A DNA stretch of 64,000 bases, from NCBI GenBank assembly GCA_029582155.1, contig CM055901.1:48543228-48607227 (forward strand), given 5' to 3'. Made by a program: the position numbers and the translations under genes. The notes beneath the pieces were generated by a model. It had not been told where the DNA came from. It saw only the letters and a program-made list of their open reading frames with translations, and ran no database searches. This DNA comes from Panopea generosa (lineage: Eukaryota; Mollusca; Bivalvia; Adapedonta; Hiatellidae). Positions 1 to 64,000 of the stretch are shown piece by piece (the first letter of the stretch is position 1; the number at the start of each line of letters is the position of its first letter).

Positions 1-86
1 CATAAAAAGGATTAATATAATGATATTTCAAAAAAGTACCATGCCACTATGAACCAGTAGAGTGTCCTCGGGCACTCGTGTTTTCA
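1..86 (+). repeat. Tail fragment of dispersed repeat family R1
   Basis: The first ~86 bases resemble the end of the long R1 element near 19085-19172: both have a stretch about a CACTATGA..CAGTAGAG run, then a GTCCTC box, then a terminal (C)TTGTT/GTGTT motif. Only the 3' end is inside the window, so the rest presumably lies upstream. No coding capacity is visible. Confidence 0.6.
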
Positions 87-618
87 AAATGGAATGTTCC
101 ATTTGAGATAAAATGTTCTATTTTATATAGATTACTGAAGACAGTCATTGTTGAAAGTGTGTTAAGTTACTCTTTAACTTTGAATGGACACTATGATGGT
201 ATTGACTAAACAGATTTGACATTTTATCCTTGTTTCTTTTTCCACAAGCTCCACTATCTTGTATCAGGTAGTTTCCTTTCCATTCCTAGTCTAATAACAT
301 TTGATGAAAATACCATGGAAGAGGGCTATTTTCTTAATGCTTTACTTTTTTCTAATACACCTAAATAGCAGTTGAATTTTAAAAAAATTGAAATTGATGT
401 GTTACTTGCTGTGCAGCTACCTTTTTGAATTCCAAAAGATGAATTTTGATTGGCTTGTTATTGAGCTAAAAACAGTTTGTCTGAATTCATTGAAAACAGA
501 AGATAATTATTGTGTTGATTAGTACATTTCTGACTTTCCTGTGCAAGCTGAACATTAAAATACCGATTTAATAATAGAATGTTTTTACTTGGCATATTGC
601 AACATCATTATTATATGA

Positions 619-990
619 TTGTCAATATGTGGAATCCCTAGAGGTTGTCGATATTTGGAGTCCCACAGGTTGTCAATATGTGGAATCCCTACAGGTTGTC
701 AATATTTGGAGTCCCACAGGTTGTCATTATGTGAAATCCCTACAGGTTGTCAATATTTGAAGTCCCTGCAGGTTGTCAATATTTGGAGTCCCTGCAGGTT
801 GTCAATATGTGGACTCCCTGCAGGTTGTTTATATTTGGAATTAATGCAGGTTGCCAATATTTGGGATCCCTGCAGGTTGTCAATATTGTTAATTCCTGCA
901 GGTTTATTTAATCGGAATCATAATAGATTGTCAACAGGGTATCAACAGTGCAATTCTTACAGATTGTCAATATTTGAAATCCCTGGATGA
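619..990 (+). repeat. Minisatellite, ~25-26-bp unit, about 12-14 copies
   Basis: The core GGTTGTCAATATTTGGA recurs every 25-26 bases, alternating with versions reading ATGTGGA; the last copies (after ~900) are degenerate. The even period keeps one frame open, giving a 123-codon reading frame that simply spells the repeat. I do not regard it as a gene. Confidence 0.9.
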
Positions 991-999
991 TTAGATGGA

Positions 1000-1235
1000 T
1001 TTTGCTAAAATTTTCATAGAACTATTAGTAGGTGTGGGAGATTCAGATTTGTTGTAAATGGTGATTACTTAATTTAGAGTCTTTAATTGGGACTGTCCAG
1101 ATCCTATTATGCTACTTTTGATTCTTACTTATGAGAACAATGGGAAATGCAAAAAGATGTTATTCATTCTATATCCTTACGAATGAAGGCAGTTCTTCTA
1201 TACTGGACCAAGTAAGCTCATTAGGTAGCACCTCT
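1000..1235. other. Unique-looking AT-rich sequence
   Basis: No ORF, tandem repeat or recognised element is visible here. Confidence 0.5.
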
Positions 1236-1239
1236 GACT

Positions 1240-1475
1240 ATCAATTCTGAACACAGTCTTTGAGGTGACTTATATACAACATTGTGCTTTTTGTCATTTG
1301 TCTCTCACTGCTTATTCAAGTTGGAAAGTTATCAGCAACTTGCAGAGATGATGGTGCTTGAGTATGGTAGTTAACCTATCAGGATTCTGAGGGAAAAGTG
1401 ATTAGGTTAGATGCTTGTCTGTAAGCCTTCAATGGCATATAAATGATGGTAAATATTCAAACAACTAAACACACA
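1240..1475 (+). mobile_element. SINE family B copy, head degraded
   Basis: The body matches the best copy at 28629-28905 in the same order: a block on ACAACATTGTG, CTCTCACTGCT, GTTATCAGCAACTTGCAGAG, a GTGCTTGAGTA block, then an AATGGCATA..AAATATTC tail. The tRNA-like A and B boxes are not recognisable. It is a diverged copy. Confidence 0.7.
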
Positions 1476-1479
1476 AATC

Positions 1480-1814
1480 AGTAGGAACAATTTAATCATT
1501 TACTTTTCACTGTTGATATTGTGGGTTAAACATCTTGCTCCGTTAGAAATTGAAAATGACCCCCGTCTCTTAGGTGTTTGGTTTGAGGTCATTTAATCAA
1601 CCTCTCATGCTGAGAATGATTCATCTCCTCAAGATTCATCCTTGTGATTTTTCTTCTTCTATAATCTAGATTCCATATATAACTGTAGTGTGTTGATTAA
1701 TCAAATTTTAAAAAACAGGGAGAAATTTGCTATTTACTTCTCAGTATGTCAGTGTGCTGGCTCAGTTTCTCTTTTATCTACATGATGAACTTTTAAATAT
1801 TATAAGTTCATATA
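1480..1814. other. Unannotated AT-rich sequence
   Basis: I see no coding frame or repeat match. It runs up to the TA target of the MITE that follows. Confidence 0.4.
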
Positions 1815-1816
1815 TA

Positions 1817-2729
1817 CACTTGGGTCCCGTTATAACGCGGTTCTTGGGGTCCACAAAATGAAACCGCATTATAAGCGGACCACGTTATTGTGATAATTAC
1901 CGCGAAAAAAATCAATTTCGGTTATTCACACCTATGGTGCTGTCCGTCTGTAAGTGAATGGTATTGTTACTCTAAGTGAATGGTATTGTTTGCATTGTAA
2001 TATGATACAACGCATATTTGGTTACAACAGATACACTTAGGCAAGTATAAAATTAATACAAATAAAGAAAAGAAAGAAAAACATTTTCGTGTTTTGATTA
2101 TACTAAAATGGCAGCCATTTCCGTTAAACCTGGAAGGAGAAAAAACGGTGTCTATATAAAAAATAGCAGTTCAATTTGAACTCAACGCTGTTAGTATAAA
2201 AATATTAAAAATATAAATCTGAAGTATTAACAACAATAAAATAATAAAAATAAGTTTGTGTTTACGATCCGATAAGATACCCGCGATTTATTAATACCTG
2301 TCAACTGCTTCATTGCTTGATCACGTGATCACTCAATAATAACAAAGTTTTGCATATGGCTTCCGTGTTTGGCACGTGTCAGCATTTATTGAAGCACTCG
2401 GGATTATAACAAACTGTTAATTGTCAATGCTGGCATGAATCAATCCCTTAAACTATCCTTTAAACAACCATGAGGTAATGGTTATAATAGGTTGTTATAA
2501 TCAAGGCTAATTGGTGAGTAGAAGATGAGCGATTATCAAATCAAAACATGGCGACGATCTATTGTTTGGTTGTCATTTGATAATTCGGGCAGATTTTCAA
2601 GTTTTATATCACGACACTCCCCCCCCACCCCCATCCCCCATCCCCGCCGAAAAAAATGGGAGCCAAGCAAAAACCGCGTTTTAACAGAATTCGCGCTATA
2701 TCGAACCGCATTATAACAGGACCACAGTG
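1817..2729 (+). mobile_element. Non-autonomous pogo/Tigger-like DNA transposon (MITE), copy 1
   Basis: The 913-bp element has terminal inverted repeats: it starts CACTTGGGTCCCGTTATAAC and its end, read in reverse complement, starts CACTGTGGTCCTGTTATAAT. TA flanks both ends (1815-1816 and 2730-2731), as expected for Tc1/mariner-pogo elements. A closely similar copy lies at 33306-34178. The subterminal parts repeat the GCGGTTC and ATAACGCGG motifs. There is no transposase. The superfamily assignment rests on the TA duplication and the look of the termini; the boundaries are well supported by two copies. Confidence 0.85.
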
Positions 2730-3034
2730 TATATTTAAATTTGGTGAATGAGCGCATATTGAAGATAGTGTTGAAACAATATCACAGTTTGGATTGGAGA
2801 CAGATTGAAGTCATACCTTGTCTACTAAGATAAGTTATTTGTCACTTGGTTCACTGACATCAAATCCGGGTTCTTGTAGTGCTGTTTTGTCCCTTTGATG
2901 TTTCAATTTACTTGTGCTTAATGACCTGTTAGGTAAATCAATTAATTGACGGCATTGAATGTTTGGTTGTTGCATGGATGAATATGCGAGGAACATGATC
3001 ATTAGTAAATGAGTACATTTGTGTCATTTGACTC

Positions 3035-3325
3035 ATTTTAATCTCTACTGGTTAAAGGCCAGAAGTGTTTATGGTATTGCTCGCTGTCCGTCATAATAAT
3101 TCTCTCATTCTCTCTGAATCTGTAAGTAGCACTTTCTCTGAAACTACTATACCAGTTGTGTACTTAAAACTTCACGTTAAAGATGTTGTGTTACTTTCTC
3201 GGACAATAAAATATGAGCGTAGTAGATATTGAGTTACCTCCTCAACCAATGAAATCACAGAATGAGAAAGTAGATCAACATGGAATTTTCTGCTGGTATT
3301 TTTAGTTTATTATAGTAAGTGTGTG
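3035..3325 (+). repeat. Head fragment of dispersed repeat R1
   Basis: The stretch begins with CTCTACTGG..GGCCAGAAGTG followed by a GCTGTCCGTC motif and the CACTTTCTCTGAAACTACT block found at the heads of the R1 copies at 17195 and 32593. It is truncated after about 290 bases, where LINE-derived sequence begins. Confidence 0.65.
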
Positions 3326-3334
3326 AAGTACTGC

Positions 3335-4218
3335 CATGGTTACGTCTTCTCAAAATGAACAATGCAAGATATCCTAAGCAATGCTATATTAACCCTTTAC
3401 TTTATATAGACGCCTTTGGACACCTCTAATATTGAAAGCATTAATTCATCATATATCAACAATGGGTGAATTATGTTTATATTAACTGACAGAGTGGAAA
3501 ACAGTGCAGGAAGTGTTCAGATTGCTCGTTACGAGCAATCTGAACTCTTCCTGCACTGTTTTCAAAGGCCTTCTGTGATTGGTGCGGGAAAACGCGTATC
3601 TATGGAGTAAAGGGTTATGCTACGTCATTTAGATGAAGCTGGGAGAGTAACTTGGGCTACGAAGGTCAAAACACTACTTTTTCAATACGGGTTTGGTTTG
3701 CTTGGATATCACAAGACATTGGTGATGATCATTTATTTATCTTAAGATTTAAACAACGTGTAACAGATTGTGCTCTGCAAAATTGGCACGCTGATGTCCA
3801 TGAATCAAGAAAAGCTATTCATTATAAGCACTTTAAAACGCAACTAAACATTGAGCAATACCTTACTTTGAAAATCCCTTTAATAATATAAAATTGCACT
3901 CTCAAAACTGTGTTTTTCAAAACATTCGTTATTTGTTGAAACAGGGAGACATACAAATGTTGCTTATACTGATAGATTATGTATTTTGTGTAACTCCCAA
4001 GAAATAGAAGATGAATTTCACCCTGTCATGACATGTACCTTTTATAACAGTCTATGTAACCATGTCTTGCTGATACTATTAACTATAACGATCACAACTA
4101 TCATAATGTATATGAATTCTACAGTTTGATGAGTATAGCCAATTCTGACAAGATAATCAAACTGGCAAAGTTTGTATTTGAGATGTTTAATAAAAGAACT
4201 CTTTACCTCCAATCTTAA
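3335..4218 (+). pseudogene. LINE ORF2 C-terminal remnant (non-LTR retrotransposon)
   Basis: In pieces the conceptual protein reads WLRLLKMNNARYPKQCY, LDEAGRVTWATKVKTLL, FILRFKQRVTDCALQNWHAD, KLCFSKHSLFVETGRHTN, LCILCNSQEIEDEFH and, near the end, FYSLMSIANSDKIIKLAKFV, closing at TAA 4216-4218. This order, with its C-x2-C..H..C knuckle, is that of the region downstream of the reverse transcriptase in many invertebrate LINE ORF2 proteins. There are frameshifts near 3705 and 3890, and a 222-bp MITE (3393-3614) sits inside. The N-terminal endonuclease and RT core are absent. The clade cannot be fixed by eye. Confidence 0.75.
3393..3614 (+). mobile_element. piggyBac-like MITE, copy 1, inserted in the LINE remnant
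   Basis: The 222-bp element begins CCCTTTACTTTATATAGACG and ends in the inverted form TATGGAGTAAAGGG. The flanks are TTAA (3389-3392) and TTAT (3615-3618), a TTAA-type target duplication with one change. The centre (3503-3566) is a near-perfect palindrome. A second, 189-bp copy in opposite orientation lies at 60538-60726 with TTAA on both sides. TTAA plus CCCTTT termini fit piggyBac; Kolobok is the alternative TTAA superfamily. Confidence 0.8.
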
Positions 4219-4224
4219 AACAAA

Positions 4225-4729
4225 ATGACTTAAAACATAATGACTTGAATTAAATCTCGAAATTGTGTATTACTTTTATTTTTTTTTAATATTTGAAATA
4301 AGATAGACACAAACATTGATCACAAGCAAAACAACAGAACAGTCAATATGTAAAAAAACAAAATATATATATAAATATATTGCATTCATTATATCAAAAC
4401 TGAATTGAAATTATAATGTTGGTATTATGAATATTTATTTGTCAGATTCCACGTTTACAATGTGTTTAAAAGTGTATTATGGGCCAGAGGCCTACATTAC
4501 TCAAGTAAAATATTGTCTATTTAGTGTGTTTTAACTATACACAAGCTTTTTTTATCCAAAATTCAAGATGGCTTCCTGCCATTACTAAAAATAGTAAAGA
4601 AAATAGTCTTATATATAGCAGTTACCAGCAGAGTAAGTCTCAAACTGCATGTTACCCTGACAGTGAGGAAGTAGTCAACAAAAATTAATTTTGGTAAAAA
4701 AGCAATATCTAACTCAGAGAATTTTTGGT
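4225..4729. other. AT-rich sequence downstream of the LINE remnant
   Basis: This may include the LINE 3' untranslated region at its start. It contains homopolymer T, a TA-rich run near 4365 and no reading frame. Nothing else is recognised. Confidence 0.4.
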
Positions 4730-5385
4730 ATTCTGATGTTTGAAATATGTGATCAATTTATTTAATTCTCAAACTAAATATTGTTCCCATTCACCAACTG
4801 CTGAAGTCAAAAGTATTTCGTCTGAATTTCATCAAAAGTGTTCTGATTTTAAAGGAAATATATCAGGAAAACATGCTAGAAATGTCTTAAAAAATAAAGT
4901 TATTAAAATGGATAAAAAGCATCTCATTATCATCGATAAATAAAATCCAAATGATTTGGTATGGCAAATCCACCCAAAACATGACAAATTCTGTATTTAA
5001 ATTGTAGTGGTAATCTTGAAACAAAATCCCCATTCTAAAAATAGACAGTACTTAACTACTGTTTAACATCATTCAAACTCTTTAACTACGAGTAAATCTG
5101 TATCAGTGGCGGATCTACTTTTTAAAAATCCCGGCATACACCCCCTCCTCACTTAACATCCATATGTTGTTAAAATGCACTATATTTCTACTGAAAACAT
5201 GTTTGTCCTTTCAGATTTTGTGTTGTGTCTAAGCTGAAGTCCACCCATATGTTAAATGGATCAATGTGAAATCAAAATGAAATCATGTGACTTATTTAAT
5301 ACATCACAAAATATGTTGCACTTTTAAGCGGGAAATCTAATTTAGTCAAACCTAGGAGTGTAACCCAAGTTAGGAAATCCCCTTT
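4730..5385 (+). repeat. Dispersed repeat family C, first part
   Basis: The region shares order and sequence with 29200-29470, 37605-37835 and 50330-50500: the block AAATCCCCATTCTAAAAATA, then GCACTT/GTACTTAACTACTG, then ATCAAAATGAAATCATGTGA, TTTTAAGCGGGAAATCTA and AACCCAAGTTAGGAAATC. A 67-codon frame at 4740-4943 lies in it but is interrupted in the 29-kb copy, so I take the family as non-coding. It continues at 6060-6190, interrupted by element R2. Confidence 0.65.
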
Positions 5386-6040
5386 TTATGCCCCTGCCAT
5401 TTTCAACAGGGGGCATTATCGATAGTATCACCTCTGTCCATACGTATGTCTCATGTTTTCGACTTATATCCTTTAATGAACATATTTAAACCAAATTTGA
5501 TGTGTGACTTCACATTCAGGTAATACAGGTCAAGTTCGTATTTCGTTCCTGTCTGATGATATTTGATGGAGTTATGCCCTTTTTTGACTTAGATTATTGA
5601 CATATGTCAAGAAATAGGTTTCCACTCGATATATCTTGAAAGATTGGATGGATTTGATTCATATTTGGTAGAAAGATGTATGGTGATAAAACTACAGCTC
5701 AAGTTTGATTTCCGTCAAAATCCCTGGATACTAATTAGGTGTTCTGGGCTCTGATTGGCTGATAGTTTCCTACCTCTAAAGACTTTATTTATGGACCGAT
5801 TTTGACAAAAATTTATATTTAGCTTGATATCAACAAGATCCTGGTCAAGTTCGACAATGGATGGAATTAGTGCATATTAATTAGGTGATCTGAATTCTGA
5901 TTGGCTGACGTTTTCCGACCTCTAAAATCTTTATTGATGGACCGATTTTGATGAAACTTGATATTTGGCTTTATTGATATTTACAATGTAGTTACAAAGT
6001 TGGGGAATCTGTGTCCCATGGATGCATTTCTAGTATTATA
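5386..6040 (+). mobile_element. Hairpin-headed dispersed element R2, inserted in family C
   Basis: It starts with a stem-loop (ATGCCCCTG paired with CAGGGGGCAT, 5389-5414), soon followed by CTCTGTCCATACGTATGTC. It contains two ~165-170-bp direct repeats sharing GATTGGCTGA and TGGACCGATTTTGA, and ends near CCCATGGATGCATTTCTAGT. Family C sequence resumes after it. No ORF is present. Hairpin-headed families of this design are common in bivalve DNA as I know it. Confidence 0.7.
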
Positions 6041-6059
6041 TCATTTTGACAGGTTTAGA

Positions 6060-6190
6060 TATATATTTTTTTGGCAATACAGGGTCAGTGAGTGTATAAT
6101 ATTATAGGTATGATATATTAGAAAAAAAAAATATCTTAGGCAATTTTAAAAGTTTGAAAAATCCAGATAAATTCCTTTTAAAAATGCTTT
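6060..6190 (+). repeat. Dispersed repeat family C, second part
   Basis: TTTTGGCAATACAGGGTCAG and the following A-rich block match 41910-42000, where they also follow family C sequence at a distance. Confidence 0.6.
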
Positions 6191-6624
6191 ATCAATATGT
6201 AGAAAATTAAGTAGAACATTTGACTTGCTTTGAGATAAGAAATTCAGAATAAAGTCAAGTTTATATGACTGGCATACTGACACACTTTCTATCTAGAATA
6301 AGAAATCAATTAGGTTATACAATCTAAAAGTTTGGTAAATATTTGAATTAATCGTGAAGTACTCCATACTGTAGGTCTCACATAAATAATAAAGTTAATA
6401 GATTTCATAATTATGTGTATTGCCTGTTGTTCTTTTGGAATTGGATTTATAATTTTATTTTCAACACATGGCAGATTATATATCATGGTTTATCCAGTTT
6501 TCTTGGTAGAAGAAGATTGCCATCAAAATATAAGACAATAGATGAAAATCCTTTATACAAAATATCAAATATTGAAAATACATTCAAAATTTTGATTCTG
6601 CTGGCCACTGGCAGACGTGACTGC

Positions 6625-6700
6625 AGCAGAATGGACAGCGTTGTGATACGACTGAAAAATTGTTGAAAGCGACGCTTAAGACTACACAACAACAATCCTT
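6625..6700 (+). mobile_element. SINE family A, 3' tail only
   Basis: The string GTGATACGACTGAAAAATTG followed by TTGAAAGCGACGCTTAA and CACAACAACAA is the tail found in full SINE A copies at 14485, 28165 (reverse) and 48515. The head is missing. Confidence 0.65.
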
Positions 6701-6835
6701 TATATAAAATACCCATACTCTAGTGGCAGGAGGACAAGTATTTCATATGTATGATGTCCTCCTACTGTGTTAAAATCATGATCATTGGGTACTTTTTTTA
6801 TGTAAGGGCCCTCCCCACTCAAATTTGACAAATAC

Positions 6836-6930
6836 AGTTTAACCTGTATTAAGCAGTCCCCCAAGGTAACTGGCCAAACTGGCTGCTTAACACAGGTGGC
6901 TGCTTAAAAGAGGGTCTATATCGTTACTAA
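6836..6930 (+). repeat. Terminal fragment of a TA-type MITE
   Basis: CAGTTTAACCTGTATTAAGC and the repeated GGCTGCTTAA motifs resemble the ends of the small MITE at 58452-58603 and the block at 7840-7900. The partner end is not clear. Confidence 0.4.
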
Positions 6931-7186
6931 GAAAGTTGAAGTCATGATGTTTGTTGTAACAGACAGAAAGTGATCACACATGCATGGTACATGTTGTACC
7001 ATGCCTGTAAGTTGAAGTTGTTTGGAATTAAGTACAGGGGTGTATGAGTAAAAAATATTTGAACCGACTGTATTTTATATAGAAATACATTACTAAAATT
7101 ATTGTTATAATTATTTAATTAAAAGACTCTTTATGCTTCAATTTAGCATAAAATAAATCCAGTTTCATAATTATCATGTAACATTT

Positions 7187-8854
7187 AGGTCATCAGAGAC
7201 TTTGTCTCAAGGGACCTTTTGCGATTTTCTTGTTCGTCGTCCGTTGTGTGTCATCCACTGTGCGTCCATAAACAATTGACATTTTCTTTGACTTCTCGAA
7301 AACCATTAGCTCAATCATAATAAAAAAAGGTATGCAGCTTTAGTTTAAACAATATTTATTTGTTTTCAACATATTACATATAAATATATTCAAATATACA
7401 GCGATACATAACAATAGAATTGAGAAGAAAGCTATTTCTAGCTTATACAAAGTCTCTCTTCTGTATGCAGCTTTGGTACCTAAGGGTGAATCAAAATCGG
7501 AATTGCAATTCCAAAACAGTCAAATTCAAGGTAAACTTTAAAAATCTTCTTCTCAATTTAGGAAACACTGGGAAACAGATGGTAAGCATGATTATGGACG
7601 TATGTTGGATGTTATAAAAATTGTGAATTGCATGTCCATAGGTCTCATATGAATGAAACAGGGACCAACCACTAGGTGTGACCGCTAAGTGATAAACAAT
7701 CTGTGGCTACATCTGACTGCATGCAGCTGACCGTTTACGGGCATTGTTTGGGATGAAATAGACTAGCCGCCTTAATGAGATGACCATCTAATACATATAC
7801 TTTATATAAGAAATTTACAAGGAGAGGATTTTGAAGTGGCCATTTAACACAGGTGACCAGTTATAAGAGGTGGCTGCATGGACAAGTTAGATGGTATTTA
7901 TTTTTCTTCAGTCACAGTGAATTTAAAACTTTGAAATATTTTGCAAAATGGTCCATGACTGTTGTCATCAGTGTCAGGTTAGTCTTGTAAAGAGAAAAAA
8001 TGGCCATAGCTTGCAGACCCTTCCCAAGCTGGGGTAAAGGTGATGCATAAAGGGATGGGTGTGTGAGGGGGTGTACCCCCTTCCACTTTGATTTTTTTCA
8101 TTTTTGAACTTAAAATGGAGCCTTTTTAGGTGTACATGGGAATACATATTGCACTAAAATAAAATAAAACATGCATAATTGACTTTTTGCGTCATTTTTC
8201 ACCTTTACATGGTGCCATTTAAAAGTGTTTATGGACTAAATGTAGCTGCTAAACAAAAAAATAAGAAAAACATTTTTTTATACTTTTATTGTCATTTTTA
8301 GCTTGGCGGGATGAAGTCCAAGAAGAGCTATTGCCATGACCCCAGTATTGGGTCATTGGCACCGTCTGTAGACACCCAGGTTAAACCTTTGCATTTAAGT
8401 TTAAGATATCTATGCAACTTATTAGATGTGAATGCAATTAACATGTGTGTTCACCATCATCAGTGGAACACACACAGAGACAAGAACCATAACTCTTGAT
8501 TGCATTTTGGCACAGTTATGGCCCTTTTTGGACTTAGACACCCAGGTTAAACTTTTTCGTTTAGTTGGGTTTAAGTTTAAGATATCTATGCAACCACTCA
8601 TTGGATATGAACGAAACTTCACATGTGTGTTCACCATCATCGATGGAACTCACAGAGACAAGAACCATAACTCGGGGTTGCATTTTGGCAGAGTCATGGC
8701 CATTTAGGACTTAATCTTCATCTGTAGACACCCATTTTAAACTTTTGCGTTTAGTTGCGTTTCAGTTTTGCTGTTTGCCTGCAATCTCAATCTTTGCATG
8801 GGTGGTGAGTTTTATCCCATCAGTGAGCTTTGTTGTCTTCTGACAACTCTTGTT
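7187..8854 (+). mobile_element. Hairpin-headed dispersed element R3 with ~198-bp internal repeats
   Basis: The head is a nested palindrome, AGGTC..GAGACTTTGTCTC..GACCT (7187-7217), followed by TTCGTCGTCCGTTGTG. Two ~198-bp direct repeats lie at about 8320-8705, each containing GACACCCAGGTTAAAC, TTTAAGATATCTATGCAA and ACATGTGTGTTCACCATCAT. The tail is a hairpin GTTGTC-TTCT-GACAAC (8832-8847) followed by TCTTGTT. Other repeats are nested in it (7327-7472 and MITE-like sequence near 7840). The small ORFs at 8311-8707 are repeat sequence. Confidence 0.7.
7327..7472 (-). repeat. LINE-3'-end-like dispersed repeat, reverse copy
   Basis: In reverse complement it matches 30708-30860: AGAGAGACTTTGTATAAGC, TAGCTTTCTTCTCAATTCT, then AACAAATAAATATTGTTTAA. 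The A-rich end suggests a retrotransposon 3' untranslated region. It lies within R3. Confidence 0.55.
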
Positions 8855-8859
8855 TTAAG

Positions 8860-10220
8860 TTTAAATAGCACAATTTAAAGTGTATGTCATTTCATTTTTT
8901 TACTCATCAACAAACATCAACTAAACAGCACTCTCCTTGGTTTCTCAGCATGCAAGTATTCCCTTGCTTTCTGAAAGTTGAAGTCTGCTAGTGTTGGACC
9001 TCGAAAGATGAATTCATTACCTTATTACCATGTTTTTTGCATAAACAACTTGGTTTAAGATACAGTTTACCAAGTAATTAAACAATCAACCATGGGAAAG
9101 TCTGAAAAGCTTAATAAAAAGACATTTCAATTTAAAAATGTTCATAATGAGTTCCACTTTGATTTAAATAAAGAAAAACAAATACAAAAACTGCTTATTT
9201 CCAACCAGACTATTTCATTTCTGGATTTTCATATTTTCTAAAGCCTTAAAGATATGTTACATCAAAGAGTAGCAACAATTCTAACAAATTCGCGAGTGTG
9301 GATGTTTGTTTCAAAGTTGTTTTCACTGCTGGTGCAATGTCCTAATTTTGTCACAATGGACTTTGCATGTTTGTTATTTCTTTATTTGCTGAAAAAATTA
9401 GCATTTCACACCATCTGACAAACAGGGATATTACACATACAATTATAGTTATGAGAATGCTGTTGAACAATGAACATTTTGCAGAATTTAATATGAGCAT
9501 TTTCATATTTTTATCCGTAGCAGAGGATTTGTAAATGTATCCAATATGTCAAATATTGATATATATATATATTTGTGAAATTTACTTGAGGACTGAGACA
9601 ATGTGGCCTATCTTGTACTGTGACATGGCATGCATAGAAGTATAACTTGGCATAAATGTAATTAAATTTATTCATGACCCAGAGTATGGTTTTCATCACC
9701 TTTCGGGATGTCCTCGCTAAATAATTGCAAACCAATTAAATGTAGTTATTGGGGTGATGTCATTAAAATGGTGATGAAATTATATTATGGTGGTGGTTTA
9801 ACAAAACACATCAGTCAGTTTGGGCTGAAAAAGTTAATGGAAGATAATCCCTAACGTAAACAACACCAGTGCATGAAGTGTCCATTTTACTGCAGTTGCG
9901 TGTAGTCCAGATGTCAGGAAAGTTGTGTATACATAATAATCAAGACAACATGCGCGACATTGGCAAACTTGAAGACCTGCTGTTTCTGCTGTGATAAATA
10001 TAAGACGCTTGCCAAAATCTAAGTGTTGTTAGGTATTGACTTTAGAAATTAAGACACTGGGATCACTAAAAGCGCTTGGGGAAGGGCCTGTGTAAAATGT
10101 TTTGCATAAAGCATAATCTAATGGCCATTGGTCAAGTATATACTGAATAATGCTCTCAACTTACAAATGTTAGTTGTTTACCTGCATGCAGCAAAGATAT
10201 TATGTCCAGACAGAATATCA
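8860..10220. other. Unannotated AT-rich sequence
   Basis: About 1.3 kb with no convincing exon, transposon terminus or array; a short TA run occurs near 9560. A 74-codon minus-strand frame at 9511-9735 has no recognisable features. Confidence 0.4.
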
Positions 10221-10224
10221 CATA

Positions 10225-11690
10225 TATATAGCACTGCAGCAGTAGTTAAGTGGTAGAGCATTCACTTTGACTTTGCATTTAGTGGATGGATCTAGGTCTT
10301 AGTGGAAAAGTGTCAGTATAATGTGACTTGGCATTTAGTGGATAGACTTAGGTCTTGGTGGCCCCGTGTCAGTATAATGTAACTTGGCATTAAGTGGATG
10401 GATCTAGGTCTTGGTGGCCCAGTGTCAGTATAATGTGACTTGGCATTTAGTGGATAGAAATAGGTCTTGGTGGCCCAGTGTCAGTATAATGTGACTTGGC
10501 ATTTAGTGGATGGATCTAGGTCTTGGTGGCCCAGTGTCAGTATAATGTGACTTGACATTTAGTGGATAGATATAGGTCTTGGTGGCCCAGTGTCAGTATA
10601 ATGTGACTTGACATTTAGTGGATAGAAATAGGTCTTGGTGGCCCAGTGTCAGTATAATGTGACTTGGCATTTAGTGGATGGATCTAGGTCTTGGTGGCCC
10701 AGTGTCAGTATAATGTGACTTGGCATTTAGTGGATAGAAATAGGTCTTGGTGGCCCAGTGTCAGTATAATGTGACTTGGCATTTAGTGGATGGATCTAGG
10801 TCTTGGTGGCCCAGTGTCAGTATAATGTGACTTGACATTTAGTGGATAGATATAGGTCTTGGTGGCCCAGTGTCAGTATTATGTGACTTGGCATTTAGTG
10901 GATGGATCTAGGTCTTGGTGGCCCAGTGTCAGTATAATGTGACTTGGCACTAAGTGGATGGATCTAGGTCTTGGTGGCCCAGTGTCAGTAAAATGTGACT
11001 TGGCATTTAGTGGATGGACCTAGGTCTTGGTGGCCCAGTGTCAGTAAAATGTGACTTGACATTTAGTGGATAGATATAGGTCTTGGTGGCCCAGTGTCAG
11101 TAAAATGTGACTTGGCATTTAGTGGATGGATCTAGGTTTTGGTGGCCCAGAGTCAGTATAATGTGACTTGACATTTAGTGGATAGATCTAGGTCTTGGTG
11201 GCCCAGTGTCAGTATAATGTGACTTGGCATTTAGTGGATGGATCTAGGTTTTGGTGGCCCAGTGTCAGTATAATGTGACTTGGCATTTAGTAAATAGATC
11301 TAAGTCTTTGTGGCCCAGTGTCAGTATAATGTGACTTGGCATTTAGTGGATAGATCTAGGTCTTGGTGGCCCAGTGTCAGTATATTGTGACTTGGCATTT
11401 AGCGGATAAATCTAGGTCTTGGTGGCCCAGTGTCAGTAAATGTGACTTGGCATTTAGCGGATAGATCTAGGTCTTGGTGACCCAGTGTCAGTATAATGTG
11501 ACTTGGCATTTAGTGGATAGATCTAGGTCTTGGTGACCCAGTGTCAGTTTAATGTGACTTGGTGAGGTATCATACCATTTGTCTGCGGCATAATACTCCA
11601 TCCAGTGTGACAGCACTTAGAATACTGCAATTTGGCTGAAAAATAATTGAAAATGATGCTAAACACCATACAAAAACAACTTGCTAGTCA
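10225..11690 (+). mobile_element. SINE family A copy expanded internally by a minisatellite
   Basis: The left edge keeps a tRNA-like A-box region (AGTTAAGTGGTAGAGCATTC, 10236-10263). The right edge (11556-11690) keeps the normal SINE A end: GAGGTATCATACC, GTCTGCGGCATAATACTCC, GTGACAGCACTTAGAATACT, GCTAAACACCATACA. Between them sits an array of a 56-bp unit that is itself SINE A body: GCATTTAG..CTAGGT..GGT..GGCCC..GTCA.TAT matches the single-copy body at 14570-14630. The B-box part is missing. This is therefore one SINE in which a body segment was amplified in place. Confidence 0.85.
10269..11555 (+). repeat. Minisatellite, 56-bp unit x 23, inside SINE A
   Basis: The distance from the first GACTTTGCAT to the final GACTTGGTGA is 1287 bases, exactly 23 x 56 minus one base; one unit (~11428) carries the 1-bp deletion. 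Units differ mainly at one site (GATGGATCTA, GATAGAAATA or GATAGATATA) and at GGCAT/GACAT. The order of three variants is repeated between 10437-10604 and 10717-10884, a sign of multi-unit duplication. Confidence 0.95.
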
Positions 11691-11699
11691 CAACATTAA

Positions 11700-12235
11700 A
11701 ACCATTTGCTCTGATCTGACTGTGAGTAATTCTGACTAGGATATACTTGGTTTTGTTCTCAGTCGATAGATTCTCTTCTAAAAAAAAACAAGACTTCACT
11801 TCAACAGATTAAGTGTAATAACATACCGACAAAATTATTACTTGTGTGAGACCAAAATATACCTAGTTACAATAGCCATGTTCTCTCAGCTTTCCAGTTA
11901 TGTTTAATTTGCACTTTAAAATTGTTTGAGAAAGACATGTGAAAGCAATTACAATTTGATGATTTTCTTCTATATAGAATTAAATGACAAAAAGACTTTT
12001 TTTTACTTTACACTTAATAGGCTCTAAGAAAGCTATATTTAAATGAGAAATAACCAAAAATAGAACGTGATTGATATGTCATTGTTATGTAAGACAATGT
12101 TGTTCCTTCTGTCTAAACATTGAGTTGTCAAGGGGAGAAAAATATCCCTGACTCAAATAAAAGGCACCTCATTTAGCACTGTCAATAGTACTCCTATAGT
12201 CAAAGCAGCCTGACTTCTAAGTAAAGTGGGTTCAG
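11700..12235. other. Unannotated spacer
   Basis: AT-rich sequence between the expanded SINE and the 38-bp array; no gene or repeat match seen. Confidence 0.4.
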
Positions 12236-13640
12236 CTCACATTTCTAATGAAAACGGTGTGGCGCATGGTCACATGTCAGTGTTAGTGTACACTCATATT
12301 GCTAACGAAAGCCGTCATTATTGGCGTACACTCACATTTCTAATGAAAGCTGTTGATATTGGTGTACACTCATATTTCTAGTGAAAGCTGCTGATAGTAG
12401 TGTACACTCACATTTCTAGTGAAAGCTGCTGATATTGGTGTACACTCACATTTCTAGTGAAAGCTGTTGATATTGGTGTACACTCACATTTCTTGTGAAA
12501 GCTGTTGATATTGGCGTACACTCACATTTCTAGTGAAAGCTGTTGATATTGGTGTACACTCATATTTCTAGTAAAAGCTATTGATATTGGTGTACACCTC
12601 ATTTCTAGTGAAAGCTGTTGAAATTGGTGTACACTCATATTTCTAATGAAAGCTGCTGATAGTAGTGTACACTCACATTTCTAGTGAAAGCTGTTGATAT
12701 TGGCGTACACTCACATTTCTAATGAAAGCTGTTGATATTGGTGAACACTCATATTTCTAGTGAAAGCTCTTGATATTGGCATACACTCACATTTCTAGTG
12801 AAAGCTATCTTTAGTGGCAAACACTCACATTTCTAGTGAAAGCTGTTGATATTGGCGTACACTCACATTTCTAGTGAAAGGTGTTGATAGTGGTGTACAC
12901 TCATATTTCTAGTGAAAGCTGTTGATATTTGCATAAACTCGCATTTCTAGTGAAAGCTATCTATATTGGCATACACTCACATTTCTAGTGAAAGCTGTTG
13001 ATATTGGTGTACACTCACATTTCTAGTGAAAGCTGTTGATATTGGTGTACACTCATATTTCTAGTGAAAGCTCTTGATATTTGCATACACTCGCATTTCT
13101 AGTGAAAGCTATCTATATTGGCATACACTCACATTTCTAGTGAAAGCTATCTATATTGGCATACACTCACATTTCTAGTGAAAGCTGTTGATATTGGTGT
13201 ACACTCGCATTTCTAGTGAAAGCTATCTATATTGGCATACACTCACATTTCTAGTGAAAGCTGTTGATATTGGTGTACACTCACATTTCTAGTGAAAGCT
13301 ATCTATATTGGCATACACTCACATTTCAAGTGAAAGCTGTTGATATTGGTGTACACTCACATTTCTAGTGAAAGCTGTTCATACATGTATTGGTGTACAC
13401 TCACATTTCTAGTGAAAGCTGTCTATATTGGCATACACTCACATTTCTAGTGAAAGCTGTTGATATTGGTGTACACTCACATTTCTAGTGAAAGCTGTCT
13501 ATATTGGCATACACTCACATTTCTAGTGAAAGCTGTTGATATTGGTGTACACTCACATTTCTAGTATAAGCTGTTGATATTTGCATGTATTCACATTTCT
13601 AGTCAAAGCTTTTGGTGTTTAAATACAACTCATATTTCTA
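12236..13640 (+). repeat. Minisatellite, 38-bp unit, about 36 copies
   Basis: The unit contains ACTCACATTTCTAGTGAAAG followed by CTGTTGATATTGGTGTAC. Variants in the last third (CTATCTATATTGGCATAC) alternate with the main form from 12950 to 13540. One unit near 13381 has a 6-bp insertion. The unit resembles a segment found once inside the long SINE A variant at 28397-28430. Confidence 0.95.
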
Positions 13641-13744
13641 GGGAACACTTTGGAGTACAACTCACATTTTAGAGAAAGCAGTTCTAATGAAAGCTGTCAA
13701 TGTCAGGAGTACACACACATTCTAGCCAAATCAGCATGTGGAGT

Positions 13745-14208
13745 GCACTCACATTTGTACTGATAGCAAATGGTTTGAGAACTCACACACATTTGTACTG
13801 ATAGCAAATGGTTTGGGAACTCACACACATTTGTACCGATAGCAAATGGTTTTGGAACTCATACACTTTTGTACTGAAAGCAAATGGTTTGGGAACTCAC
13901 AGTTTTACTGATAGCAAACAGTTTGGGAACTTGCACACATTCATTCTGATAGCAAACGGTTAGAGAACTCGCACACATTTGTACTGATAGCAAACGGTTA
14001 GAGAACTCGCACACATTTGTACTGATAGCAAATGGTTTGGGAACTCTCAGACGTTGGTACTGATAGTAAATGTTTTAGGAACTCACACACATTTGTTATG
14101 ATAGCAAATGGTTTGGGAACTCGCACACATTTGTACTGATAGCAAATGGTTTGGGAACTCGCACACAATCGTACTGATAGCAAATGGTTTGGGAACTCAC
14201 ACACGTTT
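13745..14208 (+). repeat. Minisatellite, second 38-bp unit, about 12 copies
   Basis: The unit contains ACACATTTGTACTGATAGCA followed by AATGGTTTGGGAACTC. It has the same 38-bp period as the preceding array, and intermediate sequences lie between them at 13620-13745. The 68-codon minus-strand frame across it is the repeat read in frame. Confidence 0.9.
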
Positions 14209-14259
14209 CTGCCCAGAGAGTCATTAGTTTAGTATATAGTATTCACATGTCTTGAAGCA

Positions 14260-14260
<1 letters not shown>

Positions 14261-14289
<29 letters not shown>
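14261..14289 (+). repeat. Poly-C tract, 29 bases
   Basis: An uninterrupted run of 29 C immediately after the 38-bp array. On the other strand it is a G-run able in principle to form a quadruplex. Length may be affected by sequencing. Confidence 0.95.
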
Positions 14290-14290
<1 letters not shown>

Positions 14291-14484
14291 CACTTCTGGT
14301 TAAAGCCACCTGGAATTGTTAAAATGATTTCTGGCCAAAATATATTTAATGCAATTTAATTTTGATTGTACTAGTAAATACATTTTTGTACCAACCTGCC
14401 TCGGTAAAGAAAAGATAACTGCCATTCTCTGTATAGGAAATGTACTCTTATGATGATTATTTACGCAAAATAAGCAAAATGGAT

Positions 14485-14755
14485 AAATGTGTCAAGCGGT
14501 AAAGCGTTTGCCATGCATGGGGAAGGTCATAGGTTCAAAAATGGGTACTAGAAGCTTCCTCACTTAGCATTAAGAGAATAATACTAGGTATGGTCGGCCC
14601 GTTGTCATTATGGATGTGGTATTGAACCATGTGTCTGCGGCATGATACTCCGGTGTGGCAGTACTTTGAATACTGTCTCAAGTAGGCTATGGTGCTATAC
14701 AACTGATTAATTGTTGACAGCAACACTAAACATTATACAACAACAACTGGTTGTA
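14485..14755 (+). mobile_element. SINE family A copy, unexpanded
   Basis: A tRNA-like head (AAGCGGTAAAGC as A box, GTCATAGGTTCAAA as B box) is followed by TACTAGAAGCTTCCTCACTT, the single-copy body with CTAGGTATGGTCGGCCC, then ATGTGTCTGCGGCATGATAC, GGCAGTACTTTGAATACTG and the CACTAAACATTATACAACAA tail. It is the reference for the expanded copies. Confidence 0.8.
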
Positions 14756-14759
14756 AAAG

Positions 14760-16510
14760 CAAATAAATTGAATATTAGATATAGAATTTGTTGAAACATT
14801 GAAGTTCTACAGGTATCAAAGTTATAGCTTAATTCAGTGTCACTGTGATTTCACTTCTTGATTTTTTATTTCAATTGAAATTTTAAGTTTTTTGTTTTTA
14901 GGTATGGTTCCTTTAAGTTCAGGTGTCAGATTGTCTTGTTTGCATTAGTTGGTTCTTGGTTTGCCATAAAATTCGCTGCAGTTTATTTGTTTTCATACAC
15001 CTTTCTTATTACTTGCTGTGATGCTACTTAAAAAAGGTAATTAACCCAATTTGAATCTGAAAGTTTCAGGTAAATTGTGGCTGGTGACAATACTGCCATG
15101 TGACTCTGCCATATGGCTGAATATTAAGCTGATCTAATTATCTGGCCTATATTGCAAAACACTGACCTACTTAGTTATGATGATAGCGCATTTTAGCTCA
15201 AATTTGTTATAATTATTTGCTATGTTATGTCAAGTTGCTTTTAAAGGAACACTCAGAGCAATTTTGATAATTTTTCACTATACAATTAGTACTTGAATTT
15301 TAATATTATGTTTTTTTTATGAAGCAAATATTAAATTCAAACAGACCAGTATATTAATGCAGACCATTAATATTATTTCTAATTTGGAAAGGGCCATAAC
15401 TCTGATTAATGATTTAATGACGCTCTATTTTGTACATTTGTGGTCATCTAAATTGGCAGAAAAAAAAACCCAAATATATTTTGATTTCTGTGATAGGTCT
15501 AGTATTTATTTGTTAATGGTTAATTGTTTTATCACGAAATGCCATTAGTGATTACAAATATTTGATAACTACTCCAGTATAATTACATTTATCAAAATAA
15601 AATTGTCAACAACTGCTGAAATAGGTATGTGATTTGATTAGATTTATATGAAACAAAATCTGTTTAGTTTGGTGTAGATTTTAATTTAGGTGTCAAGAAA
15701 TTTGATACAATAAAGTGTGTAATGTTTTCTAATTATTGCTTGTAGGACATAAAACAAACAATAAATGCTTAAGGATACAGTTCTGGGAACTTTTGTCAAC
15801 ATGAAAAGATACAAAACCTTTTTAAAGGATGATTGCTATAGATTTTCATACTCACCAACTATGTGCACAAAGGGAAGCAATTTTGTAGAGACCTGCCCGA
15901 GTCACTACATACCGCTATACAACAGCTGACTCTATTTTGGGTGGCACAATCATTTAAGGATATGCCTAAAATTGGTCTCTCATATTGTGTTCAATATTAT
16001 GAAATATGCATACTGGTATAAAATAATTGTTTATAGCAATTTAACCTAAATATGAAATGTAATAGAAATCTTAGTATTCATATAAATATGCTCAGTTAGT
16101 ATAAACACGTTAATTTTGCATCTGCTGTTTATTTAACAATGGCATATTTTAAGAGCTTTTTTTCTCAAATTAGGCGGTAAAGAGTACTTTTTATTTTGAT
16201 TGTCATTAGAATAGGTATCAGAGAGTATTTTGTGAATTTTTTAAGCAAAATCTATCCATACACTAAATCAAACTATTAAAAAAAACCTATAATTTTATTA
16301 CAAAATTGGAAAACAATTGACACTCTGCCAAAATGATTTTGTTTTTAAAAACCCTAAACAGTTAAATCATAATTACTATTTCCATGAAAATGAATATTAT
16401 ATATATGCATGTATGTAAAGTTTCAATTAAATACTGGATGTAAACAATTTTAAATATTTTTTTCGCATTACTTGTTAAATCTATATTATTTGCCATTATT
16501 CTTTTTTTTT
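14760..16510. other. Unannotated AT-rich sequence
   Basis: No recognised transposon. A T-rich open stretch at 14902-15028 follows a possible acceptor but has no good donor. The 63-codon frame at 15357-15548 is not distinctive. Confidence 0.35.
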
Positions 16511-16514
16511 TTTT

Positions 16515-16700
16515 TTTAATGGGGTTTAACGCCATTTTCAACACATTTCAGATTATATATTGCATATATGGAGGAAGACCTGAAATCGATTCAGACTGAG
16601 TAGAACCACCGTTCTTCCGCAAGTAACTGGAAACTTTCTCACATAAAGTTTTTGGAGCGAGCGGGATTGCCAGCATTCAAGGACAGGTTTTGTTTATGAG
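16515..16700 (-). mobile_element. SINE family B copy, reverse and diverged
   Basis: The sequence runs from the 3' end of the element: GGTTTAACGCCATTTTCAAC, then GCAAGTAACTGGAAACTTTC, matching the reverse complement of the TAACTTGC/GGAAAGTTATCAG blocks of SINE B. The tRNA head is not visible. Confidence 0.5.
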
Positions 16701-17194
16701 GTGGTAATACCAACATATCTGTATGGTAACATGTGTTTTTTATTTTTGATATTGCATCAACATACATTTAACTTCAATACTGGGAAGTTTCATAAAATTC
16801 TATCCATGCAGCTATTCCCCACCATACCTTCAAGTAGTACTAGTTAAAAACAATCCTTTCTGTGAGTTTGTCTTGTGAAATTCCCACTGTGTCACTGGAG
16901 GAACGATATGTACTTTATATACAAATAATTCCTGATAACTATTGATATCATTGTAACCAGCCAATGATGATGTAATTTGACTCGCATTTTGTGGCAAAGA
17001 TCATTGGATTGCGTTGGGGGAACGTCCTCTCCTTTGGATTCCAGAAACCAGCTTGCCATCATTGTACTTGACTGTCCATGAATTTTTTGTACTGGTAATA
17101 GTGTGCCATTTAGGTCATGTGTTCTTTTATTAATCAGTAACTGACTTTGCTGTACTAAGAGTGCTCAGATTGGCGGAGATGAAAATTTATATCC

Positions 17195-19172
17195 ATTTCT
17201 AGCTCTACTGACCAAATGCCAGAAGTGCTTATGCGATGGCGCATTGTCCGTCATCTGTTATCTGTTAGTGGCACTTTCTCTGAAACCACTAGTCCAATTA
17301 AACTGAAACTTCACATGGATGTGTCCATTGCATAGGAGACCATACTGAAGATTTTTTTTTTTTATCTGAAATTCAAGATGGCTGCCATTACTAAAAAATA
17401 GTCCAAAACTTAAAAAATCTTCTTCTCATGAATGGCCCAATAGTCTTTCAAAATGTTTATGTAGTAATGATAACCAACTATAGTTTTGTTAGATTTGTTC
17501 AAGTGGTGTCCCTAGGGTTAAAAATGATCCTGCCTCAAGGTTCATTTAGGGGACTTATGTCAATAAATATTTTTTTTTTTTTTGAAATTGAAATGACTTT
17601 GCCTATATCTTCACAGAAGTGTTGTTTGGTGAAGGAGGTTCAGATTTGTAAATAATGACTGGGTTCAACTGTCTTAAGGGGTCAGGAAGGGTCCCCAAAA
17701 GGGTAACAATTGGGAATTACAAAAACTGATTTCTTAAGAACCAATATGTCAGATTTGTTCATATTTGACATAAATTATCACTATGTGTAGGGGTTTGATT
17801 GCAGATAAGAATTTATGGGCAAAAATTTATAGGGGGACTTAGAATTTTACATAGGAATACTTTGGGAAAACAGAAAATTCTTTTTTCTTTCATCTATTTA
17901 GGCAAAATTATTATTCAATTTGAATTCTGAAGTATCATCTAGTCATAGGAAATAAGATTTGGCAATTGATTTTCCATAAGGGGCCAGGGTGGGTCAAAAA
18001 AGGGTTAAAATAGAAAACTTTCAAAAATCTTCTTCTCAACAACCAGTCAGTCAAATTTGTTCATATTTTATATGGATTATCCCAATGAGTATTGGTTTAA
18101 AGTTTGTACAAATCAAGGGTCTTGTATTTTTTGGGCCCTGTTAGGGGACTTTGAGTTTAATATAAGAATACTATTGGAAAATGGAAAATTCTCTTTTTCT
18201 TCATTCATTTATGACTTTTTTTTATTTAGTTTGAGTTTTGAAGCAACTTCTAGTCATAACAAATGATTTTGTTCGATACATAGGATTGACTTTCTAAAAG
18301 GGGCCAGGTGGGGTCACAAAACAATTAAAATTGAACATTGTCAAGTCTTACTTTCAACCGGTCACTCAGATTTGTTCATATTTGATATAAGTTATCCCTA
18401 TAATTAAGAAATCTAAGTTTGTACAAATCAAAGGACACTGGGATGTATAGAGGCCCTGTAAGGGGTCTTTGAGTTTTACATTGGAATACTATGGGAAAAT
18501 GAAAAATTCGCATTTTTTTGTCCATTTGGGTAAATATGTTGTCAATTTGAGATGTAAAGCATTGTCTAGTAACAATAAATTTGATTTTGTTCAATAAAGA
18601 GGATTGAATTTCCATAAGAGTCCAGGGGGTGGATGGGGCAATAAGGTAAAAATTGGAAATTTCTATAAATTTTTCTCAATAACCTTTCAGTCAAACTAGT
18701 TCATATTTGATATAAATTATCCTTACATCAGCAAGGATTGAAGATTCTGCATATCAAGGAGCTGGGATATATTGGGGCCATGTAATGTGACTTTTACATA
18801 GGAATATTATAGGGGAAACTAAATTTTTTCATTTTGCATCCATTGTAAAAAAAACTTATTTTTAAAATTTGAATAATTTATGCTCATAACAAATCACTAA
18901 GAGTGAGTGAATGAAGTTCTGACAAATTAAGGGGCTGGGTTGTATAAGGGTTCTGTACAGGGACCTATATCTTTATTACAGATGAATGGTATGGGAATTT
19001 AAAGTATTTCCTTTTCATAGCCATTAAGTGTTTGTTCAGTATGGGTGTGGTGGGGGTATTTATCCGTAAGTTAAGACGACCTCCAAAGATGGTAAATATT
19101 GTGGAATTTCAAAAAGTGCTAAGGCCACTATGAGTCAGTAGAGCGTCCTCAGGCCCTCTTGGACCTCTTGTT
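17195..19172 (+). mobile_element. Dispersed element R1, long copy with ~300-bp internal repeats
   Basis: The head is AGCTCTACTGACC..GCCAGAAGTG with GCATTGTCCGTCATC soon after. About five diverged ~300-bp direct repeats follow, each with AAATCTTCTTCTCA, CAGTCAAATTTGTTCATATT, a GGGCCCTGT block and TTTTACATAGGAATACTAT-like sequence. The tail ends GGACCTCTTGTT. The 75-79-codon frames inside are repeat sequence. The copy at 18481-18500 is an empty version of the site hit by the MITE at 33306. Confidence 0.75.
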
Positions 19173-19304
19173 CTAAACAGTGCAGAAATGCCTTTGGCCT
19201 ATCTTACATATGGGTTCTTTGAGACTCTCTGGTATTACTACAATTCTTAAACTCTTTGCACGCTAAGCTACCAATTGCAAATTATATAAACCACAACTAA
19301 TTAG

Positions 19305-19465
19305 CAATTAAAACCTCTACTTCTATTGAGCAGTCACAGCAGCCACATTTGCTATTTCCCATTTGTATGCTTTTAGATTAAATTAACCTGTATTGAGCAA
19401 CAATCTGACTTAAGAGGCCACTTTAGCTCCTTCCATAGACTGGCTGCTAAAGATAGGTTTGACTG
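19305..19465 (+). mobile_element. Small TA-type MITE, copy related to 58452-58603
   Basis: It shares, in order, CCCATTT.TATGC.TTTAGA, TAAATTAACCTGTATTGAGC, AACAATCTGACTTAA and GACTGGCTGC..GGTTTGACTG with the MITE at 58452. The right end is followed by TA. The left boundary is uncertain. Confidence 0.6.
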
Positions 19466-19562
19466 TAGTTTAAAGAATGTTGTTTTTACCCCCCCCCCCC
19501 CTCCCCCCTGTAATTTTTTTTGTGGAGGGGGGGGGTAAAAACAACATTCTTTAAACTACAGT
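19463..19562. repeat. Perfect fold-back hairpin with C/G-run stem
   Basis: CTGTAGTTTAAAGAATGTTG and the following TTTTTA plus C-run at 19463-19501 reappear exactly as the reverse complement at 19527-19562. The stem is 26 bp before the C/G run, with a ~20-base T-rich loop. The left C run is 13 and the right G run 9. It begins in the last bases of the adjacent MITE. Confidence 0.9.
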
Positions 19563-21018
19563 TTAAGGGGTTGAGTTTAGGGGTTGAGGTCACAATTTAA
19601 CTTTGTTTGACAACACTATCAGTCTGTATGAGATTTGTGTTTGGTCTGTTACTTTGTCACCTATTGATCAATTTCAATATCACTTAGCTCAATTCATCAG
19701 CATGACATGATGACTTGCCGCGCGTAAGATCCACATCAGATCTGTACCTTAAAAAGATCAAGGTCACACTTAAAGTTTGTTTGACAACACTTTGACTATG
19801 TATGAGATTTCGTGTCTGGCCTGTAACTTTGTCAGGCATAGATGAATTTTATAAATACTTGCTACAAATTATCCACATAACATGACAACGTGTCACACGT
19901 AACAGCCAGACACCCACTTCAAAGGTTAAGGTCACAATTTAAATCTGCTTGAGATTTCGTGTCCATGCAGTCTGTAACTTTGTCACCTATGGATAAATTT
20001 CAAAAACACTTTGCTCAATTTATCAGTATGACATGACAACTTTCCACGTGTAAGACTCACACCTTACCTCAAAGGTCAAGGTCACACTTTGAGTTTGTTT
20101 GACAACACTGAGTCCATATGATATTTCATGGTTGGCCTGTAACTTTGTCATGCATAGATGAATATTTATAAATACTTGCTACAAATGATCAACGTAACAT
20201 GACGACATGTTGCCCGTTACACCCATACTCCCACTTCAAAGGTCAAGGCACTTTTAGTCTGCTTGATATTTCGTGTCTGGTCTGTTATTTTGTCACCTAT
20301 AGATAAATTTCAAAATCACTTGGCTCAGTTTAACTTCATAACAAGACAATGTGTCATGCGTAACATGCCCATAACTTTGTCATGCATAAATGAATTTTAT
20401 AAATACTTGCTAAAAATGATCAACATAACATGGCGACATGTTGCGCTAATACCCAGACTCCCACTTCAAAGGTCAAGGTCACAATTAAACTTTGTTTGAC
20501 AACACTTTCAGTCTGTTTGAGATTTCAAGTCCAGTCTGTTACTTTATCATACATGGATGGATTTCAAAAACACTTGGCTCAATTTATCAATTGATCAACA
20601 TGACAACATCAACGTGACATGGTGATGTGTCGTGTTAAGACCCATAACCTTACGTCAGAGGTCAAGGTCACACTTTCAGTTTGTTTGATATTTCATTTTT
20701 GGACTGTAACTTTGTTTTACATGGAGGGATTTTAAAATAGCTTAATACTAGTGATCAACACATCATGGTGATGTGTCACCTCCATTTACCTGTCGAAATA
20801 TCCAGACCTTTACCTTTGATGTCATGGTCAAGGTTACACAAAGGTCAAGGTCACACTTTAATGGAAAAAAAAAAACCAACATGAAATTGTCTGAAATGTC
20901 AATCCATGACTCTTAATATTCATGGATACATCGCTGCCTATTATAAATTACATGTATACTGTTATTTTCACAGACCATTTGGGGGGCATGCGACACTTAC
21001 CGCAGTGACATTTCTTGT
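19563..21018 (+). mobile_element. Dispersed element R4 with ~155-200-bp internal repeats
   Basis: At least seven diverged direct repeats carry TCAAGGTCACA, TTTGTTTGACAACAC, GAGATTTCGTGTCTGG, CTGTAACTTTGTCA and CATGACAA..TGTC. The tail reads GACACTTACCGCAGTGACAT followed by TTCTTGTT. The head is missing, cut off by the fold-back hairpin. No coding frame belongs to it. Confidence 0.7.
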
Positions 21019-21065
21019 TATTTTTTTTTCCTAATAAGATACCGTGACAAACGTCATGAAGGCAC

Positions 21066-21290
21066 AGCAGAGGTGGTCTAGGGTTACAACATCTGTCTCA
21101 CATGCAGAAGGATGTGGGTCCGATCTCCGGCTTAGTCATACCAAAGACTTGGAAAATAGTACTAGAAGCTTCCTTGCTTGGTGCTCAGCATTAGCCCAAT
21201 GTCAATATAATGTGACTGGGTGAGATATCACACAATGTGTGCAGGGTGGCAGTGTGTTGAATGCCAACCCCAAAAAATGGTTGAATGAGA
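21066..21290 (+). mobile_element. SINE family A copy with intact head
   Basis: GGTGGTCTAGGGTTACAACA (A box) and GTGGGTCCGATCTCC (B box) form a tRNA-like head, followed by TACTAGAAGCTTCCTTGCTT and a shortened body reaching CAATATAATGTGACTGGGTG. The end is diverged, with GCAGGGTGGCAGTGTGTTGA. Confidence 0.75.
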
Positions 21291-21294
21291 CCTA

Positions 21295-22600
21295 TAATCT
21301 CCTTTGTGACACCCACCAGTTTATACGTCATATCTTATAAACATGCCCATAGATTATAGTTTGGGACAACTGCAAATATTAGCTGAACTATATTTTCACC
21401 CATTGCTGATAACCGAGTTTTTAAATATAGAGCAGTAGACCATTTAAATGTGTTTATAAGTATTGTCAGCTAGTTTTTTTAAAACAAACAAAAGTGTATT
21501 ATATCCATACTTAATATTTGTTTTGGCTGTAAAACATGAAGTTATGTGTTTGTGTCTGCATTTGATGCTGTTTTGTTAAATTCCGACTTATTTGAAGACA
21601 AGAAAAGAAAATTAGATTTAGCCATAATTTCGTATGATCTTTTGATGATAAATATTTATTACTTAAATACTGGTTGTTTTAGCTTTTCATCTTTCCTGCG
21701 ACAGTCTTGATTCTAGTTCTACCAAATCCTTGAATTTTCATGGGTTTATTATCCATCTAAAAAATTAGCTGATGAAATTAGATTTTGAGTGATATATGTC
21801 ACCATTGCTTAATGTATTTCATAAGCAGATCTTTGATAGCATGCAAGCTGTCTCATGTTCACTTTCACTCAGTCTTCAGTCCACTGATTATGACCAATAA
21901 ATTATATCATCATGTTATAATGACTGTTGGACTACACTCCATGTGTCAGGATCACTTAAATCTTCAATGTCTGTTTGCTGTCTCAGAAACTAAAGGAATT
22001 TATTAAAATGCTAAGCCCCATTGCTGCAGGGGTCAGGGGTTAGAATCTCAAAAATGATAAAAAATTGTCTGCGATCTGGTTGGTGTAGCAGACGTGTTGC
22101 TCTTTCCCATCAAGCTCTTTGCCATCGATGAAAGGGAGTGGGGAAAAAATAACATGGAAGTAAAACCAGTGTGCAGTGTTCATTAACCGGCATGGCATCA
22201 GTTTAATCTTAATGTTTGTTAAAACAAGTTGGCTGCTTTTAAAAATGATGTTTCAATATGGCAGTGCCCACAGTCAATTTCTAAAGTGGCCCTTATATAG
22301 AGTTTGGTCGCTCATGCCCTGTAGCCATTGGATTTAGTGTGCCAGGGGCTGTCACACAGAGGTTGCGGTGTTGAATCCCAGAAGTAATATGAAGAACATT
22401 TAAGTTTGTTAGTTTGTTTGCAGATGGCCTCCACTGAGATTCATGTGTATTAGGCTGGTATAAGTACATTTACATGTTCCTACAACAATCTCTTCTTGGA
22501 AAGACGCACCAGTAAAAAATGTCTAGTACTGTAGTGCAACATATTGCACGTCTTTAAGGAGCCTTTCAAAGATTTTTTATTTTGCACCGCCACAGACAGC
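21295..22600. other. Mostly unannotated; possible diverged tRNA-headed SINE near 22310-22400
   Basis: AT-rich sequence without a convincing exon. Around 22350 a string GTTGCGGTGTTGAATCCCA resembles a pol III B box, so a diverged SINE may lie here. The 73-codon frame at 21785-22006 is not recognised. Confidence 0.3.
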
Positions 22601-22638
22601 AAATTGGATATCCCATTTATTAAAATCTGTCCACCCAC

Positions 22639-22888
22639 ATAGAAAATTTGAGTTAATTTTGCTATATGTCTATAGTATACTTACGGCACCATTACATATG
22701 CTAATACTCGATTTGCTATAATCCACAAAAACAGAAAGACTTACTATCCTCCTAAAAGTAACGAGTTACTATCCTTTGCTATAAATATGCGCATGCGCAA
22801 TAGCAACATCCTCTTTCTGAGGAGGGGAGTGTTTGTAATGTTGTAAGTATACTGTAGACAAATAGTAAAATTAACTCAAATTTTCTAT
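22639..22888. repeat. 46-bp inverted repeat, candidate DIRS terminal repeat / internal complementary region
   Basis: ATAGAAAATTTGAGTTAATT and the following bases to GTATACTTAC (22639-22684) return as the reverse complement at 22843-22888 with a few mismatches; the spacer is 158 bases. The motif CATTACATATGCT also occurs at 22692 and again just outside, at 22915. It lies beyond the 3' end of the recombinase gene of the minus-strand DIRS-like element, where such elements carry terminal and internal complementary repeats. It could instead be an independent MITE. Confidence 0.5.
22776..22799 (+). promoter_or_regulatory. TATA-like box next to a palindromic NRF1-type site
   Basis: GCTATAAATA is directly followed by TGCGCATGCGCA, the classic NRF1 palindrome. 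Both lie between the arms of the inverted repeat and, if functional, point into the DIRS-like element. This is sequence resemblance only. Confidence 0.4.
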
Positions 22889-23640
22889 ACTGGTTTATTT
22901 ATATCTTAGACAACATTACATATGCTGACTTTAACATAAAGCCTGGGGAGGAGAGGATAGATAAGTCAAAATAAAAGAAAACAGGAGAATTGTAATAAAA
23001 ATATCTTAAGAAACTAAGATATGTCATGCAAAAATCAGTTATGGATTTTAACAAAAAATGAAACTGAATAAACTATTATAGTGCAACATACTTTGCAGAA
23101 TCATCTGGATGGGCTGTAACATCTCCGGAGTAGGAGAAGAAAAATGTGTCTAGTTGTAGAAGACCATCATTCCAACAAGTAAAGCTTGTAATCCATTCCA
23201 TATTATAAAGTAGCAGAAATAACCTACTCTGCCTATATAGACTGTGGCAGCTCTAGTCAAAGATACCTGGAGACACGTCAGTCAAAAGGTCAAACAAAAA
23301 TTTTTTTTAGTAATATATATATCTTATATAATTTATATACTTACATAAATTGACAGTGTCAGAAATTCAGAAGTGGATTAGGAGACCCTTGTATTGATAA
23401 AATGATACATTATGTTAGAGATACATAACATAAATCACTGAGAAAAACAAATGTCAGTTAGATCAAAATTAAAATTTTAAAATTTAAAATTAATTTATGT
23501 GATCAGGAATCCTGATACATAAAAACATCCACCAATAGGAGTTAGACTACCTAGTCTAAAACTGTAAAGTTTGTTATAACAAACTCAATCTGGAGGTTCA
23601 CCTCTAATCACAGACTGAGCTGCCACAACAGGGACTAGAG

Positions 23641-24530
23641 TCAGTAATTATTAAAAATTGAGCAATCTCTTAGATAGAAGCTAGTAAAAGAGTTATGGGA
23701 ACCCCAGTAACATGCTCGTATCTGTAGAATACGATCCAGAGGAATAGAATTCAGCCAAGCAAGAGAAGAAGACAATGCTCTAACCTTGTGTGCTGTTGGG
23801 TTGGATCTTGGAAGTTCTACTCCTTCTACCTCATAAGAGGACTTAGCTGTCACTATGATCCATCTTGATATGGTAGATAGAGAAATCTCTCTTGTGGCTT
23901 TTGGGTGATAAGGAACACAAAGCCGTTTCCTGTTCTTGTGCCATGACTTAGAGCGATCCAAGTAGATTTTTAATGTTCTCACTGGACATAACACAGAAGA
24001 AGAAATCTCATTGTCTGAGTTTGTAGGTAGAGTTGGAATAACCAATAGCTGACTAGCGACCGAAGGAGGTTGGTTCTTGGCGAGAAAACCCGGAAAGAAA
24101 TGTAACGTAATGGAAGAGCCATCTACTGCAAAGTAAATGAAATCTTCAGTACCTTATAGTGCATGTAGCTCACTACATCTCCGACCTGAATCTAGAGCTA
24201 AAAGGAAAGTAGTTTTTAAAGTTAATTCCCTTCTCGAAAAAGATATGAGTGGTTCTAATGGAGGACCTGAAATAGCTTTCAAGATTTAGGACTGACATAA
24301 GAAGCTGCCGGTTTCTCTAATTCTATACTCCTAACTATGTTAGAAAGTAGAGGACTATCAGAAAAATCCTTGCCTGTAACCTGCTTAAGTGTTTCAGAAA
24401 TGGCTGAACAATAACCTTTAACTGAAAATGGTGAAAGACATTTATCTTCAAAAAGTGAAACCAGAAAATCTGATAGAGAACTCAAAGTGGAATTAAGTAG
24501 ATCCAGTGACCCTGACTCACACCAATCCAC
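23641..24530 (-). pseudogene. Tyrosine recombinase of the DIRS-like element
   Basis: The N-terminal core-binding part (24530-24279) includes FLVSLFEDKCLSPFSVKGYC. The catalytic part (24265-23641) shows the first Arg in LALDSGRRCSELHAL, the H-x-x-R box in TAHKVRALSSSLAW, a Trp at the second His/Trp position in ACYWGSHNSF and the nucleophile Tyr in FTSFYLRD, just before the natural end. The frame is broken by an indel near 24280 and by a TAA directly after ELHAL. All catalytic positions are still readable, so decay is moderate. In the family this enzyme inserts the circular DNA without a target duplication. Confidence 0.85.
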
Positions 24531-24549
24531 CCAACATTTCCATCTGTAC

Positions 24550-25490
24550 TCATAAAGGGCATTTGTGGAAGTTCTTCTAGAAGTACAGACTTTGTTAGCA
24601 ACTCAAGAAGAAAATTATTCTGCTTTGAGTTGTCGTTTGATAAGAGACAAGCGTGAAGATGGAACACTTCTGGCTTGGCGTGAACTAGACGAGATAGAGG
24701 TTGACATAGCAGGTCTCGTCTTAGAGTGAGTAATATTGGAGGAGCCACTAATAGTGATAGCAGTGTAGGAAACCATGGGTGTTCTGTCCAAAATGGTGTT
24801 ATCAAAATCAGGAAGCAGTCTTCTATTCTATGCTTTCAGAAGTACCCGAGATAGAAGTGGAGGTGGAGGGAATGCATACGCGAACAAACTCTGCCACGGA
24901 ATTGACAGAGCATCTATTGCCAGTGCCAGGGGATCTGGTGACACAAAAGTTGATAGTTGGTTGTTCAACCAAGTAGCAAAGAGATCTATGTGAGGTGTGT
25001 TCCAATGTTGGAACACCTGAGCTAGTGTTGATCAATGCATCATCCATTCTGGGCTAACTATCTGGGTTTTCCTGGATAGGGAATCTGCCAGAACATTCAG
25101 TTTGCCTGGAATATACCTGGCTCTGAGAGGGATACCTACAAGGGAGCATCAAGTCAGAGTCTCCGTTGTCAACTTCGAGAGCTCTCGAGAATGAGCCCCC
25201 CCCCCCTCTTTGTTCACATAAGATGCTATGGTTGTGTTGTCCTTGGCTAGCATGACCGAGTGGCCTTGAACTGTATCTAGGAAAGACTGTGGGCCAGAAA
25301 ATTGCCCTCATCTCCAATAAGTTTATATGGCTTGTTGATAAATGAGTGGGCCAAGACCCTGCAGTGTGAAAATCTCCCAGGTGAGCTCCCCATCTCTTGA
25401 GGGTGGCATCTGTGAAAAGATGAAGATCTGGGCTTGGAGGGTGGAGTGGAACCAAGGACATGAGAAAGTCTGTGTCCCTCCACTGTTGGG
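24550..25490 (-). pseudogene. RNase H domain and C-terminal linker of the DIRS-like Pol
   Basis: LHLFTDATLKRWGAHLGD carries the first RNase H Asp, INLLEMRA the Glu, and a second frame VMLAKDNTTIASYVNKEGG the next Asp. The frame slips around a run of about 11 G (C on the plus strand, ~25196-25206). Downstream, WNTPHIDLFATWLNNQL, SPDPLALAIDAL and TPFWTEHPWFPTLLSLL match the conserved stretch between RNase H and recombinase in DIRS proteins as I know them. Several frames are needed, so it is non-functional. Confidence 0.8.
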
Positions 25491-25499
25491 TGACTTTAC

Positions 25500-26310
25500 G
25501 GAATCAAGAACCTAAAGGTATCTGGTAATCCCAGAGTTGGGAAACTTGATCCCATCTTCCTTAATTGCCCATTGCAGAGGACGTTTGTGTACTCTGCCCT
25601 GTGATAGGAGTTTGGACATAGATTCCATTTGACCCAGTAGTGAATGAAGTTCCCTGGCTGAGGCAGAGGGAACTGAAAGAAGATGTTCCAGATATACCTG
25701 AAATAATCTGACTCTCTTTAGAGAAGGCCCCAATAAAGCTTCCTGTAGTAAGAAACGTGCTCCTAGGAACGTAAATATTTGGCAAGGCACCAATTCTGAC
25801 TTGTCCCAGTTGGGACTGAAGCCCAGCTCTAACACGAGATCTATAAGACGTCTTGAGTGTTGCATAGCCAAGTCCCTGGAGTTGGTGGGTTGGAGTCAGT
25901 TCCAGATAAGTATGGAAACGAATACCCATAAAATGCACATGGGAACATACGCACTTTACTATTTGAGTGAAAACTTACGGTGCTAGTACTAGACCGAAGG
26001 GAAGAGCTCGAAACTGATAGGTTGAACCTTGCCAAAGGAAGCGAAGGTATCGCCTTGAATCTGGATGTATCAGAATGTGAAAGTAAGCATCCTTTACATC
26101 TAGAGAAGTTACCCACTCGTTGTTTTGTAGTTCCATACGAATGGAGTCGAGGGTCTCCATTTTGAAGTTGGGATGGAAAGAAACTTGTTCAGGCCCGAAA
26201 GGTCGATAATGGTTCTCCATCTCCCTGTGCTTTTGGGGACTAGGAAAAAACAACTGTAGAACCCCTTCTTGGGAAAGGAGGGGATTAATGGTTCTAGTAC
26301 CGACTCGCTA
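25500..26310 (-). pseudogene. Reverse transcriptase of the DIRS-like element
   Basis: The order of motifs is PKKGFYSCFFLVPKSTGRWR, TIIDLSGLNKF, FKMETLDSIRMELQ, WVTSLDVKDAYFHILIHPDS (catalytic Asp), FRALPFGLVLAP, GIRFHTYL, then LGFSPNWDKSELVPCQIFTF. The YxDD box is replaced by YLEL, there is a stop right after VLAP, and at least one frameshift occurs near the YxDD position. The enzyme cannot be active. Confidence 0.85.
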
Positions 26311-26594
26311 GACTACAAATCTGTGAGTCCAAAAAATGAAAGTGTGAGTTCCATTTTTTGAGACATTTTAACTAAATCATTATAATTTCAAATGATGCAA
26401 CATTGTGAAAATGAAGATACTTCACCATTGCACTATGTGAATCTTTAGCTGTGCACGATTTAAACAACCACAAGCATAAATGAGTATTAAACAACAATAA
26501 ATATTGACTAGAACAGTTAAAAACATTAAAAAAAGCACTTGTGCAGCTTAGTCTGTCAAAAAAAACAGACAGTGTTTGTTGATTTGGTTCAAAT

Positions 26595-26705
26595 AACCAA
26601 GTGTGACAGCGCTTAGAATGCTGTCTCAAGTAGACACCGTCGCGATATGACTAAAAATTGTTGAAAGCGAAGCCATACACCATACAACAACAACAACAAC
26701 TACAA
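26595..26705 (+). mobile_element. SINE family A 3' tail inside the DIRS-like element
   Basis: GTGTGACAGCGCTTAGAATG, CTGTCTCAAGTAGACACC, AAAATTGTTGAAAGCGAAGC and a CAACAACAACAA end match other SINE A tails. It is 5'-truncated and lies between the possible ORF1 and the RT. Confidence 0.65.
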
Positions 26706-26782
26706 CAACTCACTATCTTAAGGCTCTTACCAAAAACAGTTTGTGTTCAAATTTCTGATAATAAGAACAAGAAATTTTACCT

Positions 26783-27153
26783 CTATTTCTGCTTCTGTGT
26801 TCCCTCCCTCCCCCTCTCACGAAAAGTTTCTTGATTGCCTGCTGTATCTCCTGTCCTTGTGCTGCTGTGCGCTGCTGGGACGGTGATAGCTGGTGCATCT
26901 GGAGGAGCTCCTGGAAAGTGTCCTTCGAGCCTTTTCTCTCTGGGTTGTGGTACTAGCCCTAGCACTTTGAGACTCCTTGTAGACAGACTCGGAGGTCGAA
27001 GGTCTAACGGAGGGTGAAGCTCCAACACCAACAGAGACATAGCTCCATTGGAAGGCCCTTGGGATCTGAGGGATATATCCCCATGGTAATAACACTTAGG
27101 GTTTGTAGAGAAACCCCTGGATTTCCAAGATTATTTGAGCTTTGTTCAGACAT
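26783..27153 (-). pseudogene. Possible ORF1 (Gag-like) of the DIRS-like element
   Basis: A start MSEQSSNNLGNPG at ~27153 leads, with a frame change, into a Ser/Arg-rich stretch containing YVSVGVGASPSVRPSTSESV and SRSSSRCTSYHRPSSAQQ. Position and basic, serine-rich composition suit ORF1 of DIRS elements, but no diagnostic motif is seen. Confidence 0.35.
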
Positions 27154-27209
27154 TTTGTACAAATTGGACAAATGCAGGTTGTACAAATATCCTGAAATAT
27201 AAAGCAAAA

Positions 27210-27904
27210 TTGGCGAACAATATCACCAATTAGTTTACAAATATTGATTGAAAAAACAGTGGTATGGTGAAGAAATTTGCTGACTATTTTAGAATTGAAT
27301 AATTTAACAATGAAATTCTTACGAAATAAACTGAGAAATAAAACTGTAAAGCGAACTAATTTGCTGATAAGAACACAAATACAAACTAATGAATGTGCAA
27401 CTTAATAAAACCATAAAAACAACTAATAACAAAGAAACCTTGGAAAATTAGCAATTCAAAATGCACTTAGAATACTTAGAAAATTGTCACCAGCCTGCAT
27501 TTTTGTTGCAAATTTTACTCAACATATTGACAAAAAATTGATGACGGGACCTTTAATTTGCCAAAACATCACCGCGTTTGATCCTCAAATGATTTTCTTC
27601 ACTTCCATGCCAAATATGACACTTTGATTTTAGAACCTGAAAAACAAAAAATTGAATTGCATCCCTTCCCTTATTTTGAAACAAATTTGGGTGAAACGCT
27701 TGAAATTTATTTATTACTGCCATATAACAATACCTATAATTATAGCAACCATCATGTGTTGGCACTGCAGGAAATATTTGATTGTAAATATGCTTCATTT
27801 AGATATTGGATGTAAAAGTAATAATTGTAAAATGTTGCAGAAAATATATCCGGCTGTTGGTATATAAATATTTATATTTTATGACCAAATAACTTAATCT
27901 ACAG
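27210..27904. other. Unannotated AT-rich sequence upstream of an exon candidate
   Basis: Several overlapping 60-80-codon frames occur on both strands (27553-27867) but none resembles a known protein. The DIRS 5' terminal repeat, expected near the start of this stretch, is not found. Confidence 0.35.
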
Positions 27905-28001
27905 GGCTGTTCTTCATGATAACTATACCAGATTTGTGCTGAGGGATGTATTAAACAACCCCACCCAGTTGTTGCCATATGCTTCATCTCTGTATTCCTC
28001 A
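27905..28001 (+). CDS. Candidate internal exon of an unidentified host gene
   Basis: A pyrimidine-containing acceptor (AACTTAATCTACAG) is followed by a 97-base open stretch and a strong donor (TCCTCA|GTAAGA). After one split base it encodes AVLHDNYTRFVLRDVLNN and then PTQLLPYASSLYSS, 32 codons ending in phase 0. The composition is balanced and richer in G+C than its flanks. The protein family is not recognised. The frame stays open past the donor to 28160, which weakens the exon end but not the acceptor. Confidence 0.45.
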
Positions 28002-28164
28002 GTAAGACTCGCTGCTGTCATCATCATCGTGTTTCCTTGGTACTACAGGAGTGGTGGCAAGAAAAAAATTAATGTAAAACCTGAGGGATGTGGTAATTAC
28101 TTCTATCCTTTGTTGTTGTGGTTTCAACAAAAGGATATAGACATGTTAAAAGAAGTATAATTAT

Positions 28165-28515
28165 GTTGTTGTATGGTGTTTAATGCTCTTTCAACAATTT
28201 TTAGGTCAAATCACGTTCGGGTGTCTATTTGAGACAGTATTCTAAGTGCTGCCACACTGGAGTATCATGCCGTAGACATATGGTTTAATACCCAACCCAG
28301 TCAATTAATACTGACACCGGGTTGCCCAGACTTCTAATCGCTGAGCGCCAACTGAGGAAGCTTTAAGTCTTTGGTATGAACTGGTTGTCGATATTGAAAT
28401 ACGCACTCACATTGCTGGTGAAATTTCTATAACGTATACATATGGGGCCAAATAAGCCCTAATGACCAGGCTTGGGACAAAACCCACGACCTTCCCTATG
28501 AACACACTACTAGTA
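28165..28515 (-). mobile_element. SINE family A, long variant, reverse orientation
   Basis: Read on the minus strand it has a tRNA-like head (TTGGTCTACTAGTAGTGTG, GTCGTGGGTTTTGTCCC), an extra ~100-base segment absent from other copies, then CATACCAAAGACTTAAAGCT, CCCGGTGTCAGTATTAATTG, ATGTCTACGGCATGATACTC, GCAGCACTTAGAATACTGTC and AAACACCATACAACAACA. The extra segment contains the string that resembles the 38-bp minisatellite unit. Confidence 0.75.
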
Positions 28516-28628
28516 GACCAACACTGTGGTTTAAAGAAGTATAATAATATACAAGATATATCATTGAAAGGCAAGTTTCAATGACAATGTCATGCTTCCT
28601 TCAGAAGGGTGTATTTAACAATCCTCTG

Positions 28629-28905
28629 CCGGGCCCAATTAGTTCAGTCGGTAACGCGTCTGACTATCTAGGGGTCGGGAGTTCGAATCCCTGCCCGGCA
28701 ACAGTCTCTGTGATGATTGATATACGACATTGTGTCTCATAATCATTTTTCTCTCACTGCTGGTTCAGGTGGGAAAGTTATCAGTAACTTGTAGAGATGA
28801 GGTGTGCTCGAGAACTGGTTAATCCCAGGAAACAGTGGTTAGGTTAACTGATCGTCTGTTAGTCCTCAATGGCATAAAAATAACACTAAATATCAAATCA
28901 ATCAA
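28629..28905 (+). mobile_element. SINE family B, best-preserved copy with tRNA-like head
   Basis: The head (28629-28701) has a perfect 7-bp acceptor-like stem (TGCCGGG with CCCGGCA), an A box TTAGTTCAGTCGG and a B box GAGTTCGAATCCC. The body runs CAGTCTCTGTGATGATTGAT, GTGGGAAAGTTATCAGTAAC, GTGCTCGAGAACTGGTTAAT, CCAGGAAACAGTGGTTAGGT, then GGCATAAAAATAACACTAAA and an (AATC)n tail. The D and anticodon arms do not fold well, so it is a SINE and not a tRNA gene. Confidence 0.85.
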
Positions 28906-29199
28906 TCAATCATTAACAATCTCTTAACATTTAATACTCATTTTTATAATTTTTTGCAGTAATGGAAAGTTAATCCCCAGATTTTTATTAGTATCCTTGT
29001 GCTGTCTCTCATGTTTGAGTTGATAACCAAAATAAAAAATGACCACAATCATGTGACATAACGTTTTGTTTAATACACGTTTGCTTGTTCGGAAGGGAAC
29101 TCGTGTCACAATGAACAGGGCAGCATTAGCACGAGACCAAATGGTTAGAAACTTCCTGCACACATGGTGGTAAAGTATAATAATGATTCAATAGGGTTA

Positions 29200-29470
29200 C
29201 AACCGTGTAATATGCTATATTTAGGCAGTATATCAGGAAAAAATGCTTAAAATGTCTTAAAAATGAAATTATTTTTAAAACTGATCTCTTCATCATAAAT
29301 AAATAAATAAAATCCGAATGGTTTGGTATATAAATTACACCAAAACATGACAAAACAGTTATTTCAATCAGAGTGGTAAACTTTAAACGAAATCCCCATT
29401 CTAAAAATAGACAGCACTTAAATACTGCTTGACAACATTCACATAGTAATTCAGACTCCTTTGATAATGA
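29200..29470 (+). repeat. Dispersed repeat family C copy
   Basis: It shares TATATCAGGAAAA, GGTTTGGTATA, AAAACATGACAAA, GAAATCCCCATTCTAAAAAT and GACAGCACTTAAATACTGC with 4830-5080. The 129-codon minus-strand frame over it and its flank is not conserved in the other copies. Confidence 0.6.
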
Positions 29471-29479
29471 AACCAATGT

Positions 29480-30700
29480 TACATTGTATAAACCTGTATG
29501 ACATATATAGTTCAACTGTAGTTAAAAAAGGATTCTGTTTTCTTGTTAAAGTCAATTTGCTATTGTGACATTTTTGGTTCTTTAAGAAGAACTACGGTAC
29601 AGCAGATGTGTGTGAGTTGTAAGGCAGACATGAGTTTTTTCTGTCTCCTGCATGCGGAATTGCACAATGCATGCCGCATTATGAAACCCAATACTTAATC
29701 ATGTCTTGCTGTCACACAAGGTGTAAATCTTCTCACTGGGTTTTAATTAATCAAATATATTCACACATGCATTTTAGGCTAAATGGAAGTGTAAAACATT
29801 TTTTTTTATTCATTTCATGCTGGAGTTTCAATGAATAGGATTAAATTAATGATGTCATTTGATATACCTGTCAGATCACCATAAATTATTTTCTTTAAAT
29901 TATTCATGTACCAATTTTTTTTTCCTTTAAAATTAGCAAATCGAAATTTATTTATATCAGGTTTATACATAAAATGTAAATTTGAAAGCTCAAATTTCAA
30001 GGACTGTATTTTTTAGCATACCAAAACACAAAAAAATTGGGTAATGTGTGACTATAGGCTCTGTAATCCATCAAGAACATAATAAATATGTTTAAAGCAC
30101 TAAATGAGAGTTGCTTGATAGATTTAAGTAAGATTATTTTATCAGAGACATTACAGGTTGCTGCCCTGGTACATTAATAAGCAGAGGCTGAAATCGGTTG
30201 GATACATTAGGGAAAAATCGGGCAGATTCTATATGAAGGTTGCACCATCCGGTAAAGATTGTGTATGCTGATCTTCGATATTCAACAGTGGATGGTTCCT
30301 TTCGAGATGTTCTTATGAAATTTGGTATATAAGTTCCTAACATTGAAAGAAATGTTGGTGGGTTTGATTTGCGGTAAATGGAGTCATTGTCAAAGGGCAT
30401 TATTAATTAAAAAAAAGAATACATGTTTCTACTCAGTCACTTTATTTAGTTTCCTGTAAGACATTTCCAAGAAATTCTGCGTAATTTTGGATTATTTTAT
30501 TTGTTAAATTAAATCAAGATCAGAAAAGATCATACAAAGACCTTCAGATTTTATCCAAACCTGCACTGACAAACTGTTTCTTGCACAATGTATGAGAACG
30601 AGCAGCAGAGATGATTATTCAGCTGTAATTTTAAATGATAATTAGATGATTTGTTGTCGTTATAAAGCTTAATTTGATTTCTTACAGATGTTTATAGGAT
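29480..30700. other. Mostly unannotated; one unrecognised minus-strand frame at 30134-30400
   Basis: AT-rich sequence. The 88-codon frame on the minus strand (30400 to 30134) has a protein-like composition, with RKEPSTVEYRRSAYTIFTGW and RFFPNVSNRFQPLL, but I recognise no family. It may be a retroelement or exon fragment, or chance. Confidence 0.3.
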
Positions 30701-30707
30701 TAATTGA

Positions 30708-30860
30708 CATACTGCCTTTTAAAAAAGAGAGACTTTGTACAAGCTGGAAATAGCTCTCTTCTCAATTCTGATGTTGTGTGTTGCTGTGTTATATGAATAT
30801 ATGCATATGTGATATACGATAACAAATAAATATTGTTTAAACCAAAAAAAATTCTGTCAT
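30708..30860 (+). repeat. LINE-3'-end-like dispersed repeat
   Basis: Matches the reverse copy at 7327-7472 and ends CAAATAAATATTGTTTAAAC before an A-run, as expected for a retrotransposon 3' end. Confidence 0.55.
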
Positions 30861-30869
30861 CCATCCTGA

Positions 30870-31388
30870 AAAGATGTGTGATAAATATGTCATATATTAT
30901 TATTATGTAATAAAATCCCTGTAGGAGTACCTGCAAATTAGTGAATAGTTAAATATTGTGATAAATATTATGATGATATAAACGATGAGTTCATACTTGT
31001 ATCCTAATTGACTCACTCTAATTGACTCACAAATCTGACTCAGTCTACTGCTTTGGGACGTTTGAGTCACAGATCTGCATTAAAGTGACAGCATGATGCT
31101 ATTAAAATGGAGTTTAATGAAATAACACAGATTTGCCAGACATTTTCTGACATTGACTTTTAAGTTATTATGGTTAAATGTTTTTGTTTTGCTTCCTATC
31201 TGTACCAGTCATAAAGAAATGTGTCTGTAACTGTATCATGCAGGCAGACTGTGACATTCTAATATGAAGGAATGTTTTGGAGTTGTGTCAGGAAGTGGTG
31301 TCTCCCATGTTACAGACTAGAGTATGTGACTTTCTAATAGACACTTAATTAAGGATGGCCAAATTGAGAGGGGACAGAAATGATTTAT
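30870..31388. other. Unannotated sequence
   Basis: AT-rich, without a convincing gene or repeat. It contains a short local duplication of TTGACTCAC near 31010-31030. Confidence 0.35.
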
Positions 31389-32300
31389 TATGCTTCCCTT
31401 GATTTCTGGGAAGCATATTATTAGTCACCACCTCATCTGTGTGCACACATGAATCAATATTTAAGTGAACAGGGTTTTAGGTTGGTAATTGTTTTGGACG
31501 CTTGAAAAATTGTGGATAAAAAAAATGCTTTTATGTGGCTAAAATATCTGTAGTGTACCCACATAAAAAATCAGTTGGGTACATAAAAGCCACTTAAATA
31601 CACATTTGTTGAAAGTCTGTGTGCCATTCGTCCCCAAATTCTTGTTACAATTGTTTTTCTTCAACCATTGATTGGAATTTTTTTAACCTTTTTAGGATGC
31701 ATCACTACCAAGCTGAGATGTGCATAATTGTGGTCGTGTTTTGTTTCAATAATTTTTCACAAAAGTTATGGCCCTTTGATTCTGTGAGGGTAAATGAGGT
31801 TAAAGGTTACACACAATGTAAAGTGTTACTAGGCCACCAATACATAGAAAAGATAAAGAAGGTCAAAGGTTACACACATGAAGAGTGTTATTAGGCCACC
31901 AATACATAGAAAAGGTAAAGAAGGTCAAAGGTTACACGCATTTAGAGTGTTACTAGACCACCAATACATAGAAAAGGTAAAGAATGTCAAAGGTTACATA
32001 CATGTAGAGTGTTACTAGGCTACAAATACATAGAAAAGGTAAAGAAGGTCAAAGGTTACACACATGTAGAGTGTTACTAGGCTACCAATACATAGAAAAG
32101 GTAAAGAAGGTCAAAGGTTACAAACATTTAGAGTGTTACTAGGCTACCAATACATAGAAAAGGTGAACAAGGTCAAAGGTTACAAACATGTTAAATGTAA
32201 TGGTTGCAAACATGTGGAAGGTTAAAGCTAATAAATTTTCACAGAAGGGTCAATAAGGTTATTGGTTATAGACACGCAGAATGGTTAAAGGTTATTTTAT
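31389..32300 (+). mobile_element. Hairpin-headed dispersed element R7 carrying a 62-bp array
   Basis: The head is a perfect 10-bp stem, TATGCTTCCC with GGGAAGCATA (31389-31417). The body includes AAGTTATGGCCCTTTGATTC and passes directly into the 62-bp tandem units. The right end is not defined. Confidence 0.6.
31795..32240 (+). repeat. Minisatellite, 62-bp unit, about 7 copies
   Basis: The unit contains GGTCAAAGGTTACACACATG, GAGTGTTACTAGGC and AATACATAGAAAAGGTAAAG. Successive GGTCAAAGG starts at 31861 and 31923 fix the period. The last copies are degenerate. A 91-codon frame enters the array and ends in it. Confidence 0.9.
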
Positions 32301-32592
32301 TTTATTTTATTTTTAATGCAATTTTTTCGTACACTACAGGTGTATATAGAGATTCATTATAAACTTCATAAACAATTATCAGAATAATGACCCCAACTGC
32401 TTTTGTTTTACTTCAAAACAAATTTGAACTCAAAATTAAGTAATTTTTACATCAGAAGCTGCCTCTAACAGTTATTACTTTGTGGTATTCACCAGGAAAT
32501 TATGTTTGATAGATCATGAATGATCCAATTAATTAAGTAAAGTGAAACAATCCTCTTCATCTTATTCACATCTCATAATAATTGTATTTTTT

Positions 32593-34325
32593 TAGCTCTA
32601 CTGGCCAATGGCCAGAAGGGCTTATGTGGTGGTGCGTTGTTTGTCTTCTGTTGTCTGTTGTACAATGTCTGTTGTCCGTTAGCATCACTTTCTCTAAAAC
32701 TACTAGGCCAAATAAACTCAAACTTCACATGGATGTGTCTATTGCATAGTAGACTATACTGAAGATTTTTTTATCTGAAATTCAAGATGGTTGCTGTAAA
32801 TTGTCCAAAACTTACAAATAATCACCCAACAGATTTTGAAAATATTTATGTAGTTATGATAACCAACTATAGTATAGTTCTATTAGATTTGTTCAAATTT
32901 ATTCATATTTGGCATAAAATATATCCCTATGTGTGGGGGTTTAAGGGAAGATAAAGATTAAGGGGCTGATAGTTATAGGAGCCCTGTAAGGAAAATTCTC
33001 ATTTTTTCATCCATTTGGGCACAATTATTATTCAATATGAGTTCTGAAGCATCATCTAGTCACAGAAAATAAGATTTGGTTTAATAAGAAGAATTGACTT
33101 TCCATAAGTGGCCAGGGCGGATAAAGAAAAGGGTTAAAATTGGAAATTTTCAAAAATTTTCTTCTCAACAAATGGTCAGTCAAATTTGTTCATATCTGAT
33201 ATAATAAATCATCCATATGATTAAGAGTTCTAAGTTTGTACCAGTCAATAGGCACTGGGATGTATAGAGGCCCTGTAAGGGAACTTTCAGTTTTACAAAG
33301 GAATACACTCGGGTCCCGTTCTAACGCGGTTCTTGGGGTCCATAAAACGAAACCGCGTTGTAAGCGGACCGTGTTATAGCGATAATTACCTCGAAAAAAA
33401 TAAATGTCGGTTATTCACACCAATCGTGCTGTCCGACTCTAAGTGAATGATATTGTTGGCATTGTAATATGATACAACGCGTATTTGGTTACAACAGATA
33501 CACTTAGATATGTATAAAATTAATACAAAAAAAAGAAAAGAAAGAAAAAGGTTTTCGTGTTTTGATTATTCTAAAATTGGCAGCCATTTCCGTTTAACCC
33601 GGAAGGAGAAAAAACGGTGTCTATATAAAAAATCGCGCTTCAATTTAAACTCAACGCTGTTAGTGTTAAAATATTAAAAATGTATATCTGAAGTATAAAC
33701 AACAATAAAATAATAAAAATAAGTTTGTGTTTACGATCCGATAAGATATATCCGCGATTTATTAATACCTGTCAACCGCTTCGTTGCTTGATCACGTGAT
33801 CACTCGATAAAAACAAAGTTTGCATATGGCTTCCGTGTTTGGCGCGTGACAGCATTTATTGAAGCACTCAGGATTATTACAAACTGTTAATAGTCAATGC
33901 TGGCATGAATCAATCACGTAAACTATCCTTTAAACCACCATGAGGTAATGGTTTAATAGTTTGTTATAATCAAGGCTAATTGGTGAGTAGAAGATGAGCG
34001 GTTATCAAATCAAAACATGGCGACAATCTATTGTTTGGTTGTCATTTGATCATTCGCGCAGATTTTTAAGTTTTATATCACGACTTTTCCACCCTGCAGA
34101 AAAAATGGGAGCCAAGCTAAAACGGCGTTATAACGGAATTCGCTTTATATCGGACCACGTTATAACCGGACCGCAGTGTACTATGGGAAAATAGAAAATT
34201 GTCATTTTTTTGTCCATTTTCATAAATATGTTGTTCAATTTGAGATCTAAAGCATTGTTTAGTAAAATTATATTTGTTTTTCTTTTTAATAAAGAGGATT
34301 GAATTTCCATTTGGGGCCAGGGGTT
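32593..34325 (+). mobile_element. Dispersed element R1, copy interrupted by a MITE and cut by the 44-bp array
   Basis: The head carries the perfect palindrome CTGGCCAATGGCCAG (32601-32615), then TGCGTTGTTTGTCTTC. The order of blocks follows the copy at 17195: CAGTCAAATTTGTTCATATC, GCACTGGGATGTATAGAGGC, TTTTACAAAGGAATA. The sequence is interrupted at 33305 by the MITE and resumes at 34181 with CTATGGGAAAATAGAAAATT. It ends abruptly at GGGGCCAGGGG where the 44-bp array starts. Confidence 0.8.
33306..34178 (+). mobile_element. Pogo/Tigger-like MITE, copy 2
   Basis: The 873-bp element matches copy 1 (1817-2729) over its whole length. It begins CACTCGGGTCCCGTTCTAAC and ends with the inverted TATAACCGGACCGCAGTG, flanked by TA. 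Because it sits in element R1, the uninterrupted target can be read at 18481-18500 (GGAATACTATGGGAAAAT), confirming a TA duplication. Confidence 0.9.
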
Positions 34326-36178
34326 GCGACATTGTATATTTATTGAGTAGAATATGGTTACATAACTGTATGACATTGTGTATTGAGTAGAATATGGTAA
34401 CATAACTACATGACATTGTGTATTAATTGAGTAGAATACGATAACATAGCTATATGACATTGTGTATTAATTGAGTAGAATAGTGTAACTTAACTACATG
34501 ACATTGTGTATTAATTGAGTAGAATATGGTTACATAGCTATATGACATTGTGTATTAATTGAGTGGAAAATGGTAACATAACTACATGACATTGTGTATT
34601 AATTGAGTAGAATATGGTAACATAACTACATGAAATATTGTATTAATTGAGAAGAATATGGTTACATAACTACAGGACATTCTATATTAATTGAGTAGAA
34701 TATTGTAACAAAACCTGTGTATTAATTGAGTAGAGTATGGTAACATAATTGCTTGACATTGTGTATTAATTGAAAAGAATATGGTAACATAGCTATATGA
34801 CATTGTGTATTAATTGAGTAGAATATGGTAACATAACTACATATTATTGTGTATTAATTGAGTAGAATATGATAACATAACTGCTTGACATTGTGTATTA
34901 ACTGAGTAGAATATGGTTACTTAACTACATGTCATTGTGTATTAATTGAGTAGAATAGTTTAACATAACTACATGACATTGTGTATTAATTGAGTGGAAT
35001 ATGATAACATAACTACATGACATTGTGTATTTATTGAGTGGAATATGGTAACATAACTACAGATCATTGTATATAAATTGAGTAGATTATGGTAACATAG
35101 CTATATGACAATGGTATTAATTGAGTAGAATAGTGTAACATAACTACATGACATTGTATATTAATTGAGTGGAATATGGTAACAGTACTACATGACACTG
35201 TGTATTAATTGAGTTGAATATGGTAACATAACTACAGGACATTGTATATACATTGAGTAGAATTTGGTAACTGGCTATATGACATTGTATATTAATTGAG
35301 CAGAATATGGTAACATAACTAAATGGCATTGTGCATTAAATAAGTAGAATATGGTAACATAACTACATGAAATATTGTATTAATTGAGTAGATTATGGTC
35401 ACATAACTACAGGACATTGTATATTAATTGAATAGAATATGGTAACAATACTAAATAACATTATGTAATAATTGGGTAGAATATGGTAACATAACTGCTT
35501 GACATTGTGTATTAATTGAGTAGAATACGGTAACATAGCTATATGACATTGTGTATTAAGTGGGTAGAATATGGTAACATAACTACATAACATTGTGTAT
35601 TAATTGAGTAGAATATGATAACATAACTGCTTGATATTGTGTATTAATTGAGTAGAATATGGTTACATAACTACATGACATTGTGTATTAATTGAGTAGA
35701 ATATGGTAACATAATGACAGGACATTGTATATTAATTGAGCAGAATATGATAACATAAATATGTGACATTGTGTAGTAATTGAGTAGAATGTGGTTACGT
35801 AACTACACGACATTGTGTATTAATTGAGTATAGTATGGTTACATAACTACAGGATATTGTATATTAATTGAGTAGAATATGGTAACATAACTTTATGACA
35901 TTGTGTTTTAATAGAGTAGAATATGGTAACATAACTGCTTGACATTGTGTATTAATTGAGTAGAATATGGTAACATAACTACATATAATTGTGTATTGAG
36001 TAGAATATGGTAGCATTACTGCTTGACATTGTGTATTAATTGAGTAGAATATGGTAACATAACTACAGGACATTGTATATTAATTGAGTAGAATATGGTA
36101 ACATAACTGTATGACATTGTGTATTGAGTAGAATATGGTAACATAACTGCTTGACATTGTATATTAATTGAGTGGAAT
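34326..36178 (+). repeat. Minisatellite, 44-bp unit, about 42 copies (first block)
   Basis: The unit contains CATGACATTGTGTATTAATT then GAGTAGAATATGGTAACATA. Variants differ by single bases and small indels. The many minus-strand frames here (MSCSYVTIFYSINTQC repeats) are the unit translated and are not genes. Confidence 0.95.
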
Positions 36179-36709
36179 ACAGGTTTCGACATTAACTTTT
36201 TTTCCACTAGACCATCGGGCTAGTAACTCAGTAAAACTACTAGACCTGACCAAACTTCCACTAGCCCAGACCAATATCATAACTATGACTCCGGACATAG
36301 TACTGAAAGTTGGTCACAATGAGAGCTTTCTCATAAGTTTTCTTTGTTTCAGTTCTGCCTTTTGTATTTTTGTCATTGTTATCATCCCGATCATTTCCCT
36401 GAGTGAAGCCTAAATTGAATAGAGACATGTCGAAAGGTGTTGTTTGTCGTTAATATCGATAAATCAAAAATTGGTCTTCTAATGTCGTAAAATATAGAAG
36501 GGAAATAACTGACGCCGATCGTACCCAGAAGAGTTACGTCGCTTAATATATTGCGTCATTAGAACAGGGTGTTCAGCACTATTAAACAGCAAACATGTTT
36601 AATGCCTGGTTCTCTAAAATTGTTGCGTACTGTGTGCTTATTTGAGGTTGATCCAGTGTGAAGGAAAATATGTTAGCTAACATTATCAAACTTTCAACCG
36701 AACTGAACT
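36179..36709 (+). mobile_element. Probable hAT-like fragment interrupting the 44-bp array
   Basis: The left edge, CAGGTTTCGACATTAACTTT then TTTTTCCACTAG, looks like a hAT terminus. The matching inverted end is not found before the array resumes at ~36710, so the element is broken or its end is lost. A frame at 36168-36413 is not recognised. Confidence 0.4.
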
Positions 36710-37135
36710 CCATGAAATTGTGTATTAATTTAGTAGAATAGTGTAACATAATTGCATGACATAATGTATTAATTGAGTAAAATATGGTAACATAACTCCA
36801 TGACATTGTGTATTAATTGAGTAGAATATGGTAACATAACAACATGTAATTGTGTAGCTATTGGGGTTGAGCTACATGACATTGTGTATTAATTGAGAAG
36901 AATATGGAAACATAACTGCATGACATTGTGTATTAATTGAGTAAAATATGGTAACATTGCTATATGACAATGTGTATTAATTAAGTAGAATATGGTAACA
37001 TTGCTATATGACATTGTCTATTAATTGAGTAGAATATGGTAACATTACTATATGACATTGTGTTTAATTGAGTAAAATATGGTAACATAACTACATGACA
37101 TTGTGTATTAATTGAGTTGAATATGGTAAAATATA
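36710..37135 (+). repeat. Minisatellite, 44-bp unit, about 9-10 copies (second block)
   Basis: The same unit as in 34326-36178 resumes after the ~530-base interruption and decays into AT-rich sequence near 37135. Confidence 0.9.
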
Positions 37136-37139
37136 TTTA

Positions 37140-37604
37140 TAATATTGTATTGATTAATATTGTAAAATGTCTACTCATGTTTTATTAAGATTTATATGCT
37201 ACCATGCATTTGAATTACATTAATTTGTGTTTTATCTGTTCAATTTCATACTAGACTTCTTGTCACACATCACATATTAAAGCAAATTTATCACCAGTCT
37301 GCACTTTTTTATTTAAAAATATAAATCTCATTTAAGCGCATTACATGCAACTGTCATTGAAAGATACAAGTCATTAACTTTATATTCAAGAATCTAAGTA
37401 TATGATGAATTGTACAATTGAGGTATTGAGTACAAGAGTACTTACTGAGAGCAAAATTACATTTAGTGATCTTTTGAACATAATTGGTATACCACGAGTC
37501 ATACTTTACTGAGATTTTAACTAATTGGGAACAAAATACTTACATTTGAGTACTTAACTTACCGGACTTTCAATTATGATTGGAACTTACTGAGATTTTG
37601 ATTA
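37140..37604. other. Unannotated AT-rich sequence
   Basis: No gene, element terminus or array recognised. ACTTACTGAGA-type words recur loosely at 37440-37610. Confidence 0.35.
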
Positions 37605-37835
37605 CTACTTACTGGAGTGGTAAACTTAAAATGAAATCACCATTCTAAATATAGAAAGCACTTAAATACTGCTTGACAACCTTCACATCATCACACAGAC
37701 ACTAAGAGGAAACTATTTTTAATTATGAATAAAACAGATCAAATTGAAATCAAAATAAAATCATGTAACTCATTTAATGTGTCACAAAATCTGTCACAAT
37801 TTTAAGCGTGTAATCTGTTTTAGTCTAATCTAGGT
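37605..37835 (+). repeat. Dispersed repeat family C, left part, target of the long-TIR element
   Basis: Blocks GTGGTAAACTTAAAATGAAA, GCACTTAAATACTGCTTGAC and TTTTAAGCGTGTAATCTG match 5030-5345. The homology stops at TAGGT (37831-37835), where the 3.5-kb element starts, and resumes at 41377. Confidence 0.7.
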
Positions 37836-38321
37836 CACAGCTACTATACGCCAGCTCCACCACCATCAAGTGGTTATAAGAAAATGAGCTATCAACACAT
37901 CCACGGTTGAGCTATCAAGTATTTTTATTTGTACACGCGTGGGTATGATTTACTTTTTGTCATATTTTTATGAATAGATCTCATTTCGAACATCGGGCAA
38001 TGTAGTACAGTGTATGAATACTTTTACTACTGGTTTGCCACGATTTAGTTTCAATATTTTGTAAATTGTGTTGTCAAGAGCTTTTCTCCTGATTTGGACT
38101 CGTGCATATTTTTTCACATGTCCGAATTTCAACTACAATTAGATGTTAAGGCACACTGTAAGAACATTCTCGCAGATACAAACAATTCAAATATTATAAT
38201 AATTATACAGGAACTCATCAGGATTAATAAAACTTTCATAAAAGAGAAATATGCATATATTTATAAAAGTGGTGGAGCTATCACTGTATTGGTGGAGCTA
38301 TCAAGTGGTGGTGGCGCTATG
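37836..38321 (+). repeat. Left terminal inverted repeat of the long-TIR element
   Basis: GAGCTATCA occurs four times in this arm (two near the outer end at ~37890-37925, two near the inner end at ~38275-38305). The inner boundary is at GTGGTGGTGGCGCTAT. Frame 38094-38342 is repeat sequence. Confidence 0.85.
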
Positions 38322-39052
38322 TTGTATGTTTTGTGTGCTTAGTTGATATAGTTTAACAGTTTTAACCATTCCTGTAACTCTACATTGGCTATTTATATCC
38401 TATTTGTATTCCATGATTTCTAAGATCGATTTCCGTAGTCCCAACACTCTCTTCATGTTGGGAACTTTACTTACGAGTAACACACGGGCACACAGATACA
38501 TGTAAGTTATCTGTCCACCGTTATATGTGATACAGGCGCGGAGGTGGGAAACCCAAGTCAAACTTACTTTTCTCACCTATGAGGCTAAATAATGCACCCA
38601 TATTTAAATATATATAACTGTGTACTGGCTACTCGCCTGCCTAATATATTAGCAAAGGTTACGAAACAAAAATGGCAACCCTAACCTAAATTCCATGATC
38701 TGCCTCTGTACAAGATAAACAGGCATACACACAAGTAATTAATTTTCTCTAATTAATAAATAAACTGGTAACAAATTAAAAATCAAATTGGAGTAAATAT
38801 AATTAAATATTTTATTTGATGGATCAAACCGTGTTTAAATGAAATATTTCACATATTCAAATACTTGACAAAGATGAACTGTTACAAATTACCTTACATG
38901 TTAATTATAAGTAATAATGAAGTTATTAACATTCACAAAAACCTTTTATGATTTAGCAAATAAACCCAGAGCACCATGGAGATACGCGCTGGATTTGCAA
39001 ATCTCCCATTGCACATCAAGAAAAACAGAAAGGCAGTTTTTATTTGACATGA

Positions 39053-40346
39053 TCAAGTGCGACATGAATCCATTGCATACTCTAATGTCTTTTTCAAAGA
39101 CGGATCTTTTTCGACTCTTTCTTTATATCTTGACATTGGTAATGTCTTTGAATGTCTCATAACCTTCATGTCCTTTAAAAACTTAGATATAACAGTGAAA
39201 CATTCTTGTACTTTTTCCGCCAGTTCGACTTCCGTATTGTGATCAACATCACGTCCAACCTCGATGTAATCACATACAACTTGTAATTTATTCAGTGTTT
39301 CATCGATTACTTTTAAGTCATTTTTAAGGGCATGTCTTTTTTCAGCAACTGGTCCATCTTCAAATCCAAGAAGGTCTACATTAGCCCTCTTTTTATTTTC
39401 TTTCCGTCAAACATTAAAACGTATAACATTTCACTAGTACTTTTACTTGCTGCGAGGTCTATCATTGATTGCACTAGGCCCGGTCCACTTTCTGTTTCGA
39501 GCTTGTATCCCAGTGGGTTGAAGTTAGATAGAATAGATTCACTAGGGCATGCAAAGTTCACCTTAGAATCCATTGGACTTGATGTAGTTTTACCACGAAT
39601 AACATCTGCTTCATTCTTTGGACCCGACATGAACCAAATGAAGCATTGGCCAAATAACTTTTTTCCTAGCCAAAAGAATTTAAGGGATGTATCATTGTAT
39701 CTAACCAGCCAAACATCATCCAATTGAACCATTTGATCACATCCAGGAACAACATAAAGGCCACATTATCAAGTGGAAATCTTTCGGCAGGGACTAATCT
39801 TAGGAAGTGTAGAAACTCATTTTTGATGTTTTCTTTTTCAAATATTTTTGAAACGTCTTTGAAAGTTTCTGAGATGTTTTCTTCTTTACACTCCCTTTCG
39901 TTGAAAAGAATTGAATCATGTGATTCTTCTGCATAATTAATGGTCAAGTCTTCATGTGTACCGGTTGAACACAAATAAGTGTCATATTCTTCCATCCCAA
40001 TTTCATTTTCAGATATATCTTCATATTCATTGGTGTCATTTAAAACGTTGACAAAATTTAGAACCTTTCTTGATTTTGCAGTTGAAGATTTATTAGAATT
40101 CAAAATTTGTCTGGAAGGTGTTTTCAGTTTTATGATACTTTTTTTGATTGGTGTTAAAAATTTAACTCTTTTAAATGGTGATATTTTTTTAGGAGTTTGT
40201 TTTCTTTTGGTAGAACCTGCCTTTCAAGGTGCACTGGAATTTATTGGAGTCATACCCATCGTAGAAAGGGATTTTGTGAGGCATTTTTTCCTTTTTGTAG
40301 TTGTTAAGAAAAGGCCACTCTTCCTTTTACCTCTGAAAATCCCCAT
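39053..40346 (-). pseudogene. Degenerate ORF of the long-TIR element, uncharacterised family
   Basis: The frame starts at ATG 40346 (MGIFRGKRKSG), right after a possible acceptor TTGCAG, and ends at TGA 39053-39055 after about 430 codons. It needs one stop (40224-40226) and two frameshifts (~39715 and ~39372) to be bypassed. The first ~100 residues are Lys/Arg-rich, followed by an acidic stretch (NEYEDISENEIGMEEYD). Then come FPLDNVAFMLFLDVIKWF, LFGQCFIWFMSGPKNEADVI, VNFACPSESIL, YVLMFDGKKIKRGL and VDLLGFEDGPVAEKRHALKN. From memory this order resembles large uncharacterised proteins common in cnidarian and mollusc genomes. Whether the Asp in MFDGKK is a transposase catalytic residue is speculation. 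Confidence 0.6.
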
Positions 40347-40889
40347 CTGCAATTGATAAACAGTGTATAAGGATCTTGTTATAGATATCGATACTTTAGA
40401 AGTAAATTTTAAACTTTAATATAGAATGTTCTAGTCAACGGGCATATTTTTTATCTTACTATTATTATTCACATGCATGATACTCTTAATTTTAAATAGG
40501 CAGTGTAACTTATAACTTCTGTAACTTATATTTGTTAATATACTAAACCAAAATTTCGCCAGAATACATTTTTTTAACATGAAAGAAAACGAGAAAAATC
40601 ATTGTAATACTGATATTACTGACAAATTTATAATTATATGATTATACACGGTCTTTGGCTTATTGATATAAATTTGCACATACCTTTAATCTACTAGTAT
40701 AGTATTATCTTCAGGTACGTGACTAGAATGCGAGGCTAGAGGTACGGACCCGTAACCATAGGCACTGCCTTCTAAATATGACGTGCACTGTAACTATCCG
40801 TCCTTGTTTATAACTTAAGTTTAGATGCTCACTTTCCTCACGAATACAAATGAACAATTCAAATTACTAACTAAATTTTACCATAAACG

Positions 40890-41376
40890 ACAGCGCCACC
40901 ACTACTTGATAGCTCCTCCACTACAGTGATAGCTCCACCACTTTTATAAATATATGCATATTTCTCTTTTAAGAAAGTTTTATTAATCCTGATGAGTTCC
41001 TGTGTAAGTATTATAATATTTGAATTGTTTATATCTGCAAGAATGTTCTTACAGTGTGCCTAAACATCTTATTATAGTTGAAATTCGGACATGTAAAAAA
41101 AAATGCACAAGTCCGAATCAGGAGAAAAGCTCTTGACAAAACAATTTACAAAATATTGAAACTAAATCGTGGCAAACCAGTAGTAAAAGTATTTGTACAC
41201 GGTACTACATTGCCCGATTTTTGAAATGAGATCTATTAATAAAAATATAAGACAAAAAGTAAATCATACTCACGTGTGTACAAATAAAAATACTTGATAG
41301 CTCCACTGCAGATGTGTCAATAGCTCATTTTCTTATCACCAATTGTTGGTGTTGGCGCTGGCGTTTAGTAGCCGTG
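40890..41376 (-). repeat. Right terminal inverted repeat of the long-TIR element
   Basis: This is the inverted partner of 37836-38321, with mostly single-base differences and small indels. The GAGCTATCA motifs are present as TGATAGCTC or TTGATAGCTCC. Confidence 0.85.
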
Positions 41377-42030
41377 TAGGTGCGTAACCCAAGTTAGAAA
41401 ATCATTTTTCAATATATTATTTTGGAATGTTTAAAGGGATTATATTGGCATATTACCGTCAATTCCCTGTCCGAAATACACATGCCTAGCATGAAGATAC
41501 ACTTATAACTTAGAGATATATGCCTCTAATTAAAGTGTCTTATTGCATAACCTCTTTATAACAAACATCGGGTTTCTGAAGCCACGTTTTTGTTTTTATT
41601 TACATTTGCCATTTTCAACGAACCGCTTTCGGGTTTCAGATCAATCATCGGATAACATCGTGAAGATTCATAACAGATCTCGTTTTCGAGGCTTTGTTCG
41701 GGAAGTTTACGGAGTTCAATGTAAACATTGCGCAATACTTTATTGCGGGATGTATTAAAGTTTTGGCCAATATTCAATTACTGTTAATTTGATAACTTTC
41801 TAGCAAATAAAGGTTATACGTCAATACATAAGCATTAGTTTGTGCACACTGCATACAGGAAAAGTCTGGATTAACAGCATGTTTGTGTTGCTTGCCAATA
41901 ATAGAAGATCCTTTTGGCAATACAGGGTCAGTGAGTATAGGCATAATATATTAAAAAAAAGGTTTTTATCCAATTTTAAAATTTTGAAAAAAAAAACAAC
42001 CAGTGGTGAATCTTCAATTAACATGATACT
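41377..42030 (+). repeat. Dispersed repeat family C, right part
   Basis: After the TAGGT duplication, GCGTAACCCAAGTTAGAAAA matches 5358-5378, and TTTTGGCAATACAGGGTCAG at ~41912 matches 6071. Sequence between the two blocks has no match in the R2-interrupted copy. The 60-70-codon frames on both strands are not recognised. Confidence 0.6.
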
Positions 42031-42039
42031 TTTCAAACA

Positions 42040-43305
42040 ATATTTCTAATTTTACATTTATATTTTTTAAATTTTATCTAATAAATATTATACCGGTATG
42101 TAATATACATGTAATTTTGTTTGAGAAATAAACTTTTTAATTTATCTCAGAACAGAAACACATGTGTCGTGTAAGAGTGTGCATGCAATAATCAAACGTT
42201 ATATTAATGTGTTGATGCAGTCTAAAGAGTAGCTAGGGTCTTTGTACTGTCACAGTTAAATAATGCAGAAAACCTTTCTGTCAGTTTGAATATCTGAAGT
42301 CTGGCCTGAAATGTGGCTTCTATTAATTGCTCAAACACAATTTCCAGGATTCATAACAAATTAAAGCACAAACACTTGACTGATTGCGAATCTTGATAAT
42401 TGATGGAGATCTTTTTGAGGTATACTAAGGATGTTACAGGTATTTTCATTTAGTTTGTTTATAATTCCAATCTCACTTTAATATAATATATATTAAAGCA
42501 TTTTTTTTGATAACATCAGTGTTTTTTTTTTAAGATTTTATTTTTCTATAACGAAAAACTTGAGCCGGACTACTTTTTTACATTCTTAGCTTTTATTTAT
42601 TCCTACACAATTACTATGCTGAGTATAATTCAAATTTTTAATAATATACTTTAGTTGACGTACATCTCAAGCTAAAAAAAAACGTTTTTTTTTATTTTCA
42701 GAATTGGAAATACATGACAAATTAATTTTCAGTCGACCATTCGACCATGTTATATTTGAGCTCAGGTCAAAGTTGTATAACCTCAAGCTCGTGAGTCTTA
42801 ATATAGTCTTTATCAATTATCATTTCTGTACATGAATTACATTATAGTTGGCATCTAATATCATATTTATAACTGTGGAGTGGAACACTTTAACCAGTAA
42901 TGCTATTATATTGTCCTGGATTCATTCAGTGGAACACAAATGGCTCTGTTCTCAAGTTATAACTTATAAATAGTAATGAATGCGCCATTTACATTCCATT
43001 TTTTTATGTATCGATGCATTCTGTTGTATGAAACGTTGTATAACCACATCAAACACTGGTGGGTTGCTGTTCGATAATGTAAGTCACTAGTGCAGTGTGT
43101 CGGCCTGTCTAGTGATATCTCTTTGGAGATTTTAAAATAGAAACAAATCAATAGGCTCAGACAGAGGCAGTGTTTCATATCAGAAGTGATATAATCCAGT
43201 ACTAACTGCAGTAGTAAAGTTAAACTTAAAATTAAGTTTACATAATGTGATGGAATTGAATAATATTGATAACTGCGAACATTTTTAAAAATTCTCCGAG
43301 GTCGT
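42040..43305. other. Unannotated AT-rich sequence
   Basis: Homopolymer T and A runs are frequent. The 136-codon minus-strand frame 42957-43367 has no recognisable motif and overlaps the next SINE, so I do not call it. Confidence 0.35.
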
Positions 43306-43309
43306 GAGT

Positions 43310-43530
43310 TTGTATCACTGGTCGCCCACAGTCTCTGTGATGATTGAAATACAACATTGCATCTCATTGTCGGTCGTCTCTCACTGCTGATATCAGTGGT
43401 AAACTGATATCAGTCACTTGTTAAGGTGTGCTCGAGTTCAGGTTTACCTTCCAGAATCCCAGGAAACAGTGGTTAGGTTTATTAATCATCTGTTAGCTCT
43501 TGGTGGCATAAAATGATTCAAAATCTCTGC
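43310..43530 (+). mobile_element. SINE family B copy, head truncated
   Basis: CACAGTCTCTGTGATGATTG, CGTCTCTCACTGCTGATATC, GGTGTGCTCGAGTTCAGGTT, CCCAGGAAACAGTGGTTAGG and TGGTGGCATAAAATGATTC follow the SINE B order. The tRNA-like head is almost lost. Confidence 0.8.
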
Positions 43531-43674
43531 TTAATCTTAGATGAAATAAAAAAAAAAGGTCATTTCAATCATATTGAGACTGATTCATTAATTAGTTTAT
43601 ACGAAGAGTTGCGAAGAAAGCATGCAGCTTATGTAGTTCTATTTTAGGTCAGTTTCCATTGTAGAATCAATACT

Positions 43675-43780
43675 GAATGTTGTTTTTGAAAGGTCACCAG
43701 GTCAAGTGTGGGGTTGAACCTGTAACCTCTGGTCTGAGCAACCAGAGCTCTATCCGCTGCACTTCCACCTGGCTTGATTA
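43675..43780 (-). mobile_element. tRNA-like SINE head, reverse orientation
   Basis: On the minus strand, GTGCAGCGGATAGAGCTCTG (A box) and TTACAGGTTCAACCCC (B box) flank a perfect anticodon-type hairpin, CTCTGGT-TGCTCAG-ACCAGAG. The acceptor and T stems do not pair well, so it is not a functional tRNA gene. The body that should follow is not seen. Confidence 0.55.
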
Positions 43781-43784
43781 GTTA

Positions 43785-44402
43785 ATTATAACAAGTTAGT
43801 GGTTATTACATAATTAACTTTATTCAGCAGAGTATCACAAATATAGCGCTTAGATCAGCACAAATTAATAATCATTAACAATTTTAATGGTAGGCTTTAT
43901 GTTTCCATTGCTTGGTTACAGGCAAAGCAGGGTTTATAAATAGAGTTTGAGTATCATGCCTTGGTGTTATTGTGGATCTATAATCAGAGTAGAGCCATTA
44001 TATGATGTAGATGTACATGATATCATAGTTCAGTTTAGTATCATTAGCTTTAATCACATCAGACTGCCACAATTAATTAAAGATGGTCGCCATGAAGAAA
44101 ACTTGTGTAGTTTTTAGAGGTCATCAGGTCAAGTTTAGAATCAAACCTCAACCTCTGTTTTTAATGTTCAATATGTCATATACATTCAAGATGACTGCCA
44201 TTTGTGTTCAGTATTTAACATTGCCTTATTTAGAGAAATTAATGATAAAGTTAAGAAGAAAAGGCATGTCTGGGCTGTGTTCAGTTCTGTTAAAGGTCAC
44301 TTTCTCAACCTCAAAGTTGCATGCATTACATGATAAAGTAAGGGTACCAGGCAACAAACTTATTTGCTGTTTTAAATGTTCCCCTGTTGTTTTGGTTGTA
44401 GA
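43785..44402. other. Unannotated sequence with a non-convincing ORF
   Basis: A 118-codon plus-strand frame (44083-44439) runs through GGTCATCAGGTCAAG, which also occurs near 43690 as repeat-like sequence, and into the head of R6. It has no recognised domain and I do not regard it as a gene. Confidence 0.3.
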
Positions 44403-45960
44403 TTTTTATATCGCCCACATTAAAGAGTGGTGGTTATAGGCATATAGAGATCAGGCCTTCTAAAATTCCAAAATGCAAATCAGTCCAGATTTTTTACTAA
44501 CGTAAGAATCGCACTTATTTTAAAAAATCACTAAAATTGCCTTACATTATGCCTTTACATGTATGCATACCCCACCCACCATGTCAGCTGCATCATGTAT
44601 TTTCTCCGTTTATTTATTAATAGGGAAAGATTTCAAGTTTATTTGTGTATTATTTATAACATACTTTATCACAATGTGTACATTTTAATGACTGACATTA
44701 TGTTTCCGCTTTACTGAATAATTTTCATTATATTAAAAATATTCGATCGAACCGGAAGTGTTGCAAGTTCCGGAAGCTGCGTGAAATAATCACCGTGGAA
44801 ACCAATGTAATGGTTCAACCACCAAAATAAATCATTCAGAACCTGTCCCACATCAAAACAAAATTGGTCCGGGTTTTATCACTTTCATTAATTAATGTCA
44901 TTAATTTTATAATTAAAAGTTATTTTTAAAAAAAATGAACAAAACAAGTAACACTGCACATTTTATCAAATATTTTAATGACGCAAACAATATTCCGTCC
45001 GACTGTCCCAGCTTTGGCTAGTGGTATATCAAAGAAATTACGGACACAAACACAGTCTTTTGATGAACCGACAGAATGCTATGGGTCGCTGATCACACAT
45101 CGAAGGCGTGCTACATAGCAATAGACTCTTCCGATAAACTCCCCTAATACCGTCAATGGTTTAGTCGAAATTGACATTTCGCACAGCAGGTGATAAAACA
45201 AACGGATTATTGGGTCAAATGATATTGTCCCAAGGCGTATTTCACTTGTCGGACGTATGGCATGGTAAGAGCAATTTATAAGATTTTATACGACCGATAG
45301 AAAATATGTGGACTGATTTTTTTATTGAACTTTGAAAATGTCTGGACCGATTTTTTTATTAAACTTTGAAACTAAAACTGGTTTTGAACTTCAGAAATCG
45401 GTCAAAAAACCGAAAAACCGGCAATTTTAGAAGGCCTGATAGAGATGCTCCTGTCCATCCGTACATCCATTTGTACATTACACTTTTATGTCAGCTCGAT
45501 TCGTTCTAAACCAATTTTCAACAAACTTGCTAGGACATATTATGCCAGTATGAAGTCTAATTATGCATAAAGTCACTAATTTCTGATCCATTGACTGTCA
45601 GAGTTATGACCCTTTATTTATTTTTAGTGAAAGATGTGGCACACTTTTTCTTGTCAGCACTACTCCTATTTATCTTCTCAATGAATTTTCAAAAAACTTG
45701 CTAGGGAGGATCAGTATGCAGTCCTGTTGTGCTCTTCATAATTACGTTTAATCCATTATTACTTAGCAGAGATATGCTCCTTTGTAATCGACATTCTCAC
45801 ACTTCTGCCAGTTATAGTCTTTGCAAACTTTTAGTCCGATGTTGGCCAAACTTTTTATGGAGTATCAGAATAAAGTATATTTGTGAATATTGTCATTATG
45901 TTCTGATCCATCAACTATTGGCATAGTTATGTACGTTTAATTAGTCCGTTATTCGTTTCC
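44403..45960 (+). mobile_element. Dispersed element R6, interrupted by a hAT-type MITE
   Basis: It begins TTTTTATATCGCCCACATTA and, after the MITE is removed, continues AGAGATGCTCCTGTCCATCC. Two diverged internal repeats share CAACAAACTTGCTAGGACA or CAAAAAACTTGCTAGGGAGG and a following GTATG(A/C)AGTC block. The right end is uncertain. Confidence 0.65.
44452..45438 (+). mobile_element. hAT-type non-autonomous element (987 bp)
   Basis: Perfect 16-bp terminal inverted repeats, CAGGCCTTCTAAAATT and AATTTTAGAAGGCCTG, are flanked by a perfect 8-bp duplication, ATAGAGAT (44444-44451 and 45439-45446). Eight bases and a CAG start are hAT features. There is no transposase frame. Subterminal copies of ACCGATTTTTTTATT occur near the right end. 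Confidence 0.9.
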
Positions 45961-46290
45961 ACCAGATGGGATTTTAGGTTTACCCTCCAGCATTGTGTCT
46001 GTCCATGCGCAAAATCTGGATCTTGAGATAACTTAGGGTGGAGTCATTTAATTTGACATTGGGAAAGAAGGCAATGAGGAGATTATGAATATTTCAATTT
46101 TCTGGCCAGACCCATGTTTTGGTTGCCTTGGCAACAAGTTTTACATAGGAAAACGGAAATTTCTCATTTCTCACCCATTTGCGACATTTAAAGCTTTATT
46201 GTAACCAATTTAGATTTGGTTCAATAATCTTTTTCCCAACAATCAGTTCATGTTCATTTAATCAGAGTTCGAGATAATTCTTTAAGACGA
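45961..46290 (+). repeat. Diverged dispersed repeat, R1-like in part
   Basis: AAGTTTTACATAGGAAAACG, CTCATTTCTCACCCATTTG and TTTAGATTTGGTTCAATAAT recall internal blocks of R1. The start, GTGTCTGTCCATGCGC, has the usual head-like CTGTCC word. Confidence 0.4.
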
Positions 46291-46299
46291 TGAGTAATT

Positions 46300-47920
46300 A
46301 CTCATCAAAATCAGAGTAGATGAGTATTCTTGAGTTTTTCAGAATAGTAATGAGTAATGCGCATATTATGATATACAACCAAACCTGAGTTAAGTTGCAG
46401 CATACAGTAGGGATGTACTATAATGTATAATGGCCCCTTAGAGCATGTGGTTGTTGAATACAGACTAAGTTTGGTTGTAAATGTTTGGCTGCTTAACACC
46501 AGAGGCTGCGTAATAGAGGTAATTGCAAACTCCTGTTAAATTGCTGCGATATTTTGTGTTTAGCTGTTCAAATGGACATCAAACTTTTCATTTTGCCTTT
46601 TATCTTTTACTGCTCAATCTTTGGATTTCTTACAGACTATTGCTGAAAAGTTAAATGACAGTTTAGATGTTAAAAAATAAATGGTATACCAATGCTGTAG
46701 AAAAGTAGGAACAAGACATTGTACTGTGGCATAATTATATTGACTTATTAGTACACAAAATTAGCAAGTTTTCTGCTGCTTAATCGTTCTTAGCATGTAT
46801 GTCATAACTGACCAAAATGCAATCAGAATAAGTACACAAATATAGTTTTAGCATACACACTGCACAATATGGAAGTCATTTAATGCAGTATGTGACATTT
46901 ATTTTTTATGAACATGGCCACTGGGCCATGAACTTTTCAATTGTTAATTAAATTTTTCAAATTTTGTAATCATGTTTTTAGCATTATTTGCTTCCAAAAT
47001 GAACATAATTTTCTAAATGTTAATTTCTTTTTCCATAACCTTTTAACATCTGTTAAAGAAAAATAAACGGCACCTTGAAGACCGAAAAAGGCGCCGTAGA
47101 AACATAGACTGGCCAATGTTTAAATTGGTATAGAAAGTCGCGCATGTGTGTCTCGATACCTTACAAAACAAAATAGGACATTCAAAATAAAAGGTTTCTC
47201 AGAGTATACTGTCTGTACATTTTAAACAATAAAATAACATGACCTTTTAAACAAAGTTTCATGATTTCCGCATTTCATCTCAATATACCAACAACCCAAA
47301 ACCGGGTATATATTAGAGATATTGTTGCAGAGTACGTTTTTTTTTCAAAGATGGTTTCTTCAAATTACAAAAAAAAATTGTCATGGCGTGAGTCATTTAT
47401 GATTTACCCCCACGAGTGAGCGCATATCTCAATATTGTTGAAAGGATTTTCAACCAGGGATATATCTAAAATATTGAAACAACTCTGGGAATTACGGGTA
47501 TCCCACACGTACACTCAGCTTTCCAAAGTTGGTGTCCTGCCAAGAAAAAATCAAGCAACTTAGTGACATTTTTTATTAATTGCACAGACCATCGAAAAAT
47601 GCAAAAAAGAAACAATCAGACAGGAGCTGAAAAATTCTATACCCTTATATAACACACATCCCTGCTTCAAACAAATAAAAATTTGGGTAAACCACACATG
47701 TTATAATCAATAAGAAATATTGATCTCCTTACATAAGTAAATTCCATACAGTCGCTGAGAGAAGCAAGTAGGTGATGTTCCCAAATACTCCAACTGATCA
47801 GTACAAAATTTATGACACAATGTGATCTAAACTAGGTTATATTTTTTTTTGAACAGAACATTCTTTTATTTTGGCTAAAGCATTACAAAAGCTTTTCACC
47901 AAATTATGCAAGCAGTATAA
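46300..47920. other. Unannotated AT-rich sequence
   Basis: It includes a possible TA-MITE fragment at ~46375-46520 (AACCTGAGTTAAG, GGCTGCTTAACACC). A strong-looking acceptor at 46635 is followed by only 14 codons (TIAEKLNDSLDVKK, then TAA); too short to call. Confidence 0.35.
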
Positions 47921-47924
47921 AGCA

Positions 47925-48195
47925 TCTTACAGTCAATCCAGGGGTTTTGCGTTCGAATCCCTGCTCAGCCACAATCTCCTTGATGATTGATATACGACTT
48001 TGTGTCTCATCATCATTCACTCTCACTGTTGATTGTAGTGGGAAAGTTATCAGTTACTTGCAGAGATCATGGGGTGTGCTCGAGTTTTGGTTAACCTTAT
48101 AGGATCCCAGGAAACAGTGGTTCTGTTAACTGATTATCTGTTAGCTCTCGATAGCATAAAAATGGCACTAAATATACAATCAATCAATCATTATT
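47925..48195 (+). mobile_element. SINE family B copy
   Basis: The B box GCGTTCGAATCCCTGC is kept, then GATGATTGATATACGAC, GTGGGAAAGTTATCAGTTAC, GGTGTGCTCGAGTTTTGGTT, CCCAGGAAACAGTGGTTCTG, GCATAAAAATGGCACTAAAT and an AATC-rich tail. The start of the head is truncated. Confidence 0.85.
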
Positions 48196-48199
48196 TTCT

Positions 48200-48510
48200 G
48201 AATCTTCTTTTTTATGAGTCTGAGCATTTTGTGTTGATTAATGAAAAGGAGTAAAATTCTATTTCAACATTGCTGTGTGGATCATTAAAAAATATATAGT
48301 CATAATTATATAACTTATTATATTATTATTATATTAATTATACAAAAGGATATTTTGCATTTAATCCATTTTTTTTTTCTTTTTATTAGTTATAAAATTA
48401 TTTTTTTTAAAATAATAATTATTATATAATTAATGAAAGAAAAAAATATGGCTTAAATGCAAAACGACCTTGACCTTTTGTATAATGTAAGACAACTTGC
48501 ATGACATTGT
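48200..48510. other. AT-rich low-complexity sequence
   Basis: Dominated by TTATTAT, ATTATTA and A or T runs (48300-48440). No gene seen. Confidence 0.5.
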
Positions 48511-48514
48511 GAAA

Positions 48515-48832
48515 GATAATGGCAATGGTGGTTTAGCCGTAGAGCATCCACTTGCATGCGGAGGGCTGTTGGTTCAATCCAAGGCCAGGTTGTACAACAA
48601 ATACCTGAAAATGATACTACAAGCTTCCTGGCTTGGCCCTCAGCATTTAGAGGATAGTTAGTTTAGAGGTCAGAGTGGTGTCTGTATTATGTGATTGAGT
48701 GGGTATCAAACCATATGTCTGTTGCATGATACTCCAGTGTATCACTTCGAATACTGTCTGAAGTAAACACCATCGTGATATCACTGAAAAATTGTTCAAA
48801 CCATTGCTAAACACCATACAAGAACAACATTG
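48515..48832 (+). mobile_element. SINE family A copy, full length
   Basis: The head has GGTGGTTTAGCCGTAGAGC (A box) and GTTGGTTCAATCC (B box). The body has ATACTACAAGCTTCCTGGCT, CAGCATTTAGAGGATAGTTA, GGTATCAAACCATATGTCTG, ATACTCCAGTGTATC, and the tail ends GCTAAACACCATACAAGAAC. The segment that became tandem in other copies is present once. Confidence 0.85.
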
Positions 48833-48839
48833 TGTGAGA

Positions 48840-50325
48840 TATGTGCCACCATTAGGAATGAAAGCAGTATATAGGTGATTCTCTGTCACACTTTGTAACG
48901 TTTGTGAGGAGAGGAAGCCACACACAAAACACATTATTTCTAACTAAACCATCTAGGAGTGTACATAGTGACATACAGGAAACATGATTCTTATTGATCA
49001 CAAGTTTGTTATTGCCAGGGAAAAAAATGGCGAAGCAGATTTGTTTATGGGAACATACCCAATGTAGAGTCGAGTTATTATATAGATTGGTTGCCCATGT
49101 TTATTTACAAATAATAATTTATACAGATATAATTATTGATATGAGGGTACTGGAATGGAAATGGGGGGTGGGGTGCAGAGCCCTAAATAACTTTTAGTAA
49201 GAGGGTAATTTACCCATAAAATACAAAAACAATAGAGGTAGGTTTGCTGCTTGACTTTTGAATCTGTTTGTTAATACATTCGAAACTCATTATCTCTTGA
49301 ATCAATATTCCGGTAATGTTGATATTTTTTGATAGTCCCAACTTTTCCCCTTCTTTGCTTATATAAATAAATTCCTGTTAACTCGATATTGTCTCTGTAG
49401 ATACTCTGGATATCATGATCCCAGTTTTAGTCCCTGATTGATCATTAACATCTTTAATTGATTGTTGTCTCAATATATTTATTGTTGACATAATACTGTG
49501 TGTTTTTCCACCCTGTGTGTCTTTTTTCACAGTTTGTTTATGACGTAACACTAATTACCTGTCAATGACAAAGGTGTCAGTTTTAATGACTTACAGAATG
49601 CTGCAAACATCATGTCATCGAATTGGGTGATTGCATGTTAATTTGGTTTCAATATCATTTGATTCAACCAATCAGCCTTTTATCTTGCACTGCTGAGAAA
49701 TTCAAAGAAGTACCCGAATATTAGGATTGATCACGACAGTGTAATTCTACTGCAAGGACTGTAATATGAAAGCAAAAGTACAATTGACGTGCATCAATTA
49801 TATGGGCTGCGTTACATTTGCTGAAACGTTTGTTTGCAAAAGTTTGGTTACAGAAGTGAACTGAATGAGATGAGCCAGAAGTGTTTTTTCAACTTACTCA
49901 TACATGTTCACTTTAAACATTTGCTAACAGGTTAAACACCTCTGCAAGCTGTTTGCATGTGTTTAATCACGTGACTTAATTGGAAGTGAAGGGACAACAC
50001 TGAGTAGATCGAATTCCGTCTACTTTTCGTTTGTTAGGTCACCGTTTGCGTTTATAAGCAAAGTAAACTTGTGATGAAAATAAATATTGATTTTGAGACA
50101 AAATCTATGTTGATATTTGGATATCTTGAGTTTTTTTGGCAGTCTCTCCAATATAGAGATGAGGGATTTTAATATCTGAAATTCCTTGCAGATGTGGTGC
50201 TTTAGATTTGCTGAAGCGTGACATAAAACAATATTTTAAGCAGAATTGTGATATTGAAAATGAAACCCTTTTTTCCAAAAATATATATGATGTATATTAC
50301 AGTTGGTTGACCTTCATCTTTTTAT
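48840..50325. other. Unannotated AT-rich sequence
   Basis: No confirmed exon or element. A G-rich run (GGAAATGGGGGGTGGGGTGC) lies near 49160. Confidence 0.35.
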
Positions 50326-50329
50326 TTGA

Positions 50330-50500
50330 ACTGTGTCTAAGATGTAACAAAATTTAGTTACATGTAACCTATAAGTCGGATTGAAATGGAATCAAAATGA
50401 AATTATATGACATATTTTAAACGTCGCAAAATACTATGGAATTTTAAGCAGGAAATCTATTTTAGTCATAGGCAAAGTAAGAAAATCCCTTTTTGACTTT
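50330..50500 (+). repeat. Dispersed repeat family C fragment
   Basis: GAATCAAAATGAAATTATAT, GGAATTTTAAGCAGGAAATC and TTTTAGTCATAGGCAAAG match 5265-5375 and show an uninterrupted version of the site hit by the long-TIR element. Confidence 0.6.
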
Positions 50501-50611
50501 ATATTGTAAAACTTTTACATGTGTATGTATTTTACAGATGATTATACATATATATGTGTATTTATATATTTTAAAGGTATTCATACATTTATATATGCAT
50601 CTATTTTTCAG

Positions 50612-50692
50612 ATGATTATGCAGTGTTTGATGCTTTTGTAACACCTGGACCATCCAGACAACCACAGCAGTGTACACCAGTAAGCAAACCAG
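50612..50692 (+). CDS. Candidate internal exon of an unidentified host gene
   Basis: A T-rich acceptor (CATCTATTTTTCAG) and a consensus donor (ACCAG|GTATGT) bound an 81-base open stretch. It encodes, in the only open frame (2 + 26 codons + 1), DYAVFDAFVTPGPSR followed by QPQQCTPVSKP. The proline- and glutamine-rich, G+C-richer composition stands out from the surroundings. An alternative donor (ACACCA|GTAAGC) lies 13 bases upstream. The protein is not recognised. A 35-bp array begins about 150 bases downstream. Confidence 0.5.
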
Positions 50693-50839
50693 GTATGTAA
50701 GTGATGTATTTTAGAGTCATGTGAGATATAGTAGCAATCTGTCAATTGCTGTCCATCATCTTATATCTGATGTCTAGTTTATCAACAATTTCAAATTTCT
50801 TTCAACCAAATTTCATGTTGGTGGTCCTGACTTTGTTCC

Positions 50840-53790
50840 TTATATAGTTGGTTTACAATGAAAACCTTGGCCACACGTATAGTTGGTTTATAATGAAAAC
50901 ATTGTCCACAAGTATAATAGGTTTACAATGAAAACCTTTGCCACAAGTATAGATGGTTTACAATGAAAACCTTGGCCGCAAGTATAGTTGGTTTACAATG
51001 AAAACCTTGGCCACAAGTATAGTTGGTTTACAGTGAAAACCTTGGCCGCAGGTACAGTTGGTTTACATTGATCTTGGCCATGAATATAGTTGGTTTACAA
51101 TGAAAACCTTGGCCACAAGTATAGTTGGTTTCCAATGAAAACCTTGGCCACAAGTATTGATGGTTTACAATGAAAACCTTGACAATAAGTATAGTTGGTT
51201 TACAATGAAAACCTTGGCCACAAGTATAGATGGTTTACAATGAAAACCTTGACAATCAGTATAGTAAGTTTACAATGAAAACCTTGGCCACAAGTATAGC
51301 TGGTTACAATGAAAACCTTGGCCATGAGTTAAGTTGGTTACAATGAAAACCTTGATCATAAGTATAAATGGTTAATAATGAAAACCTTTGCTCCAAGTAT
51401 ATAAGTTACAAAGAAAACCTTGGCCACAAATAAAGTTGGTTAACAGTGAAAACCTTTTCCACAAATGTAAGTGGTTTATAATGAAAACATTGGCCACAAG
51501 TATAGTTGGTTTACAATGAAAACCATGGCCACAAGTATTATTGGTTACAATGAAAACATTGGCCACAAGTATAGTTGGTTTACAATGAAAACCTTGGCCA
51601 CAAGTATAGTTGGTTACAATGAAAACCTTGGCCACAAGTATAGATGGTTTACAATGAAAACCTTGATCATAAGTATATTTGGTTACACTGAAAATCTTTA
51701 CACAAATATAATTGGTTTACACTTGAAATCTTGACCTTACAATGAAAACCTTAGTAACAAGTAGAACTGATTTACAATGAAAACCTTGGCCACAAGTATA
51801 GTTGGTTACAATGAAAACCTTGGCCATAAGTTAAGTTGGTTATAATGAAAACCTTGATCATAAATATAATTGGTTACAATGAAAACCTTGGCCACAAATA
51901 TAGTTAGTTACAATGAAAGTAAGTATAGTTGCTTTCAATGAAAACTTTGGCCACAAGTATAGTTGGTTTACAATGAAAACCTTGGTCATAAGTATAGTTG
52001 ATCTACAATAAAACCTTGGCCATGAGTTTAGTTGGTTACAATGAAAACTTTGATCATAAGTATAATTGGTTAAAATAGAAACCTTGGCCACAAATATAGT
52101 TGGTTTACAATGAAAACCTTGGCCATGAGTTTAGTTTGTTGCAATGAAAATTTTGATCATAAGTATAATTTGTTAGAATAGAAACCTTGGCCTTAAATAT
52201 AGTTGGTTACAATGATAGTCTTGGCCACAAGTATAGTTGGTTAGAATGAAAACCTTGGCCACAGGTATAGTTGGTTTACATTGAAAACCTTGGCCACAAG
52301 TTAAGTTGGTTTGCAATGAAAACTTTGATCACAAGTATATTGGTTTACAATGAAAACCTTGACCTTAAGTATAGTTGGTTTACAATGTAAACCTTGGCCA
52401 CAAGTATAGTTGGTTACAATGAAAACCTTGGCCATGAGTTAAGTTGGTTACAATGAAAACCTTGATCATAAGTATAATTGGTTACAATTAAAACCTTGGC
52501 CACAAATATAGTTAGTTACAATGACAGCCTTGGCCACAAGTATAGCTGGTTACAATGAAAACCTTGACCACAAGTATAGTTGGATACATTGAAAACCTTT
52601 GCCATGAGTATATTTGCTTACAATGAAAACCTTGGCCACAAGTATAGTTGGTTTGCAGTGAAAACCTTGGCCACAAGTATAGTTGGTTTACAGTGAAAAC
52701 CTTGGCCACAAGTATAGTTGGTTAACAGTGAAAACCTTGGCCACAAGTATAGATGGTTTACAGTGAAAACCTTGGCCACAAGTATAGTTGGTTTACAGTG
52801 AAAACCTTGGCCACAAGTATAGTTGGTTTACAATGAAAACATTGGCCACAAGTATAGATGGTTTACAATGAAAGCCTTGGCCACAAGTATAGTTGGTTTA
52901 CAATGAAAACCTTGGCAACAAGTATAGTTGGTTTACAGTGAAAACCTTGGCCGCAAGTATAGTTGGTTACAATAAAAACCTTGGCCGCAAGTATAGTAGG
53001 TTTACAATGAAAACCTTGGCCACAAGTATAGTAGGTTTATAATGAAAACCTTGGCCACAAGTATAGTTGGTTTATAATGAAAACCTTGATCACAAGTTAA
53101 GTTGGTTTTCAATGAAAACCTTGGCCACAAGTATACTTGGTTAACAATGAAAACCTTGGCCACAAGTATAGTAGGTTTACAATGAAGTCCTTGGCCACAA
53201 ATAAAGTTGGTTTACAATGAAAACATTGGCCTCAAGTATAGTTGGTTTACAATGAAAACCTTGGCCACAAGTATAGTTGGTTACAATGAAACCTTGGCCA
53301 CAAGTATAGTTGGTTTACAATGAAAATATTGGCCTCAAGTACAGCTGGTTCACATGTAAACCTTGGCCAACAGTATAGTTGGTTTAGAATGAAAACCTTG
53401 GCCACAAGTATAGTTGTTTTACAATGAAAACTTTGGTCACAAGTATAGTTGGTTACAATGAATACCTTGGCTACAAGTATAGTTGGTTTACAGTGAAAAC
53501 ATTGACCACAAGTATAGTTGGTTTACAATGAAAACTTTGGCCACAAGTATTGTTGGTTACAATGAATACCTTGGCCATGAATATAGTTGGTTACAATGAA
53601 TACCTTGGCCACAAGTATATTTGATTTTCTATGAAAACATTGACCACAAGTATAGATGGTTTACAATGAAAATCTTGGCCACAAGTATAGTTGGTTTACC
53701 ATGAAAACCTTGACCACACGTATAATTGGTTACAATGAAAAGACTTTAGTATAGTTGGTTACAATGAAAATATAGTTGGTTACAATGAAA
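50840..53790 (+). repeat. Minisatellite, 34/35-bp unit, about 84 copies
   Basis: The unit contains ATAGTTGGTTTACAATGAAA followed by ACCTTGGCCACAAGT. Units alternate between GGTTTACAATG and GGTTACAATG, making 35- or 34-bp steps. CTTGATCATAAGT variants recur in clusters near 51350, 51660, 51850, 52040 and 52450, suggesting multi-unit duplications. Frames on both strands are repeat translations. Confidence 0.95.
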
Positions 53791-53799
53791 TTGAAAGTG

Positions 53800-55700
53800 G
53801 CTAGGGAGAGAAAGCATTGACAGCATGCTGTAAAAAGGGTTGTGGTTGTTGATACATGATATGCTCGGAGTATGCTGTTGACTCTGAGTGCAAGGGAGTT
53901 AGAAAACTGATTTTGACAACATCTAAAATTATTACCTTTCTATATATATATAATTGTGAAATAAAAAGTTAATCAGAGTGCAAACCATGGCATTAAGCAT
54001 TATTGGTAACAATTAAATTCAGTATAATTGTGTAAAACAAACATATCAAAGGTGTAGCATAAGGAAATGATAGACATATTATTAAGTTTAAAGTTTCTTT
54101 GATTAGTACATTATTTATTAGTTTGCTCTGAGACAACCTAACATTACTTTACTAAATAATTCAAAGATAAAGTTCAATTAGGAACAATCTCATGTTATTG
54201 CTTGTTTTATTTTATGATGCAAAAAAAGTTAGATAGGAATTCAAAGGTTTTTTTAATAACAGCAATTTCTTCTAGAATGTTGTTAATGCAATGCGCACAT
54301 AACTTTTATACTCTGAGTATATCTATTCTCTCGCAAACAAAGTTTGAGACGGGGTATCTGGGAGGCACAGTGTCAGTTGATCTGTTGGTCATTTGGTCGG
54401 TCTGTGGAGAGAACTTCCTTCACAGTTTTCAGGCGATTGAAACTTTGTATACATGGTCAACATCAAGTGAAGATATGCTTGACACGGGTTTTGTGACAAA
54501 GGCTTAATATCATGAAGAGTTATTTCCGTGCACTTAATGTTTTTGTGGAGGGCAAACTACTGTCACCATTTTCAGGCAATTGAATTGAAAATTTGCATAC
54601 ATGATCAACATCAAGACAATAGTATAAATGTGTTTGATGCAAATTTTGTAGCATTGACTATACTTCATTCAAAATATATCCATTAAACGATCCTCACGAA
54701 CACATGTTAAACAAAACATATGCATTCTGAAGAAACTCTTGCACCAGAAATATAAAACTCATATAGTGATATTTTAAAACAATTTGAAAAATGGTGCAAT
54801 GACTCCTAGGTTAGATGGCAGCACTCTTTTTTTTTAACTTACATGAGGCAATTAAAATCTTCACCGGACTAATTAGGTCAGGTTGTTTTCATCTTGCTAT
54901 AGTGGATGTCCAATTAGGATAATCACCTGCTGTAGCTTTAAAAATAAGCCTGTTAATTTGAGGAACTAATTTTTGACAGGCAAGTTCTTTGGCACCACAA
55001 AATCTTCAATATGTGTGTCATGGTTTCCAAGAAGCTTGCATTTTTAAGTGCATCCAGGTGACCCAGAAAACTAAAACAATCACAGAGTAATCACAGTCAT
55101 CTACCTGCAGTCTGTTGGGTCTGTTTCTTACACTGTTTACAGAACCAGAGTTTGATAAAATGGTGCCAACTTCTTAATTTGTTTATCCAATTTAAGTAGT
55201 ATATTGCCATGAAATGTAACCACCCCACCAGATAAGCATGAGTACTGCACTGAAAAGCTTTATATAAATACCTGCAAGGCTAAAGATGCTTTTGTATGTT
55301 GTTTTTAGTTTTTTTTGCTTTAAGCTTTGGTTACTACTTTTTCATGTAAAACATAGAATATATTTAGATTTAAAGCTTAACTCAACAATGAATAACTTAA
55401 CTAATCTGAGGATATTTTTAGTTTTCATCTGGATTTTTTTTTTAATAATGAAAAATTTAGTAATTACGTTAGTGGTCTTTGTCAATTCTGTTTCATGCAA
55501 GTTGCAAATTTTAGACCTATTTGAAAATGGACCCGACAGGGACTTGCATGCAAATATTTGTAGGAAATGGACCCTGCAAGGTCTTGTGTACAAGTAATGT
55601 ATGTTTTTAGAGTAGCTTTCAACAATATTTTAGTCAAAATAATGACCTTGTCTGCTTGAGCAATTATTTTTATTAACATTGTCACACAGGAATAACATGC
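53800..55700. other. Unannotated; includes one probable dispersed repeat (~54310-54830)
   Basis: Around 54330-54620 two diverged copies of a block (TTCAGGCGATTGAAACTTTG and TTCAGGCAATTGAATTGAAA, each followed by ATACATG.TCAACATCAAG) suggest a repeat of the internally duplicated type. The 101-103-codon frames at 54202-54507 and 55286-55597 have no recognised features. Confidence 0.4.
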
Positions 55701-55704
55701 CACA

Positions 55705-56010
55705 GATACTATGGTAAGTTCAGTCAGTAACGTGTCTTACTATCAATCCAGGGATGATGAGCTCTAATCCCTGCCTGGTTTGAGTGATGATTAACCCGAG
55801 ACAATGTGACATTGTGTCCCATTGTCAGTTGTCTCTCACAACAGTTTACTGATCAAGAGAGAAAGTTATCAGTTACTTGCAGATATAAAGGTGTTCTCGA
55901 GTACTAGTTAACCTTCCAAGAGTCCAGGAAACAGTGCTTATTGGTAAACTGATCATCTGTTAGCCCTCGATGGCAAAAAAATGATGCTAAATATTCAAAC
56001 AAACAAACGA
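55705..56010 (+). mobile_element. SINE family B copy, diverged
   Basis: The head keeps AAGTTCAGTCAGTAACGTG (A-box region) and GAGCTCTAATCCCTGCC (degraded B box). The body shows GTCTCTCACAACAGTTTAC, GAAAGTTATCAGTTACTTGC, CCAGGAAACAGTGCTTATTG and GGCAAAAAAATGATGCTAAA, with an AAAC-rich end. Confidence 0.8.
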
Positions 56011-56256
56011 TCATGGATGGACTCATGATTAGTAATTGACCAGTAATAACAGCAGAAATATATAAGTTATATACCATTTAATTCTAAGAGTTGATATGTG
56101 TTTTGCAAATATTCTTGAACATTGTTGATATAACTATTGCACATACCGGTAATTATACATGTGTACTTAAATGCATAATTACATTTGTGAAGTAGGTCAC
56201 TAGGAATTTAAGTTGAACTTTCTATAGGCTTATGACATGCATAGCTCTTTTTGTAA

Positions 56257-56282
56257 GGGGGGGGGGGGGGGGGGGGGGGGGG
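56257..56282 (+). repeat. Poly-G tract, 26 bases
   Basis: An uninterrupted run of 26 G about 220 bases before the 32-bp array. It mirrors the poly-C tract beside the 38-bp array. Confidence 0.95.
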
Positions 56283-56499
56283 TTGTTGAATCTATGGAGG
56301 TTCTGCTACAAGCAACAGTTTTTAGTTAAGTTTTTATTACAGGTATTTAATATAATGTCTGCAAGAGATATTCAGAAATAAATTGTTTAGTATAAGAACA
56401 TTAATCAGTTTTATTAGAAAAGCTTTGAAGTACAAAAATATTTTTTTATTGTTACATATAAAAGGTATTATTACCCTGGCTTTGCTTATATCAACAAAA

Positions 56500-58195
56500 A
56501 TGTTGTATGGATGTATACATGTACATTTTGTGAAGTTTACGGATGCACACTTGTACATTTTATGTAGTTTATGGATATTTATCTGTATATTTTGTGTAGT
56601 TTATGGATGTACACCTGTACAAGTTGTGTAGTTAATGTATGTACACCTGTACATTTTGTGTAGTTCATGAATGTAAACTTGTACATTTTGTGTAGTTTAT
56701 GGATGTACACCTGTACATTTTGTGTAGTTCATGGATGTATAGCTGTACATTTTGTGTAGTTTATGGATGTATATCTGTACATTTTGTGTAGATTATGGAT
56801 GTACACCTGTACATTTTCTGAAGTTCATGGATGTACACCTGTAAAGTTATGGATGTATACTTGTACATTTTGTGTAGTTCATAGATGTACACCCATATAG
56901 TTTATAGATGTATACCTGTACATTGTAGTTTCGGGATGTATACCTGTACATTTTGTGTAGTTTATGGATATACACATGTACATTGTAGTTTAGGGATGTT
57001 TTCTTGTACATTTTGTGTAGTTCATGGATATATACCTGTACATTTAATGTAGTTTATTGATGTACACCTGAACATTTTGTGTAGCTAATGGATAATTTTT
57101 TTATAGACATGTACATTTTGTGTAGTTTATAAATGTACAGCTGTGTAGTCAATGGATGTACACTTGTGCATTTTATGTAGTTTATGGATGTATATCTGTA
57201 CATTTTGTGTAGTTTATGGATGTACACCTGTACATTTTGTGTAGTTCATGAATGTACACCTGTATAGTGTATTGATGTAAACCTGTACATTTTGTGTAGT
57301 TCATGGATGTACACCCATATAGTTTATGGATGTATACATTTTTTTGTAGTTTATGGATGTATACCTGCATATTTTGTGCAGTTTATGGATGTATACCTGT
57401 ACATTTTGTGTAGTTCATGGATGTAAGCCTGTACATTTTGTGTAGTTCTTGGATGTACACCTGTACATTTTTGTGGTTTATTGATGTACACCTGAACATT
57501 TTGTGTAGCTAATGGATAATTTTTTTATAGACATGTACATTTTGTGTAGTTTATAAATGTACAGCTGTGTAGTCAATGGATGTACACTTGTGCATTTTAT
57601 GTAGTTTATGGATGTATATCTGTACATTTTGTGTAGTTTATGGATGTACACCTGTACATTTTGTGTAGTTCATGAATGTACACCTGTATAGTGTATTGAT
57701 GTAAACCTGTACATTTTGTGTAGTTCATGGATGTACACCCATATAGTTTATGGATGTATACATTTTTTTGTAGTTTATGGATGTATACCTGCATATTTTG
57801 TGCAGTTTATGGATGTATACCTGTACATTTTGTGTAGTTCATGGATGTAAGCCTGTACATTTTGTGTAGTTCTTGGATGTACACCTGTACATTTTTGTGG
57901 TTTATTGATGTACAGCTGTACATTTTGTGTAGTTTATAGCTATACAGCTGTACATTTTGTTTAGTTCATGGATGATTCATGTACATTTTGTGTAGTTCAT
58001 GGATGTACATCTGTACATTTTGTGTAGTTTATGGATGTACACCATATATTTTGTGTAGTTTATGAATGTATACGTGTACATTTTGAGTAGCTTATGGCTG
58101 TATAGCTGTACTTTTTGTGTAGTTCATGGATGTACAGCTGTACATTTTATGTAGTTCATGGATGTATACCTGTACATTTTATGTAGTTTCATGAA
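56500..58195 (+). repeat. Minisatellite, 32-bp unit, about 50 copies
   Basis: The unit contains TTTATGGATGTACACCTGTA followed by CATTTTGTGTAG. Many units are shortened or altered. The array contains a perfect 424-bp direct duplication. The 62-codon minus-strand frames at 57182 and 57606 are identical because of this duplication. Confidence 0.95.
57056..57903 (+). repeat. Perfect 424-bp tandem duplication within the 32-bp array
   Basis: Bases 57056-57479 and 57480-57903 read identically as far as I can check by eye, including the rare words AATGGATAATTTTTTTATAG and GTATACATTTTTTTGTAG. Other units in the array differ by several bases each, so this is recent or an assembly error. Confidence 0.85.
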
Positions 58196-58199
58196 GGCA

Positions 58200-58449
58200 T
58201 GTGCGTAAAGTGTAATATGATCATAGTAATATGTACCAGTAAATAAATCTAAATTTTACATTAAAATACCACTGCTTACAAGTTGCAAAGATCTTAACAT
58301 TTTTGTTTTAATTATAATTCATATAGAATTGATTACTGGTATTTTAACATCTGTTTATGTGGGGACATTGTGATGGAGCACAAATTTTAATTAGGTTAAT
58401 ATAAATTATTTATGTAAGTCCTTTTGAAAACAGACAGAAGCTTGTGATA
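58200..58449. other. Unannotated AT-rich spacer
   Basis: Short unique sequence between the 32-bp array and the MITE. Nothing recognised. Confidence 0.4.
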
Positions 58450-58451
58450 TA

Positions 58452-58603
58452 CAGTCAAACATGTGTAAAGAGTCACTTCTATAAAGCAACTATTCCCCAT
58501 TTCTATGCATTTAGAGTAAATTAACCTATATTAAGCAACAACCTGTCTTAAATGGTCACTTTCGCTCCTTATCTTGACTGGCTGCATAAGACAGTTTTGA
58601 TTG
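58452..58603 (+). mobile_element. Small TA-type MITE (152 bp)
   Basis: CAGTCAAACATGTGTAAAGA at the left pairs imperfectly with the reverse complement of GCATAAGACAGTTTTGATTG at the right. TA flanks both ends (58450-58451 and 58604-58605). A related copy lies at 19305-19465. The minus-strand frame 58531-58782 crosses its end and is not a gene. Confidence 0.75.
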
Positions 58604-58609
58604 TACATT

Positions 58610-59280
58610 AGGGAATTGAATACAACACAAAATCCATAAAATTTTGATTCACACTTATCACAGGGACCATCAGGGCCTCCATACCTTTGAATGGGGTCAT
58701 GTGCAGTTGAAGCATATATTATGCGTTCATTTAGGTGGGAAGTAGAAATTAAGCCATAAATGACAAATGCATTTCTTAACAACGATTATATGACATGTGG
58801 ATTTAAATAAATTGAGGGAACAAGTGGTCATGTTTTTGACATGCAGACTGATTTAGTATTTGAGAGAACATGTACCGCGACTTGTCACATATGTAGTTAT
58901 TCATCTTTAGATGAAGATTGGCAGGAATAAAGTTCTCAAGTGAATGCAATGAGCGAATAAATTTTACTGACAGACAGTAAGGTGTTTATTTTACATCTAC
59001 ATGTTATATGCGGACTTTGTTATCACACTTTGCCTACGCAAAAAATTATGTACTGAACATAAATTTCTCAAAAGTTTTCGAATTAACCAAAATTATTCTG
59101 AAAGCCGTCTGTGATAGGAAGATTTATATATATTAATTAACCCAGTCTGTTAATGTGCCAAATTTATTTCCAGGAAGTCTAGAACATGACTTTTATTTGG
59201 TTAAATTACTTTTCTCTTTGTTGAATATAAAGATATGGGCTTTTCAATTTGGACATCAATTTGTATGGTGATTAGCTTTA
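58610..59280. other. Unannotated sequence
   Basis: No confirmed gene. A T-rich acceptor at 59174 is followed by a 32-codon frame with a weak donor; it is AT-rich and I leave it uncalled. Confidence 0.35.
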
Positions 59281-59284
59281 CTTT

Positions 59285-60062
59285 GATTGTGTCAGTTATA
59301 TCCTGACATTGTCTAAGCACTGTTATACAGGAGAAGTCACAGGAGTAGTAGTGCTACAGACAAATTGTACTATCATACCCCACATAGTCACATGAAACTA
59401 ACATTTCTGACCATATCTAGAACTGCCACATAGTCACATGAAACTTAGCACTTCTGACCATATCTAGAACTGCCACATGAAACTAACACTACTGACCATA
59501 TCTAGAACTGCCACATAATCACATAAAACTAACACTACTGACCATATCTAGAACTGCCACATAATCACATAAAACTAACACTACTGACCATATCTAAAAC
59601 TGCTACATTATCACATAAAACTTAACACTTCTGACCATATCTAGAACTGCCACATAATCACATGAAACTAACACTACTGACCATATCTAGAACTGCCACA
59701 TTATCTCATGAAACTAACACTACTGACCATATCTAGAACTGCCACATTATCTCATGAAACTAACACTACTGACCATATCTAGAACTTCCACATAATCACA
59801 TGAAACTTACACTACTGACCATATCTAGAACTGCCACATAATCACATGAAACTTACACTACTGACCATATCTAGAACTGCCACAGTCACATGAAACTAAC
59901 ACTACTGACCTTTTCTAGAACTGCCACATAATCACATGAAACTAACACTACTGACCATATCTAGAAATGCCACATAATCACATGAAACTAACACTACTGA
60001 CCATATCTAGAACTTTTTTCTAAATCCTTAGCACAAGTGAGGAAGCTTCTAGCACCATTTTT
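59285..60062 (-). mobile_element. SINE family A, reverse copy expanded internally by a minisatellite
   Basis: Read on the minus strand, the left part (60062 to ~60005) is normal SINE A: GGTGCTAGAAGCTTCCTCAC, TTGTGCTAAGGATTTAG, CTAGATATGGTC. About 14 tandem 46-bp units follow, and after them the usual downstream part: GTGGGGTATGATAGTAC, ATTTGTCTGTAGCAC, ACTACTCCTGTGAC, AACAGTGCTTAGACAATGTC. The amplified segment is the same body region as in 10269-11555. The head is cut off by element R5. Confidence 0.75.
59385..60010 (-). repeat. Minisatellite, 46-bp unit, about 14 copies, inside SINE A
   Basis: On the plus strand the unit contains CATGAAACTAACACTACTGA, CCATATCTAGAACTGCCACA and TAATCA. A few units lack the TAATCA spacer or read TTATCTCATG. 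Confidence 0.95.
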
Positions 60063-60066
60063 TAAT

Positions 60067-61535
60067 TAGCTCACCTGAGCCAAAGGCTCACAGGTTAGCT
60101 TTTGTAATCGTCTGGTACCCGTCGCCTGTCGTCCGTCGTTAACTTTTAGCATTTTAACAACTTCTCTGAAACCACTGGGCCAATTTTGATATTATTTCAC
60201 AGAAATGTTCCTCAGGTTACACTCTACCAAGTTTGTTCAAGTCATCTTGATTAATCGAAAAACATTGTGGCCAGGGGGTCGGGTTAGTTTACTATATAAG
60301 CTATAGTTAAAACTTCAAAAAAATTTTAGTCGGAAACTACTGGCTCGATTTTAAAATAATTTCACAGAAATGTTCCTTGGGTGACTCTCTACCAAGTTTG
60401 TTCAAGCCATCTTGATTAATGAAAAAACATAGCAGCCAGTAGGTGGGGTTAGTTTTATGTCAAATTACTTCCCTTGTTTAATAACATAAATGTCTGTATA
60501 TAGCAATTATTACAAGTAGAGGTAATAAACTCTTTAACCCTTTACTCCATAGATACACGTATTCCTGCACCAATCACAGAAGGCCTTTGAAAACTGTGCA
60601 GGACAGGTCCTGCACTGTTTTCAACTCTGTCAGTTAATATAAACATAATTCACCCATTGCTGATACATAGTGAATTAATGCTTTCAATATTAGAGATGTC
60701 CAAAGGCGTCTATATGAAGTAAAGGGTTAAATAAACTTTTTTTTGCTATTATTATAGTTTTACAATATTATACCAGATATAAGTTTTAAAAGATAATTCA
60801 TCATAAATGATGAATGATACCATTATAACCAATGATTGAAGATTGAAATATTATTCATATATCATGAACCATTTTAAAATAGGTGTTTTTCTGAATATAA
60901 AAGTCAGAGTTTTTATGGTTCAGACAGGGATGGTTTACTAATTCACAATAAAGCAATACCATATTTTTAGGTAGTTTCATCACAGCAAAAAGTCTGCTTG
61001 AGATTTTCAGTGTCAAAGTGTACTTGAAATCTTGGAGGAGGAGCTTAATTGTTTTTGAGGGAGAGTGCACTGTGACAAAGATTCTTTCAAGTGATAGAAT
61101 TTGGGAAAGCTTGTGTTTGAAACTCATAGGAATATTTATTGTGCTGGAACTGTGGATTGTTTCATGCACAATAGTTTAGTCGGATGCTTTAGTTTGAAAC
61201 CGTTCTCAAACATAACAGGTTAGTTTTGTGCTGGAACTGGATTTTTATCTTAGTTCGAAGACACAAGACTATAGTAAAAACTTCGAAAGCCTTCTTGTCA
61301 GAATCTACTGACCTGATTTCGATGAAATTTCACTGATATTTACCATGGATGAACCTCTAACAAGTTTGAACCGTTCTACGCATCTGTTACATCTTCAAAA
61401 CAAATCAAAATTCTAACTACTTGCCCATCTCATCTTTCTGGAATTTTGAGTGTACATGTATTATATAATCTACTTATGTTGGGTGACTCAAGGTCAGTCA
61501 GGTGAGCGATATAGGGCCATATTGGCCCTCATGTT
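60067..61535 (+). mobile_element. Hairpin-headed dispersed element R5, carrying a piggyBac-like MITE
   Basis: The head is an imperfect palindrome, AGCTCACCTGAGCC-AAA-GGCTCACAGGTTAGCT (60068-60100), soon followed by CGCCTGTCGTCCGTCGTT. Internal repeats share TTTCACAGAAATGTTCCT and TACCAAGTTTGTTCAAG. The end has TCAGGTGAGCGATATAGGGCC, whose first part inverts the head, then the hairpin GGGCC-ATATT-GGCCC and TCATGTT. The MITE lies at 60538-60726. No coding frame. Confidence 0.75.
60538..60726 (-). mobile_element. piggyBac-like MITE, copy 2
   Basis: The 189-bp element begins CCCTTTACTCCATAGATACA and ends TATATGAAGTAAAGGG, with TTAA on both sides (60534-60537, 60727-60730). It is the inverse of the copy at 3393-3614 except for the centre, where it has only a short palindrome (TGCAGGACAGGTCCTGCA). 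Confidence 0.85.
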
Positions 61536-61544
61536 CTTTTGAGT

Positions 61545-61770
61545 GTCCTCTGCGGCCAAGTGATGTAGGACATTTATGATCACTTATTGACCACTTACAT
61601 CTCGCAACTGGGGTCATAGGTTTGAGCCTGCTAGGTCCAAAAACTTGATGTGGTAATGGTATCCAGTTACTTACCTAGGGATAGGTTTTTTTCAGGATCC
61701 CAAGAAAAAGTGGATTGGTTAACTGATTTCCTGTTAGCCCTCGATTGCATAAAAATGGTGTTAAATAAAA
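61545..61770 (+). mobile_element. SINE family B copy, diverged
   Basis: GCGGCCAAGTGATGTAGGAC and GGTCATAGGTTTGAGCCTGC form a tRNA-like head. The middle of the body is deleted. The end has GGATCCCAAGAAAAAGTGGA, TTAACTGATTTCCTGTTAGC, CCTCGATTGCATAAAAATGG and an A-run. Confidence 0.7.
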
Positions 61771-61779
61771 AAAAAATAT

Positions 61780-62125
61780 TATGAAATAATATTAATCCTT
61801 TTCAGATTTTTTGTTATGATTTATAAATATTCAATTTCATGTATGATTTTCATTGGTCACTTGAATATGGATGGTGTAGTTCAATATCCTGTTCTTGGTA
61901 GTACTACATTAACCATTGATTGTAATTATATATACCTAATTAAGAATTAAAGCATTCCGTCTGGTCGACCCAGCTCCTAGACCCAGCTCAATCACCACCA
62001 CAGAGCATCATAGAGGGTTTGTCTTTATTTACAAGAAGTTTATTCTCATTTGTCATGCAAGCAGGTGCATTTTCAGTGTCCATGTTTGTTCTAAGATTCA
62101 CACATCGTGGTTTGCTTTTGCTTTT
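61780..62125. other. Unannotated sequence
   Basis: AT-rich, no exon or terminus recognised. Confidence 0.4.
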
Positions 62126-62129
62126 GGCT

Positions 62130-62420
62130 TGCTTTTGTTTTTGTTTTTAATGTGGTTTAATGCGGGTTTCCAACACAATTTTCAGAATGTACATGGTATC
62201 CAGCTTGTAATGGTGAAATTCAAAGACCTCAAAATTGAATCTTTGTAATAACTGCTGACCTTCTGCAAGTAACTGGTAATTTTAAAGTACCTAAAATTTT
62301 AATTAAAGGTTTTGGGCCAGGTTGGGCTTCAAGCAATGACCTCATTGGAAATTTATGTGATCTTGAGAGAGAACCTCAGACTTCCATGCCACGCATGTCC
62401 CATATGTTTTTGTAAGCTAA
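62130..62420 (-). mobile_element. SINE family B-related copy, reverse, strongly diverged
   Basis: TTTTTAATGTGGTTTAATGC, TTCCAACACAATTTTCAG and CTTCTGCAAGTAACTGGTAA follow the reverse order of SINE B ends and resemble 16515-16700. The remaining part is too diverged to align by eye. Confidence 0.4.
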
Positions 62421-62717
62421 CAGAGTCGACTGGTTGCCTGCATGGTTGCCTAAAAAAGGGATAGTAGCATCTGTTTGAGTTGGTCAGCAGGTCAAGCTGA
62501 TAATGTGTGAAACATCTAGTTTGTCAGCTACCACCATTGAGAAGAGCTCTTGATTGGCTGAAAAAGTACAGGGATGTATATTTCTTGATAGTAAGCTTAT
62601 TTCTGGTTAGATGAAAATGTCAAAGTGACAAAAGATCACAATAAGGTATAAGTTTGTTATGTTTGTGTCAATAAAAATTTAAAACTATGTTTATTTGACC
62701 GACTTCATTTCATTCAG

Positions 62718-62777
62718 GAAACTGTATGGAAAGTAAAATTGGATGAGGTACCTAACTTCAGAGGGCCAAAAAAGTGA
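62718..62777 (+). CDS. Candidate terminal exon of an unidentified host gene
   Basis: A pyrimidine-rich acceptor (ACTTCATTTCATTCAG) is followed by 19 codons, ETVWKVKLDEVPNFRGPKK, and TGA. The composition is protein-like. A second frame with a two-base offset (reading NCMESKIG, then TGA) is also compatible with splicing from the 50612-50692 exon, so the frame is unsettled. A polyadenylation-type AATAAA lies 634 bases downstream. Confidence 0.35.
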   Translation, partial: ETVWKVKLDEVPNFRGPKK

Positions 62778-62779
62778 TA

Positions 62780-64000
62780 AAAAACAACACTGTGGCCACA
62801 TTTTTGAACATATTCATTTATATATGGGATAGTAGCTTAATATGATCAGGACATTTTGTTCTTTAAATGTTAGAAATAGTGAAAATTAGATCAAAGGTTA
62901 TAATGGTTATCTATAGAAAACACAATGGTGGAAGCTGACTAGTTACGATGCCCCTTCTGTTATATTGAGTTTTATCAGTTGTGAAACATACTTTGCTGCA
63001 AACCAGCCTATCTAGGGGTCCCCATCGCTTCATGTTACACAATGCCTGCATTATACAGTTGCATTATAATGAACATATATGATTGCATATACTGATAACT
63101 TAGACATAACATAAAACTCATTTTCATATGGAACACATTCATCAGATAAAATGCGGGACTTTCATCGAACTCCGTGTTCTTTTTGCAAAGATGTTTTGTG
63201 AAAGCAACTATTTGAGATATTATAATTTTGTAATTTATAACCCAGATACTATGAATGGCATAATTGTTGTGAATAATTGTCAGTTTGTTTTGCATATTCA
63301 GATGTCAATTAACAAGCACAGTGGTGTTGAACGTGTCCAATTATGATTTCATTGATATCACTGCTTTCAGTGTTGATTAAAACATTAATATGTCTGTGTA
63401 TTTTTTGTGTAATAAAGATACCTGCAGACACCAGAAGATGATGCAGGTATCACACTATTGTGTTGGGTGTATGTCTAAGCAAAAGATTTTTTTTTGTTTT
63501 AAAAATACAATTTCAGTGGTGTATTTATAAATTAGATATCAGGACATTAATCTCTTTAGCGGTAAAAAAAAATGTTTTACTTGTGAAAATAAATATGACA
63601 AAATTTATAAAATTTAACATTCTACTGTAATTGGTCTAAATAAACTAAATAGATCAACTGCATTTCATTTCCCAGTGACAAACATTTGCAGCTGGGTAGG
63701 GCTTAAAAGGACCAGTTTGTATTTCATTGGTTGCATGGTCTTGGTTTGCTGATATGATGTCATGTTATGAGTTTTATTTGACGTTTGCCCTAAGTTGCTA
63801 TAAAAGTGCATGCACATGTTCAATGTGTTAACATCCAAATTTTATACATTTGACCCATATCAATGCAAATTTCAACATAATTCTTTTTTTCCCTCCAAAT
63901 TTTCATCAGTCAAAATAGTGTATTGAAATTTGTTATATTTCAAAAAAATATCTGACCTTATTTGAAAAATGAAATATTTTTATTTACCACGGATAAAAAC
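62780..64000. other. Possible 3' untranslated region, then unannotated AT-rich sequence
   Basis: No other element is recognised. Frames of 72-86 codons on both strands (63035-63346) overlap each other and look non-coding. Confidence 0.3.
63411..63416 (+). promoter_or_regulatory. Possible polyadenylation signal AATAAA
   Basis: AATAAA preceded by a T/G-rich stretch, downstream of the candidate terminal exon. Such hexamers are frequent in AT-rich DNA, so this is only suggestive. Confidence 0.25.

Follow-up and report, generated by a model that had tools for sequence, protein, structure and literature searches.

Several described groups of DNA transposons have features with which the insertion discussed here can be compared. 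In PMC12730594, the CACTA-Mirage-Chapaev-Transib (CMCT) clade is characterised by mostly CA..TG ends and duplications of 2–5 bp, and hAT5, i.e., hAT with 5-bp duplications, is listed as well. Protostome RAG-like elements have CAC ends and, according to PMC7204232, invariably a 5-bp duplication; non-autonomous ones are also mentioned there. For KolobokP, which is rich in bivalves, the repeats measure ~450 or ~660 bp and the duplications 3–4 or 4–5 bp (PMC9587614); Ginger1 and Ginger2/Tdd have 4- or 5-bp duplications together with TGTNR ends (PMC2836005). Among protein domains, YqaJ domains are reported as expanded in a clam genome (PMC7826175).

The window analysed here is a 64-kb stretch of DNA. 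It contains a DNA transposon that has long inverted repeats and is flanked by a target duplication of 5 bp. We discuss its edges, the decayed gene in its interior, a short motif repeated in its arms, and its likeness to known superfamilies.

Edges, inverted arms and target site

The insertion is 3,541 bp long (37836–41376) and is bounded by inverted arms of ~490 bp that are 92% identical. Alignment of 37836–38328 with 41376–40882 yields 91.5% identity over 496 columns, with a 485-column core at 92.0%; in a global alignment of the two arms, 39 of the 486 aligned positions differ (20 by transition, 19 by transversion) and 2 columns are gaps. The termini are 5'-CAC...GTG-3', each end starting with 5'-CAC(A/G)GCTACTA(T/A)ACGCC. 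When a 20-base terminus pattern with two degenerate places was searched with up to three mismatches, only the two ends of the element matched, with 0.00 matches expected from shuffles. The features of the insertion and of its target are as follows:

37831..37835, no strand: left TAGGT copy of the 5-bp target duplication (read from the sequence and from junction alignment)
37836..38328, plus strand: left inverted arm, terminus 5'-CACAGCTACTATACGCC (arm alignments)
40882..41376, minus strand: right inverted arm, terminus on the reverse strand 5'-CACGGCTACTAAACGCC (arm alignments)
41377..41381, no strand: right TAGGT copy of the target duplication (read from the sequence and from junction alignment)
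5259..5380, plus strand: uninterrupted relative of the target, i.e., the empty site (flank and junction alignments)

TAGGT is preceded by C at the left copy and by G, the last base of the element, at the right copy; it is followed by C, the first base of the element, at the left copy and by G at the right copy. Since the bases on both sides of the two copies differ, the duplication is exactly 5 bp.

The left flank is 81.6% identical to 5259–5356 over 98 bp (E 6.5e-16). If the flanks are joined with one TAGGT kept, the alignment with 5259–5380 crosses the junction unbroken, and 20 of the next 22 bases are equal before the sequences diverge; the relative has TAGGA at the place of TAGGT. An empty site of this kind clearly marks a transposition event in which the target was cut with a stagger of 5 bp. 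A further copy at ~50385–50500 has gaps at the junction in the alignment and lends weaker support to an empty site.

The arm alignments, the duplication and the empty site agree with the ~3.5-kb DNA transposon with ~487-bp inverted repeats proposed in the initial annotation, and the TAGGT duplication proposed there is found as an exact 5 bp at 37831–37835 and 41377–41381. As to the uninterrupted relatives of the target that it had named, 5259–5380 does span the junction, whereas ~50385–50500, gapped at that place, is the weaker case.

TAGGT is absent at the inner junctions of both arms (left arm scripted, right arm by eye), which favours a single insertion over two. This bears on another conceivable history, namely two separate insertions, in opposite orientation, of a 490-bp element with inverted ends of its own and with unrelated DNA lying between them. 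The outer and inner edges of the right arm do share a mirrored stretch with a score of 30, reached in 4 of 1,000 shuffles, as would suit such an element; the corresponding value for the left arm is, however, 136 of 1,000, and those for the mixed pairs are 20 and 83 of 1,000. Moreover, direct orientation scores higher in all four edge pairs, by which composite arms of the KolobokP type are likewise rejected. With the duplication flanking the whole element and none at the inner junctions, we regard two insertions as extremely improbable.

The interrupted target belongs to a short interspersed repeat family with three copies (5259–5380; 37737–37835 plus 41382–41403; 50385–50500), the middle one being split by the element. 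Numerous tandem arrays, their units ranging from 26 to 62 bp, are found at 50843–53741, 34328–36179, 36706–37133, 12286–13614 and 13746–14208, and further ones at 10268–11562, 56506–58189, 59380–60014, 31789–32191 and 619–887; examples are 35 bp × 83.6 copies, 44 bp × 42.6 and 56 bp × 23.1, and the 44-bp unit is found again in two nearby arrays. A broken retroelement, DIRS-like by eye, occupies 23641–26307 on the minus strand, with an RVT_1 piece at 25975–26307 (Pfam, E 1.9e-8) and more stop-free pieces downstream. The segments 3385–3617 and 60535–60733 lie in opposite orientation, share ~94% identity in two stretches and include a 67-bp palindromic stretch (3497–3563); the pair is perhaps a young miniature inverted-repeat element. 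Another segment of 0.9 kb is repeated at 1814–2734 and 33303–34184 with 87% identity. No tRNA genes were found in the window, and no Rfam families at 30000–60000.

The decayed gene in the interior

Between the arms lies a gene that takes up about half of the interior, all of it on the minus strand. Its pieces, as obtained by translation, are:

40227..40346, minus strand: start piece rich in Lys and Arg, running from the ATG at 40346 as far as an in-frame stop
39666..40223, minus strand: first long stop-free piece, 185 codons, with an acidic linker and FLDVIKWF
39376..39765, minus strand: second stop-free piece, 129 codons, with FMSGPKNEAD and MFDGKKI
39053..39406, minus strand: third stop-free piece, 117 codons, the continuation, followed by another stop

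The pieces of 185, 129 and 117 codons lie in three different frames and follow each other in one direction. When the interior was subjected to 1,000 dinucleotide shuffles, neither the longest piece (185 codons) nor the sum of the three longest was ever reached; the gene is therefore real, though decayed. Two stops and two frame breaks interrupt it, with which the divergence of the arms (39/486) is in keeping; G+C by codon position varies from piece to piece among the four, with no consistent coding signal. The motifs FLDVIKWF, FMSGPKNEAD and MFDGKKI, which the initial annotation had attributed to one protein, are all present, but the reading frame is broken and the motifs lie in two frames. 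Across the ~700 bp between the end of the gene and the left arm, no stop-free piece exceeds 58 codons. This, together with the short length, suggests that the C-terminal part was lost or never present, so that the gene is probably a decayed remnant without it.

Single-sequence searches of Pfam, NCBIfam, PHROGs and the PDB sequences yielded nothing credible for the gene pieces, and to this extent the statement in the initial annotation that the protein belongs to no nameable transposase class is borne out. The best-scoring candidates were taken as chance: Lge1 (0.043), MCM6_C (0.091) and SPOB_a (0.094) in Pfam and a lipoprotein family (0.027) in NCBIfam, all below their cut-offs; the best PHROGs match (0.018); and, in the PDB, ABCG5 (0.36, and 0.79 in a second search) and RGD1 (0.76), none being below E 0.36. 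Against solved structures, no credible sequence match was obtained with E up to 10. For calibration, a 110-residue piece of a broken reverse transcriptase elsewhere in the window is detected by Pfam at E 1.9e-8 (one of the eight pieces given).

Protein-based scans returned 6, 4 and 14 pattern matches in viral contigs and 44 in prokaryote genome contigs, with no relatives among them, and degenerate patterns for the motifs and for the terminus had no matches in the viral and genome contigs; as these contigs are viral or prokaryotic, the absence of relatives there says little about animals. A tblastn search against phages gave two records at E 0.3, a ribonucleotide reductase, taken as chance. Among the listed titles and abstract beginnings of open-licence papers none names the element; we do not claim that it is undescribed. 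Proteins similar to the gene product presumably occur in cnidarians and molluscs, as the initial annotation suggested, and such proteins may be linked to a YqaJ-type nuclease as the end of the full protein; Pfam recognised no YqaJ domain in this copy.

No catalytic domain was recognised in the gene, and only its position connects it with the mobility of the element. Foreign genes can travel within DNA transposons, and a gene lacking any recognised transposase signature might thus be a captured host or viral-type fragment, carried as cargo between the transposon arms. Set against this, no host gene was identified, and a gene on one strand that takes up about half of the interior is transposon-like; we consider such cargo quite unlikely.

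A repeated arm motif and the proposed mode of movement

The exact 9-mer TGATAGCTC occurs seven times in the 64-kb window, and all seven occurrences are in the arms (four left, three right), with none in the interior and none outside the element. The expected number is 0.35, and none of 100 shuffles reaches seven. Because one arm is a copy of the other, the occurrences amount to about four independent sites and not seven. Their positions are:

37886..37917, minus strand: outer pair of the left arm (37886–37894 and 37909–37917), 51–59 and 74–82 bp from the terminus
38275..38303, minus strand: inner pair of the left arm (38275–38283 and 38295–38303; exact-word search)
40907..40935, plus strand: inner pair of the right arm (40907–40915 and 40927–40935; exact-word search)
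41295..41303, plus strand: single outer site of the right arm, 74–82 bp from the terminus

Within each arm the orientation is uniform. The sites of the left arm lie 51–59, 74–82, 440–448 and 460–468 bp from the terminus; at the outermost place in the right arm, the sequence has diverged. Confinement to the arms holds only for the exact form, the counts with one mismatch being 7 in the element versus 12 elsewhere in the window, and those for a 15-mer form of the motif with up to four mismatches 9 versus 18. In both arms, the inner pair is adjoined by TATAAAAG pointing to the interior (38262–38269, plus strand; 40941–40948, minus strand), a word that is present in the window at chance frequency (7 observed, 6.87 expected). 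The arm sites are a new observation beyond the initial annotation, and their placement near both ends of each arm makes them candidate transposase-binding sites. We know of no transposon family with this clustered arm motif.

Taking these features together, we hold it to be very probable that the element is one dead copy of a DNA transposon of the cut-and-paste type and that its minus-strand gene is, most likely, a remnant, either of its own transposase or of some accessory protein. Within this explanation, the chance that the gene is the transposase itself falls a little short of even; an accessory protein is possible but doubtful, and a captured host fragment is improbable. The transposase would have bound those TGATAGCTC sites that lie close to the outer ends of the arms, cut at 5'-CAC...GTG-3' and joined the ends to a target opened with a stagger of 5 bp. 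The inner pairs, standing beside the inward TATA-like word TATAAAAG, may faintly hint at a protein that regulated its own promoter. In the P element, binding sites and promoter overlap; for a P-element-like overlap, no fitting paper was present among the 8 listed of 34.

The same observations can be read more ambitiously, with the gene encoding the N-terminal portion of a new kind of transposase in an undescribed superfamily. The arm motif, not known from any family, would suit this, as would the silence of four libraries of which Pfam does detect the 110-residue reverse transcriptase piece. Yet there is one truncated copy, with no relatives found and no assignable catalytic residues, and distant members of known families escape single-sequence searches; we therefore rate this reading as rather unlikely. 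The same restrained estimate applies to its fuller form, an undescribed animal superfamily with CAC...GTG ends, 5-bp duplications, and ~490-bp arms that carry pairs of TGATAGCTC sites at either end, whose mover would come from a protein family so far annotated only as uncharacterised. As for the new or poorly described superfamily suggested in the initial annotation, a single decayed, probably truncated copy, with neither a second copy nor a relative found in the sequences searched, does not establish it.

If full-length relatives were always to have the gene between such arms, an uncharacterised protein family would gain a role, and perhaps a new transposase class would be defined; the CAC ends and the 5-bp duplication could, furthermore, make it informative about the kin of the RAG recombinase. 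Resting on one dead copy, this is a lead and not a result.

Comparison with known superfamilies

According to PMC9587614, Kolobok, KolobokP and KolobokE have 5'-RR..YY-3' ends, unlike the CA..TG ends found here, and the long repeats of KolobokP are direct, whereas those of the element are inverted. Kolobok is ruled out by the termini and KolobokP by the orientation of the repeats. Ginger is compatible in duplication length, but its TGTNR ends (PMC2836005) differ from the CAC seen here, on which ground it is ruled out; Pfam, in addition, gave no integrase match. ISL2EU (PHIS) has an AT duplication, usually GG ends and repeats of 6–259 bp, as opposed to TAGGT, CAC and ~490 bp in the element, and is ruled out by both the duplication and the termini. 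Elements of the P superfamily have 8-bp duplications. The MFDGKKI...LLGFED region resembles, by eye, what we take to be the first-aspartate region of P-type transposases; for the read-through region of the broken gene, Pfam gave no match. Nor was a hAT transposase matched by Pfam in the broken, partial gene.

With the CMCT clade there is likeness in that both the CA..TG termini and the 2–5 bp range of the duplication (PMC12730594) include the element; the clade also carries C(2)C and H(3-4)H between the second and third catalytic residues, and no catalytic region was identified here in which these could be sought. With Transib and the RAG-like elements (ProtoRAG/RAGL), the CAC termini and the 5-bp duplication are shared (PMC7204232), the duplication being TAGGT here, in one copy. 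The arms here are ~490 bp long, and no RAG1- or Transib-like sequence was seen in the broken, probably partial gene.

These clade features, as given in PMC12730594 and PMC7204232, would also suit a non-autonomous or decayed CMCT member that was moved by a Transib/RAG-like transposase encoded elsewhere, its own gene being a passenger or an accessory. Against this, the agreement with the protostome RAG-like consensus does not rise above chance past CAC, where 7 of 14 places match in one terminus and 6 in the other, the chance mean being 6.1; the RSS heptamer is matched at 5 and 4 of 7 places, and the gene pieces have no credible match to solved structures with E up to 10. Such a foreign mover is conceivable, though we remain doubtful of it. 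The preferred reading, a single dead copy with the remnant of its own transposase or accessory protein, leaves the element as a true, decayed DNA transposon, its broken gene matching none of the described families searched; beyond CAC its termini are at chance level relative to RAG-like elements, and its ends and duplication fit within the CACTA-Mirage-Chapaev-Transib range.
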